Positions 1-64,000 of a DNA stretch of 64,000 nt are shown in pieces; the stretch's first letter is position 1; each line of letters starts with the position of its first letter. Source of the stretch: Polytrichum commune (lineage: Eukaryota; Streptophyta; Polytrichopsida; Polytrichales; Polytrichaceae); assembly GCA_950295325.1 (NCBI GenBank), contig OX485804.1, positions 6,758,001 through 6,822,000 of the forward strand, in the 5' to 3' direction. The notes beneath the pieces are model-generated. The model was not told the origin of the DNA and searched no databases. It saw only the letters and a program-made list of their open reading frames with translations. Both the position numbers and the translations under genes were made by a program.

Positions 1-2832
1 ATCAATACGGGGAACATTACTTCAAGAGCCAACATCTTTGAAGTCACAACTTCTAGTGGAGGATAATATTTTCACATGTAAAAGTATATCTTAGAATGGA
101 ATTCTCAAGGTTCAAATTATAGGCCTTCTCAACAACACAAGAATAATGCATCCCACAATGCATCGTATTCGTAAATCAACACCAACACACACACACACAC
201 CCAACACAACAATATACTAAAAACATTTTCATCCCCACCCCACATGCTTTTTGTTTGATCTTTGTCATTTGTGTCTTTGTTTAGCCCAATTGGGTCAATC
301 CATGTCATTCATAGAGCCTACCACTAAAACTTTTACAAAACTCTTTAAACATAAAATACTCTTCATTTATGCTTGCTTCCTCATGAAGGTGGGTTTAAAT
401 CAATTCATCAATACAATTCACACACTACAACAACACGAATCATTTATAGGACTCTTCAAAATTCCTAACAATAAATGATATGTAAAATACTCTTCATAGA
501 CTTGTGCGGTTCATAACTGAGGTGAAATTATCCCCATGCAAACTTTGTTGTCACTTATGTAATTTAGAACTATATGTCTAATGCACACCTCTTGCATGTG
601 CATTTATTTAAGAAACACTTATGATTGTAGCCAACATTGGTACAACACTACTGATGTAGTGTCCCCTTGTGGTGTTCTTGTACAATTTTGCATCAAAAAT
701 AATATAAATAGATAATATTGTAGTGGAATGCCCATGGCAACTTCACCACTTGGGAAGGCCTTGCCAACCTATGGTGATAGTTCCAACATTCAAAATACCT
801 CAATTTGTTTCAATGAGTGTGTACATCGCTAGTTCCAAAGTTTTCAAAATTGTTGTGGCATAATGTAATTTGTAGCAATCACATGTTCCAATATTTATGA
901 TTATACATGTTTAAAATAATGTGCATTGCGAAAACAAATATTGGTATACTATTAATGAGTTTAAAGTACCTACTCAATTTTTATATTTTCTACTCATAGA
1001 CAAGCATTGGTGACGCAAGAAGGATATCGATTTCATGCATTCGTGAATTATCGATCATGACCATGTTCAGTGACAAGTTGTTGAACTATGCGGTCTACAA
1101 GGGAAGCTAAGACATGAGTGATAAGCGGTGAGCAGTGAGTGGTGAGCGATAATACATGAGTGGTAAGTGGTAACATGTGAGCAATAAAGTCAATTATAGT
1201 AAAATTTCATGACTATAGGGGGTCATAACTTAAACTTGGTACTATGTTTATTTAGTATATTTAATTTTCTATATATTATCAAAAATTTGAGAACGCAAGG
1301 GAACCTATTACCTTGGACTACTAGAAAAGTATTCAATTAATTGCTAATTTTTATTGTATCAATTTAAAACATTGTTGCATGCAACCAAAGTAGACTAGAA
1401 ATAATGAAAGTCGTCAACTACCATTTTCCAACATTATGATGAACACTATACTAGCATCACTACTTGTGTTCAACAACATTGATAAGCTCAAACAGTCACA
1501 TGACCTCATTGTAGGTATATGTTGGAGCATGGAAAAACTTGTCGTTGTCGTAATTTGCTTTGGATAGAAATTTGAAATCATAGTACATATGTTTGCATTC
1601 AACCCATTTTCCTTTCTTTCCCAAAGCCATGAAAGACAATTGCATGAAGTCCAAGCATGTGCATTATGGGATGTCACCAATTGTGACACAATGGGAGTTA
1701 TCATCCTTGGAGATAATGTTGACTATCATTCTAAATCCTTGATATGGAATGGCCATGACTCCAACAACATAGTATCCATTCGTAAGTCTGACACTCTCCC
1801 ATTTGTTTTGGTGATTTGATGTTGGTGTTGTTGGATTATAACCATTTCTCCAAATTATCTTGATTGTTTGACATTTGTAGCTTGAGAAGTGCCCATTCAG
1901 TGTCTAACATTTACAATTTCATTTTGCAAAAAAAAATACAAATAAAAAATAAATTCAGATAAAATTTGGTGTGATTGCTCCTCCAAGTTTTATGATTTAG
2001 CCTTCATATGGAAAAGGTGTCACTTAGTTCAAGGCAGAATTTTGCCCTATACCATCTTCTCCATGTGTTCAAACAACTTCGTTGTCATATTTGTCTACAA
2101 TCCAAGTTATAATAACTTCAAATTATGTAATAATGTTTGGATCTCGGGCTTCTTTTTAACTTACCACAATCAGTTGACATTGATTCATGTGAGCAGTTTC
2201 TCTTATACTTCCATCTAAAACCAAAAGCTTAATTTATTTTTCTTCCAAAATGTTGCCATCAATTCATTTCTCAAGCCTACATGAATTCTTTACCAAAATA
2301 GTCTAAACCATGCTCAACACTAGGAATGTGCTTGCATTTTTTGGGGGGAAAGAATTGAATGAAGAATCTAACAACAATATGTAAATCCATTTTCACTTGT
2401 ATGAATATAATACGAGTTGTAATTTTTGTGGCAAAATACCACATATCTAGGATACTAGTGGGTGTGATTCCAAATATGTCCCCTCCCTCACTACTCAAAA
2501 GTTACCGCTCATCACTCACCACTCACATGATAGCACTCCCCATGCTCCACCCCAATTCCAAGTTATTCCTAAATTAGTGTGGTCCACAAAATTTGAATTA
2601 AAAGATGCACCTCCTTTGAGAGGATGTGGCTAAGGTCTTTGACCATGTTTTGCACAAGGGTGCAATGGGTACAACATAAAAAAAAAACTAAGGAGTGCCA
2701 TGTGTTCAAGGTGGCAAAGGACAATGTGCTAGTTATTTAAATTAGATCACAAAGAGTCGATAGAACAATGCCATATATATATAGAAAATATTGTGGGCAT
2801 ACTTATAGTGTGACTTTTACTTCAATACCCTA
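1..2832. other. Intergenic AT-rich DNA, no gene recognised
   Basis: I see only short open frames with no domain. Around 1110-1180 there are imprecise repeats of GTGAGTGGTGAGCG type, and a reverse-complement echo lies at about 2500-2530 (CTCATCACTCACCACTCACA). A short CA run lies at 188-202. Confidence 0.5.
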
Positions 2833-3695
2833 TAGTTGGCTTAGTCATGTAAAAGCATTGATTGGTTGTTGAATTCATCCCGGGACCACTTCGGTTTACA
2901 CCAAGGAGTCAAAGTGACCATGGGGGTTGAGGTCCTCAAAAGACATATTTTAAGGCCTACATAATCCACTGATGGCAAAGACCCATGGGATTAGATATTG
3001 AATGATTTTTTTTTTTTTTGGGGGGGGGGGCTTTATATACAACTCTTCCCACTAGGTAAGGCTCACAATGCGCACTTTCTGACATTTATGTGTTGTATTG
3101 AATCTTGAGAGGCAAGTGTGCCCTCTATGTGCCTTGATCATGTTAGAGCCCATGAGACACACCATTTTTTCCCTACCCTACCCTACCCCTTAAACCGGCT
3201 CCTACATGTTTCATCAAACAACGTGGGACATCTAGAACTTAAGAATTTGAGTACACACAAAGCGGGTTGCAAATAATGCTAAATGTACAACACAAGGTAC
3301 ATGTCACATGTAAATAACATTGAACATGTACAAATTGAATCGCTCATTTTTTTTGTAAAAATTGTTGTGAGAAGATTTGCAAGCCACATCTTCGACACGT
3401 TTAACAAGAAGTGAAGACAAGTGAAGCCCAAGAGAAGACAAGAATGGTCAAACTTGGTTTTTTTTCCCTCAAAACTACCATTTTTGGGCATACATTAAAA
3501 AAAACAGCACATTCACTTTTCAGTGCATGGTTATTCTTCTCGGTCCACATTTAGTTTACACCTAGTGAGGGGCCCGAAGGCTTTGTAAATTCATTTTTTG
3601 AGAAATCGGATCATGGAAGTTGGACCATCAAGTCGGACCGTGGGAAAAGGCCATCTTTCATAGTCCGACTTCATGGTCCATGGTGTAAACCGGCC
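2833..3695. mobile_element. MITE-like element, family D, left end degraded
   Basis: The right end, GTGTAAACCGGCC followed by TTA, is the inverted complement of the left end of the copy at 16442 (GGGCCGGTTTACAC). Internal segments match that copy over several hundred bases, such as CCCGGGACCACTTCGGTTTA, the CATGTTTCATCAAACAA block and the stretch at about 3285-3690. GGGCC ends with TTA flanks suggest a PIF/Harbinger-type non-autonomous element. The left inverted repeat is no longer recognisable. Confidence 0.75.
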
Positions 3696-3942
3696 TTAAC
3701 TACAACTAGGCAAATACAGAGTCTACGAAGCTACTAGTTCCAGTGTTAAATCAATTTTGCATATCATATTAGGACTTCGTGTTGGATGAATGAAAATTAT
3801 CCTCATATGCGATGATTCCTTGTGCCAAAGACAAGGGGACTTTGTTTCCCAACACCTACTATTAGAGGTGCAGTTAAAGTTTGCCCCTATGAAATCTATT
3901 GTTGATTCAAACTATTGTACTTCAAGGGTAGGATATGCACTA

Positions 3943-4254
3943 CACAAAATATGATATTTAGTGTTTGATACACTAAATACGAATGCATACAGTAAAGGCC
4001 CTATGAAAGCAAGTAATATTAAATGTAAACTCAAACACTAAATATCAACTATGGTAACATGTGAAAGTTACATGTTTGAATTTAGTGTTAATGAGGATAT
4101 GAAAAAAGGGGATATAATAAGGGAAGTGGCAGTAGCAAAAGTAACGACACATGTATATCTAACCCTAATTGTCAAAGAATTGAAAATGAGTGTTGAACAT
4201 GGTAGGATGGTAACAACACTAAATATATCCAAACACTAAATATCATATTTTGTG
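3943..4254. mobile_element. MITE, family B (CACTAAATAT ends), 312 bp
   Basis: The ends are CACAAAATATGATATTTAGTG and its inverted counterpart ending TATCATATTTTGTG, with TA before the left end. It has the same length as the copy at 12086-12397 and matches it in inverted orientation along its whole length. Sub-terminal motifs (AACACTAAATATCA) repeat inside. There is no coding capacity. Confidence 0.8.
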
Positions 4255-4568
4255 GAGTAAGCCAAATAACTATGTGCGCCAAGGAGGTCTAGCACCTAGG
4301 TGGCAATTTCTTACTTCGTTGGCACCCATATATAGATTTACTTAAAAATTTGGCAATATTCTCCTCCCATGACCTTCCACCTACACATTTCTATATTCAT
4401 AAGGCAACTCAAGTATTCATGGGAATCACGCATCTTTGAAAACATTTTACCATATATTGGCATCGTAACACAACATGGCTACCTCATTTCACTTTGTGCC
4501 AAGCATATTTAGATGACTTAGCCATTTTCTCAAAAGTAGATCCTCACAACATGCGAGATTGGTCCAAA

Positions 4569-4776
4569 ATGACCCTAAACTACTGGATGATGGTGGAGAG
4601 ATACCCAAATCTCAAGGAAGAGGTTGGCGGTTCAATTCCCGACTGTGAAATCTCCTCTCTACTTGACATAAAACTTGTCAAGTGGTCAACTGCCTCCTGT
4701 GCTTTGACGTTGGCCTATCAACCTTCTGTCTCAAAAAAAGAAAAAAGAAAAAGAAAAAGAAAACAAACAAACAAGC
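4569..4776 (+). mobile_element. tRNA-derived SINE, copy 1
   Basis: The head ATGACCCTAAACTACTGGAT is shared with three other copies. A B-box GGTTCAATTCC at 4629-4639 matches the RNA polymerase III consensus. A weak A-box-like TGATGGTGGAGAG at about 4588 lies 40 bp upstream. The element ends in an A-rich tail at about 4733-4776. It is shorter internally than the copies near 8.2 and 46.9 kb. Confidence 0.8.
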
Positions 4777-5602
4777 GAGGTTGCCTTTGGCATGCCATGT
4801 ACCCGAAGGTTCAGCTATTTTTCTTAAGAACTTTGGTGGAGAAGTATCCAATTTGGGGGAAGAAAAATAGAGAACATGTTTCATGGGTAACTATGAGATG
4901 ATTAGGTACATGTGACGCGTTTACTTGAATTTGGGATGCATCGATATGTTCAAGATTGAGGCACTTCGATTTTTGATTGTTCAAACCATTATGCAAATTT
5001 TTGTTGCCAACACGAGTTATTAGGCAATAGCCAAAATATTTGACTTTTGGCCATATTTTCCCTTAAAAAAGGGTAAATCAACCTCAATATATTGATCCAA
5101 CTAGGTGTTTAATGTGGATAGAACAACAACCTTCATCATTTGTATAGAAATCAATATTGGGACCCTCCTCAATATTTTCACACCTTGATTTTCAAAATAG
5201 AATCTCACCTGCACTAACAATCCCACCACATAGACGGACCCCCCCCCCCTCCTCCCAAGGGATGGTAGAAATTTCATTTCTTTAAAACAAGTTTGCAAAT
5301 TTCTGTACGTTACATTTAATTCTATGTTTTATTTTTTACTTGTGTTATGTGAACTCTTCATAATTGTGTAGATTGAGCTATTTAACATGGACGATTAATT
5401 AATTTTTTTTTATTATTATTATTTTGGAATGTCACTTCAATTAGGGTCAAATACCTTAGGAGTTGTGAACATGTCAGTGTCCAAGGATGTTTTTGGGCAC
5501 AACCAATTGAGATCCTAGTGTTTCCAAGTCCAATTGGTCACACGTTGGCATCTTTCGGTTTTCTTTACGAATCTAGGACATATATTTTATAAACTCCAGT
5601 TG

Positions 5603-5742
5603 GAGATGACCCTAAACTACCAGGTGACAGTGGAGAAATACCCATTTCTGAACAGAGGGATTGGCGTTTCGATTTCCGTTGAGTAATCTTCTCTCTACTT
5701 GATGAAAAGGAGAAAGAAAAAGGAAAAAGGAAAAAGAAAACC
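5603..5742 (+). mobile_element. tRNA-derived SINE, copy 2 (short, decayed)
   Basis: It shares GAGATGACCCTAAACTACCA and GGTGACAGTGGAGAAATACC with the other copies. The B-box is damaged to CGTTTCGATTTCC. It ends in A-rich GAAAAAGGAAAAAG sequence. It was probably truncated or internally deleted. Confidence 0.75.
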
Positions 5743-6572
5743 CCTAGTTAAGTAGTTAGGAAGCCAAGAGCCCACCCACCACAAAGTAGACAGTAAACCC
5801 CACCCTGCACCAAGAAGATTCTTGAGCAGCGTAAAGCCAACAGACTCAAATTCACGTCAAATTGCCGGACATTGATTAATCCTTCCTTCCTTCCTTCCTA
5901 TAAACTCGTCTAAAACGGTCGGTACTTCTTCAACTGGCTATTTCTCAACCTCGACCGGTTGACCTACATCATAACTGGCAGCCGGTCGTCCCCATTGAAC
6001 GGGAACATGTTCCCGGGGCAAAGGGCCCGGCCTCAAGGGGTGTATCTTATTCTGGGGACAAACAGGCAAGAAACGTGTGCTATGTAATTAATAGTAGGGG
6101 GTCGAGGGCATAACTATACTCAGGTCCGGCTGCACACAACACACACACTAAGCTTAAACCCTTCCTTCCTGTAGTTGGCCCCACAAATCATAAGCCCTTG
6201 CACTGAGCTATAAGGTAGTGTGTACTAGAATGTACTAGAATGTAAGGCCGGCCTCGATAATGGGCTTCTTATATCACTGTCCCCAGTCGTTACCCGCTTT
6301 GCATCCGGAAACACGCGTGTCGAGATGTTCACTTCACGGGGCGGGGGGATGGTCAAGTACCGCCATTGAACTTATAGGGGAGGCAGATTCGGGCAGGGGC
6401 AGCCGCCCGCCCAAATTTTTTAATTTTTTTGGATCCGACTGAAAATTGTTGTCCGCCCGCCCGACTTCAAAAAAACCATTGCGCTTGCATTCTTGAAGAC
6501 CACTTATCCACTAATCCCATATTGAGTGCATTTCACCTTCAAGGACCAAAATCCAATATATATGTTCACTTT
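5743..6572. other. Intergenic DNA with short GC-richer patch, no gene
   Basis: A TTCC run lies at about 5881-5898. A GC-richer patch at about 5930-6470 contains repeated CCGGTC and CCGCCCGCCC motifs. No open frame shows a domain. Confidence 0.4.
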
Positions 6573-6705
6573 CATTGAGTAAATAAGCGATTGATTGGGA
6601 TTTCATACACATTTATAATATTTTAGACTTCCTAGTTATTTACATGCTTTATTGGCGATTCTATTTTGAAAATGAAATCCCAATCAATCGCTTATTTACT
6701 CAATG
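6573..6705. repeat. Perfect 34-bp inverted repeat with a 65-bp loop
   Basis: The arms at 6573-6606 and 6672-6705 are exact reverse complements along all 34 bases (arm begins CATTGAGTAAATAAGCGATT). The loop is AT-rich. No target-site duplication is obvious. It could be a small foldback transposon or a hairpin RNA source. Confidence 0.9.
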
Positions 6706-6922
6706 GTTTACGTGACATTAAGTGACATTTAAGACACTATTGCATTACGTGACTATGAACAATAACACACACTAACTAGGATAATTAGTGTAGCATTGGG
6801 CATTTTAAATCCATAAACATTTCAATGAACGAAATGTTTCACAAAGCAAGCAATTGCAAGTCACAAAAATTATCATATCAAGTTCACAACATGAGTTGAG
6901 GATTGAAAAAATACAAGAGTAA

Positions 6923-6955
<33 letters not shown>

Positions 6956-7156
6956 GTCATGTAGGTCTTCTCAACTATGTTCATTATTGATTCTAGAATG
7001 ATGCCTCTGTTTTGACATACTCCATTCTCATCGATTTGATGTCAACCATTCCACCCCACTTTACAGTCAAGCTTGAAGGCTCAAGAAAGTTTGAATGAAT
7101 GGAAAACTACATGGATTCTACATGACATAGAGTGGATAATGTTTCAACGTAAACTA
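6706..7156. other. Intergenic DNA with (GT)n(AT)n microsatellite
   Basis: A GT run followed by an AT run lies at about 6921-6953. Nothing else is recognised. Confidence 0.5.
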
Positions 7157-7542
7157 CACTAAATATCATATTAGTATCACATGATGTTTTATGTCAATTT
7201 GGTAACTTTTCTAATGACGCTTCTTCTGAATAAGTTTATAAATATTGTCATCCCAATTTACTGTTAGTTCGTCCACTTTTGGTATATTCTACATCCTAAC
7301 ATTCATGTAATGAATTGTTGTCATGGATGATTGAGATTTGATGAAGATCCACTTAGTAAGTGGCAATAATTGCAATATTGTAAAATCTATACTATCCAAA
7401 TTTTCTATTGTTTATATTTTTGACAGGGAATGACAAATAATGTTAGGTTTACTTTTATCGTTAGTGTCACTACGTAGGTGGTTCACAATTAGTATTGAGC
7501 AAGACAAAATATAATTGGTGACACTAAATACAATATTCAATG
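7157..7542. mobile_element. MITE, family C (CACTAAATAT ends, longer form)
   Basis: It starts CACTAAATATCATATTAGT and ends with inverted-like ACACTAAATACAATATT, flanked by TA at both ends. The interior shares GGTAACTTTTCTAATG, AAATATTGTCATCCCAA and CACTTTTGGTATA with copies at 52837, 57834 and 59260. The ends resemble family B, but the interiors are unrelated. Confidence 0.75.
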
Positions 7543-10181
7543 TAATTTTGTGACAAAACCACCTAAAATAGATGGCTCTAACACAAAATCGAAAGGCCAT
7601 GACACTTCAAAATCTCATAGTCCTTGATTTTGAGTGAGAGTAAGGTTGATGTGTCTTGTTTGTTAGATTAATCTTCATGATTCATTGTGCAAGCACTAAA
7701 TGTTGCATGACATATTCTCTAGGTTCCACTTGGTTATTGCAACACTAATAATGTGGATGATAGTGAATAGTGCGGACACTAAACTTATGCACATGTACAC
7801 TTCTTTTTCTCTATAAACTTCTCATGCATTGGGGTTTGATTTCACAATGACCCACGCCTGTCATTCAATTTTTCAATGAAGAGTCCACCGCCCAGTAACA
7901 CTCATTTGAGTAGTCATCATATTTGTATTTTGAACTTTACTTAAGCCTATGTCAAGACTTAGCACAACTATAGACATCACCATCACGTTTGATTACTAGT
8001 TTATACTTTCACTTGGTATCATTGCCTTGAGCATAACAAGCCTCAATAAGTTTAAATATATAGTTAGCTATAGAGTGCATGAAGTATATTTAAAACATAA
8101 AAAAATAAAATAGCCATCTACATGTATGGTAGACAATAAATGAAGTCATATGTGTGGTTACCAACCAAAAATAAGAAACAAATGATGAACCAAAATAAAA
8201 ATAAAACCAATGTTGGGCAATCCGACGTGAATTCGAGCCCGTTGGCCCTACATTGCTCAAGAATCCTCTTGGTGCAAGGTAAGGTTTATTACCTACCCTG
8301 TGGTGAGTGGGCTATTGGCCTCCTACCTACCAAGCTAGTTTTTTTCCGTCGAGTAGAGGAGAGATTTCAGAATGGAAATTGAACTGCCAATCACTCCATT
8401 CGAAAATGGATACCTCTCCACTATCACCTGGTACTTTAGGGTCATCTCGGACTGAAGAAACTAAAATGTGACCATACAATCAAATCATATATTCAACTGC
8501 AAATATGAAGTTGGATATTTAAGGTATCCAACTTGAATACTCACCACAATAACATCAAGGTTCGTCACATCGGATGTTGCCTTGACATACAAAAGAATCA
8601 TCGCATTATGTTTGTTTAATACCATGAACACATTAGCAAAGATAATTTGTAACCAAATTAACAGATAAACTGGTTGAGTTCGAGAGATAAGCGCTTGAAG
8701 TTGAAGACTTCAGGTACATTACCGATTATTCTAGAGTAATTCGGGGAATATACCTTGAATCAATAAAGAAACAAGTGAAAGATGTCAACATGTAACCGAA
8801 CATGAAAAGAAAAATGAACATTGTTAGTTTTTTGGCTTTTGTCATGGAGCAAAGGTCAAGTGGTCTCATTAGCATCGTAGGCCCATGAATTTTGTCTTTA
8901 AATCGATGCATTTATATGTGTGGATGAACTTGTCTTGCACAATGTCACTCTTTTAAGTAAATTGTTGCCAACCAAAGTTTCATTTTACTAGTTCATGAGC
9001 TCTACATGAGATCAAGTCTTCCATTTTTAGGCATGCAACTTTGTATGTGAATGAATGCATCCATATGGGCAATAACCTTGATTAAGTGCTAGTGATTCAT
9101 AATGCTACCAACCCAAAGTCTCGCTTTCTTAATTTTATTGGAAGTCTTCTCTATGGAGGGCAATACATATGTGAATGTCACCATGTTGTCCATCACATGA
9201 CATCCACCGAGTCGACGGCGATTGCCGAAACACCAACCATAAGGTGGAGAGGGAGGGTTTTTTTGGGGGGGGGGAGGTGAAAATGGCCAATTGACTCGTA
9301 AAACAAAGTCAATCGTGCAATCCATTATATATATAAGTTAATCAACAATGAAACCCTTGGTACATTAAATCTAATTGATTGTTATATTTGTTCCTTTGGA
9401 TTTAATGAAGTATGAGAAAATCAATGATATAACATAGTTGACTAGCATGATCCATCACCCAAAATAAAGTTGACCATGCAACAAAATTAGCATATGAGTA
9501 GGCATTTAATTTACCATAAAAACATGACGAAAATTTATGGCGCCACATTTGTGTTGGACAACCCTAAACGTAGTGTACATGTTGCAACAAATCTTGACTT
9601 GAAGAGATGATGTCATGTACATGGTCCTTACTCAACAAAATGTTAAGCATTCACTTGGGGAGGATGGCATTTTGGAGGGGGGGAGGGTCTCCTTTGAGAG
9701 TGCAAGCCACGTGCATACGAGATTGCCTATCAAACCTTTCCACCCCAATGAAATATGTTAATGACCAAAAAGAATACTATACACACACGTTGATGACCAC
9801 ATAAGACTTTCATGTATGTATACATCGATTGTGCTCTCTTGGGGTATAATACTTCAATTATATATACAAACTTTGTGCGATTGGAAGGAAAAAAAATGTA
9901 CTCTTGTATACGTGCTCATATAGCACTATTTATTGACAAAGCTATTGAAGTGTGACACTCGGGATGACAACTATTGCTTCATTGATGAACACATATGAAC
10001 TTTATGGGATACAAGGTATATATACATGAATGAGATAAGCCCGTTCTATGATAATCCTTGGGGGGGGGGTTAGAGTACAATTATTTCTCATGCAAAACTC
10101 ATGCTATCATGTTTATTTCTAAAAACCTAGGTGGAAGAATATCCATCCAATGTGTATACTCCACAAGCAAGATTCTCATTA
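7543..10181. other. Intergenic DNA around SINE copy 3, no gene
   Basis: Apart from the SINE at 8190-8454 this is AT-rich sequence with homopolymer G runs at about 9261-9275 and 10059-10069. I see no gene or other named element. Confidence 0.45.
8190..8454 (-). mobile_element. tRNA-derived SINE, copy 3
   Basis: Read on the minus strand, it begins with CCGAGATGACCCTAAAGTAC, continues with GGTGATAGTGGAGAGGTATC and a B-box-like CAGTTCAATTTCC, and has a body of about 150 bp shared with the copy at 46939-47206. The tail is A-rich on the + strand side (AAAATAAAAATAAAACC near 8193-8210), which suggests a later A-rich insertion or a reversed tail. The boundary there is uncertain. Confidence 0.75.
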
Positions 10182-10555
10182 GAGCATCTCCACCCTTGGG
10201 CAGAAAGGCAGGCTCTCGAAATGCGCTTTGAAGGGCTCCAAGCATGCACTAAATTTTTTTAGGGTGGCACTCCCCCACCGTTACTTGCATACTGGCTCTT
10301 CAAGCCGAAAAATTGGCAAGAATATTCCCTGAGGTTCCAAAAGTGGCACGATTCACTGAATCGCAAGTGGATGAGGCCTCGGAATGTGGGCGCAGCAAGA
10401 GCAACGCTCACCCACGAGGATAGTGAGTGGAGCCGGAAGTTTGAAGAGCCCTGGCAATCAAGGCCTCGGTGTTGGGGAGGGGTGGGGCAGGTTTTCTCCA
10501 AGGCCGCATTAAAGGGCTTGCCAAGTCCCTTTAACGCGGCAGGGTGGAGATGCTC
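10182..10555. mobile_element. MITE with perfect 14-bp ends and TTA target duplication, 374 bp
   Basis: The ends GAGCATCTCCACCC and GGGTGGAGATGCTC are exact inverted repeats, and TTA lies directly outside both (10179-10181, 10556-10558). The interior is GC-richer than its surroundings and non-coding. TTA duplications are typical of PIF/Harbinger (Tourist-like) elements, and GAGCATCTCCA ends are widespread in plant MITEs. It appears intact. Confidence 0.9.
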
Positions 10556-11134
10556 TTAGAAACCCTTTTGTACACCCACGTGGTATTGTATGTGGTCTTA
10601 ATATTGTTTCAAACTCAAATCAACATTATTGTAGACCAATACTGACCTTCATGAGAAACATAACGCCACTAAGGCTATAACCCATGCTCAATTTTTTTTA
10701 AATTTTTTTTTTCTAACTATGAGAGGCTAGCATGGCCCCTAAAATCCACTTGGGTAGATCCTTTGTAGTTGGATAGTATGTCAGTGCTAACTGATGATTA
10801 GGCAACATGATGGTTGAGAGGTGGGTGGCCAACCACCAATGGCGAAGGCATTATTCAAAACTAGAACACATGATATGCAATAGTCATCAAACTAATACTA
10901 TGGGGTCACTATTCATTTTGCGAGGTGACCCAACATAAGCAACACATGATTCTCATGAAATCTCTAACAATCCCAACACTAGAGACTTAACACCCTAGCA
11001 TTGAGTAATGTTATGAACATGACTCTTGGATAGTCATTGTAAGAAATTGCTCGAGGTTGTATTGAATCCGATTTTCTCAAGTTAGAGATTGGTGTGTTGC
11101 ACAACTACAAGTCAACCAAAGTGGTGCTACTTAA
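10556..11134. other. Intergenic AT-rich DNA
   Basis: No gene, RNA or repeat is recognised. There is an A/T run near 10690-10712. Confidence 0.5.
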
Positions 11135-11704
11135 GGCCACTTCACACACAAGGCTGAAGGCCCCTGACCATGGCAATGTAAGAGCTCTCATTGGTCGAAA
11201 TGGCGGAGACCGTCCAAGTTCACTTCACACTAGGAGGTGAAGGCCTAAAGGCCCAAAGAAAAGTTTGTGGATGAAAAGTCTACATGGAGTCTTACATGGC
11301 AAGTTGTGGATAAGGGTGCATGGTCTACGAGAATTTGCGTCCGACCCACCTCGAAGAGGTGGGCTTGACTAAAATTCCGGGAGACCATAACTTTTTTTAA
11401 TAATTTTCCCAACATTTCAAGACAGATTTCAGGACAGATTCTAGGACACACAAACACCACCAAGTAATTCTCTTAAATTGATAAAGTTTGAAACATATTA
11501 TATTAAACCAAATCCTCCCCTCTTTTTCCGCCAACAAAAATGCAATGGTCCCACAACATGGTCCATTCTCACTTCACACTATGCTTGAGGGCCCGTGACT
11601 ACATAAAACAACTTTCCCAACACACATGGTACAACCTTTGGACGAGAGTCAAAGGTCCTCACCATTACAAGGTCACGGCTCTTGGCTCATGTGTGAAGTG
11701 GCCC
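11135..11704. mobile_element. MITE, family A (GGGCCACTTCACAC ends), diverged copy
   Basis: The left end GGCCACTTCACACA follows TTAA, and the right end CATGTGTGAAGTGGCCC precedes TTA. Internal blocks shared with other family A copies include GGAGACCATAAC, CCCGTGACTAC, CTTTGGAC and GGTCACGGCTCTTGGCTC. It is about 570 bp with a diverged middle. Confidence 0.75.
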
Positions 11705-12052
11705 TTATAGTAACATATCCTCACTTGGGATGTCAATTTGCTCATTGCTAGTTTTGTATGGCACCTATTTATGGGCCGACTTTGAATGCTACATCCGTCC
11801 CTTCGCCGCTATCTAACAAAGCACCGAAGTGGTGGCCTAAGTCGGGCTTTGGGACATGGATTGAGTAAAGCCTATGCCCTTAGGTGGACGACACAACCAC
11901 ACTGACGGTGCAAGTAATTGCGAAGCTATCATTTTTGAAGAAGTCTGAAGTCTTTAGAACTGCCCGCCTGAAAAAAAAATGTTTCTAACCAACATGCTGC
12001 CCCCGTATTTGAGAGTGTAAGGGCCGCTCTCCAGAGAGCGGTCAAAATGGTT

Positions 12053-12525
12053 GTGGAGGGTCCGGTCACATATGACTTCACATTACACTAAAAATGATAT
12101 TTAGTGTTGTTACCACCCTATCCTGCCCAACACTAATTTTCAATTCTTTGATAATTAGTGTTAGACATAAATGCGCCGCCACCTTCTCTACCGCCACCTC
12201 CCTTCTCCTTTTATCATTGTTAACTCTTTTTTTCATAACTTTATTAACACTAAATTCGTGCATGTAACTTCCACACATTACTATAGTTGATATTTAGTGT
12301 TTGAGTTTACATTTAATGTTGCTTATTTTCGTAGGGTTAGTGATATTTAGTGTGCGTTCGTATTTAGTGTATCAAACACTAAATATCATATTTAGTGTAC
12401 TTGAGGATCCATGACCACACCACATGATTTTGGAGGTGTGTTGGGACGGCCTTTGGACACTTTCTTTTGGGCTCTCACACTTTCATGGTCACGGCTAGAG
12501 GCTCGTGTGTAAAGTGGCCCTTAGA
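12053..12525. mobile_element. MITE family A fragment, interrupted by a family B MITE
   Basis: The left piece, 12053-12085 (GTCCGGTCACATATGACTTC), and the right piece, 12400-12525 (TTGAGGATCCATGACCACAC to GTGTAAAGTGGCCC), are adjacent segments of family A as seen at 57304-57454 and 61816-61966. The 312-bp family B element between them is therefore a later insertion. The left half of the family A copy is missing. Confidence 0.85.
12086..12397. mobile_element. MITE, family B, nested in family A, 312 bp
   Basis: The ends are CACTAAAAATGATATTTAGTG and CACTAAATATCATATTTAGTG, with TA immediately outside each. Its length equals that of the 3943-4254 copy. It carries an open frame with no domain. CACTA-type and Tc1/mariner-type origins both remain possible: the termini read CACTA, but the flank is TA rather than a clear 3-bp duplication. 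Confidence 0.85.
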
Positions 12526-12526
12526 A

Positions 12527-13088
12527 CATGTGAACATGCAGAGACAATGAGGTCATCCATACCATGGTATCTGTAGGCGTTCACAAAAAAGATCACAAGC
12601 GGGCAGTTGTAAAAAGGACCACGTGAGATCGGGCAGGAGTGAAAAAAGGAGAGCGCCACGACGCCCGAGCCAAAGGAGCGTCTTGGTCTTGAAAGCCTTG
12701 GGATGTTTAGTTTTGTTGCAGATCGTCTCCAGAGAGCCGCTACGCATGCCTTGGACGGCCCCCGACCGATCTTGGAATCAAGGTACGTTTCCAAAGAGCT
12801 CGCTGTGCTGCAAGTTTCGACGAGTTTTCTCTCCAGATCCAAAATCTGCGGTTGCGGGGAGGGCAGGCGGTGGTAAGGGTTGGGAGCCGATTTGTGCCTG
12901 CTTGGGATTCGAGGAGTGGGAAGAGCGGTGTTTGTGTGGGGGGATATGGTTGGATTTTTATGTGGTGGGTGTGTTGTGAGTTTTACGGTTATGGGGGGTT
13001 TGTTTTGACATCGGGCGTGTGTTGGGGAAGATAGGTTTTCGGAACCGAACGCGTGGTTGAGCGTGCAGTTCAGGGTTTTTGTTTCGCG
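12527..13088 (+). promoter_or_regulatory. GC-rich promoter/5' leader of RHM
   Basis: This stretch is clearly richer in G and C than the DNA to its left, and the change begins right after a truncated MITE ends near 12525. It probably holds the core promoter and 5' UTR of RHM. A good splice donor, CAAG/GTACGT at about 12777-12785, with a possible acceptor CAG at 13071-13073, would make a leader intron of about 290 bp just before the ATG. This is inference. Open frames on both strands here look like GC-rich noise with no recognisable domain. Confidence 0.5.
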
Positions 13089-15381
13089 ATGGGGGATTTG
13101 GCGTATACCCCGAAGAATATTTTGATCACCGGCGCGGCCGGGTTCATTGCGTCACATGTGGCGAACCGGTTGATCCGGAACTACCCGCAATACAAAATCG
13201 TGGTGCTGGACAAGCTGGATTACTGCTCGAACCTGAAGAACCTGTCGCCGTCGAAGTCGTCGAAGAACTTCAAGTTCGTGAAGGGCGACATTGCGAGCGC
13301 GGATCTGGTGAACTACCTGCTGATCACGGAGGGCATCGACACGATAATGCACTTCGCGGCACAGACGCACGTGGACAATTCGTTCGGGAACAGCTTCGAA
13401 TTCACGAAGAACAACATCTACGGGACGCACGTGCTGTTGGAGGCGTGCAAGGTGACGGGGCAGATCAAGCGGTTCATCCACGTGAGCACGGATGAGGTGT
13501 ATGGCGAGACAGAGGAGGACGCCATCGTGGGCAACCACGAGGCGTCGCAGCTGCTGCCCACGAACCCTTACTCCGCGACGAAGGCGGGCGCGGAGATGTT
13601 GGTGATGGCCTACGGGCGGTCATACGGGTTGCCCTGCATCACGACCCGCGGGAACAACGTGTACGGGCCCAACCAGTTCCCCGAGAAGCTGATCCCGAAG
13701 TTCATCCTGCTGGCAATGCAGGGCAAGCCGCTGCCGATCCACGGCGACGGATCGAACGTCCGCAGCTACCTATTCTGCGAGGATGTGGCGGAGGCGTTCG
13801 AGTGCGTATTGCACAAGGGCGTAGTGGGGCATGTGTACAACATCGGGACGAAGAAGGAGAGGAGAGTGTTGGATGTGGCGAAGGACATTTGCGAGCTGTT
13901 CAATCTGGACTACAAGAAGATGATCAAGATGGTGGACAACCGGCCGTTCAACGACCAGCGGTACTTTTTGGACGACGCGAAGCTGATAAAATTAGGGTGG
14001 CAGGAGCGCACGACGTGGGCGGAGGGGTTGCAGAAAACGAAGGATTGGTACACGAGCAACCCGGATTGGTGGGGCGATGTGTCGGGCGCCTTGGTGCCCC
14101 ATCCCCGGTCGTTGATCATGCCCGGGGTGGAGAAGCTGGCCGATTTGCAGAGAGGGGACGAGGAAATGAAGCTCGGGGAGGCAGCCTCGGTCGCGAAGGC
14201 GAACGGGGGAATCTTGCACAGCCTGGTGGAGAAGGTGGTGGGTCCGTTGAAGAACAGAGTGCAAGACCCTAACTTGAAGTTCCTGATCTACGGGCGCACG
14301 GGGTGGATCGGGGGCCTGCTGGGCAAGATCTGCGAGAAACAGGGGATCTGCTACGAGTACGGCAGCGGGCGATTGGAGAATCGGAGCCAGTTGGAGAAGG
14401 ACATCGCCACCGTGAAGCCGACGCACGTGTTCAACGCGGCAGGCGTGACGGGCAGGCCCAACGTGGATTGGTGCGAGAGCCACAAGGTGGAGACAATCCG
14501 CGCGAACGTGGTGGGCACATTGACGCTGGCGGACGTTTGCAAGCAGAACGATCTGCTGTTGGTGAACTTCGCGACGGGCTGTATCTTCGAGTACGACGAG
14601 AAGCACCAGCTGGGCAGCGGCGTGGGGTTCTTAGAGGAGGACAAGCCGAACTTCTTCGGGTCGTACTACTCGAAGACGAAGGCCATGGTGAGTGATCGGT
14701 TTTGGTTTGCTTGAAGGGATTCCAAAATTTTCCGGTAGGCACAGTGGTTGATTTTGGTGGGTTTGAAGGGGTTGAGAGTTTTTGATGTAGGCATAGGGAG
14801 TGATTCTGGTGGGTTAGTAGGCATTGAGGTGCAAGAACGTATTTATTTGGGTAAAGAAGGTTTCTTTTGTAAAGTGGTGCAATGCTGAATTTATTTCTAA
14901 GCCCATAGCCGTTTAAATGAATTTTCAGGTGGAGGAGCTCCTGAGCGAGTTCGACAATGTGTGCACACTGCGCGTGCGGATGCCCATCACGTCGGACTTG
15001 CAGAATCCGCGCAATTTCATCACTAAGATTGCACGGTACCAGAAGATCGTGAACATTCCCAACAGCATGACGATTTTGGATGAGCTGCTGCCCATCTCCA
15101 TCGAGATGGCAAAGCGCAACCTGCGGGGCATCTGGAACTTCACAAATCCAGGCGTGGTGAGCCACAACGAGATCATGGAGATGTACAAGGAGTTCATCGA
15201 CCCAGAGTTGACATGGGTGAATTTCAGTCTTGAGGAGCAAGCGAAGGTGATCGTGGCGGCGCGGAGCAACAACGAATTGGATGCCAGTAAACTATGGAAG
15301 GAATTTCCAGAGATGCTACCCATCAAGGAATCATTGATAAAGTTCGTATTCGAACCCAACAGAAAGGTTGCCGGGAAGTAG
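13089..15381 (+). CDS. RHM: UDP-rhamnose synthase, trifunctional (RHM family), two coding exons
   Basis: Exons 13089-14687 and 14929-15381 join in phase 0 across a 241-bp GT-AG intron to give 683 residues; Arabidopsis RHM1 is about 670. The enzyme converts UDP-glucose to UDP-L-rhamnose in the cytosol, for pectin and rhamnosylated metabolites. Residues 1-340 are the 4,6-dehydratase: NAD-binding GAAGFIA at 15-21, the T-D-E triad at 134-136 and YSATK at 161-165. Residues from about 396 are the epimerase/reductase: YGRTGWIGG at 401-409 and YSKTK at 527-531. The linker, about 341-395, is poorly conserved. The intron falls directly after KAM, before VEELL. ATG 13089 is chosen because MGDLAYTPKNILITG matches the family N-terminus and no in-frame ATG precedes it. 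Codons are strongly G/C-ending, unlike SEC. The family assignment is essentially certain; the member number is not. Confidence 0.97.
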
Positions 15382-15650
15382 AGGAAAAGTTTAGCGATTC
15401 ATAAGAGTAGGTTAAAATCAAGGATTCATTATGATAGCAAGCCAGGAGACATATTGAACAATGCGTACATTAAGTGATAGTAATAGGCACAGCAATTCAG
15501 CAGTTGGTACCGAATCTCCGGAGCCCGTTCTGTACAGCAATTACGAGTTGCATTCTTTTGTAATGTCCAGTATTACTGGAAAATAATTTAATGAGACTGA
15601 TGGGTCTGCAAATTTTTCCCTCCTTTGTACTGGTTGTGTTCTTTGTGATT
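15382..15650 (+). other. Probable 3' UTR of RHM
   Basis: The sequence after the RHM stop lacks coding signal. It contains T-rich and TGTAAT-type elements near 15558-15566 and an AATAATTTAA stretch at about 15581-15590 that could act as the polyadenylation signal. The end point is an estimate. Confidence 0.35.
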
Positions 15651-16441
15651 TACTCGGAGTTCCTCAGCCATGGAGTTTCTCCTAATACCTATGTAATTCG
15701 AGTTTCTCCTTAGCCGTATTTAATCTCCATTAGGTTCGAGCCCATTCCGTATACATTAATATTGATAGAGATGCAACTCATTCCCACTCTCTGTATTGGA
15801 GGGAGGAGGACTTCAGAGCATCTTCTATCATCTTTTGGGCAGTAAAGAATTGTGACATGTGATTTTTTTTCTGTGATATGAGCATTTAACATTGAGGGAA
15901 TCGTTTTCCGGTGATCATAGGAGTCGCCATAATACTTGGCAGTGAGATTCCTGAAGTATGAAATTCTTGTGATGCCTTCTTGATCTGTGCATCACAAGAA
16001 TTAGTTTCACTGAGTCAGTTAATCGACCTTGAATCGAAGGTAGTTAGGTTATTGCATTGAGTACCACCAGAATGTCATTGCTGAAGCTTTCCATAATCTT
16101 GATCGGGAAGAGACTTTGATCTCAACCTGAAGTTTTCTTAAGGTGAACATTATGTCACATGATCCAACAAGTTCAAAGCTTTTCAATGATTTACTTCCTC
16201 TCTTCCCAGTGACAATAATGTTAGATAATGGTTGTTAGGTGGATCCAGCTAGCTGCCACCCACCACTCCGCATTTATCTAATATATATGATATCTCACAT
16301 GAGTCATAGTAGATTTCAATGTGGACAGGGATGGACTATGTACGGTCCCAATGCAGGATGGCGGTCTTTAAATCGGGGACACTAGAAGCAAGTATTAAAA
16401 CAACTGGTAGTGGTGGTTGTTTCAACGAGTCATGTGACTTA
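15650..16441. other. Intergenic DNA, nothing recognised
   Basis: AT-rich sequence between the RHM 3' end and the transposon starting at 16442. I see no coding signal, RNA gene or recognisable repeat. Confidence 0.5.
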
Positions 16442-16974
16442 GGGCCGGTTTACACTATGGACCACAAAGTCGGACCAGGGCGCTGTAGGAGCGCTAATTG
16501 GCTGCTGAACTCGTCCCGGGACCACTTCGGTTTACACTAAGGAAAAAATGGCAGAGGGACCATGGAGGTTGAGGTCCCTAAAATATAACTTTCAAGGCCT
16601 AATAAATGTACTGACATGGTCCAACGGGTTTTGCAGTGAGAGGCAAGAGAGGTGGTATGGTAGGAAAAAACATAGGTCCATGGCAGAGAAATGCCATTAC
16701 GATACCTACTTTATGAGTTCCTATAAACAACTCTTTCCACTAGGCAAGGGTTCCCTTTTCAACATCTATATGATGTAATGAATCTTGAGAAGCAAGTCCA
16801 CCCTCTGTGTGCTTAGGTCATAGCCCATGAGACATACTGCTTCCTCTATGCCCTACCCCTTAAACTTGCTCCTACATGTTTCATCAAACAATGTGGGACA
16901 CCTAGAACTCAAGAATTTGAGTGCAAATTTGTTTTTTTGGTCTACCAACTAAAATGTTTGGAATCTGGGGGCTT

Positions 16975-17025
16975 GTAATATACCGTTGAAAAGGTCATGA
17001 AAATACCTTTCCAACGGTATATTAC
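16975..17025. repeat. 21-bp hairpin with 9-base loop
   Basis: The arms 16975-16995 (GTAATATACCGTTGAAAAGG) and 17005-17025 (CCTTTCCAACGGTATATTAC) pair at 20 of 21 positions around a 9-base loop. It is inside the family D element, so a transposon-related foldback is the simplest reading. Confidence 0.85.
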
Positions 17026-17163
17026 ACGCCCTAAATGTTTTAAATTTTACAGTTGCAAAATGAAAAGAAAAATCTGTAGTTGTTTAGCAACTGTAGATCA
17101 GGGTGGTCAAAAGAACTGCAATGGGAAAACAATTGCGGTTCTTTTTCGCATAGTTTTCTACTA

Positions 17164-17457
17164 CACTAAGTACAAATGCATACACTAAATATCAATAACC
17201 TTATGAAAGTAAGTATCATTAAATGTATACTCAAACACTAAATATCAACTATGGTAATATGTGGAGGTTACATGTTTTAATTTAGTGTTAGTGAGGATAT
17301 GAAAAAAAAAACAAAAAAAATGATAAAAGGAGAATTCCAAATTATCTTCTAGCAAATCTTCTCACACTAATTATCAAAAAAAATGAAAATCAGTGTTGAG
17401 CAAGGTCTAGCAATAACAACTTTAAATACAATCAAACACTAAATATCTTATTTAGTG
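17164..17457. mobile_element. MITE, family B, nested in family D
   Basis: It matches the copy at 3943-4254 in the same orientation but lacks the first 20 or so bases. TA flanks both ends. The family D host sequence resumes at once with GACAACACAAGGTACATGTC, a block that is uninterrupted in the copy near 3280. Confidence 0.85.
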
Positions 17458-17858
17458 TAGTGACAACACAAGGTACATGTCACATGTAAATTACATTGAA
17501 CACATACAAATTATATCGCTCATTTTTTTGTAAAAATTGTTGTGAGAAGATTTGCAAGCCAAATCTTCAACACATTTAACAAATGAAGCCCAAGAGAAGA
17601 CAAGAGAATGGTCAAACTTGAATTTTTTTTTCAAAACTACCTTTTTTGGGCACGTATTAAAAAAAATCAGCATATTCACTTTTTGGTGCATGGTCATTCT
17701 TCTTGGTCCACATTCGGTTTACACCTAGTGAGGGGCCCAAGGCTTTCAAAACTAATTTCTTAAGAAGGCGGATGATGAAAGTTGGACCATGAACTCAAAT
17801 CGTTGAAAAAGGCCCTCTTCCATGGTCTGACTTCATGCTTCATAGTGTAATCCAGCCC

Positions 17859-19304
17859 TTCAAGGGAGGAAGTGCCACTTACATGTGAACTTGAACATCC
17901 ATGTTGATAGTCCCTCATAGGGAGTAGGAGAATGACTCCCAAGTAGCTTACTTATGGTAGCACTCAAGAAATGGAAGCATGTTGTGTGTAGATTTATAAG
18001 AGCACAACCTTCTTCAAAATGCCTTCTCATTTGCATCATCACAAGTTTGCACTTGGGTCACAGAAGCAGAGGATACCAAACTTTTGTCATGATGTGAATA
18101 TCTTGTTGTTTTTTTTCTAGTTTTTATTAGCTTTTTGGAATGAGAGAGGTCTCCTAATGCTGAAGTGTTCAGTGTGCATGTTCTTTCTCCATTTCATGAT
18201 TGATCTTGGAAATGTTAGCTTGTGTGTATGTATTGTCCATTATATATATATAGCTAACTTTTCAAAACTTTTACAAAGTTTGAACTTCCTCTTTTCAGAG
18301 GCCAAATCCTTCAATTTCTTCCTCTTTGCAATACAAGGGTGGGTGGGTGGGAACATCCACAAGACTCTCTCTATGTTTCTTGCATCTTCTTATTTGATAA
18401 TATAGTACCACATTGCATAATAGAGTCATTTGCCTAATGTCTCATAGTATGTGTTGTACACATGTATACACCTTGCATACCTAGTTTGTCTTGCAAGAAT
18501 ACATACCTTATTTGGATTTTTTGCTATCATATGGTATTCATCTCCCAATGTTTGATTTTAACTATCCCATGCTTTGGAAGCTAATTGCCAACCTTCTTCC
18601 CTCTCTATCAAGTACGTTTAACTAGATCACCACATGTATGTTGTACTTACTAAGGAGATGTACCTAGTAACCTCAACGAATATTTGTGCATAAAATGTCA
18701 TGATCACAATACATCACTGCATTGACTGTGCGAAGGGCCTACCTCACATGTGCCCATGCAATCAACCAACAAACAATTGAGGATTAGTTACGTACACGAG
18801 GCAAATAACAACAAGACCCAATTGTTATCCATGTCGCACACACTTAGTTCATCTCAAATGCACCAAAATATTTCAACATACAACACTCATTGTAAAACAA
18901 CATATGGGTGTTCAAACCTGTTCTTTGGCCATGATTGGGTTACTCCAAGTAGAAACTCCTCTTGGTGATGAACCCTAGTTACTCTTACTTCAAGCACTTA
19001 TTTATTACCCTAATGTGTATACATAGAGCTCGCCTCACCTCTCACTTGCGTGAATGGTAAAAAAAAGGTTTTTTTTTAGGGTTAAGGGCTTATATTGTAG
19101 TACTTACATATGGTAAGTTCTCGTAACCCTATTTTTACTTCATTCATCTATATCTCTGTTACATCCATTCCATGGTAAGTATGATTTCTTTCCATGTGTG
19201 TAGATATAGTATTATCTGAGTTTATATCATCTATTTTACATAGATGACCTTTGCTAGGTCTATTAATGTAAGAGTTTAAACTTGAATTCTTATGTAACAT
19301 GGCA

Positions 19305-19335
<31 letters not shown>

Positions 19336-22300
19336 TCTTCAATTGTTTGGGCAAAACTCCAAACTTGGGTATTGAAATGAAGAGATTTTGCTTCCGACAC
19401 ATAGTCATTATGAAAGCATGAAAAATGTTCATGATATTGGCTCATATTAAAGTCCGAGTTCTTTGAAATGTTGTCCATGTCAGTTAAACATATCATAACA
19501 TCTATGCATTTTTTACCACCTTCATAAGGGTTTGATGATTAAAGTATCATTGATGTCATTGCATCAAGCCCATTCTCTATGCTACATGATACAAATTTTG
19601 TGCGCCCCCACACACACATACATGTGTAATGTATAATTGAGTTTCAAGGAACAATTTCAACATACATATATTGGAAACAATGACACAAAATGTAGGTAGG
19701 CTTCTTCATGAAATGAAGGGTAAAGATAATCATCAAGAGTTTTGGCAAGCTTATATGGTAGAAACACACTCCTTGAAAGTAAGAACACAATTGACATCAT
19801 TGTTAGTGCCACTGGTTGGGGCTTGGACATGTGCAAAACATTACGATGTCGGGGTTAAAAAAACCAAGTCAAATTCGACACTTTATAAAAATTAAACAAT
19901 TACAAACTCATGTACATGATATTGGTGTTAGGAGACCTTAACGCCATCTAATGCGGTTGGGCCTTTCCCTACATTAATGTAAGTGGGCCTAATTCCTCAA
20001 CTCCTCATAATCGAACATCTATAGTTGAGTTGTAGTTGGGTATGGATCTAACAATGGGCACCACCAATAAACGTGTTCAAAAAGAGAATATTGTAGGTTG
20101 ATAGCTAGTCTGACATAATTGTGTCCAATAATTATTTAAAGTGCCAAAAACCGGTCTGGCACTTCAAAATAATAATTTTGGAAGTTATAACACTTTTCCT
20201 ATGTCTTTGTAGGATCCCAATTGATTCACATATACTTAATCCATAAATAGATAACAATCACATCTCATACATCATGACTTTTAGTATATAAATTCTCCCC
20301 ATGAGGTGTCCACAATCCATGTGGGATATGTGAACTTGGGAGACGAAACCTTGGTAGTCCTCTTGTATCTATTTAACTGTATCTTTTGTATAGAAGCTTC
20401 AAATTGCAATTTTGTTTGTTGGACGTGGTACACTTCCGATTGTCTAAGTTTTCTTAGTTTAACATAACTCCGAATAAATTCTCTTCTTAGCACAATCAAG
20501 CTCCAAAAAATTGTTCATAACACGTCTTCTCGTCAAAACTCCTCACTTCATGAAAATGCTTGTTGAAATTTGTTCATATCTTTTGCACAAAATTTTCAAA
20601 TCACCAATTTGTTCTTGGACGTAGTACTTTGTCTCATGTGTCAACTTTCTCTAGTTGGACACAATTCCAAATAAGTGCATCTTTGATGTGGAATTGAGGT
20701 CTTAAAATGTATTAAGGACATAGACCGAGTTCTTTGTACATAGTCTTGCAATTTCATGTTAACTCATATTCTTGGCAATGACTAATAATGCAAACCCCTC
20801 CTTTATGTAATATCTTATAATGGATTATTAACACTACATAAGCTTGTGTAGAGTGAGAATTTACCATATTTTGTCAAAAATGTAAGGTTTATTAAAGTAA
20901 TTATGAAAAATTATGTTCATTGTTTCCAAAATAATTTGACATTTAGTTTTTAATTAATTTGTGTTGGGCTGACTATCAACCTACGGTAGTATGTGTGTTC
21001 TAAATTTGTTAACTATTCTAGGCTCAATAGTCAACAAGAGTTTGAGGGCGGGGGGGGGGGGGGGGGAGGGAGAGGACCTATATGACAATTAAATAAGATT
21101 GGCATTCTTCCATTTAATGATGAATAAAATATTCATATGAACCAAAAATACTATACAAAAAATATTTATGGCCTCAATGTAGATTTGCTAACAATTTCAA
21201 ACCAATCATGTGATGAATATTCTAGAAGAAGTTTCTTAATAATAAATATAAAAGTGTCCATTTTAGGCTCATGAGACATGCAAAAATAATATGGTCTTGT
21301 TGTGTACACCTCCAACTCCATATACATAGGTTAATGTCAGATTGGCCTGAGTATCATTTGGTGATCAATCACAAGTCACAAAGATTGCCACTTTGGGTAA
21401 TTCACTTAAATTTGAGATGCAAGAGTTACAAAATGGCAAAGTGAGGTTTCTAGTTCTTTTTTAATGATCATAGTCCTTTCCAAGAATAGTTGACTTTTAA
21501 AATTAAAATAGTCTTGTAAGAGTCCCCGGCTCTCTAAAAAAGAAGCCATTATAGAGCCACGTTAGTCTTCATTTGCTTCCCCCTTCTCAATGAATAAAAT
21601 AAAATAATAGATAAGTGCAGGTCCCGTTATGTTTATTTTGATTTAAAGGAGAACGGAGCTCCATGATGATTTTCAAACTTGGAAGTCACTGAGACTTGAA
21701 TGAGGAAGCAATTTTTTTTGCTTGTGGATGTTGCCCATTGTAAAATCAACCATCTTTAGTTAGTGTGGACGATACCCTGAACCAAAACATGCTAGAAAAT
21801 TGGTCACTCATCATGTGGTCAATGAACTTTGACTACCTCTAGAATAAGCATACGACCTTTAACTTTGGGCACAAAATCATGGCATATAATATAAACAAAT
21901 GCAACAATTTCCTTTTATTTTTAATTAAAAAAAATCAATGCTCCTCAACAATCACATTTTCAACATGTAGAAATAAATCAAAATTTCACTACTTGCCCCA
22001 ACTTGAGAGAATTTCAAATTTGCGACCATTGGATCTTCTCAACAAGTTTTAGGAACAAAGATGTGCATTTTTTTTGGATCTTCATAATAGAGTTGGTTCA
22101 TATATAGAAGTGGTGGATTATAGATATATATTGGTAATAGTGGGTTGCATGGCCCTTGACATCAAGGGTGGTATGAAAACTCTAAGTTCATGGAAACACA
22201 CCTGTTGGCAATAAAAGGTTGATTCATTTGAGAAGATAGTCCAATCTTGTCGTAACAAGTGTGTTTTTGGTGTACATTCTTAACTACGAGTCTTACCACA

Positions 22301-22789
22301 TACCACTCCAATACACGTGTGTGGTTAACAAGAGTGATCGCATGAGGTCCACATACGTTATCAGTTGATTCCACCATCACTTATCCATTCCAAACCCATT
22401 GACATTGACGTATATAACTCCACGTAATGGATATTTAGAACTCCATGTACATAGTTGACCGCTTGATTGGTTCAAGAATTGTTTCGTTCGGTTCAAAATT
22501 GCGGATCAAAATAGACCATTACTTTAAGTTTCATAATCGGAGTTGAGTTACAAAAGGATTCTCTTGTATTCTTAGTGATCACATAGAGCCACCCGATTCA
22601 TTGATTAATATACACTTTGAGCAGATAGTCCAATCGCATCGTACCATGTGTCGTCGTTTTGGCGTGCGTTCCCTCCCAACAACGAGTTGTGCCAACACGA
22701 CCACTCAAATTCAATATAGACCTCTCCACTTAACTTAATAATAAGAAGAGGGCGAGCACATAAGCCCCACATGCCTTACTGCTAAACCT
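17859..22789. other. Gene-free AT-rich DNA between the family D element and SEC
   Basis: About 4.9 kb with no recognisable coding domain. It contains a GA microsatellite at 19311-19335 and a run of 17 G at 21050-21066. Short open frames are unremarkable. Nothing else is supported. Confidence 0.5.
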
Positions 22790-23717
22790 TGGCAATTGGT
22801 TCCTGTATTGTGAAGTCGCGTCCCGGCGTGGAACTCGAGACCTCCTGGCCAGCGGCTGGAGGGGGGCGGTAGCGAGTGCACGAGGAAGGGAGAGAAGAGG
22901 TGCCGCGCCGCGGGGAGACGCCAGCGGGCGTCGGCGTCGGCGTCCAGTCAGCGTCCACGGCCCAGGACGCCCCCCAGGACGCCGGGGTGACTTGTCCTGG
23001 CTCCACACGGGCGACGGCGAAGCGGGGACGCGCTAAACAACGAGGCCATTATTAATTCCCGGGGGAGGCGCAGAAAGGGAGGAAGACGAGGGACAAATGG
23101 CAGGATGATGCCGTCTTTCGTCGCAGCCCCCACGAGGAAGAAAGCAAGCGAGGACTTCCCTTTCCATGCTCATTCTCCTCGCCCTAAGCTAAGTGTGGCA
23201 GTGTGGACGGAGGCGGAGAGGGGAAGTGACTCCTCACGCAGGTGGCCGATGCTGCTGTCGCCGAGAATGGATTCATTTCGTATCGTATGATGCCTCGTGC
23301 GCACAGGGGCAGGGAAGGCGCCTAGGGTATGTAAACTACGTGGTGGTATTGTGTTACTTCACTTAATGGATGTGTCAAACCTCGAGGGACCGTTGGAGTG
23401 TGAGTGAAACATGCGGGAGAGGACCACCGAGGGTTTGGTGCAGTCGACGTTTTTGCAGCGGGGACTGCAAGGGCGTTGGCATGGTGTGGGGATGCGGGAG
23501 GAGTGAGTGAGAAGTGTGAGAATGGTGGCGCTATTTCCGGGACGGGAAGTGGCGCTGTGTCCTTGATTGCGTCGGAAGGTGATTTCCTCGGGATGTGAGG
23601 AAGAGGAATCGGCGGTTGTTTAGGAATTTGGTGATCGTCTCACACGCATTTGGGACGCACAATAGAGGAGGAGCTGGTTCCCGGTTTGGTTCGGGCACAG
23701 CAGAGAAGGAGGCCGCC
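22790..23717 (+). promoter_or_regulatory. GC-rich promoter and 5' leader region of SEC
   Basis: A sharp rise in G+C at about 22800, strongest at 22800-23050, lies upstream of the SEC start in otherwise AT-rich DNA. It probably contains the promoter and 5' UTR. Short upstream ATGs are present, for example at 23105, so upstream open frames are possible if transcription starts that far out. Open frames on the minus strand here are rich in Arg, Pro and Ala and match no domain I know. Confidence 0.5.
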
Positions 23718-26700
23718 ATGATGATGACCTTGCAGAACGCCATGCGGCAACAGCCGGGGCAAATGATGTTCCCCCGGAATGCAGTGAAGCTTGACCCTGG
23801 CGACCATTTCGGTCATCATCTGAGCGCAGTAGAGATTCTTCACCCCACTTTTACTGGAGTAGGCGACGCTTTCGAAGGTAAGCTGTTGCTCGCACTTAGC
23901 TTTTCCCTCTAAATTTGCATTTATAGATATGACTCATGGGATGGCAAACCTTGTCATTCGCCGTCGTGGCAGCAGACCGTTCAGGTCGATTGTCTTAACT
24001 GAGCAACCCTGGTTTCGCCGCCTCTGAAGAAAATAGTGAAGATACTTGCATCGACTAATTGGAATACTTCCTTTCTATCACACCTTGGGAATAGGGAGGC
24101 CGAGGGTTAGCCTTTAATCGCTGTAATCGTCTTGCTTTCTTTCTGCGGAGCTTCTGTCTTACCCTGCATATATCAACCATTGACTGTTCGGAAGGGGTGG
24201 TCCCTAGAGAGGGGAAGCGTGTTGTGCTTTTCCGTGACTGTCGCTTGGTTGTATTTGTCTTTTGGCTTCGTGTCATGTGTACTGTTCGACAAGTACATTT
24301 TTTACTCCTGAGATTTGTTAGGTCGAGATGTGCAATTCGATACCACGAGTATTTGTCTTTCTTTCTCCGAAGCTTCTGTTTCTCTGCATATCAGCCATTG
24401 GCTGCTAGTACGGGATCCTTTCTAATCATGGAGGTTGCTGTGGCGTTGAGTGCACTGTCGTCTGACTGTATGCGTGATTAACTTTGGATCTTGCATACTC
24501 CTCCACAAGTACATATTTTACTCCTCTGAGGTTTGTCACGTCGAGCTGTGAAATTCGATACCATGGGGAGTTTCCATCCTTAATAGTTGATGCAACATCC
24601 TCATTGTTAGTCCAACCTTTTGGCTCTTGTGGACATCTTTATAATTTTGATGGTGATAGATGCTGGAGGTTTATCATCCTTGTTGAAGGGTTGAACATCT
24701 TAAGTATCTCTCGTCAGCCTTCTCTGAATTACCAGGAGGCAATATCGTTGAGCAGGTGGTTGCAAGTTTTGGTGCTCTAAAATAGTCTGGTAGTTTCCTT
24801 GACGATAAGTTCACCTGTAGCTACTTACACTTGGAATTGGTTGCAGTGGATGAAGACATCTTGTTGGCTGCGGCTCACCAGGAGTACAAAGCAGGCAACT
24901 GCAAGCTAGCTCTACAGCACTGCTTGTTAGTTCATGACAAGAGTCCACGGCGGACAGATGCACTATTGTTGCTGGGAGCCATTTATTACCAGGTTGACTT
25001 GTCTGCCATACTTGTGTTGAGTCACTCAAAGGGGTGCAGTGGACAAATTGTCAATCTATGAAGTAGAGTTTCTTGCTATCTTGCTTGCAGAAGGATTTTA
25101 GACAAAGTTATTTATGAGTGCACTTGAACGTGGCTTTAGGAAAAATCCCCTATTGGACCATGTCAAAATCAGGGCAAGGGAATACCAACAATATTGATCA
25201 TGACCTTTCAGATAATATCTTAGGGTGGGCTATATAGTACTTGTGGATATGAGACTGTGAATGATCAGCATACATTCTAATTATTCTCTTTGCTCTGCTG
25301 CAGCTTCATGACTACGACATGTGTATAGCCAAAAATCAACAAGCCATCCTCATTGAGCCTCAGTTTGCAGAGTGCTACAGCAACATGGCAAATGCCTTGA
25401 AGGTGGCCTGTCCATTTTATAGCACTTGTTCTGGGGATTGCTTACAGAGAGAGATATACTGAGTATAGAGCATTTTCTCATGCTAATACACTTTGTATTC
25501 AAAATACTGAATTTTGCATATAGAAGTTGTCAAGAAGAGACAGTTGTCGAATTATACCTGTTCAGTGATTCTACTTAATTTTCGTAGCAAGCCACAATTT
25601 AGCTAGACTTGGAGACTAGTGAGCACTGACAGAAAAGTGTTTCCACCTGCAGGAGAAAGGCGACATTGAAATTGCAATCCAGTACTACTTAACAGCAATT
25701 GAGGTTGGCCTCATTTTGGTTCTCAAGCAGTTTGTGTGAATGACAGTATGAGGACCTCTCATTTATTAAATACAGTTTTTCTTTTCTTTTTCAAGACTGC
25801 TCTCATTTTGTGATGCAGCTTGTGGTGTCCTTGAAAGACTTCTGCTTCAGAATTGTATTTAAGATTTCTAGAGGAGTGGGTCGTTAGAATCCATATGGCC
25901 ATGATTTTAAGCAGGAAAGTCAAATTTAGTACTCTCTGAGTTACTACTTGATCTGTATTGGAGAAAATTCACTAGAGGCAGTTTGCAGGTCGGGGCCATA
26001 GATTTGAGTAGGGTAAGAGGTTCTTCAAAGCAAGGTCTAGTTTGTTCTCTCTTCGGATTGACATTCCTCTGACAAAATCACAAATAGGATGAAGGTTGAG
26101 TGCTCTAATCAGCGACTACTTTTTCTATGCCTTCAAGGAGTTTGGGTTGTGTTTCTATCCCTCCACAACTTGTTCATGTACTCAAATGGGGGTTTCCAGG
26201 TGTGAGAGGAAGGGCAGTGTATCTTAATAGCACATGAACGCCATGATTAGTACAAAATAAGTCCAAAATTTTAAATGCACTTGCTTGTAGGCCTTGATCT
26301 CTTTCTTATGACTGAACAGTACACATACGTCCTAGTCATTTAGCAGCTTAGGGAAGCCATATCTTACATCCATTACCCTCTTATTTCAATGTTGTGCAAT
26401 TTTTAACAAAAGGATTGCCACACCCATCATTATTAGCAGCTAGGTCAGTACAGTGCATCAAGCGAGAAGTCAAATGAAGCAGAATGTGTAGTTTATATTA
26501 AGTATCATATTAGTGTGAACTGTATGTCAAAGCAGTCTTTATTAACAGAAAGATTTATCCTTGTCCTAAAGGTGAGCAACTTGTCCTATGCACAAGCTAA
26601 TGGAAACAAGACAACCCCTGCGGTAGTCATCAGAGTGTGGAGGACATCATCGAATTGCTGTCAGCTGTAGGATGAGTCGATTCTTCACATGCTCAGAAGA

Positions 26701-29700
26701 TAGACATACTTAAACAATTTCTTAACATGTGCTGTTGTTGCTTGACAGCTTAAGCCCAACTTTTGTGATGCATGGTCAAACTTGGCAAGTGCTTATATGA
26801 GGCAAGGGAAGCTTCAAGAAGCAGCTGATTGCTGTCGGCATGCCCTTATGCTGAACCCTCGGCTGGTATGTCAGTGAAGGAATATTATGACAAAGTGCTC
26901 ACTGTAGAATTTGGGCCTTCATCACTTCACTTTTGAAGTCTTTTCGTGGCATTTGATTGGTGGTGTAGGTTTGCAGGGAATTGAGCTGGGTTCTTCTGAA
27001 AGGTGTAGCCTTCATTATTTTATGCATCTTGGGACTAGCTAGTTTGCAGACAAGCTTTTTGGGAGTTTGAGCTAGGCTAATTTCATGAATATTTTTCATG
27101 TCACAGGTTGATGCCCATAGTAACTTGGGGAACTTGCTCAAGGCTCAGGGATTGACCCATCATGTAAAGTACTAACCTCCATATATTGCAATAGTCAAGA
27201 GACAATGATGTAGTAGATGTGCCTTATTCTATTTAGTTTGCTTGCATTCTGTATTTGTGGTTTTGCACTGTAGGAATGCTGCATTATTCAGGTTACTAAT
27301 GAACCACAATCTTTGTTTCTAATCTGTTTCATCTTTTTGGTTGTATCTATTTCTCTGTGTGCTTAACTTCAGCTTTTTGATCTTGGGGGTGTTATAGGCA
27401 TATCTTTGTTACATTGAGGCAATACGGCTTCAGCCTACATTTGCAATTGCATGGTCAAATCTTGCTGGTTTACTCATGGAGGCAGGAGAACTACAGAAAG
27501 CTCTGGTTTATTACAAGGTTTGTTTAAGCCACCTGAAATGCATTAACTATTGGGTGCAAATATCTATGTGTTGGTTTATATTCTTTTGCATGCAGCTATG
27601 TACATATGATCATTTGTTTTGGGTTTGATCATTGTATACTTGGCTTTTCCCGCGGTCAGGTTGGATGCATGAGAAGAAGAGGTTGTTTGGAGGGGTGATC
27701 CTCCTGTACCAGCATCACTAGAAAGCTTCCACTTGAAAGTTTTGAAATGCAAGTTTGGAGGAGCCCACATATGTGCAAGCACTGCTTTCTATTTTATGTA
27801 AGCTCCTGCTTGCAGCCTTGGAGCTTATGCTGATATTGTGTGACACTTTTGTACGTCCTAACAGGAAGCAATTCGACTGAAACCCAATTTTGCAGATGCA
27901 CATCTTAACCAAGGGAATGTTCTAAAGGTGTGTGTTCTTTTTGTCAGCCATTTATTCCATTGATTTATAACTAAAAGTAGCAACATCCCGTCCTTACTAG
28001 TCACTACAAGAGCCCAAGTTGTTATTGTCGTCCCATCATCTGTTGGATACTTTCTAATTATCATATGTACCCTTTTTTTGTCCAAGCCCTTTTCGGGTAA
28101 TGTAGAATCTACTAAGGGTCTGATTTGTCTATTTGCTGGTTGTATTTCCTGCTGAGTATTGGAAGTAATCAGATGAAGGCAATTTGTGCAGGCACTTGGT
28201 AGGCACCAAGAGGCAGTTGCATGTTACAACCGTTCTATCCAATTGCAACCAGATTGTGCTATTGCATACGGTAAGTACATCAATTAGGGTGACCTACTTA
28301 TGATGGTGCACAAAGAGTCGCTTAGAGGTTAGACATGACTGCTGCCACCTTTCTTGTTGTGAAGTGTTGATGTGGTGTAAGTGATGGAAAATTTTCTGCG
28401 TGTGTATTAATTGGCTGATCAATGCACAAAGGAAGCCTCACTTGCATAATGCAACATTTAGGACAATGACAAGTTTGAACAGTCTAGAAGCTTTCAACCC
28501 TCAACTGCCCAAGAGGCTGGTTTTCCATAGGGTGGTTCAAAAAACTCCATACGGAAAGCAATTTATGAGAGTATTTGAAAAACTTAAAGTAGACCTCCTC
28601 GTTGATCAACTAGTTGGAAAGTTGCTTCCCACCTCTTGTAGGTCAGTGGAGCTTTTCATACAGAAAGCTGAGGCTTGGGCAGTTAAGGGTTTTTCTGTGA
28701 CTTGGGAGCAGATTTTGATGTTGATGCCTTCAAAGCTGCCAACTGCCAGCTAGGGAAGCTACTATGCTCACCAGGAGCACCAGGGGCATCCTTGGTGCTG
28801 CTAAGAGCACATGCGGTTAGGTCTAGTTGATCTCTAACTCGGTATATGTTTTCTTCCTTTTTGGTAAGGATTATCCTTTGGAAGTTGATGTGTTTAGCTG
28901 TGTCTGACAGTCTGCCCTTTGCGTTGTCTGTGGGTTGTCTCCTCTTCTCTATCATTCCCGTGACGGCGTGCAGGTCAAGACAAATTTATGGGACTTCCAA
29001 GTTTGCATTTGTTACTTGTTATCCAGGAAATAATCCTAAAAGATGGTTCAGTAGCATTCTATTTAGTGCAGTTACTTCTGAGCTAAGCTCGAAGCTGCAC
29101 TGGGTTTGTGTTATTTAAAGGCTTGTAACACCCTTACAACCATTCATCTGTGTGGAACTTCCACCCGGGGCTATTCCTACCTTCCTTGAGTGCAGAATGT
29201 TCCTTGTTACTGCTGTGATCAGCTGTTTCAATAAGGAACTATACAGGACATTTCTATGTGGGCAACACACAGGTGGCAGCAGTTGTGGATGATGGTGATG
29301 GATTTAAAGTAGATGTTAACACCTCTGCGGCACCATTCAAGTTGGAAAGACACTCTGAGGGCCATGGAGGCATCTAGGAGTAAAAGGTCACATGGTTTGC
29401 TGCATACATAGCTTGGTTCTGGTTGTGGGTGCAGGAAATCTTGCAAGCGTGTATTATGAACAAGGCCTTCTTGATTTAGCTATTGTTCACTACAAGCAAG
29501 CTCTGTTACTGGATACTTCCTTTTTGGAGGCCTACAATAATCTGGTATGCTTCTTTGTCTTTTTGTATATGAATATGTGTGCATTGGTGGCTCAGCTTGG
29601 TTTTGTGAAGATGGAAAGTGTCAAGGATTATCTAAAGGCTAGTCCAAGTAAATGATTCTATTATTATGTTTCCTCTATTCAGGGTAATGCATTGAAGGAT

Positions 29701-31567
29701 GCAGGTCGGGTGGACGAAGCCATGACTTGCTATCAGGTATGAGTTAGAATCAAGTTGCCTAGAGCATCCATAGAGACAAACAAAACATGCAATCAAGCTA
29801 TTCTCACAGTTATTGCTCCCAAGTTTCATAAACTTGAATTGGAACTACTATTGAGTAGTAATATGTAGTATTTTCAGGTCGAAATCCCTGAAATTATAAA
29901 TGTTTGTCACAGATTCACGGGAATCCTAGTAAAGGAGTTTTGCCAAAGACATTTTTGTGCCTAAGTTTTTTCATTTAAATTATATAATACTGAAAATTTC
30001 ATGAGATATTTATCCTACACTCTGCTGAGTTTGTTTTTAAAATAATATTTTTTAATTTGATACCTCCATTCATGTAATACACTTCCATTTCTCCTACCCT
30101 TCTCAACTCTCAGATAATGTGTTTTTTTTTGTATTTGCCCCTAAGGAACTTGAAAATTTGGTTGAAAAACGCATGGTGAAGTGAAAAGGAATGCTATCCA
30201 TACCATTTGGGATCTGCAAGTCTTGAGAAAAACATGTATACTGGATTTCCCATTGCCAAATTGCAGAGTGTGCATCAAATAATGTTGGATCTTCTTTCAA
30301 TTGTACCTTACTTGATAACTTGGTCTGCTTACAGAATTGTCTTGCTCTTCAGTCCAACCATCCACAGGCACTTACAAACCTTGGTAACATCTACATGGAG
30401 TGGTAGGTTCTAGTTACTTGTTAATCTATCCTTGTAGTTACTTCTTGTATTCTCCAACTGCTTCTTTGCTTGTTTGGTCGAGAGTGGCCGTTTTATGTGC
30501 TGTTTCAGACTGTCAAATTTCAGTGGTTACTTGCTCCTTGTTTTGTTGGCTTGAAGTTTCAATTGTTCTGTCTATTGCATGAGCTGGTGCACATGCAGAT
30601 GCACAGAATGTTTAGCACCGAGTGGGCAGAAATGATTTTCTGAAGGCAGATTTTTAGTCCATTTGGAGGTGGGCGTCAGTCATCAAAACATACCAGTATC
30701 TTGCACTTCTCACAAAGTGGTAATTTTGGTGTGATATAGGAATATGGTGAATGTTGCAGCTTCATTCTACAATGCAACTATCAATGTCACATCTGGATTA
30801 TCTGCACCTTACAGCAATTTGGCCACAATCTATAAGCAGCAGGTATGCTATCATGTGCCCACCATTGCTGTAGATCTTGATTTTTTTTGCTAGGGTATAT
30901 GGAAATTTTATGGACATTTTTCCCTGTTAAAGTGGTGTAAAGGTTATTATACTCTTCTTTGGCTTTTGACGAAATTTTGATGTGGATTGCACATTGGGCA
31001 GGGTCACTATGCAGAGGCCATTGCATGTTATAATGAGGTCATGAGGATAGATCCCATGGCTGCAGACGGACTTGTGAATCGGGGGAACACGTTGAAGGAG
31101 GTGGGCCGAGTCAGCGAGGCCATCCAGGATTACATTCGGGCTGTAGCCATATGTCCAACTATGGCAGAAGGGCATGCTAATCTTGCTTCTGCTTACAAGG
31201 ACAGGTTGTTATTAAAGATTTCAAATCTCAGTGTTGTTACTCTTATTGCAAATCTATTTGTGTTTGTTGTGTGGTATTGCATCTGTACACAATCATTGGT
31301 CATTGTGTGACTTCGATTTAAAGCATTTTGTGAGGAAAGAGTAGATTGGTGAAGGTTGGTTGTCCAGGTGTGAATAGCAGTTCCATCTGTAAATTCATAA
31401 ATAGGTTCTTAAAATGTCTCTCCTTTCTTTTTGTCAAACTGAATAGTCTTTTTTACTTTTTTGAAAACAGTGGGCATGTAGAAGCTGCTATCAAAAGTTA
31501 CAAGCAGGCACTTCAGCTCCGTGCAGATTTTCCGGAGGCTACTTGCAATCTTCTCCACACGCTCCAG
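23718..31567 (+). other. SEC: SEC exon map, part 1: leader and TPR half (exons 1-15)
   Basis: Exons, each checked for reading frame across both borders: 1 23718-23877; 2 24847-24992; 3 25304-25402; 4 25653-25703; 5 26749-26865; 6 27107-27163; 7 27398-27517; 8 27865-27927; 9 28192-28270; 10 29435-29544; 11 29683-29736; 12 30335-30402; 13 30740-30842; 14 31002-31204; 15 31471-31567. Borders are GT-AG except the donor after exon 15. The smallest exons are 51, 54 and 57 bp, and introns run from about 140 to 1164 bp. Exon 1 is the least certain because its product is poorly conserved, but its phase fits exon 2 exactly and it ends in a clean GAAG/GTAAGC donor. Confidence 0.92.
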
Positions 31568-34500
31568 GCAAGTTGCTGCAAAATCAGAGCAGGATATATT
31601 AATCTGTTCAATCATCACAAGACATGGATTGAAAGTGTTGAAAATATGGGGAAGCAAAAGTGAAGGTCTTGCATATCAGATCCTTAGATACCTTGGTTGA
31701 AAGTAGGGAATGCCATTCAATTGATGATGTTGTGTCTGAAATTAACTTTTTTTTTTTGTACACCTACCTGCAGTGCGTGTGTGACTGGGATGACCGAGAT
31801 AAGAAATTCATTGAGATTGAGGCTGTGGTGCGACAGCAGATCAAGGTATTGATTTTGTCAAACCTGTTTATTCAAAAGGTGTAGATTTTAGTGGTGCGTC
31901 ATGATAAAGATATAAGTCTCACCTACAACCTTGCAAGAGAATGTCTTGTTACATAAACCTATGTCATCACCAAACACCACATTTTCAAGATGTAAAGCAA
32001 ATGATAAGTCTAGGTGACTAACCTGTGAATATATAAACAGACGTTTTAAGAGCAAGACCACAAGCTGTATTAATAAGAGGACAAGAAAGTGGCCGAGAGC
32101 AGAACATGGCTGGTACTGTGTCCCTGCTGCTGGAACTGTTGAAACTTGGCCACATTGTGAAAACCCTGTCAATCAATCGTCTCACTCAACAAAGGTCTGG
32201 ATTATCATAAATATGCCTGTCAAATTATCCAGAGATGTCACAATATGCGTTGATATTTGGATAAGGATGGAGGTGACATTACTAGCTTATGCCCTCCTAT
32301 CATAATAGTCAATATTATGGAGCTTCCTGCTCCTCGGACATACATGTATTGTCTGTTATGCTCTTGAATGTGAGCCCATATTGCACTTCTAATACAATAT
32401 CTCATTTGTAAAGTGATAAGAGTATATAGATTTTAAATGACAAGTTCACAACCCTATGTTTGAAACTGGTAATATCAAATACACCAAAAAAAAAATCTTC
32501 TTGCAATGTGCAGTACTTGGCACAACCCTCATAGCTAGTGACTTGCTCTTTCTGAGTGTCCCAGTTTAACTATAAAAATATGGCTTCCTAAATGAGTGTC
32601 GAAGTAGGGGATCTTGAGATGTCACTTACCAACATTGCAATCTTCTCAGATGGGAAATCCTTTTCCTTCCAGAACTTCAGCCAAAGTATTTTCACCTAAG
32701 AGTCATCAAGAGATGTCCTCTTCTGAAATATTCTGTGGCTCAAGATCTGTGTAGCATATTTGCCTGCGAGTATTTGGCTCATTAGCAACTATGTCTAATT
32801 GTTGGTGCAGATGCGACTTCTACCCAGTGTACAACCTTTCCATGCAATAGCATATCCGATTGATGCCAATCTGGCACTGGAGATAAGGTACTGGTCAAAC
32901 AATTTCAAGCTATCATGACTGTACTTCCAATCTGGAGAGTGGTAGTCTCACTATAATTAAAGAACTTTGCTAAGTCCTAGCTGCAGGGGCTGTTATCTGA
33001 CAAGGCACAATTTGTCTGACTTAGTTGCATCATGGTACAAACTCTTTGTTTTCCTTCATTAGATTTATTGCTCACCTATCTGGTGTCTTTTATTTAGGCA
33101 CAAGATCTGTGGGCGATTTTAATTCTACCTAAGAGCTTTCTTGAGAACTGAAAGTTGATTCTTCAATTCTAGAAACTTGTAAATAGTTTAGGTTCTTAGT
33201 TTCTTCCGAGATGTGTTAACTGATAAATATTTTCAAGTTTTCAGGAGTCCCTGTCTTTCTAGGCATTCATTACTTTAGAGCTGCTGAGCTGACAATTGAG
33301 GTTTATTAGACTGGTTGTCCATGATCTGGTTCATTATCTTATGAATTGTAAGTATTTTCAAAGGTCTTCTAATGCAGGTTGTTTTTGTATGCAGTCGGAA
33401 ATATGCAGAGCATTGCTCTTTGATAGCGTCAAGATTTGGTTCATTCTCATTTAACCACCCTACAGGTGTTCGAGTGAAAAGTGAAGGTGGTAGTGGGCGC
33501 CTAAGGGTTGGGTGAGTTGCGCAGGCTCTATTGTAGAATTTGTTTTGGGCTTCATTTTAAATTAGTCAAGTTTCTCTTTCCTATTTAAGATGTTTAAAGA
33601 GTTCTCAGTACACTTGATCGGATGCAGGTACGTGAGCAGTGACTTTGGGAATCATCCTCTCTCTCACTTAATGGGTTCCGTCTTTGGCATGCACAATCGT
33701 GAGCATGTAGAGGTGAGTCATGGTGCAGACAATGTGACGTTTGTTTTGCTCTGTGTTCAGGAGGTTGTCAAGAACCACATTCTCTTATATTTGGGAGACA
33801 TACTCCATGTACAGTCCACAAGTGGTTGTTAATATTAGCTCATGGCTATGATGTGTTTTCTCTGCATAGGCATCGGGGGAATATGTGTAGAGAACATAGA
33901 AGCACCTAGTGTAGTAATGTTTATAGGGTCTCAACTCAAGTGTCTGCTACCTTTTGATTTTGTTGGATATGATTTGTAGGTGTTCTGCTATGCACTAAGT
34001 CAAAGTGACAGGAGTGAGTGGAGGCAACGTATATCTGCAGAGGCCGAGCATTTTATAGATGTTTCTGCCATGGCATCAGATGTGATAGCTCAACTGATAT
34101 GTGATGCCCAGATTCAGATCCTTGTCAACCTTAATGGCTATACAAAGGTATCTAACTGCAAGTTGTCTTTGTCAGAGCAACTACAAATTTTGATTCTGAT
34201 CGAATTTGTTCAGCTGCAGATGCTGGTTCTATGCAGACCTGCTTTCTTTGCACTATGGAGATGCATCGAAGTTCATGATATGATTTCTCTTGTTTAATGC
34301 ATTAATGCATGCAAACTTATTTGTTTCATCTTATTGTGTAGGGAGCAAGAAACGAGATTTTTGCTATGCAGCCAGCACCCATCCAGGTCTCATACATGGG
34401 ATTTCCGGGTACTACTGGTGCCGATTACATTGATTACCTAGTTACTGATGAGGTATATTGCATTGCAATTTTGTTTGTTTTGTGTATCATATGCATTTTG

Positions 34501-37278
34501 GTGGACCCATTTTGTGGCACTGTGTATTTTGATGAACGTAGTGCAGAAATTTGAATTGTCAGTTGAGAGTTACTTATTATGTCTTTGTGGTGCAGCTGGT
34601 GTCTCCAAAGGAATTTTCACATATCTACTCAGAAAAGATTGTCCACTTACCACATTGCTACTTTGTCAATGACTACAAGCAGGTATTACTGAAGCTACAT
34701 ATTGCAGGGGACAATTTTGAATTCTAGCATGACTATATCTGAAGTCAGTCTCTTCTGTTTAGTGCAGATCATTTTTTGGATCAGTTTGCCACACCCTGTA
34801 TGTGCACAAACCTTCAGGTTACCTGCATATGTGTACTGGTTGCAAAATTGTCTACTGCAATATGTCCGCTGATAATATGTCTTGTTTGTAGTTTGTTTTG
34901 TGTTGCTGAGGTCATCCTCTGTTTTGCAACATTTGGTCTTGACAATGTAGTGTATATAGATCGGTACATACAATTTCCTTTGAAGCTCTAACAATATGTT
35001 CTTTGTGTATATTTGCGGCATGAGGCGCTTTTATTGTTTTACTTCATATTTGTGGCCTTCATTCATTTTGTCAGGGTGCGAATATTGTTGTCTAGTAGGT
35101 TGGGTAATTGCTTACTTACTAGAGCTTCTTATGTGCAGAGGAATCGTGATGTGCTGGATCCTACAATCAACATGAAGAGGTCGGATTATGGTTTGCCTGA
35201 AGACAAGTTTTTGTTTGCTTGTTTTAATCAGCTTTACAAGATGGATCCTGAGATATTTTCAACATGGTAAGTACTCAAACTTTCAATGTATTGATGATAT
35301 ACATATTCTAAGTATGGTTTCCTCCTGATATGCCATCCCTCTGAAAGGGAAGTGGTATATTTTCTCACAGATGTGAAACATCAAAGAGAAATTTTTGAAC
35401 TTGCTAGAGCCATCATGAAGAGGACACTGGGATGACACTGTATTCTGCCCTTGAGTAATCAATAGCGGGGTTAGGGTGCAACCTTATTGTCAGAGATTAG
35501 AAGTCTGAGTTGGGAACTATATTGACATACCTCATGTGAAGCTCAAAACATATCACTTTATAGTTCTGATGCACAGAAATAAACTGGTGAGGATCACTCA
35601 AAGGGAGGAAGGTGTAAATAAAGTGCAATCTTCCTTCTTCCAAGGCAGGAAGCTAGAAAATTTAAATACTGTGCATTTGGTGTGTTGTTGCAAAAGATTC
35701 TAATGTTTGAATTTGTAATGTGAGAGCTACAGGGATGTTTTGCTACACACTGACACCTGCATGTTCATGTCTTGTCAACATCTTATAGTTCACTGTTTTA
35801 TGGCCGCCCTGTATTTGTAATATCTCAACCTTGAGAACTGCATTACAATGTTTCAGGTGTAGGATATTGAAACGTGTACCCAACAGTGCACTTTGGCTTT
35901 TGCGGTTCCCAGCAGCAGGGGAAACTCGTTTACGTGCATGTAAGATGTATTTCATTATCTTGGTTATGTTAAATGAGCCATTCTAAATGTTGGCTTATTT
36001 CTGTTGCAAAATCTATTTAGTTCTTTCTTATAGCTTCTGGTTCATGTGTCCAGCACTGTTTAAAGTCTATGTGACCTTCTCATTTCAGATTGACTCATGT
36101 GATGTTCCTTTCAGGAACATGGAGTTTAGTTTTGCAGCCTGATCTCAAGTCATGTACTTGAAGTAAAGTACAGCGTCTGAATTGTGACATCCTTCTGTCT
36201 GTACAGTTGCAGCTGCACAAGGGGTTAGGCCTGAGCAGATTATTTTCACGGATGTGGCTGCCAAGAATGAACATATTAGACGCAGTGCCTTGGCAGACCT
36301 CTTCCTTGACACGTATGTGGTATCATTGTTTCTTGTTTCTTGTTTCTTGTTTCAAAAGCTCTACTGATGAATTGAAATGTTTTGTTGGTTCGGATTACTC
36401 TGCAGTAATTGCCCTGTAGTACTTCCTTGAATGTATGCATTATTAGCCAAGCCTATTTTCTGAAGTTTACCAATGACATTTGGAATGAGTTGTCTGTCAT
36501 TAGTTTTATTTTGAAGCTTTGCACTCCTGTAGACAAGTGTTGGTGAGAAATCTTGTGCCCTTATTGAATATGGGCTTTTGCTTTAAATGATGTATGTTGC
36601 CATCTTTGGAATGCAGGCCCCTCTGTAATGCACATACCACAGGCACTGATGTACTTTGGGCAGGCTTACCTATGGTGACCTTACCTCTTGAGAAGATGGC
36701 AACACGAGTAGCCATGTCCTTGTGCTATGCAGCTGGCTTTGGAGAAGAGATGGTTGTCAGTAGGTGTGTTTCTCTGTTAGATTGTATGTCACTTCCTGGT
36801 TCAGTTGCAATTTGGTTGGTATCTATAAGGTTGGATTTTCAACCCATTGACAAGCCCAAATTTCTTTGCAGCATGCAAGAATATGAAGAAAAGGCAGTGA
36901 CACTCGCAACAAATCCCACTATGCTGAGGAATTTGACTGCAGATCTTCGAGCTTCTCGACTTTCATCCCCCTTGTTTGATACCACACGTTGGGTAAGTAA
37001 AAGCTGAAATTTGCTGGAAATTGTAACCAGTGTGCCCTTAGGAATCAGTCTGTTTTTCTACCAACTAAGTTCAGCATGTTTGCTGAATCTATACAGTTGG
37101 AATTTTCACACCTTGATTTAAACATGTTTCTATGTGCAAGAAATAACATACTGTTCACATGCAGGTCCGGAATCTTGAGAGGGCGTACTTTAAAATGTGG
37201 AACTTGCACTGCACTGGCAGTCAGCCACAACCATTTAAAGTGCTCGAGGATGATGCTCAATTCCCTTACGACCAATAA
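23718..37278 (+). CDS. SEC: SECRET AGENT-type protein O-GlcNAc transferase, 28 exons, complete
   Basis: The spliced exons total 2943 nt and give a 980-residue protein with no frame break; Arabidopsis SEC is 977. The enzyme moves GlcNAc from UDP-GlcNAc to Ser/Thr of nuclear and cytosolic proteins. Residues 1-53 are a weakly conserved leader. About 54-509 hold roughly 13 TPRs with the family's Asn ladder (WSNLA, HSNLG, YGNLA, YNNLG, HANLA). The rest is the GT41 catalytic region: [15 protein letters not shown] with the conserved His at about 607, [15 protein letters not shown] at 691-705, FNQLYK with Lys 782 (expected UDP contact), and [11 protein letters not shown] from 860. The related SPINDLY O-fucosyltransferase is less likely, because the C-terminal half follows SEC nearly residue by residue. 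ATG 23718 has a GCCGCC context. One oddity is Ala 859, where Gly is usual in CNGHTTG. Confidence 0.97.
31568..31773 (+). other. SEC: Non-canonical GC-AG intron of SEC (intron 15)
   Basis: The donor is CAG/GCAAGT and the acceptor CTGCAG. Only splicing at the GC joins LLHTLQ to CVCDWDD, as in plant SEC proteins. No GT at the right phase lies nearby. The donor otherwise matches the 5' splice consensus closely, as expected for GC-AG introns. Retaining the intron would add about 30 residues and then a stop. Confidence 0.9.
31774..37278 (+). other. SEC: SEC exon map, part 2: catalytic half (exons 16-28)
   Basis: Exons: 16 31774-31845; 17 32811-32887; 18 33395-33511; 19 33628-33712; 20 33980-34147; 21 34342-34452; 22 34596-34682; 23 35139-35266; 24 35857-35939; 25 36207-36312; 26 36617-36763; 27 36872-36992; 28 37165-37278 with TAA stop at 37276-37278. 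All these introns have GT-AG borders and phases agree at every junction. The conserved catalytic motifs fall in exons 19 (DFGNHP), 21 (FPGTTG), 23 (FNQLYK) and 26 (HTTGTD). The final exon encodes the family-typical KMWNLHC and FKVLEDD segments. Confidence 0.95.
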
Positions 37279-37660
37279 CAGTGGTGTAATTGGGTTGGAG
37301 TTATTTGAGTGGACTACATCATATTTGAAAAGCTAGAATTTTCATGCAAGTCTGTGGCATCTCCCATTTGACACACTTGCAAGGATGTTCTTTTCTGAAT
37401 ATATTGGCTATAGGATGCTAACTGCATATGGCTCCGAGTTTAATGGAACCAGTTACTTAAGAGCTGCACTGAAGGATGCCATGAGAGCAGTGGCACACTG
37501 ACATGAAAAGCCACAGGTGGTACCCATCGAGAGGCTTCAACAGCCAAACTCACTGTAGGTCCCCTCCTTCTATCTAGAGCTGAATTGGCTGTTTTAGGTT
37601 GTAGTTTTACTCTAGTTCTAGTATTATATGAAGCTCGATACTGTACATACAGGTTTGGAT
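37279..37660 (+). other. Probable 3' UTR of SEC
   Basis: T-rich non-coding sequence follows the SEC stop. The base composition resembles the SEC introns to about 37650, with TATTATATGA near 37620 as a possible polyadenylation element. The end is not defined by the sequence. Confidence 0.35.
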
Positions 37661-38631
37661 GAACCACAGTTGGGTGAGAACACCTTCTAATCTTCGACTA
37701 TGCACATTCAAGTTCCGATCAGTTCATTTACGGCCCAAGGTGGCTGGGAACATCTTTGTTCTGAAGTCCTTCATGATCTTCTTAAAGGAGTCGATCTTTG
37801 TTAAAGGCTTGAGAACTTGTCATATCACAGCAACATGTTATGAGTTCGAATTGTTGGCTTGCCAATCAAAGGGATGTTTTGAGCCATGTCATTCTTGAAT
37901 ATCTGCATTATCATTGCTTTTGTAGTAGGTGAGGCTCTTGGTAGGGAGCATTGCTGGAAGGTCCCCCCTACCAAGGGCCTCACCTTATGTAAAGGCCTGC
38001 AATTGTCAGGAGTGAATCTTCTTAACAGATATGAATGGTTTCAGATGTATCACTTCATTGACTGGACCTTCTGTGAACGGATGTCCATATCAAAGGTGGT
38101 GCAGGCAAACCACAAGTTAGAGTATAAAAGGTACAGGAAATCAATGCATAGATTGTCATAAATTTGTCAACATTCATACCTTTCTAATGGGTAAGGATTG
38201 GGTTGAATATCAAAATAAACTTGAAGACCAACAGTTATTATCAATTTGTTTACATAAAGAGTATGGATAACAATTATAGTGGACCAGTTCAACATCCCAG
38301 GTGCGTCTTGCATGGTTCAGTATGAGTAATGAACAGTCTAACCCTGACAACACAACACTTGATAACATGACACCTTGATTATACGACCCGTTTCTGGTGG
38401 ACCAAATTTTCTGGTGTTAATTTATCCTGATCTTATGACTATGATGCTGGTAATACGATATGTTTTAGGCCTGATTCATCATATAATAGAGGTAATCAAT
38501 TTCGTTCGGATTGTGGGAGTTTTCGTGCATTTTCGTTCTAATTTCAATAATTTTAGTGTTGTTGATCATGTTTGCACCAAAAACTTGCACACAATTTAGT
38601 AAGCACTGACCTCCTCTGCATTGGTTATGGC
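37661..38631. other. Intergenic DNA between SEC and the transposon remnants
   Basis: There is no recognisable gene. A short near-palindromic pair around AGGCTCTTGGTAGGG (about 37930) and CCCTACCAAGGGCCT (about 37966) would form a small hairpin. The rest shows nothing I can name. Confidence 0.4.
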
Positions 38632-38880
38632 ACCAGCGGATGTTTACAATGTGGATGCGATTGGTCCATTTTATTGTGTCCAAGTAAACAAGACACTAGC
38701 GCAAGGAAAAGTTCTTGGGTGTAAAACGCCAAAGGATTGTCTCAATCTTGCTCTTGACTTAAACACGACAAACACCAACAAGTTGAAACATCTCTACACC
38801 CAAGATGCTTTGGAAGGTGGTTGCCAATGCCACCACTTCAGTGGGCATCCCCCAAAAGCAACCCATAATCCTCTACCAAT
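38632..38880 (+). pseudogene. pogo/Tigger-like transposase fragment (DDE_1 domain), decayed
   Basis: The frame from about 38632 reads ADVYNVDAIGPFYCVQVNKT, then LAQGKVLGCKTPKDC and NTTNTNKLK. This corresponds to the family pattern NVDETGLFYR..P.KTLA, then a G.K.SKERLT segment and N.TGT.KLKPL. The first catalytic Asp is kept, but the E-T of DETG reads A-I. After a shift of frame at about 38785 the matching motif LHPRCFGRW follows. The rest of the domain is missing. The domain is that of CENP-B/pogo transposases of the Tc1/mariner superfamily. The identification is by motif recall. Confidence 0.75.
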
Positions 38881-39284
38881 ACTCTCACCTCAGATCCGGC
38901 CCAAATTACACAAAGGTTCACCAATATGATGACCTCAAACCCCTTCAAGAGATTCTCACAACCATCTCACTAAAACCCTCACTTAAGCTTTGCCACCGTC
39001 ACCACCGCAATGCACACCTCCAAAAAGCGATTTAGAATCCTCCACCAAAGCTCCCAATCCAAAGATGCCATCAACACTGTCAACTCAAATTTGACCACAA
39101 TCCCAAAAATGCTCATCAATATGCTGATCCCAAACCCCTTGAAGAGATCCCCACAAAAGCTCATTAAATTTAACCACTACATCTACCTCTCATACCAATT
39201 GACTTAATCCACCAATTCGCACAACCCGCTCATCAAAACCTTCACTCAAGTTGCGCCAACGCCAACATTCATATGCACGCCCCC

Positions 39285-39315
<31 letters not shown>

Positions 39316-40534
39316 ACACACACTCACATTGCAATCCACATCCCGGAAGCACCATTGGCTCAATCTATTTGTTTAATGTATTATTTATCCTTACATCACT
39401 CATCATATAACTAAACACAACATCCTCAAAGAGCCCAACACATCTATATTTTCTCTCATTCTCATTAGTCTCTTGATCCTCAAAACACTCTACACCAATG
39501 CCACAAAGGTACACACAATCACAAAAAATTCCAAATCCACACATAATACACATCACACCACCACCTTAAACCTGCACTAATAAATAGTCTCATATATATA
39601 TCCTCACACTCCTAAGTTTCCCCCGCATAAAAAATACCCATAGCATGCCCATCATGAACAACATAGCCCCCATCAATCCCAACCCACATTGGTACATCAC
39701 ACCCCACACAACACACATCATACATACCATCACTCTCCCTACTTCCCCACACACTTGTACCACACACACCCACCCCGCACAAATCATAACCTCGCCTATA
39801 AAGCACAACCCCTATCAAATCAATAACCGCATAATACAAAATAACATTACCTACATCAAATACCACTTGATTGAAAAAAAATACCTTCATAAACCCAAAT
39901 TAACCACAAATCATAAATCAATTAATAGACCAAAGAATGCTTATACTATTGGAGGCGGCATTCAACAAAATCCCAGATCACTCAAACACATACTTAAAAA
40001 ACCTTCCAAAAGAATATACACAAAGACAAAACCAATACTTCATGCCCAACACCCTAAGATTAAAACCACACTACTTGCACCTTGAAGACATTTTACCCCA
40101 TTCCTCTCCCCCAACACACATATGAACAATCATAATCACCTCCCAAACCTTAGAGGACATAGTTCCCTCCTATCAAAAATACCCACTCCACTTCCAACTA
40201 TATGCCTTTCATAACAACCATTAGCCCCATCCCTCACCAATGTGTCCAACAACTTGCTAGGCAACTAGATGCAAGGTGCCTTATCATCCTTAGATGACTT
40301 GAAGCCCTCGCATACAAACCTCTCCAATCACAATTGCCTATGAGTACATTAAACCAACAAAACACTCATGGCAAAAATATCACACCACAATAATTCCAAA
40401 AAAACCTTCCATTTATCCCAAGTCAATTGACCCACAAACTTATCAAATGCAGCTACCCCATAACTGGATTCATAACAAACCCAAACATTATCCTGCCCAC
40501 ACAGCCACCACCACGCATACATTTCTACATGGAA
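38881..40534 (+). other. C/A-rich sequence preceding the LINE remnant, possibly its 5' part
   Basis: The + strand is strikingly rich in C and A up to the endonuclease motif, the same bias as the LINE piece, so this may be its 5' UTR and ORF1. A roughly 35-bp motif occurs twice, at about 38923-38960 and 39118-39156 (CAAACCCCTTCAAGAGATTC, CAAACCCCTTGAAGAGATCC). I recognise no ORF1 domain. A C(22)(CA)n tract sits at 39280-39322. Confidence 0.4.
39280..39322. repeat. Poly-C tract joined to (CA)n microsatellite
   Basis: About 22 C residues run directly into roughly ten CA repeats. Confidence 0.95.
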
Positions 40535-42040
40535 CACAAGTCATATTTAACTTTAGTCTCCCATGCATTATGGAACTAATAGAAGACATACAAGACAAAC
40601 ACACCATTATTCTACCACAAGAAACCAAACCCTTAAAACAAAAATCTACCACCTACATAGACAACCGATTTTCAGAATGCAAAATCCTCTATAATCACAC
40701 AAATGACACAAATCTAAAACCCACAATTCACAACATTTGAATCCCCAAGAGGCAGCACCTTTGCCATGATCCACAAAAACATACTCTACTAAAAATATTT
40801 TCAAAGTCCCCAACACCAAGGAACATATCATTGACTCTACTAGTCTTCAAAATATCTAACGATTCACTCACACCGCTACTCATGATGAACCTATACATGC
40901 CCTCACATCCCACTAACCTCCCACTCATCCCAATAATCAAAGACCAAATCACAATTCTTATAAAAAAATTACCCTACACACAAAGTGATATTAGCACGGG
41001 ACTTCGATAAAGACATCCTCCTAGTTAACCACATACACAAAGGCATTCCCCAAATCCCTAACCAAGAGGACAAAGACTGGGCACAATTCATGCGAGCCTA
41101 GCCTTTCACCCCATCCACAATAATGAAATCTTCTCACAACAAGGTGGCCAAAACTACACCTCCACTAGCCTTATAGATGGCTTCTAGACCAACATCCTAC
41201 TTCACACCCTACCAAAATGCCAAACCTTAACTAACCAAAGTCAAAACTTAGAGCATTACCTAGTGAGCCTCACACTCAACTTTGTACAACTGGTTCGAAA
41301 ATCACAGCAGTCACCGAACTACCAACTAAGAATTACAATCATGGGTTGGTGAACTTACCAACATAGGATGGACTACCAAGATAGAAGCCTGCAAAATCAC
41401 TAGAAACTATAAGAAAATAATCACCAAATACATAATCATATTAAACAACAAACCCAAAACAATACATGACAAATTTTCAAATTTACCACCAATGCACCTC
41501 TAGATTGCCTCAAAGACACAAACAACCACATGCTTACACACTCTCAAGACATTGCCCAAGAAATATGGTGCTCACAACAAACCTACTTCCAAAGATAAGC
41601 CCATATATGTGACGACCTCCTGACCACCCGTCAACATGCCATTGTGTAGTCAGAAAATACCCCTAGCATGGCCTCAATGGCCTCATCCTTGAGGCAAGAG
41701 GCCCCAAAGTGCCACCTTATCCAAAAGAATCACAAGAGAAGTCTTCAATAATAGCCTCAAAAATCTAGCAAGAAGGAAAACACCGGGCCATGATAACATC
41801 CCCGATGAAATCCTCAAAGCATTATGCATGACCTTGCATGACATGCTCTTCTTAGTTTTCCGGCAATGCTCTCTCCAAAAGAACATCCCGGATATTGGAA
41901 ACATGACAAAATCATATTACTCCACAAATAAGGCATTTGGGCAAGTTTGAATTCTAATGCCAGCATCGATCTAAATTCGCTCCTCAAATACAAAATATTT
42001 GGATGCAAAATTCTCGTGGAAGAACTTGAAATTCATAATT
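40535..42040 (+). pseudogene. LINE (APE-type non-LTR retrotransposon) ORF2 fragment, decayed
   Basis: Several frames on the + strand carry motifs in the correct order. IIL(P)QETK lies near 40609-40629 (endonuclease L-Q-E-T). A degraded DFN motif followed by DILLVNHIHKGIP lies at about 41000-41050. TSTSLIDGF is near 41160, and LEHYLVSL, from S-D-H-x-P-V, near 41252-41275. ARRKTPGHDNIPDEILKAL near 41770-41822 is the start of the reverse transcriptase. Then, one base out of frame, come YWKHDKIILLHK and YKIF-KIL to about 42030. The catalytic Y-x-D-D part is absent. Many stops and shifts show it is dead. It was probably cut short at the 3' side by later rearrangement. Confidence 0.8.
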
Positions 42041-44867
42041 TGTACAATGTCCATTGTGGCGAATGACTTATATTTTGTGATATTCAACGGATGGTATTCA
42101 TGAGGCGAGAGTTAGAGGTGGCAATCATGTTGGGCAAGATTATAGGGTTTAGCATGTGTTCATGACGAGGAAATCATCATCATCATCATCATTGATCTAA
42201 ACTTGCTCCTTCCAATTTCCCACATTGCTTGCCACAAGGAGTATGCCAAGTCGTTTTGATTGCATCCCCACATCGCTCTCCCTCTTTTACTCTTATTTCA
42301 TTCAAGAGGATCAATGTCAGTATATCATCAAGTGATCCACACCAATTAGTATCATTTGTTATAGACAAGACAAAACTTATGTACATAGTGGATTTCGTCC
42401 ACGCTCACTGGAATTGAAATGTTGTCGGTTCCTCCTCATTAGTGACGCATGTGCATTTTGTTTCTTCAAATCTTTAGATTCAACCCTTTAAGCTCCGATT
42501 CAACTTGTCCGATTGTGAGCGTCAATATCAACATCACAATGTTACACTTTGTGTTATTCCATAATATCACAAGCTACACTAAACATCCATGTTAACACTA
42601 CAAAATTCCGTAACATCGCATGTACTTTGGTTGCCACATGTATAATACTACAGAGTTTAAAATTAGGGCCTATTGAAAATGGATCTCTCTCTCTCTCTAT
42701 CTATCTATCTATATATATGTGGAGTTGGAAGTGGTCGTTATGGTCACACATCATACCTTCAACCCCATCAAGTGGCATTGCCCTTAGCCAACCTAGACCA
42801 AGGATGAACACGCCGTGATGCCCAAAAAGTGACGACATCAAGCTTCGTGGTGTGGTAAGGTGAGAACCCTATGAAACGCGACATCTTGTTTACTCAAAGT
42901 AGGCGAGGGAGCACGGAAGGCTTTTACTAAAGTTATGCCCTCCTCTCAATAATGAGGATCATGCATTACATGAAGAGAGAGAGAGAGGCCCACCTGCAAT
43001 TACAAGTCCCAAGTTGCACCCAAGAAGCTCGCTCGAGCAGTGCTAAGGAAGACTCCCAAACTAGCTAAGCTTAACTTACCTCACCCAATCCATATGGCTG
43101 CTGAAATAGCCCTTGGGTCCAATGATGATCCACATCCCCCAAAAAGCAACGAGTCAATCAAGCCCATATAATCAGGGAAAGCGAATCTCTGAGGATATAT
43201 GGGGGCCCAAAAAAAAAAACAAAAGAACAAAAAAAAAGTAAAAGTTCCTTGGCCTTCACTTTTCCAATTTTCTCCTTTCGGGCCCTGCTGTCTACACATC
43301 GCCTTATAACATAAGGTTGAGGGTGCTTAAACCAGCACTTTAAGCTATTGCACGTACACACGTGACACGGCCATGTGGTTGGTGTAAAATACATATATTC
43401 ATCTTACGCCCTCTCCCCACCCGACTTTACCAAATAACCAAAGTCTTTTTCTAAAAATTGGGTAAAGCTCTCTCGGTTATAAGTTAGGGGAGGCATTCAA
43501 CTATCCCAATGCACCTACAAGAACTTGCTCCGGAGATTTTTGAGTAGGTTTAAGTTAAGTGGCTTTCACACATGCACATGGTTTTGTTTACCAAGCAATG
43601 AATGTTGGATAGTTTTTTTTGTCTCATCCCCAAATCCCTTACTACTCGTCTATCTTACCATCGGTTTTTGTTAATGAAGCTCCTCATGCCCTCATAGCTA
43701 AGACTAAAAAGCAACCAATCACAAGGGCAGGAGGCAACACTTTTAAAGGCCCTATATTCTTGCCTCATGTCTAGGTATTGATGGGAGGGTCGGTGCTTGA
43801 GGCTTAAAACCTCCACTTTTAAGCCATGCCACATCACTTGTCAACTAGGCTCGGCACTAGATAATGTCGATGATGTATGTGAAGGCCGGGTTTTTAGAAC
43901 CAACTTTTAGGCTTAGCTAAAGTCAGGTGGGGAGGGGGCATTAGCCTTTGGGCTAGACAAGGGTATAAAGAGATGAGAAATTTGTTTTCAGCCTCAATTG
44001 AATATTTGATGAATATTCAAAGTTGAAACCACTAGTTTACTTAAACCAATCCATAGGCCCCATATATGACAGCCATGGATATGATGAGGACCACACCGTC
44101 AATGCCGAGAACCAACACAACATAGTTGGGTACTTAGACCCAAGCTAGATCAAAAGCCCAACTAGTAATGATCTCGGGGGGGGGGGGCACTCCCTTGTAT
44201 ATTTTGCATACACCTGCGATAATGACCTATTAAAATGGGGGCTATTTACCTATGAGAAAGGATTATAAGGGATGCTAATTTTTGAAATAATGGTAAATTG
44301 TTGTGATTATTTGCACCCTATTGGTAATTATGAATTCTTGGATGGTTGATTTTATGGTACCCTATATTATTTATATGTAATTTTTTTCCCCTGATTGCCC
44401 CCATTCCTTAAAGTGTATGATACAATAGAATTCTCGTTAGAAGCACGTGTACAGAGTAAGAGAAACAAACATTTACTAGGGTTTAGGGTTCAGGGTCACA
44501 CTGAAGTCCGGGAAAAACAAAACACTAAACAATAACAACAAAAGATTGCAATTACATGTCATTAAGCAACACAAGCCAACGAATAAAAGTTGTGTTGGAT
44601 AGCACAGTTAGAAACCTTGAGGTCTTAGGGAACAGACCAACCACATGTGTCTCAAAGTCACATTTACAAGGTTTGCAGAAGCCCTACAATTGATGCCTTG
44701 ATCTTCCAATCCTACACATTGGAGGAAAATCCCACGCCATGCAAGCAAAATCCACCTAAACTAGCTAGGCTACCATTTACACACGTGGAAGATATGAGGG
44801 TACTCGAACTGAAATGACTACTACAGATTTCAAGGTATACTAATGATCATTCAGCCCTTCTTCCAAA
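42041..44867. other. Gene-free DNA after the LINE remnant
   Basis: It contains ATC triplets (about 42175-42193), a TCTC/TCTA microsatellite (about 42686-42715), a GA run (about 42974-42988), an A-rich stretch near 43210-43240 and a poly-G tract (about 44176-44188). No gene or domain is recognised. Confidence 0.45.
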
Positions 44868-45254
44868 TTATATCTCCACATGTGTGAGATAGTACAAATT
44901 TAGCAGGTTTTGTTTTTTATTTGAAATGAACTCACTCAATGAGTTTGCATCTACCTCATCTAAGGTGTAGATTTTGCTAGTTGATTCATACACTAGAGAC
45001 ACAGTTGAGATAATAGCATCCACATCAACCCACATACAGTCACTCTCAACATACTTATATTTGTTGAGACCCGGCTGTTTTTTGAACCAATGGAGGTAAG
45101 CCATAGCAGTTGGGAAGAGAGTTTCTCTATTTCCGTTCTGGACTGCACGTTTCATCAAGTCAATGGGTTGCCAACAATTGCCCCACTTAGTACCAACCTT
45201 CACCCTTATCTTTTGAACCCTTCCTATATAGAACATGCCATGTTTTGGTGGCAA
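44868..45254 (-). pseudogene. Fragment of an unrecognised, repeated protein (WGN-QPIDLM type), copy 1
   Basis: An open frame of 128 codons contains YIGRVQKIRVKVGTKWGN, then QPIDLMKRAVQNGNRETL, LHWFKKQPGLNKYKYVES, then WVDVDAIISTVSLVYES. Tryptophan, proline and charged-residue spacing looks like a real protein, not noise. A related stretch lies on the opposite strand at 60025-60300. The first part recalls an SH3/BAH-like reader segment seen in repeat-associated plant proteins, but I cannot name a family. No neighbouring exons are recognised, so it is probably part of a mobile element or a gene relic. Confidence 0.6.
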
Positions 45255-46938
45255 AGTATTTAATTTTTGAAACTATCGCTTTTTCTCCATGCTATTTTAT
45301 ATGTACCACTTAGGTAATTTAATCATGTTTTGTCAAATGCTATATTACATATAATCATGTTTCACAATCCCAGAGCACCCTATACTACATCTAATAATTT
45401 TACAAATTTTACGCCAAATTTTTATACAAGACCCTATATTTTATCGCACGTAGTTCCTACAGTTTTTCGCTAGTTCCTACGTCGTTCATGGCACCTAAAA
45501 CTGTCACTCTGTGATTGTGGACACTCCTACACCATGGGGAACAGTTCAAGGTAGTAGAGTGTTGGCATTTGGGAGGCGTTTATAAGTGTTGGTTTTGGGT
45601 GGGGTGTTGGTTTTAGCACCCTCTACCTTAGCTCATATCACTTTTTGAACACAAACATCCACTTGAGGATACTAAGATACATTTGCCTTGCCCATACCAA
45701 GTAGTTTATAGGTATGAGTTAGAGTGTGAGTTGGTTTGTGTGCCTCAAGGTGGATGAGTATGTGGATATCTCAACTCTCATTTCCCACTAACCATGTGGG
45801 ATTATTCAAACCTTGATCACTCTTAAACTTCTAACAATCACCATCCTATGACTACTAGCAACCTAATGGTCTACCTTCAACACCTTGTGTGGATGGGCCG
45901 AGCACTCACAACTATGCAACTAGATAGAAACCCATTCTCACTATGAATAATCTCAAATTTGGTATTGGAGACCTAGCAAAGGGAATATATATATAAGAAT
46001 AGTCCTCGAACATTACAAAGGAGCTTGGGATAATAAATGGGAGTGTGATATGGCTTCCCATGGCAACAATGTGGATAGAGTGGAATTTGTTGTTTTATTC
46101 CAACATGGTTAGGAAAAACACAAACAACACTTTTGTTGTGTAAATAACACAATTTGAGAAGAAAAAAGACATGCCCAACAAAATTTTGAATTGGCAAACT
46201 CTTCCATTTAGAATTTATCTATGGCACACCCATCCATTGGCAAGGTGAAATTGTAGTAAATTATTCTATACCCTACTTTTGTTTTTGGTTCACTTCACAT
46301 TGAAAAACAACGGTAAATCCCAAATCGATCTACTTTAGTGGATCCAATTGGATTGAGTCAACTTCCACATTGTAGAAGTTTGTTTTTGTGACATTCAATT
46401 CATCCATGATGGATGAGTTTACCTAGACGCCATACATGGATGATCCCCATCCGTAAGGTGGAGGGGCCTAATTCAACTAGAACATGTTGGGATGGTAGGC
46501 CTCACATGTCAAGTGGGTTTTTTTGGCTTAATGGATTTATTGTAATGTGATCCGTGCGTGGGCTCTACCGTTAGTTTACAAGTTGCACTTGTATGGCAGT
46601 CAAGAAAGGTAGGGAGCTTCATGTTGGTTGAAAGTGGGGTGATTCAAGTACCAAGACATTTTTCCAAAATAGACATGAAGTTGCATGCTCCATCATTTCA
46701 AGCATTGCAAGATCACTTGGGCAAATCTTGGACCTCCTCCCCTTCTAGCCATCTACATCTCGAACAAGACCCCTTGGGCAAGAGAGACAAGGTGATGTTG
46801 GCAAATGTATAGAATTCGAGTGGAATTAAAATGACTCCAACCATGTTGAAACCACATCAATCGGACTTCATGCGAGTTATGTTACGATTGCCAACATGAA
46901 GAATTCTTATTATCTATCATGGTTGTATCAAGGACCCC
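45255..46938. other. Intergenic AT-rich DNA
   Basis: No gene or named repeat is recognised. Scattered short open frames lack domains. Confidence 0.45.
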
Positions 46939-47206
46939 AATAAATAAATAAATAAATAAATAACATCGGGCAATCCAACATGAGTTTGAGACTGTTGGTC
47001 CTACTCTGCTCAAGAATTCTCTTGGTGCAGGGTGGAGTTTACTGCCTACCTTGCAGTGGGTGGACTCTTGGCTTCCTACCTACCCTAGCTAGTTTCATTT
47101 GTCAAGTAGAGAGAAATTTCATAGCAGGAATTGAACCGCCAACCACTCCATTCCGAAATGGGTACCTCTCCACTATCACCTGGTAGTTTAGGGTCATCTC
47201 AGACTA
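46939..47206 (-). mobile_element. tRNA-derived SINE, copy 4
   Basis: On the minus strand it opens with CTGAGATGACCCTAAACTAC, then GGTGATAGTGGAGAGGTACC and a consensus-like B-box GGCGGTTCAATTCC. The body matches copy 3 over its full length. The far end joins an (AATA)n run at 46939-46963. Copies 3 and 4 define the full-length form at about 260 bp. Confidence 0.8.
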
Positions 47207-47804
47207 GAGGACCCCAACATGGTTAGTGTTAAGCACTTTTTGTAAACTAAACCTATTGATTAACTCACATACATATTACTTAACTACATCAATCTACATT
47301 ACTAACATCCTTTACATTACGCAAGAGATTGGTGTGACACAAATATATCTCACAAAGCATATTACAATGAATAAGCACGAAGGTGCACTCTACAACCATC
47401 ATTTGTAGTGACTGTCAATACCCGAGTAGCTTCTAGAAACATACGATATCATCCTTTTTCTACATACTAAACTTGAACCGAAACTACACTATTTATGACG
47501 TTAGTGTCACTTGCTATTTGAAAATACACAAATGCTATATATTTTTACTATTTTTTACCAAATAAAGTTGTTAACATTCTATAATGTCCACACAACCAAT
47601 TTGACATCATCTGGTAAAATATGAGATATACAATAAATAAATATGGCATTGCGTAATTCCAAATAGTAAGTGACATTAAAAATCATATTCATTGTAGCTA
47701 ATTAACCAACAACTAACTAATCCAAAAAGCATGTCCTAAACATTGTTCACTTTCCACCATTGGAACCCGCGGGCTGTGGTTTTGTGCTCAGGATAGCTTC
47801 CTAA
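47207..47804. other. Intergenic AT-rich DNA
   Basis: Nothing recognisable between SINE copy 4 and the family A MITE. Confidence 0.45.
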
Positions 47805-48302
47805 GGGCCACTTCACACACGAGCCAAGACCCATGACCATGAAATTGTGAGAGCCCAAAAGAAAGTGTCCAAAGGCCGTCCCAACGCACCTCCAACATCA
47901 TGTAGTGTGGTCACGGATCCTCAAGTGTCATGTGAAGTCATATGTTACTGGGCCCTCAACCAAATGCTAATTCAATGAATGTCTATTCATGCGGGTCCTC
48001 AAACATGATAGAATAGAATAAGTCAATGGTTGTTAGCGTTTGGAGTGCCATGGTCTCTTGGTTTTGTGTTAAGCCTACCTCCAAGAGGTAGTTTTTGAAA
48101 ATAATCCAAGTGACCATGAAATATGATTCATTCCATGCCATGTAAGAATCCATGTAGACTTTACATCCATCTTGCATTCACATACTTGGTTGGTCCCTCA
48201 GCGCAGTGTGAAGCAAACTTGGACCAACTCCGCCTTTTCCACCAATGGGAGTGCTTGAAGTGTAATGGTCACGGGCTCTCAATTTTGTGTGTGAAGTGGC
48301 CC
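47805..48302. mobile_element. MITE, family A, best-preserved copy, 498 bp
   Basis: The ends GGGCCACTTCACACACGAG and TTGTGTGTGAAGTGGCCC are inverted repeats, and TAA lies directly outside both (47802-47804, 48303-48305). GGGCC-type ends with a TAA/TTA duplication indicate a PIF/Harbinger (Tourist-like) origin. There is no coding capacity. It is nearly collinear with the copy at 53758-54233. Confidence 0.9.
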
Positions 48303-48821
48303 TAAGTAAACATGATATGACCACACCTGTGCACAAAAACTAGGTTTCCATCCACACACATATATAAATATTTCATATCTTGATTCAATAAAGAAAAACC
48401 AAAAGATCACAACATATGACCAATTGGACTTGGGAACATTAGGATTTTTGACCGATTATGTCAAAAAACATTCCCATGCCCACACGGTGCCAATCAGTGT
48501 GTATGTTTCACAAATTTCATTTGACATTCAACTTCAAATCCAAAGTGTCGTGTGTTATTTTAAATTCAAAATTCAAAGGGGAAAGAAAAGATGTGAACTA
48601 ACATCTACTTTTTCTTCTAAAATGTCACCTCAATATCACATGCCTAGTAGAACGTGTCATATTTATAACGTGTCAATTGACGCGTGGTTTTTTTCTTCAA
48701 TAGTCACACTACATGTCAAATGTCAACTGGCGTGTTTTTTGTTTGTGCAAGTTTTTGCATGTCAAATGTCAAAAACTTGCAAAAACTTGTCCAAAAATAC
48801 ACATTGGTGCCAATGAACGCC
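48303..48821. other. Intergenic DNA with short direct repeats
   Basis: The phrase CATGTCAAATGTCAA occurs twice at about 48713-48770, and GCAAGTTTTTGCA forms a small palindrome nearby. No gene is seen. Confidence 0.45.
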
Positions 48822-49176
48822 CCGGGCTAGATCACATCTTCATTTGGCTGGCCCTTGCCCCTCCCACACCTCTTTCGTTGCCCGGTCTTCCTGCTCGCAC
48901 ATGTGTGGGAACTTTTCCACATTGGGAACCAATGTGGCAATACCTGGTCAAAATTACAAATATTTCAAGTTGACATCACTTTCATCATTCCCAAGTTAAT
49001 TGATGGAGTTCCTTCACATGCCAAAGGAGCTTAATGGCTCAAGTGACCAAGTATTATCACATTGGTTCCCAACGGGGAAGAGGTCCCACTCAGGTGCGGG
49101 CAGGAAGACCGGGCAGTGAAGGAGACGTGGGAGGGCCGGGCAAGGGCCAGCCAAATGAAGATGTGATCTAGCCCGG
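48822..49176. mobile_element. Foldback element with about 115-bp inverted arms, 355 bp
   Basis: The outer sequence CCGGGCTAGATCACATCTTC is exactly mirrored at 49157-49176. The arms (about 48822-48945 and 49055-49176) stay complementary over most of their length, including GGCTGGCCCTTGCC, CCGGTCTTCCTGC and TTGGGAACCAATGTG. The centre is about 110 bp of AT-rich DNA. The arms are GC-rich compared with their surroundings. No clear target duplication is visible. Confidence 0.85.
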
Positions 49177-49508
49177 AGCCCAACGAACCAAAATGTCTGA
49201 AGAAAGTATAAATTTTACTGTTGTTTTTTTCTGTCAGCCCTCTATTATATTACTTACGCGTTTTGTGTCATACATCATCTTTCACTAATTTGTAGGTTCG
49301 TCTATTCTTAAAGTTGTATATATAATTTTAATAGAAAAAATGGGAATCTTCAGTGCATTTTGATCTCCACAAAATCTCTCACTCGATTGTCCCAATTTTA
49401 AACAAAATCTTGTGAAAAAACTCGCAGCATCTCCTGTATTTAACAGAGGCTGTCAGGACAAGAAATTTGACCAAGTTTAGACACAGGCAGGTTCTTTGAT
49501 CTTCAAAA

Positions 49509-49555
<47 letters not shown>

Positions 49556-50560
49556 ATGTCTTCCTTCCGAGGGGCCATCTCCTTGAAGTGGGCGTGTCTT
49601 CCTTGGTTCTTGATTCATTTGGCATTGGTTTCTTGGCTTTCTGTCTCCAACAAAATCAAAAAGAGAATTGTCTCAAAATTGAAGAGAATCAAAATTAAAA
49701 TAATCTTTGCAACTCCACTCACTGCGGCGAACTATAGTATTCCCCCGCGAGTTAGGTTTGTGCGCACTACAATGTATAGAAGGGTAGATGTGCCTAATAC
49801 AGTTAATCATCTTAACCGAACACCTATATTTGAGGGTATAATAATTATTGTATGGTTTGATAGTCAATATAATTGGGGGTGTTAATATGAGCATATAATG
49901 AGCATGAGAACCTTCACTTTGATAACGAATAAGATGTTCATATGATCTCTAAAATTATGCGGTAAGTGGCTATGGCCGTCTCGGATTGATTGTAAGTGTT
50001 TCATATCCTAGGAGAAGTGGACTAGCCGTCGGGGGGGGGGGGGGGGACTGTATAAGACCCATTTACCTTACTACTTTGGCAAACTTTTGTGGTCACTCTT
50101 TTAATTGGGATACCTACTTATACAAGAATGGTATATGGTAAGGTTTGTAGGTGATAATGAACACCAAGAACACATATATCAAAATATGTTAAACATTTAG
50201 AAGTCCAATGATAATTATTACAATTAGGAGTGCCTATGTGGTCACTTAACGGAACAAAGATTCTACGGTCTAGGTGCTTATAGCTTGTGCATCTCACCTT
50301 GAAACAATTATTAATTGTCATCCACCAATTGCTAACCAGATGAAACAATATCCAATCAATCCAACTATCAATATTGTTTGTAAAGTATATGTGACATTGT
50401 TTGTGACATTGGCAATTGCAAATGTCCAAAATTCATGCATAAATTCACATATACTTAAATCCTATTTTCTAGTTGTGATATACCTAGATTAAAAGATTTA
50501 ACGTTGGATTAAGCAAGGACTAACCATATATTGTTTTGTACTTAGCATGTGAGCAAATGG
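49177..50560. other. Intergenic DNA with CT microsatellite and poly-G
   Basis: A (CT)n run at 49512-49553 and a run of 16 G at 50031-50046 are the only clear features. The open frame starting after the CT run (about 49556-49885) has a short hydrophobic segment but no recognisable product. Confidence 0.5.
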
Positions 50561-51000
50561 TGATTGGAGACAAACAACTCCAAAGCACAAATTGGGTCAG
50601 ACAACCCAAGAGAGAATGGTGCACAAGGGCTAGACGACCCATGAAGAAATTGTACACATGAGTTAGATAGCTCGCGATCAAAGATCTTTGCATTGGAGTT
50701 AGACACCTCCCTTTGGAAGATATTTGTGTTGGATTTAGACAAATCTAGCTAGAAGATACAAATTGGAGTTAGACGACTCTCAACATATGAATGTTATTCA
50801 TTGGAGCTAGACAACTCTTAATAATTAAATCTGGTTGGAATCAAACAGTTCCAACTAGAAGAATACATGATTGGATGAAGTTGGAATTAAACAATTCCAA
50901 TTAGAAGCATAGATAATACATCGAGTTGGAATTAAACAATTCCAATTAGAAGCATAGATAATACATCGAGTTGGAATTAAACAGTTATAGTTAGAGGATT
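50561..51000. repeat. Degenerate tandem array of about 12 dyad-bearing units
   Basis: Units start near 50564, 50592, 50625, 50658, 50693, 50729, 50763, 50801, 50835, 50881, 50926 and 50971. Each has a core of the form arm-TAGACA/AAACA-arm: TTGGAG..CTCCAA, TTGGGT..ACCCAA, GGG..CCC, GAG..CTC, GGAG..CTCC, GATTT..AAATC, GAGT..ACTC, GAG..CTC, GTTGGAA..TTCCAAC, TTGGAATT..AATTCCAA (twice), then a decayed unit. The last units repeat at 45 bp and two are nearly identical, so this part expanded most recently. Read on the minus strand, cores give E-L-F-V-S, G-L-S-D-P, G-S-S-S-P, E-L-S-N-S, E-V-S-N-S, D-L-S-K-S. An uninterrupted frame covers the first six units (50542-50742). Function is unknown. Confidence 0.8.
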
Positions 51001-52489
51001 GTGATTGAGTTGTAAGATAAGCAAAGATCACACAGTGAAATGATCTATGTATACAAATAAGAAGGCTTCAATCTAAATTTAGTAAAATTGAGATTTCTAG
51101 AAGTGTCTCGTATGTACTATGGAAAAGATGGATAAGATTAGGAGTGCCTTTGGGGTCTAAAAGAGAGAGCTTGGTAGAGGAGAGAAAATCATCTTGTGTC
51201 TCTCCTATGGTCGGGTGGTATGAGCTCACAACAATCACAATATTGTGATTAAGTTGTAAAGCTTTTTGTAATGTACACAATTTAAAACATCTCGACATTG
51301 TTGTCTCATGTGCATTCATGTTTGTGTTATACTTGTGTAATAGAGGAACGTGACACTACCAAATTGATTGTTTCCTCAAAAACCCACATCACACAAGTAG
51401 CAATATTTGGCTCCATCATAGTTTTTGTCATTAGTCTTCAATGCACAAGCTAATTTTGGCCATGACAAAGATGGCAAAGCATGTCACTACATGAACTACA
51501 TGTGGGTAATTGTTCACATTCAACCTAGTCGCACATTTAATGTTTCATTGTTCCAATGATTTTAGTGTTTTACAGTTGAGTAGAAACTCAAGGAAAATGA
51601 TTCATTTTATTTTATTTTATAAATCGAGATGCTTGAAAATATGAACATTTGTGCGAAGGTGATATTTTAGGGTTACATAATTGGAAGTGTTGGGCATGGG
51701 GGAGATTTAAACCCACATCTTTTTCCTCCCAAAATTCATCATGGCAATTTTGTCCACATATTTGTAAGGGGGGTAATGAGAGAACCACATTTTGATTTGA
51801 TAAAGAGCAAGGTGGGAATAAATTTGATATTCCTCTACTGGGAACATGAACATCCACTCTCACCTTGTTCTCTAAAATTAAGATCCTCTAGGGAACAAAT
51901 GGGAACATTGATACACCATGTACACCTACCATGATCGTGAAGCATTGTTCCAATGTAATATTGTGACAATAAATCTCTAAAACATTAAGAATCACACTAG
52001 TAGGTATTTGCCCATGCGCGACCCCCAAGGCAACAACTCCCACATTTTGACATGGATATATACAAATCATGCATTCAAGCTTGATGATGGAAACTATACT
52101 AGGGAGGATCCACCCCCAGTGCAAGCCCACTGCAGGTTTTTGTTTGCAATAATTGATTTGGACGCCTTATAATGTATGGTGTCGAGGTTGATTCGCAACT
52201 AACTCGTGGTTTTGGCAACATTTTCACAATAACACAAGGTCATAACAAGTTATTGAAGAAACACTTCTATCCCATGCAAAAGATGGACCATGACCAATAT
52301 GGGCAACGTTAACAAATACCCCCTATATGACCAAATAACTCAAGATGATTCCATAAGACATTGAGCTCTAAGTCAAAATTATATTGTGTCGCAATTGTCG
52401 CTTAGCTTGTAAGCCCACGTCATAGGATAATCCAATGAGATGATCGACAAATATAACGGATCCATCCTAAGTGCCTATACCCACAAAAG
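51001..52489. other. Intergenic AT-rich DNA, no gene recognised
   Basis: Open frames on the minus strand at 51068-51319, 51612-51863 and 51888-52130 look no better than chance. No repeats are identified. Confidence 0.45.
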
Positions 52490-52740
52490 TGTGAAGAATA
52501 GGCGGTACTATGTACATTAGCTTCCCGAGTGTCAACCAATCTTCATATATATCCTCTTTAAAGTTGCGAGGACATCAACGTAGGTGTCCTCTTGGAGAAG
52601 ATGAGACGCGGTTACAAGTCAAGGGACAAAGTTGAGGGTCAATCGATCTCACGTTTACCACATGCATGAGGATCGAGCGAGCCGCCTTTGTCAATGCATG
52701 TGATGAAGAGTCAAATCATTTCACACCTCAAAGTAAATAT
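52490..52740. repeat. Diverged direct repeat, copy 1
   Basis: It shares an ordered series of blocks with 53365-53620: AATCTTCA, ATCCTCTTTAAAGTTGCGAG, a GGTGTCCT-type segment, AAGATGAGAC, ACAAGTCAAGG, TCTCACGTT and GAGCCGCCTTTGTCA. The two copies bracket the family C MITE at 52837. Confidence 0.65.
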
Positions 52741-52836
52741 ATAGACACGGTAAGAACATCAACTACACTGCATGCTCACACCTATCAAGTGGACTGAAAG
52801 CTAGTATATATGAACATGAATAAGTATGTAGAACTA

Positions 52837-53190
52837 CACCAAAAATTGTATTTAGTGTCACCGATCCTTATTTGCCTCTTGCTCAATATATACTATTTGT
52901 AACCCGCCCGTGTACTCTCACCGACACTTAATGTAAACCTAACACTATTTGTCGTTCCTTGTAAAAACATATGGACATTTTGGATGTACGGTGTTGCGAA
53001 TGTAGCCACTCACTAAGCGACTTTTTTACCCAGATTTCAATCGTCCGTGACGACATTTTCATCACGGAGAACGTTAGGATGCGTAATACCTCAAACTTCG
53101 TTTCGACAATTGGCATTCGGGTGAACTGAAAGTAAATCGGAATATGACATTAATCGTAAGCTTAACAAAAAGTTACCACATTGACATGAA
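52837..53190. mobile_element. MITE, family C, inverted relative to the 7157 copy
   Basis: It starts CACCAAAAATTGTATTTAGTG after TA, then shares TTGCTCAATATATACTATTTG, TGTAAACCTAACACTATTTG and GTTACCACATTGACATG with the other copies. The distal terminal repeat is not recognisable. Confidence 0.7.
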
Positions 53191-53364
53191 AGACCACGCG
53201 GCCAACTTAAAAACACTCCCCTGAGGGGCTGATCACACCAGCCACTTCTGGCACCATCCGTGAGCATCTCCGACTGTAACAATGTGAAAGGTGGTGGGCC
53301 AACATCTATTTCTAAACATAATCCCCAGCAATTTCACAGCCTGAACCAGACGGAAAGTTTGGTG

Positions 53365-53620
53365 TGATCGGGACACGAGTGTGTCAATCAAACAATCTTC
53401 ACATCCTCTTTGAAGTTGCGAGGGTGTTATATACATATATGTATATATATATACATATATGTATATATATATACATATATGTATATAAGGTGACACTTCT
53501 CCTTAGGAAAAGGTGAGACTTTTTTTACACAAGTCAAGGCCGAGTGAGGGGACGGATTCTCACGTTGCCAAATGAGCCGCCTTTGTCAGCGGTGTAAAGT
53601 CCAAGTAGACGACAACTCCC
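53365..53620. repeat. Diverged direct repeat, copy 2, with AT-rich minisatellite insert
   Basis: It carries the same blocks as copy 1, but a palindromic AT minisatellite (about 53428-53488) has expanded between GTTGCGAGG and GGTGACACTTCTCC. This pair could be a segmental duplication or long terminal repeats of a very short element. Confidence 0.6.
53428..53488. repeat. Palindromic 20-bp minisatellite, about 3 units
   Basis: The unit contains the palindrome TATACATATATGTATA and is repeated three times almost perfectly. It could extrude as a cruciform. Confidence 0.9.
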
Positions 53621-53757
53621 AACGTGGATGCTTATTAATTAAGTGACTTACGTGATCTAGTCATAGCCATGGTAGCTCAGGCTTCAGAAAAACCATAAGC
53701 CACTGTCCCTTCGGGCCTCGCAAACTTGGCCAAGGGTCCACCAAGTCAAGAGGATTG

Positions 53758-54233
53758 GGGCCACTTCGCACACGAGCCAAGGGCCGTGACCGTGAAATTG
53801 TGAGAGCCCAAAAGAAAGTGTCCAAAGGCCGTCCCAACACACCTCCAACATCATGCAGTGTGGTCACGGATCCTCAAGTGTAGTGTGAAGCCATATGCGA
53901 CCGGGCCCTCAATCAAATGCTATTTCGATGAATTTTTATTCATGCAGGTCTTCACACACGATAAAGTAGAATAAATCAACGGTTGTGAGTGTTCGGGGTG
54001 CCATGGTCTCCCAGTTTTGTGTTAGGCCTACATCCAAGAGGTGATTTTTGAAAATAATCCAAGTGACCATGGAACATGATTCATTTGACTTTACATCCAT
54101 CTTGCATTCACATACTCCGTTGGTCCCTCAAGCATAGTGTGAAGCAAATTTGGACCGCTGCCGTGTTTTCCACCATTGAGAGTGCTTGAAGTGTAATGGT
54201 CACGGGCTCTCAATCTCGTGTGTAAAGTGGCCC
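53758..54233. mobile_element. MITE, family A, 476 bp
   Basis: The ends GGGCCACTTCGCACACGAG and TCGTGTGTAAAGTGGCCC are inverted repeats. Flanking triplets are TTG and TTA, so the duplication has changed by one base or the end is off by one. It aligns along its length with 47805-48302 and has a small deletion where that copy reads CCATGCCATGTAAG. Confidence 0.85.
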
Positions 54234-55720
54234 TTAGCTAACATACAAGTTAAAGAGAATTAGCTCACAAAAAAATTAGCTAACTAAACTCATGGCCACA
54301 CCACCTACTTAGGAGAATAAGCTAACAAAGTGAGTTAGTGAAATCAACTACCGTAGAGGGTTCTCTATTCGAGCACCAAATAATTATTTTCCCCTCAAAA
54401 TTTGCCACATGTTATGCTCACACTCGTCACAACCCACTTGTATCCCATGTGGAAACTACATTCCGGCACACGTAATGATGAAATAGGGAGCCCTCTACGA
54501 TAACTCATATGTGAGCTAATCGATCACATGGTTGCACATCTTGGTTACCGTAAACAAAGGTTGACTAGTTTAAAAGAGGAATTAAGGTTGACCAACCACA
54601 ACCTTGCTCAACTTGCCCAAGTTTTGAATGTGACACTAATTATGATACATTATAATGATGTGGCTTGCACCATTGTTGTTTCACTGTGTTTAGAAAAATC
54701 AAAATACTATCATTATAATTAAATATATATATTTTAACTAAATTTGAGCATTGAAAATACCATTTTATAATTTGAAAAGTATATAAAATTAGGATGATGT
54801 AAGAAATAGTGTGGTCCACCTTGTAGCGGAAGAAACAATAGATGGGGAAAATGGAAGGTAGGCATTTAAGAAGAAGAAGAAGAACCTCGGGCTACTCATT
54901 TGTAAAAGTTAGTTAGCATTAGGGGTATGGATGAGTTAAGATTCTTCACAAAAGCAAGCTACCAAAAGTTAGCTAACTTCTCTTTTATTAATTGTTACTT
55001 AAACCTTTATTTTAACTAGGTGGTGCGGCCGTGAGATAGATTAGCTCTCCAATAGGTTAGCTACCACATATGTTAGCTAACTCTGGTAATCGGCCATTGC
55101 AAGCACAATATAACTAATTTGAGCTACTTGCTCTGACCGGAGCCTTAACCAATATGTGTGGTTGGACCCTAAGTACATTAAATACTCCTATTATTGTGGG
55201 TGGCAAATTAGTGTGGACCACACTAATTTTCTAGTCAAGGTGGAATTAACGTGGGTCCGAGACCCCGGGTCTTCCCCCAACTCTTCATGAAGACTTTTGA
55301 CCAACACATTGTATATTAACTATAGGACAAAAGTAGCACAAAGTAAATAAGCACCCATATTAGTTTTCTAAAAAAATATATTTTGGCCCATGTTGATTGA
55401 ATCCTATAATTTTGGTATGGTTGAAAATTGAAATGGCCCACATTAATTATCATTATGAATCTAGGATGGGCTCCAGAAAATTATTGTGGCTCACAATAAA
55501 ATGATTATTTAGTGGAGTTCCCATCAAATACTACTTAAGCTTATTAGCTTTATTAGGGTCCACTTAGTTAAGAGAATTAGCTGACTTGTGAGTTAGCGAA
55601 GATTAGTTGACTAAAACCATGGTTGAACCACCTAAAATTAGCTAACAATAGAAAATAGTGAAATCAACTAACTCATATGCTAGCTAACCGATCACACGCA
55701 AGCACATCCCAATTAACATT
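54234..55720. repeat. Region of dispersed AGTTAGCTAAC repeats
   Basis: Many copies of TTAGCTAAC and AGAGAATTAGCT occur. The stretches 54253-54550 and 55572-55715 share an ordered series: AGAGAATTAGCT, an ACTAAA..CATGG segment, CACCTA, GTGAAATCAACTA, GCTAA.CGATCACA, GCACATC. An inverted relative lies at about 54960-55090. They look like decayed copies of another short element family, but no clean ends are visible. Confidence 0.5.
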
Positions 55721-56967
55721 AGAGTAGAGGCGCCCATAACCAATCACTTAGGAGATTATGTGCCATATCTAGAGAAGTATGAGGCGGTGCAATTTTTTTC
55801 CCGTGTAGGAAGATAAAAATCAAGAGGACTGCAATTTTTTTGATAATTTCATTCCTTAAATTGAAATTTCTATGAATTTTTAAAGCCAAAAGTTGGCCCA
55901 AACGTATTATCAATGTCTAGAGTCTACCATAACCACTCATTCCTCCTCACTTTAGCACTCAACCCTAGAACATGTGTCATGGTAGTATTGGTTTCGGGCT
56001 TATTGAAATTGAGTTGCAACCTTATTAAAATTCCGGTACCTTATAAATTGCTGATGGGGCCATGATCAGGAATAGATGCCTATGCTATAACCAAAGGTTA
56101 ACCAATTTAAGAAAGGAGTTAAGGTTGATTGACTGAAGGTTTGCTCAACTTGCCAAATTTTGAACATCTATTTATATTTTAGAACAACTAGAGTTACCTT
56201 TATTTTTTGGCATGTCAAACCGTGAACAACTATAGTTACGAAAGGCAACTAGTTAATTAATAGTTGAATTAGTTGGTTAGTTGTCCAAGGTATGCAAACT
56301 TTCATCATCCACGTTAAATAAATTAGACCAAAAATAACATGAACAAGTAATGTCCAAGTGTGAACACAAAGTAATTAGGAAATTTACTCTTGAAACATAA
56401 AAGTTGATGCATAGTCTCTGTCCTACAAACAAAGCCAACAAAGTTTGACCATTCAATCCCACGGCCTCTCGACTTGGAAGGCCATAGTGTGAAGCGGCCC
56501 TAATTATGATATCCTATGAATTTGTGGCCCGGCCGGCACCATTTGTGTTCCATTATGATTAAAGTAAGATTTGTGCGCCTGTAGCGTTTGTAAATTTGGG
56601 TATGGAGGCCCTGCCATTTGACTCCCATGTTGGGTTGAAGAACACAATTGACTCATAACACAACTTACAAGAAGGAATTTACTTCTATTATTTATTGACT
56701 TATTTCGACCGCCGAGCTGGACCTCAAGGACTCATGTATTATATATATTCAAGGTGCAAATCATACACCGTTTCCTACCTACCAAGCACGGGATTCCACC
56801 GTTGGCAACATGGCCCTCAAATAAAATGATTCCTAGCCACCTAGCTACTATGTCCGACATACCTCCATATGTACAAAAGAAAGGAGTACGTTGTTTTAGG
56901 GTATTTAGTGTCACATACACAATAGTGTCACTTGCCCTATTTTAAGGCGTATGCTAGGTTACATTAA
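55721..56967. other. Intergenic AT-rich DNA
   Basis: No gene is recognised. A short family A end-like phrase, CATAGTGTGAAGCGGCCC at about 56483-56500, may be the stump of another copy. Confidence 0.4.
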
Positions 56968-57454
56968 GGGCCACTTCACATAGGAGATTGAGAGCCCGTG
57001 ACTATTACACTTCAAGCACTCTCATTAGTTGAAAAGGTGGAGCCATGTCCAAGTTCGCTTCGCACTACGCTTGAGGGACCAACGGAGTATGTTAATGCAA
57101 GATGGATGTAAAGTCTACATGGCATCAAATGGATCATGTTTCATGCTCACTTGGACTATTCTCATAAACCACCTCTCGGAGGTAGGCCTAACACAAAACC
57201 GGGAGACCATGGCACTCCAAAATCTGAAAACCGTTGATTTATTCTGTTTTATCATGTGTGAGGATCCGCGTGAATATAAATTCATTAAAATAGCATTTGG
57301 GTGAAGGCCCGGTCACATATGACTTCACACTACACTTGAGGGTCCGTGACCACACTACATGATTTGGGAGGTGTCTTGGGACAACCTTTGGACACTTTCT
57401 TTTGGGCTCTCACAAATTTATGGTCATGGCTTTTGGCTTGTGTGTGAAGTGTGC
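56968..57454. mobile_element. MITE, family A, inverted orientation, 487 bp
   Basis: The left end GGGCCACTTCACATAGGAG and the decayed right end GTGTGTGAAGTGTGC are flanked by TAA on both sides (56965-56967, 57455-57457). The order of internal blocks is the reverse complement of the copies at 47805 and 53758. Confidence 0.85.
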
Positions 57455-57833
57455 TAAGGATCAACAACTTCACCATTAGTGTCGCCTTGTGACATTTGGC
57501 AGTCAAGTGCGCTAACTAATATCTTGGCATGAGTATGTTCAATAATGTTATGAGGTGTAATATGCCTATGTTACATACTAGTTTAGAAGTTGACTAAAAG
57601 TTTACACAAATGACACTTGGCATACTGAAACGCAAAACTATCATCTTGAGTATCCCCATGTGGTACGCTAAATGTCATGATGTAAATAAAACCTTGCTTA
57701 AAATAAAGTTACTTATATTGACAAATTGTATCATGTTGGCAATCGGCATACGTGACTTTGAGACCTCTAGGCATCCAGTTTGGGCCCTTCACAAATAATG
57801 CGCATGACACTAAACACCATAAATTGTGCACTA

Positions 57834-57968
57834 CACACTACATATTGTATTTAGTGTCATATGATACTTTGTGTCACTATGGTAACTTTTCTAATGGCAC
57901 TTCTTATGATTAGGTTTACAAATATTGTCATCCCAAATGACTTCTAGTTCATCTACTTTTGGTATAAA
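57834..57968. mobile_element. MITE, family C, half copy
   Basis: It starts CACACTACATATTGTATTTAG after TA and shares GGTAACTTTTCTAATGGCAC and AATATTGTCATCCCAAA with the others. It stops abruptly after CTACTTTTGGTATAAAG. Confidence 0.7.
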
Positions 57969-59259
57969 GTGGGTATCAAAATTGGTGTTGAAGGGTGTGA
58001 TACCAAGTATCCAAGGTATTTTATATACATGCACTTATTTTTATCGATATCCAATATTGGACCTAGATATCCGGTGGGTCGGAGCTTCATGGTGTCCATG
58101 TAAACTCACTTGTTGTGGATGCATATGACTTGGCTTTCCAAGCATCCAACTATTATGTTCCAAGGGCCCACTAAACAAACAATGGGTGTTGAGTAATGTT
58201 ATGGGGGCTTTAACTTAGTAAAAACAAGCCTTTTGTAGGTTGAGGATTGAATCATTTCCAACTAGGTCCCACTAGACTAATTTGGGGTCTCCAATGGCAC
58301 ATGCATTTTGTAGATGGTCCGTCTTATACGTGTTTGACTTGATTACTTTGAGGTCTTTGATAACAATTTTGGTATCAAATCAATCCCCCAAAAAACCATT
58401 TGACTACATATTATTTTATTCGTAGTTTGTTGTATGATGATGAGGTGTACGCTCATTTGTGATTAATTTTCTCTTGCCACAAAGCTCTTGCCCACCACAT
58501 TGGTGCCACTTTTGCCACATTCATGCCCCTCCCCCTTTTGCCACATCGGTGCCCTTTTTGCCACGTTGATGCCATTTTTGTTACATTGGTGCCACTTTTG
58601 CCACTTCCGGAATATGGCAATTTCACTTCTACAAGTAGTTGAAAATAAGGCACACCCATCATAGATAGACCTATCATGCATTGCTTTAGTATTCAACCCT
58701 AGGTAGTCTTAAGTATTTCTTCCAACCTGATCCTTAGGTTGATACTAGCCACTATTTCAAAAAGGCCATTCCACTCCGTGACTCCATGGAATTACCATTG
58801 CCTCCTTTCTTTAAAAGTGTTTTGACATCTTGGACTTCAAAATCAAGTTCACTTCATCTCCTTGATGCAAATCATACAATATGTCCTACCTAGGCCGAGA
58901 GGGAATGATCACATACGCACATGGTAGCTCTCATCCATCCACCATAAAAACTTAAGCCCATGTAGGTGTGCTTCTTAAACAACTTGATCTAGACTAATTC
59001 ATGCCCTTTGAAACAAATATCGGTGCCAAATCAACTTCAAAAAGCAACCCTTGGACTGCACGTTGTTTTCAAGGCATTTGCATTGGATGAATGAGAGGTA
59101 CGCTTGTATGTGATAATTCCCTCTTGCCCCCACATGGGGACCTACCTACCAACCAACAACCAACTACATGATTCTCTCCAAAGCATCATCACACCCCACC
59201 GAACAATAGAGAAACCTACCCGCCTAAAAGGCCTAACAAGGTAGGGTTCGCACATACTA
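57969..59259. other. Intergenic DNA with a TTTTGCCAC repeat
   Basis: Between about 58485 and 58615 the phrase GGTGCCACTTTTGCCACATT is repeated imperfectly about six times at roughly 24-bp spacing. It is a small minisatellite. No gene is seen. Confidence 0.6.
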
Positions 59260-59630
59260 CACTAATATATTGTATCCAATGCCACTGAGTCTATTTGTCT
59301 TCCACAATACTAGTTGTAAGCCACCTGTGTAGTGCCACCAACACTATATATAAACCTAACATCATTTGGTATTCCATGTAAGAACAATCCGGGCATTTTA
59401 GATTTGCAATGATATAAACTTTGTCACTCACTAAGTGATCTTTCATCCCAGTTTCAAATATTCGTGTCATTATTTTATCACAAAATATTAGGATGCAAAA
59501 TATACCAAAAGTGGATGAACTAAAGTAAGTTGGGATGACAATATTTGTAAACTTGTTCCTAAGAAGTTTCATTAGAAAAGTTATGACAGTGGCATAAAAT
59601 GTCATATGACACGAAATATAATATTTAGCA
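59260..59630. mobile_element. MITE, family C, inverted, about 371 bp
   Basis: It starts CACTAATATATTGTATCCA and ends AAATATAATATTTAGCA, with TA outside both ends. It shares TAAACCTAACATCATTTGG, CACTCACTAAGTGATC, CCAAAAGTGGATGAACTA and TTTCATTAGAAAAGTTA with other copies. This is the most complete copy along with 7157-7542. Confidence 0.8.
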
Positions 59631-60024
59631 TAGTATCCTTTTAGTTACTCTTTACTTTGGAGGTAACTTTACCATGGTCCACACCAACACTAATTTGATC
59701 TTACCTCTAGGCCAACTTACCACCAATGTGAGCGATGTTCACTTACATTCCGGTCTTACCATAATAGTATAGGTTACATGTGTGCATGTAGAGAAAAAAA
59801 ATATTGCATATGTCTCACTCATCCCTCAGGGGGTGCACTATACTAAACATGTACGAGTATATGTGAGTGCACAGAAGGGGTATTGATTTGGATTTTGCCG
59901 TATTACGTATACATATGGTATACGTGTTATAATTTATAGTTACGTACATATATGGAAGGCCTTTAAAAAATATACAATAATTGTACTTGTATGGTATTGT
60001 TACTATACTACATATCATAAGTTT

Positions 60025-60300
60025 TCATATTGGATGCGGAGGAAGTTTTGTAATCGTTGGGTGCAGTATAGGGATCCAATTGACTTGATGAACCGTCCAT
60101 CAAACGTGGAGATTGGTTTATGTTGGTATCAAAAAGGGGCTAACAACAAGTGGACATATGATCTTACTGATCATTTGATGGTAGACTTAGAGACAATAAT
60201 TAATTGCATTGGCTACAATGACACATATTGGTGAATCAAATGTTTATGAGTTACATCCGGGAGATGAAAAAGTTTTCAACGACTTTGCTGATGAAAGCTA
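60025..60300 (+). pseudogene. Fragment of an unrecognised, repeated protein, copy 2 (frameshifted)
   Basis: The frame from 60034 reads RWVQYRDPIDLMNRPSNVEI, then LCWYQKGANNKWTYDLTD and LMVDLETIINCIG. These align with W-x-x-C-W-QPIDLM, LHWFKKQPGLNKYKY and WVDVDAIISTV of the copy at 44868-45254. After a frame change at about 60220 the text VYELHPGDEKVFNDFADES parallels IYTLDEVDANSLSEFI in copy 1. The frameshift and lost N-terminal part mark it as a relic. Confidence 0.6.
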
Positions 60301-61396
60301 GGATATTTTGTTATACATATTATAGGGGTTGATTATTGTTCAAAAGTATATTTGTATACTTATGTTAATGACTATATATGAATGGATGTTTTTTTTGTGT
60401 ATACATATTATCACTTGTATATTTATTGTTGCAATTGTATGTGTATTACTTCATTTCACAAAAAATAACTTGTATATAGGGGGTTTTTAGAGGATGCAGT
60501 GAACGCACGTGATTCTAGGTTTTAATGAAATGTGCACCCCCCGAGACTCATCCAACATAAAATCCTTGAAATAGAGCTAGGGCTAGACACTGACCTCTTT
60601 GAGTTGGGCCCATGTCATTATTACGAAGATAAAAACGAGGTCTAGTCAAAACTCGATCACCCATACTTATGGTCAATACGTTTCAACTAGGACCATGCAA
60701 GACTAATGCAAAAGATTCGATGCTTATTCCGGTGTCAAAGAATGTAAAAAAAAAAAAACTTACACGCTATAGTAGAATTGACTGCATTCTCACATTGAGT
60801 GATGTTCATGGGGGCCCAACTCAAAGAGGTGGGTCTCTAGGCCTTGGCCTTGAAACAATATGCAACTTGCATATTACTATATTAATTTGACTTGACACTA
60901 AAGTTAATTTTAAACACCCTTAACTAGTCTATTGCAAGTCATTTAAAATGAATTGTTCAAGTTTTTATGTTGGATGGATGGAAGGTGTGGTCATATGCAA
61001 TATCTTAATCCCCTCTCTCTTGTGCAAACCAATCCTAAAGAGAAGGGAGAGAGGGAATTATTGTATATGAGCGTACCTCTCATTCATCTGACATAAAAGT
61101 CCTATAATAGTTTGTAGCCCATAAGTTAGTGTCTGGGGAGACTTTTGGACATAATCGGTAAAAATCCTCGTGTATTCAAGTCCAACCGGGTTATATGTTG
61201 TGATCTTTTGGTTATTCTTTATACACTTTGAGGCATGCTCCGCATATTCCTCTAAAATGACTAGTAATTCTCCCAAAGTCTTGAACTTCAACCAGTTCAT
61301 TAGCGGTCGGATCTCCCCGTTCATTGCCAGAGATCTACTTTTTTTTTTTTAACATTTGACATTGGAATCAGCTTTTAAGACCCCAAAGCAGTGTAA
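60301..61396. other. Intergenic AT-rich DNA
   Basis: No gene is recognised. A CCTCTCTCTTG..AGAGAAGGGAGAGAGG near-palindrome lies at about 61011-61056. Confidence 0.4.
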
Positions 61397-61966
61397 GGGC
61401 CACTTCACACATGAGATTGAGAGCCCGTGACCACTACACTTCAAGCACTCTCATTGGTGGAAAAGGCGGAGCCGGTCCAAGTTCGCTTCCCACTACGCTT
61501 GAGGGACCAACATAGTATGTGAAGGTCGAAAGGTGCAGTAAATCTATCTATCTATTTATCTATCTATATATTTTTCATGTTGTAATTTTGGACTCAACTT
61601 GGGGATGTAAAGCGCGCCTACATGGGTTCCTACATGGCATCGAATGGATCATGTTTCACGATCATTTGGATTATTTTCAAAAACCACTTCTCGGAGATAG
61701 ACCTAACACAAAACCGGGAGACCATGACACTCCAAACGCTCACAACCGTTGATTTATTCTACTTTATCATGTGTGAAGACTCGGATGAATAGAAATTCAT
61801 TGAAATAGCATTTTAGTTGAGGACCCGGTCACATATGACTTCACACTACACTTGAGGGTCCGTGACCACACTACATGATGTTGGGGGTGTGTTGGGACGG
61901 CCTTGGGACGCTTTCTTGTGGGCTCTCACAATTTCACGGTCACGGCTCTTGGCTCATGTGTGAAGC
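61397..61966. mobile_element. MITE, family A, inverted orientation, with internal microsatellite
   Basis: The left end GGGCCACTTCACACATGAG follows TAA, and the right end (CATGTGTGAAGC, with TGGC lost) precedes TAA at 61967-61969. About 90 bp not seen in the other copies, including a CTAT-repeat tract at about 61544-61568, lies at about 61520-61610 and accounts for the greater length (570 bp). Confidence 0.85.
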
Positions 61967-63336
61967 TAAGTACTCGAGGTCATTTGAGACGAATCCACAA
62001 GGAACATGTAAGTTAAGGGCGGGGGTCAAGTTTCTTATGCGGGATGGATGAGACGTATACTCCGTTGCTTGTAGTAGTAGTAGTAGTATATGTTAATGCC
62101 TATTGCTGTAGTAGGTGGGCCAACCAAGCGACCTGCCCGGCGGAAAAGGATGGCGGGCCCCGCCTCTGCCCGAGGTGGGCCCGGTGTGCGGCCACTTGCT
62201 TGGAGGGGGTGTTGGAGTTGCAGCAGTTCCGGCGCTGGCTGCTCCGTTTCTTCCCTGTCGCCCAATTGCACGAATTTCTTCCTGCACCTCAGCCCCAGAT
62301 GCGTCTTTTTGATTGCCATCGCCGGCGTGCACGGGGAGGACGCAATCCCCACGTCAGTCAGGATGAAGGGTGACTTTCATCTTGTGATTCGCAGCTAATA
62401 ACTAAAACTATCTTGCAATTATTCTTCTTCCCAAGGGGATACTTTCTTTCTTTTCTTTCTTTCTTACCTTATTGATTACTGCTCAGCAGCAGCAGCAGGT
62501 CGCGTGCGGGGCAGCCAGGGACGCGGAGCAGTAAGAGGGAATTGATAGATGGGTGGGGTGGGAAGAGTTAACTTATTAGCGGCAATTGTCCCTCCGATGA
62601 TTTCTCGCGCCTTAAGTTGAGTGCAAGTGGGGGTATCATCATCAGGTGGGACTCTGGAGGAGTGGAGTGTGCTTTTGGGGGGCTCATGAATTGCACAGCG
62701 GGTGGGGGGATGGGAGAAAGCTTTAACTTATATTCGAGGGTTGCGTGAAAGGGGGCCTGGCAGGCAGGGGAAGTTAAGCATCAAGAGGTGTGGAGTTAGG
62801 AGTTAGCAACAGTGAGTTGGTGCGGTTTTGGTCAATTGCTGGACTCGGCGGGAGTTCTTGCTGTGAGTTTCTTTCTTGGAGGGACTGCTTTGTTTGTCTG
62901 TGAGTTGGTTGGTTGGTTGGTCGGTTGGTTCTGGTGGTTGTTGTTGTTGAGAGGAGGTTTGGGTTGGGTTGGTTTTTTGTTGTTGGTGATTGAGGCGACT
63001 GCCTTCAGTAATGTAATATTATGTAATGCACGGAGGACGTTTGCTTTTGTGAGAGAGAGCCTGGGAAATGTGTGTAGTAGAAGGGTAAGGCGTGGGATTT
63101 GCATTGGGTGGTGCTGCAGTATGTAGATGGATGTGAGTCGTGGAGGGGGTGGGGGTAAGGGTAAAGGCATTGATGCACGTGGGTATGGGGGCTATGGCAG
63201 AGCATGAGCAGAGGTGGTTGGGAGTAGTAAGAATCTGTAGAGTAGTCGCCTGGGGCCCAAATGTGTGCGTGAGGAGGAGTATCGAGGAACAGGGCAGTAG
63301 GCAGGGGTGGTTTGTGCACGCGATCGGGGCAAAAGC
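61967..63336 (+). promoter_or_regulatory. Upstream region and GC/GT-rich leader of the F-box gene
   Basis: Base composition changes at about 62100 from AT-rich repeat DNA to G-rich sequence. The stretch contains a TAG triplet run (about 62072-62087), a TTTC-rich tract (about 62446-62463), a CAG run (about 62487-62498) and TTGG/TTG runs (about 62907-62950). It is probably the promoter and 5' UTR. Open frames on both strands at 62035-62400 and 62812-63319 are low-complexity and carry no recognised domain. Confidence 0.45.
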
Positions 63337-63906
63337 ATGAACTTACTGTCCGAGTGGATTGCGGTCATCTCTTCGGGGCCGTTAGTGCAATTGGACGATA
63401 AGGACGAGATATCATCCGCATCGTGGGGGCTGGGCAACATGTTTCTCAAGCGGCGATGTGTGAGCAAGAAAGTGGAGAACGTGGAGGATATGGCGGACTG
63501 TATGTCGGTCCTGGATCTACCGGAGCTGGCATTGGAAGGCATCCTGGCGCGGCTGCCTGCGGCTTCCCTGCGTCACATGGCGGGTGTGTGTCAAGAATTG
63601 CGTAAGCGGTGCCAGAGCGACCATTTGTGGCAGCACCTGTTTGAGTCGAAATGGGCACGCATTGTTGGCCCCTCTGCTTTCCGAGAATGGCAGCGGCACT
63701 TGATCGCTCAAGCGGAGCAAGGGCCCGTGGTGGAGCGCCCTGCTCGGCCGTGGGGCTGGCCCTTGTCGTGCCTGTGGCCCTTCAGCTGGCTCAATGTGCC
63801 CAGCCAGCCCACCAGCGTCACCCCCCCTACCAATTCCCTCATGGCATGGTACTGGGCACTCGAGAGCGGGAGTTTCTGGTTCCCTGCTCAAGTCTACAAC
63901 CGAGAG
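63337..63906 (+). CDS. F-box protein, exon 1 (partial; continues beyond the window)
   Basis: The frame is open from ATG 63337 to the window edge. A likely donor, CGAGAG/GTGGGT, ends exon 1 at 63906 after 190 codons. Residues about 57-104 are an F-box: VLDLPELALEGILARLP, then HMAGVCQELRKRC and SDHLWQHLF. The segments KWARIVGPSAFREWQRHL and ESGSFWFPAQVYNRE match the plant F-box group that includes Arabidopsis At2g26850 and At2g41170, where the same FWFPAQVYNRE block precedes the C-terminal domain. Such proteins usually bind SKP1 in an SCF ubiquitin ligase; the target is unknown. An in-frame stop at 63298 with no ATG between supports the start. Codons are G/C-ending, as in RHM. The F-box call is firm; the subgroup rests on recalled similarity. 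Confidence 0.9.
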
Positions 63907-64000
63907 GTGGGTGCCCTGTTGCTATGCTATATTGTTGTGTCGATGTTTGCATTGCATTGTGGTGTTGGGTGTATTGTATTCCTTACCGGCCAGGTGGTTA

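Follow-up and report, generated by a model that had tools for sequence, protein, structure and literature searches.

A tandem array of dyad units with matched arm changes in a candidate solo LTR from apparent land plant DNA

The window analysed here (the whole 64-kb stretch of DNA) looks like nuclear DNA of a land plant. It carries a rhamnose-synthase-like reading frame at 13035-14711, with Pfam epimerase families and a C-terminal part matching 4qqr, a 3,5-epimerase/4-reductase, and, at 36591-37004, a stretch resembling an exon from a glycosyltransferase of family 41; we take these two families to point to a land plant. What are probably small transposons, a family of repeats each about 500 bp long, occur in five places and in both orientations (47805-48313, 53758-54244, 56965-57451, 61394-61965, and in part at 12399-12524), the main matches being about 84-91% alike; a MITE-like fold-back of about 360 bp at 48819-49179 matches its own reverse complement at 74%; strand asymmetry is strong across 38001-42000, where GC skew lies between -0.38 and -0.45, opposite in sign to 22-38 kb; and single-base runs of G or C occur at 21050-21066 (17 bases), 39280-39301 (22), 44176-44187 (12), and 50031-50046 (16).

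The subject of this report is a tandem array of 12 head-to-tail dyad units at 50564-50990, all in a single orientation, each a short inverted repeat around an AGAC/AAAC-like centre. The array and the features proposed around it are as follows.

50469 to 50473, plus strand: candidate 5-bp target-site duplication CTAGT, left copy
50474 to 51996, plus strand: candidate solo LTR, 1523 bp, with TGTGAT...ATCACA ends (suggestive only)
50564 to 50990, plus strand: all 12 dyad units in tandem, the loop core being AGAC/AAAC except for AGAT in unit 4
50564 to 50583, plus strand: unit 1, TTGGAG/CTCCAA, MFE -6.7
50591 to 50610, plus strand: unit 2, TTGGGT/ACCCAA (arms at 50592-50609), MFE -6.9
50624 to 50643, plus strand: unit 3, GGG/CCC core with outer CA/TG pairs past an A.A mismatch, MFE -4.2
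50657 to 50676, plus strand: unit 4, GAG/CTC core, MFE -4.3
50693 to 50712, plus strand: unit 5, GGAG/CTCC, MFE -4.1
50729 to 50748, plus strand: unit 6, GATTT/AAATC (50732-50745), longer with G-U pairs, MFE -7.4
50763 to 50782, plus strand: unit 7, GAGT/ACTC, MFE -5.3
50801 to 50820, plus strand: unit 8, GAG/CTC, MFE -2.2
50835 to 50854, plus strand: unit 9, GTTGGAA/TTCCAAC (counting one base beyond each end), MFE -9.6
50881 to 50900, plus strand: unit 10, TTGGAATT/AATTCCAA, MFE -7.9
50926 to 50945, plus strand: unit 11, TTGGAATT/AATTCCAA, same sequence as unit 10
50971 to 50990, plus strand: unit 12, right arm broken and dyad largely lost, MFE -0.1
51050 to 51061, plus strand: TATA-like TATACAAATAAG, 60 bp past the last unit (resemblance only)
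51997 to 52001, plus strand: candidate 5-bp target-site duplication CTAGT, right copy

The 12 cores were picked by eye from 18 AGAC/AAAC/AGAT matches in 50541-51010, so that both units and register were chosen after the fact. A covariance model built from the 12 units matches those 12, all on the plus strand, at E up to 10; at that threshold and with default filters it finds no further unit in the window, and a degenerate thirteenth unit suspected by eye near 50504 was likewise unmatched. The arm cores comprise GAG/CTC, GGG/CCC, GAT/ATC, and GAA/TTC, and units 9 to 12 form one recent group in which units 10 and 11 are identical. The initial annotation had described twelve units with a dyad around a TAGACA/AAACA-like loop and named the arm pairs of units 1, 2, 6, 10, and 11, all of which are present; it had also cautioned that the shortest arms might be due to chance, and aptly so: in units 3, 4, 5, 7, and 8 the Watson-Crick pairs of the core run contiguously for only 3-4 positions. 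Base composition is 35.8% GC with 6 CpG dinucleotides, or 0.44 of expectation. Two other palindromic stretches lie downstream: a 20-bp palindromic unit TATATACATATATGTATATA in three perfect copies at 53428-53487, and, at 54903-55082, a second small palindrome cluster with GTTAGCTAAC-like cores, by eye unrelated in sequence to the array.

Several identities for the array could be set aside. Centre-to-centre spacings are 27, 33, 33, 36, 36, 34, 38, 34, 46, 45, and 45 bp, and since these are not all multiples of three we reject a gene or coding repeat; nor, at E up to 0.1, did the array match any Pfam domain when 50400-51502 was scanned in six frames. A single sub-cutoff match, to PF13054, lies on the minus strand within 45601-50596 (E 0.0018, with 18.6 bits where the cut-off is 26.9). 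No Rfam family reaches its gathering score within the window, no tRNA was found, and no relatives turned up in a plasmid collection, which is not expected to hold plant DNA.

Pairing between the arms exceeds chance. When the arms are read without gaps, 81 of 96 cells (8 pairs in each of 12 units) pair, 69 of them by Watson-Crick and 12 by G-U pairs, with 6 A-C and 9 other combinations making up the rest; in the inner core (positions 3-5) 35 of 36 cells are paired. Over 4000 column shuffles the mean was 55.6 Watson-Crick cells, or 70.3 with G-U included. With the recent group left out, units 1-8 still pair in 51 of 64 cells against 44.4 (G-U included, p 0.005), and in the weakest of twelve settings (units 1-8, positions 1-7, Watson-Crick only) 38 of 56 cells pair, with p 0.04, or 0.06 if whole arms are dealt. 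A dedicated pair count over the 11 distinct rows gives 83.0% of cells paired against 71.9% after shuffling, a level reached by 0 of 500 shuffles; the next best register pairs only 54.5%.

Predicted folding agrees with these counts. Summed over the 12 cores, the energies of 24-nt hairpins come to -66.6 kcal/mol, compared with -4.3 to -15.9 when the register is offset by 6-18 nt, and the fold of 471 nt as a whole has z = -5.4, a value to which none of 100 shuffles fell. The array contains 11 hairpins of -4 kcal/mol or below, a figure matched by none of 410 windows with GC below 42% and by 3% of all 578 windows compared, while the 7 hairpins at -5 kcal/mol are reached by 11% of the 578. Strand preference is not clear: the hairpin energies are -66.6 on the plus and -58.8 on the minus strand, and G-U cells number 12 against 6 A-C cells.

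The initial annotation had staked its claim beforehand on covariation in excess of shuffled alignments, and that excess was found: the covariation score is 0.493 compared with 0.272 after shuffling, with 0 of 500 shuffles reaching it, and it also holds against other column pairs that share its history. Counts of particular kinds of change are less decisive, as 116 of 500 shuffles reach the 5 column pairs with double-sided change, and 194 of 500 reach the observed number of further pair types. Column shuffles ignore descent, and we therefore simulated independent change on three trees (3000 runs each), starting from a perfect palindrome and using the observed number of changes per column. Against these tree-aware nulls, i) pairing stands out both for Watson-Crick pairs (p ≤0.0027) and with G-U included (p ≤0.0017); ii) core pairs stand out as well (p 0.0007 to 0.006); iii) extra pair types do so more weakly (p 0.02 to 0.05); and iv) positions with double-sided change fall short of significance (p 0.05 to 0.09). 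Tree-aware nulls thus give clear support to excess pairing and only marginal support to double-sided swaps.

A control over all 136 column pairs at least 4 columns apart, corrected for background, puts predicted pairs 6-15, 5-16, and 3-18 at ranks 1, 3, and 8, while the other five predicted pairs rank lower than eighth; taken together, the predicted pairs covary more than the remaining column pairs (rank test, p 0.0003), and in a 32-column alignment 6-15 and 5-16 rank 1 and 5 of 406. Arm position 3 is paired in 12 of 12 units yet is variously G-C, A-T, and T-A, and units 2 and 3 share a G-C pair at position 4 or, if gaps are allowed, a paired loss; in the gapped reading, unit 2 has lost one A and one T as a pair. 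Because units 9-12 are a recent group that includes two identical members, independent events are few, some 4-6 by our reading, and the covariation, while real, is based on few events. Taken as a sign of structured RNA, paired-column covariation beyond shared ancestry is present here in the pairing and in the ranking, the double-sided counts being marginal or non-significant.

Conservation is uneven along the units. Of the parts measured in units 1-10, pairwise identity is highest in the four-base centre (83%), compared with 71% at arm positions 3-5 and 42% at positions 6-8, although the GA...TC of the arms (columns 4, 5, 16, and 17) is about as conserved as the centre. In a gapped alignment of the same units, whole dyads stand further above their shuffles (0.683 versus 0.517, sd 0.012) than do the spacers (0.669 versus 0.614, sd 0.016), which at about 3 sd above their own shuffles have themselves kept some kinship. 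If a hairpin were recognised by its loop, one would expect a fixed centre flanked by swapped but matched arms, as seen here, although this argument falls short of proof.

The sequence around the array suggests a setting. Searching there for TG...CA ends flanked by a 5-bp duplication yielded 14 candidates, of which 50474-51996 was best: it combines TG...CA ends and a 6-bp terminal inverted repeat with CTAGT on both sides, a signature equalled by chance in 4 of 109 overlapping placements slid along the window and in 6% of 600 Markov sequences. The array would occupy positions 91-517 of this candidate LTR and the TATA-like site position 577; that site was first noticed by eye and its form then added to the search pattern, and the form itself, TATACAAA, is common, with 5 occurrences in the window. 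A 21-bp direct repeat (50223-50243 and 51137-51157; 90% alike, 914 bp apart) counts against the candidate, one copy lying outside the proposed left border and the other inside. The 14 candidates, each with a target duplication, do not include an LTR end near 51398 that we had at first suspected by eye, and we also rejected a DNA transposon whose terminal inverted repeats would flank the array, as 49400-52900 yielded no inverted repeat of at least 16.

No second LTR was found in the window, the region being free of self-matches of at least 40 bases except inside the array, and we reject a two-LTR element within it. Six-frame Pfam scans of 45600-50597, 50400-51502, and 51400-56397 (E up to 0.1) recovered no retroelement protein domain, a result in keeping with a solo LTR, though weak as evidence, and the best match to an iMet primer site in 51001-53500 (9 of 12, at 51216) falls inside the candidate LTR; a solo LTR would in any case lack both gag-pol and the PBS junction. 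The sequence suggests, and is consistent with, though it does not prove, an array that is the U3 part of an old solo LTR and lies in promoter position ahead of the TATA-like site. The initial annotation had proposed no setting; the likely one is a candidate solo LTR in which the boxes form a U3-like cluster ahead of the TATA-like site.

Our preferred reading, to which we give a probability of roughly 40%, is that the units are boxes in the U3-like part of an LTR whose paired arms were kept as hairpins while the element family was active. An old LTR retroelement, now probably a solo LTR, would have had dyad-symmetric boxes tandemly amplified in its U3-like part, as a cluster just upstream of the TATA-like site. 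While the family was active, each box would have been kept as a short hairpin with its AGAC/AAAC centre fixed, but an arm base could be exchanged provided that its partner matched, so that the stems would drift and yet stay paired around an unchanged centre. On this reading selection on a folded form maintained the pairing, and the form most likely was selected during element activity; the simplest candidate is an RNA hairpin, formed in the copy of U3 that the element transcript would have at its 3′ end, and a less simple one is a DNA hairpin, single-stranded or cruciform. The initial annotation had offered selection on a folded form or a copying process that restores palindromes, and is partly supported.

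That copying process is the main rival. In template-switch repair a polymerase copies one arm of an inverted repeat from the other, and mutations in one arm would then spread to its partner without selection. Passages of PMC8604942 document that template switching homogenises the arms of short inverted repeats, and those of PMC8794818 that it can yield compensatory changes; the former also credit it with the greater conservation of short inverted repeats relative to their surroundings in bacterial non-coding DNA, and for that reason the conservation of the dyads reported above is not proof of selection. The paired loss in unit 2, with one base missing from each arm, could be explained by one copying event after the first loss. 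Yet template switching alone does not account for an AGAC/AAAC centre more conserved than any other part measured, and the A.A or G.T mismatches that units 3 and 6 hold between matched pairs are at odds with a contiguous copy, which should give perfect arms. Inverted centres, TTGTCTAA or TTGTTTAA, are absent from the array, but this is a weak point against template switching, both because the units were chosen by their centre and because loop inversions with compensatory changes are extremely rare according to passages of PMC8794818. On balance we regard template switching as the source of the pairing as doubtful.

It is also possible, but unlikely, that the dyads were never folded, and that inverted half-sites (TTGGA...TCCAA) were bound as duplex by a dimeric plant transcription factor. 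Such a role would suit the position of the array ahead of a TATA-like site, the conservation of GA...TC at nearly the level of the centre, and the discussion of Sirevirus palindromic boxes as factor-binding sites in passages of PMC2829016; a dimer site, however, should retain its half-sites while its centre drifts, whereas in these units it is the centre that is conserved, and three pair types occur at arm position 3.

A degenerate minisatellite from one palindromic ancestor, in which pairing is left over from descent and the swaps are a few events seen with hindsight, has in its favour the small number of independent events, the non-significance of double-sided counts taken alone, the recent copying among units 9-12, and the choice of units and register after the fact, but is improbable given that tree-aware nulls begun from a perfect palindrome yield less pairing than observed and that predicted pairs take the first and third places among column pairs with a common history.

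To return to hairpins kept during element activity, one can imagine a more specific version in which twelve RNA hairpins with a fixed loop and matched, swapped stems make up a multi-site landing array for a loop-reading protein on the element transcript, with packaging or export as examples of a possible role; we consider this quite unlikely.

What the array means differs between the two leading explanations. If the pairing was selected, the array would serve as a built-in alignment, with many versions of a hairpin in one stretch, from which structure could be inferred without relatives; if it arose by template switching, the array would document, in tandem, how that mutation process has acted on plant DNA.

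Among known systems, arrays of the CsrB/RsmZ type, in which a single RNA bears multiple hairpins that differ in their stems but have a common loop motif, would work alike; these arrays are bacterial, and we use them as a working likeness only and claim no relation. Hairpins maintained by template switching (Monttinen and Loytynoja 2022, PMC8794818) resemble the units in having paired changes that keep the stems, but in passages of that paper they are described in RNA genes across species, whereas the array is a tandem repeat. Tnt1-type elements (PMC3601003) share tandem repeats in the U3 of a plant LTR, and covariation is not mentioned in the passages of that paper at hand, where 'compensatory' and 'palindrom' occur 0 times. 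Among the papers listed by our literature searches, as judged by titles and the openings of abstracts, none describes covarying arms inside one LTR box array.

The fullest comparison is with the repeated motifs (RM boxes) of Sirevirus LTRs, as described in passages of Bousios et al. 2010 (PMC2829016). There, 13 Sireviruses carry 3-14 palindromic boxes in the 3′ LTR; 117 of 127 boxes lie in its upper half, ahead of the TATA box; clusters begin 200-400 bp into the LTR and form CpG islands; a CGG-CCG core is found in 12 of the 13 motifs; and motifs within one element are mostly >85% alike (range 66.5-100%). The array is similar in that i) it consists of multiple short palindromic boxes, here 12 units of which one is largely broken; ii) it would have the same layout, in the upstream half of a long candidate LTR and before TATACAAATAAG at 51050, which only resembles a TATA box; and iii) bases intervene between the arms, as in some Sirevirus boxes. 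It is dissimilar in that i) the CGG-CCG core is absent; ii) at 36% GC and 0.44 of the expected CpG (judged from a count of 6 CpG) it contrasts with the Sirevirus CpG islands; iii) it starts at position 91 of the candidate LTR; iv) its arms vary with matched changes; and v) no gag-pol domain or Sirevirus junction was found here. Because the core, the CpG richness, and any Sirevirus gene or junction are all absent, we do not file the array as a Sirevirus member. The array resembles the palindromic control boxes of some plant LTR retrotransposons, and what stands out against known box clusters is its unusual record of matched arm changes.
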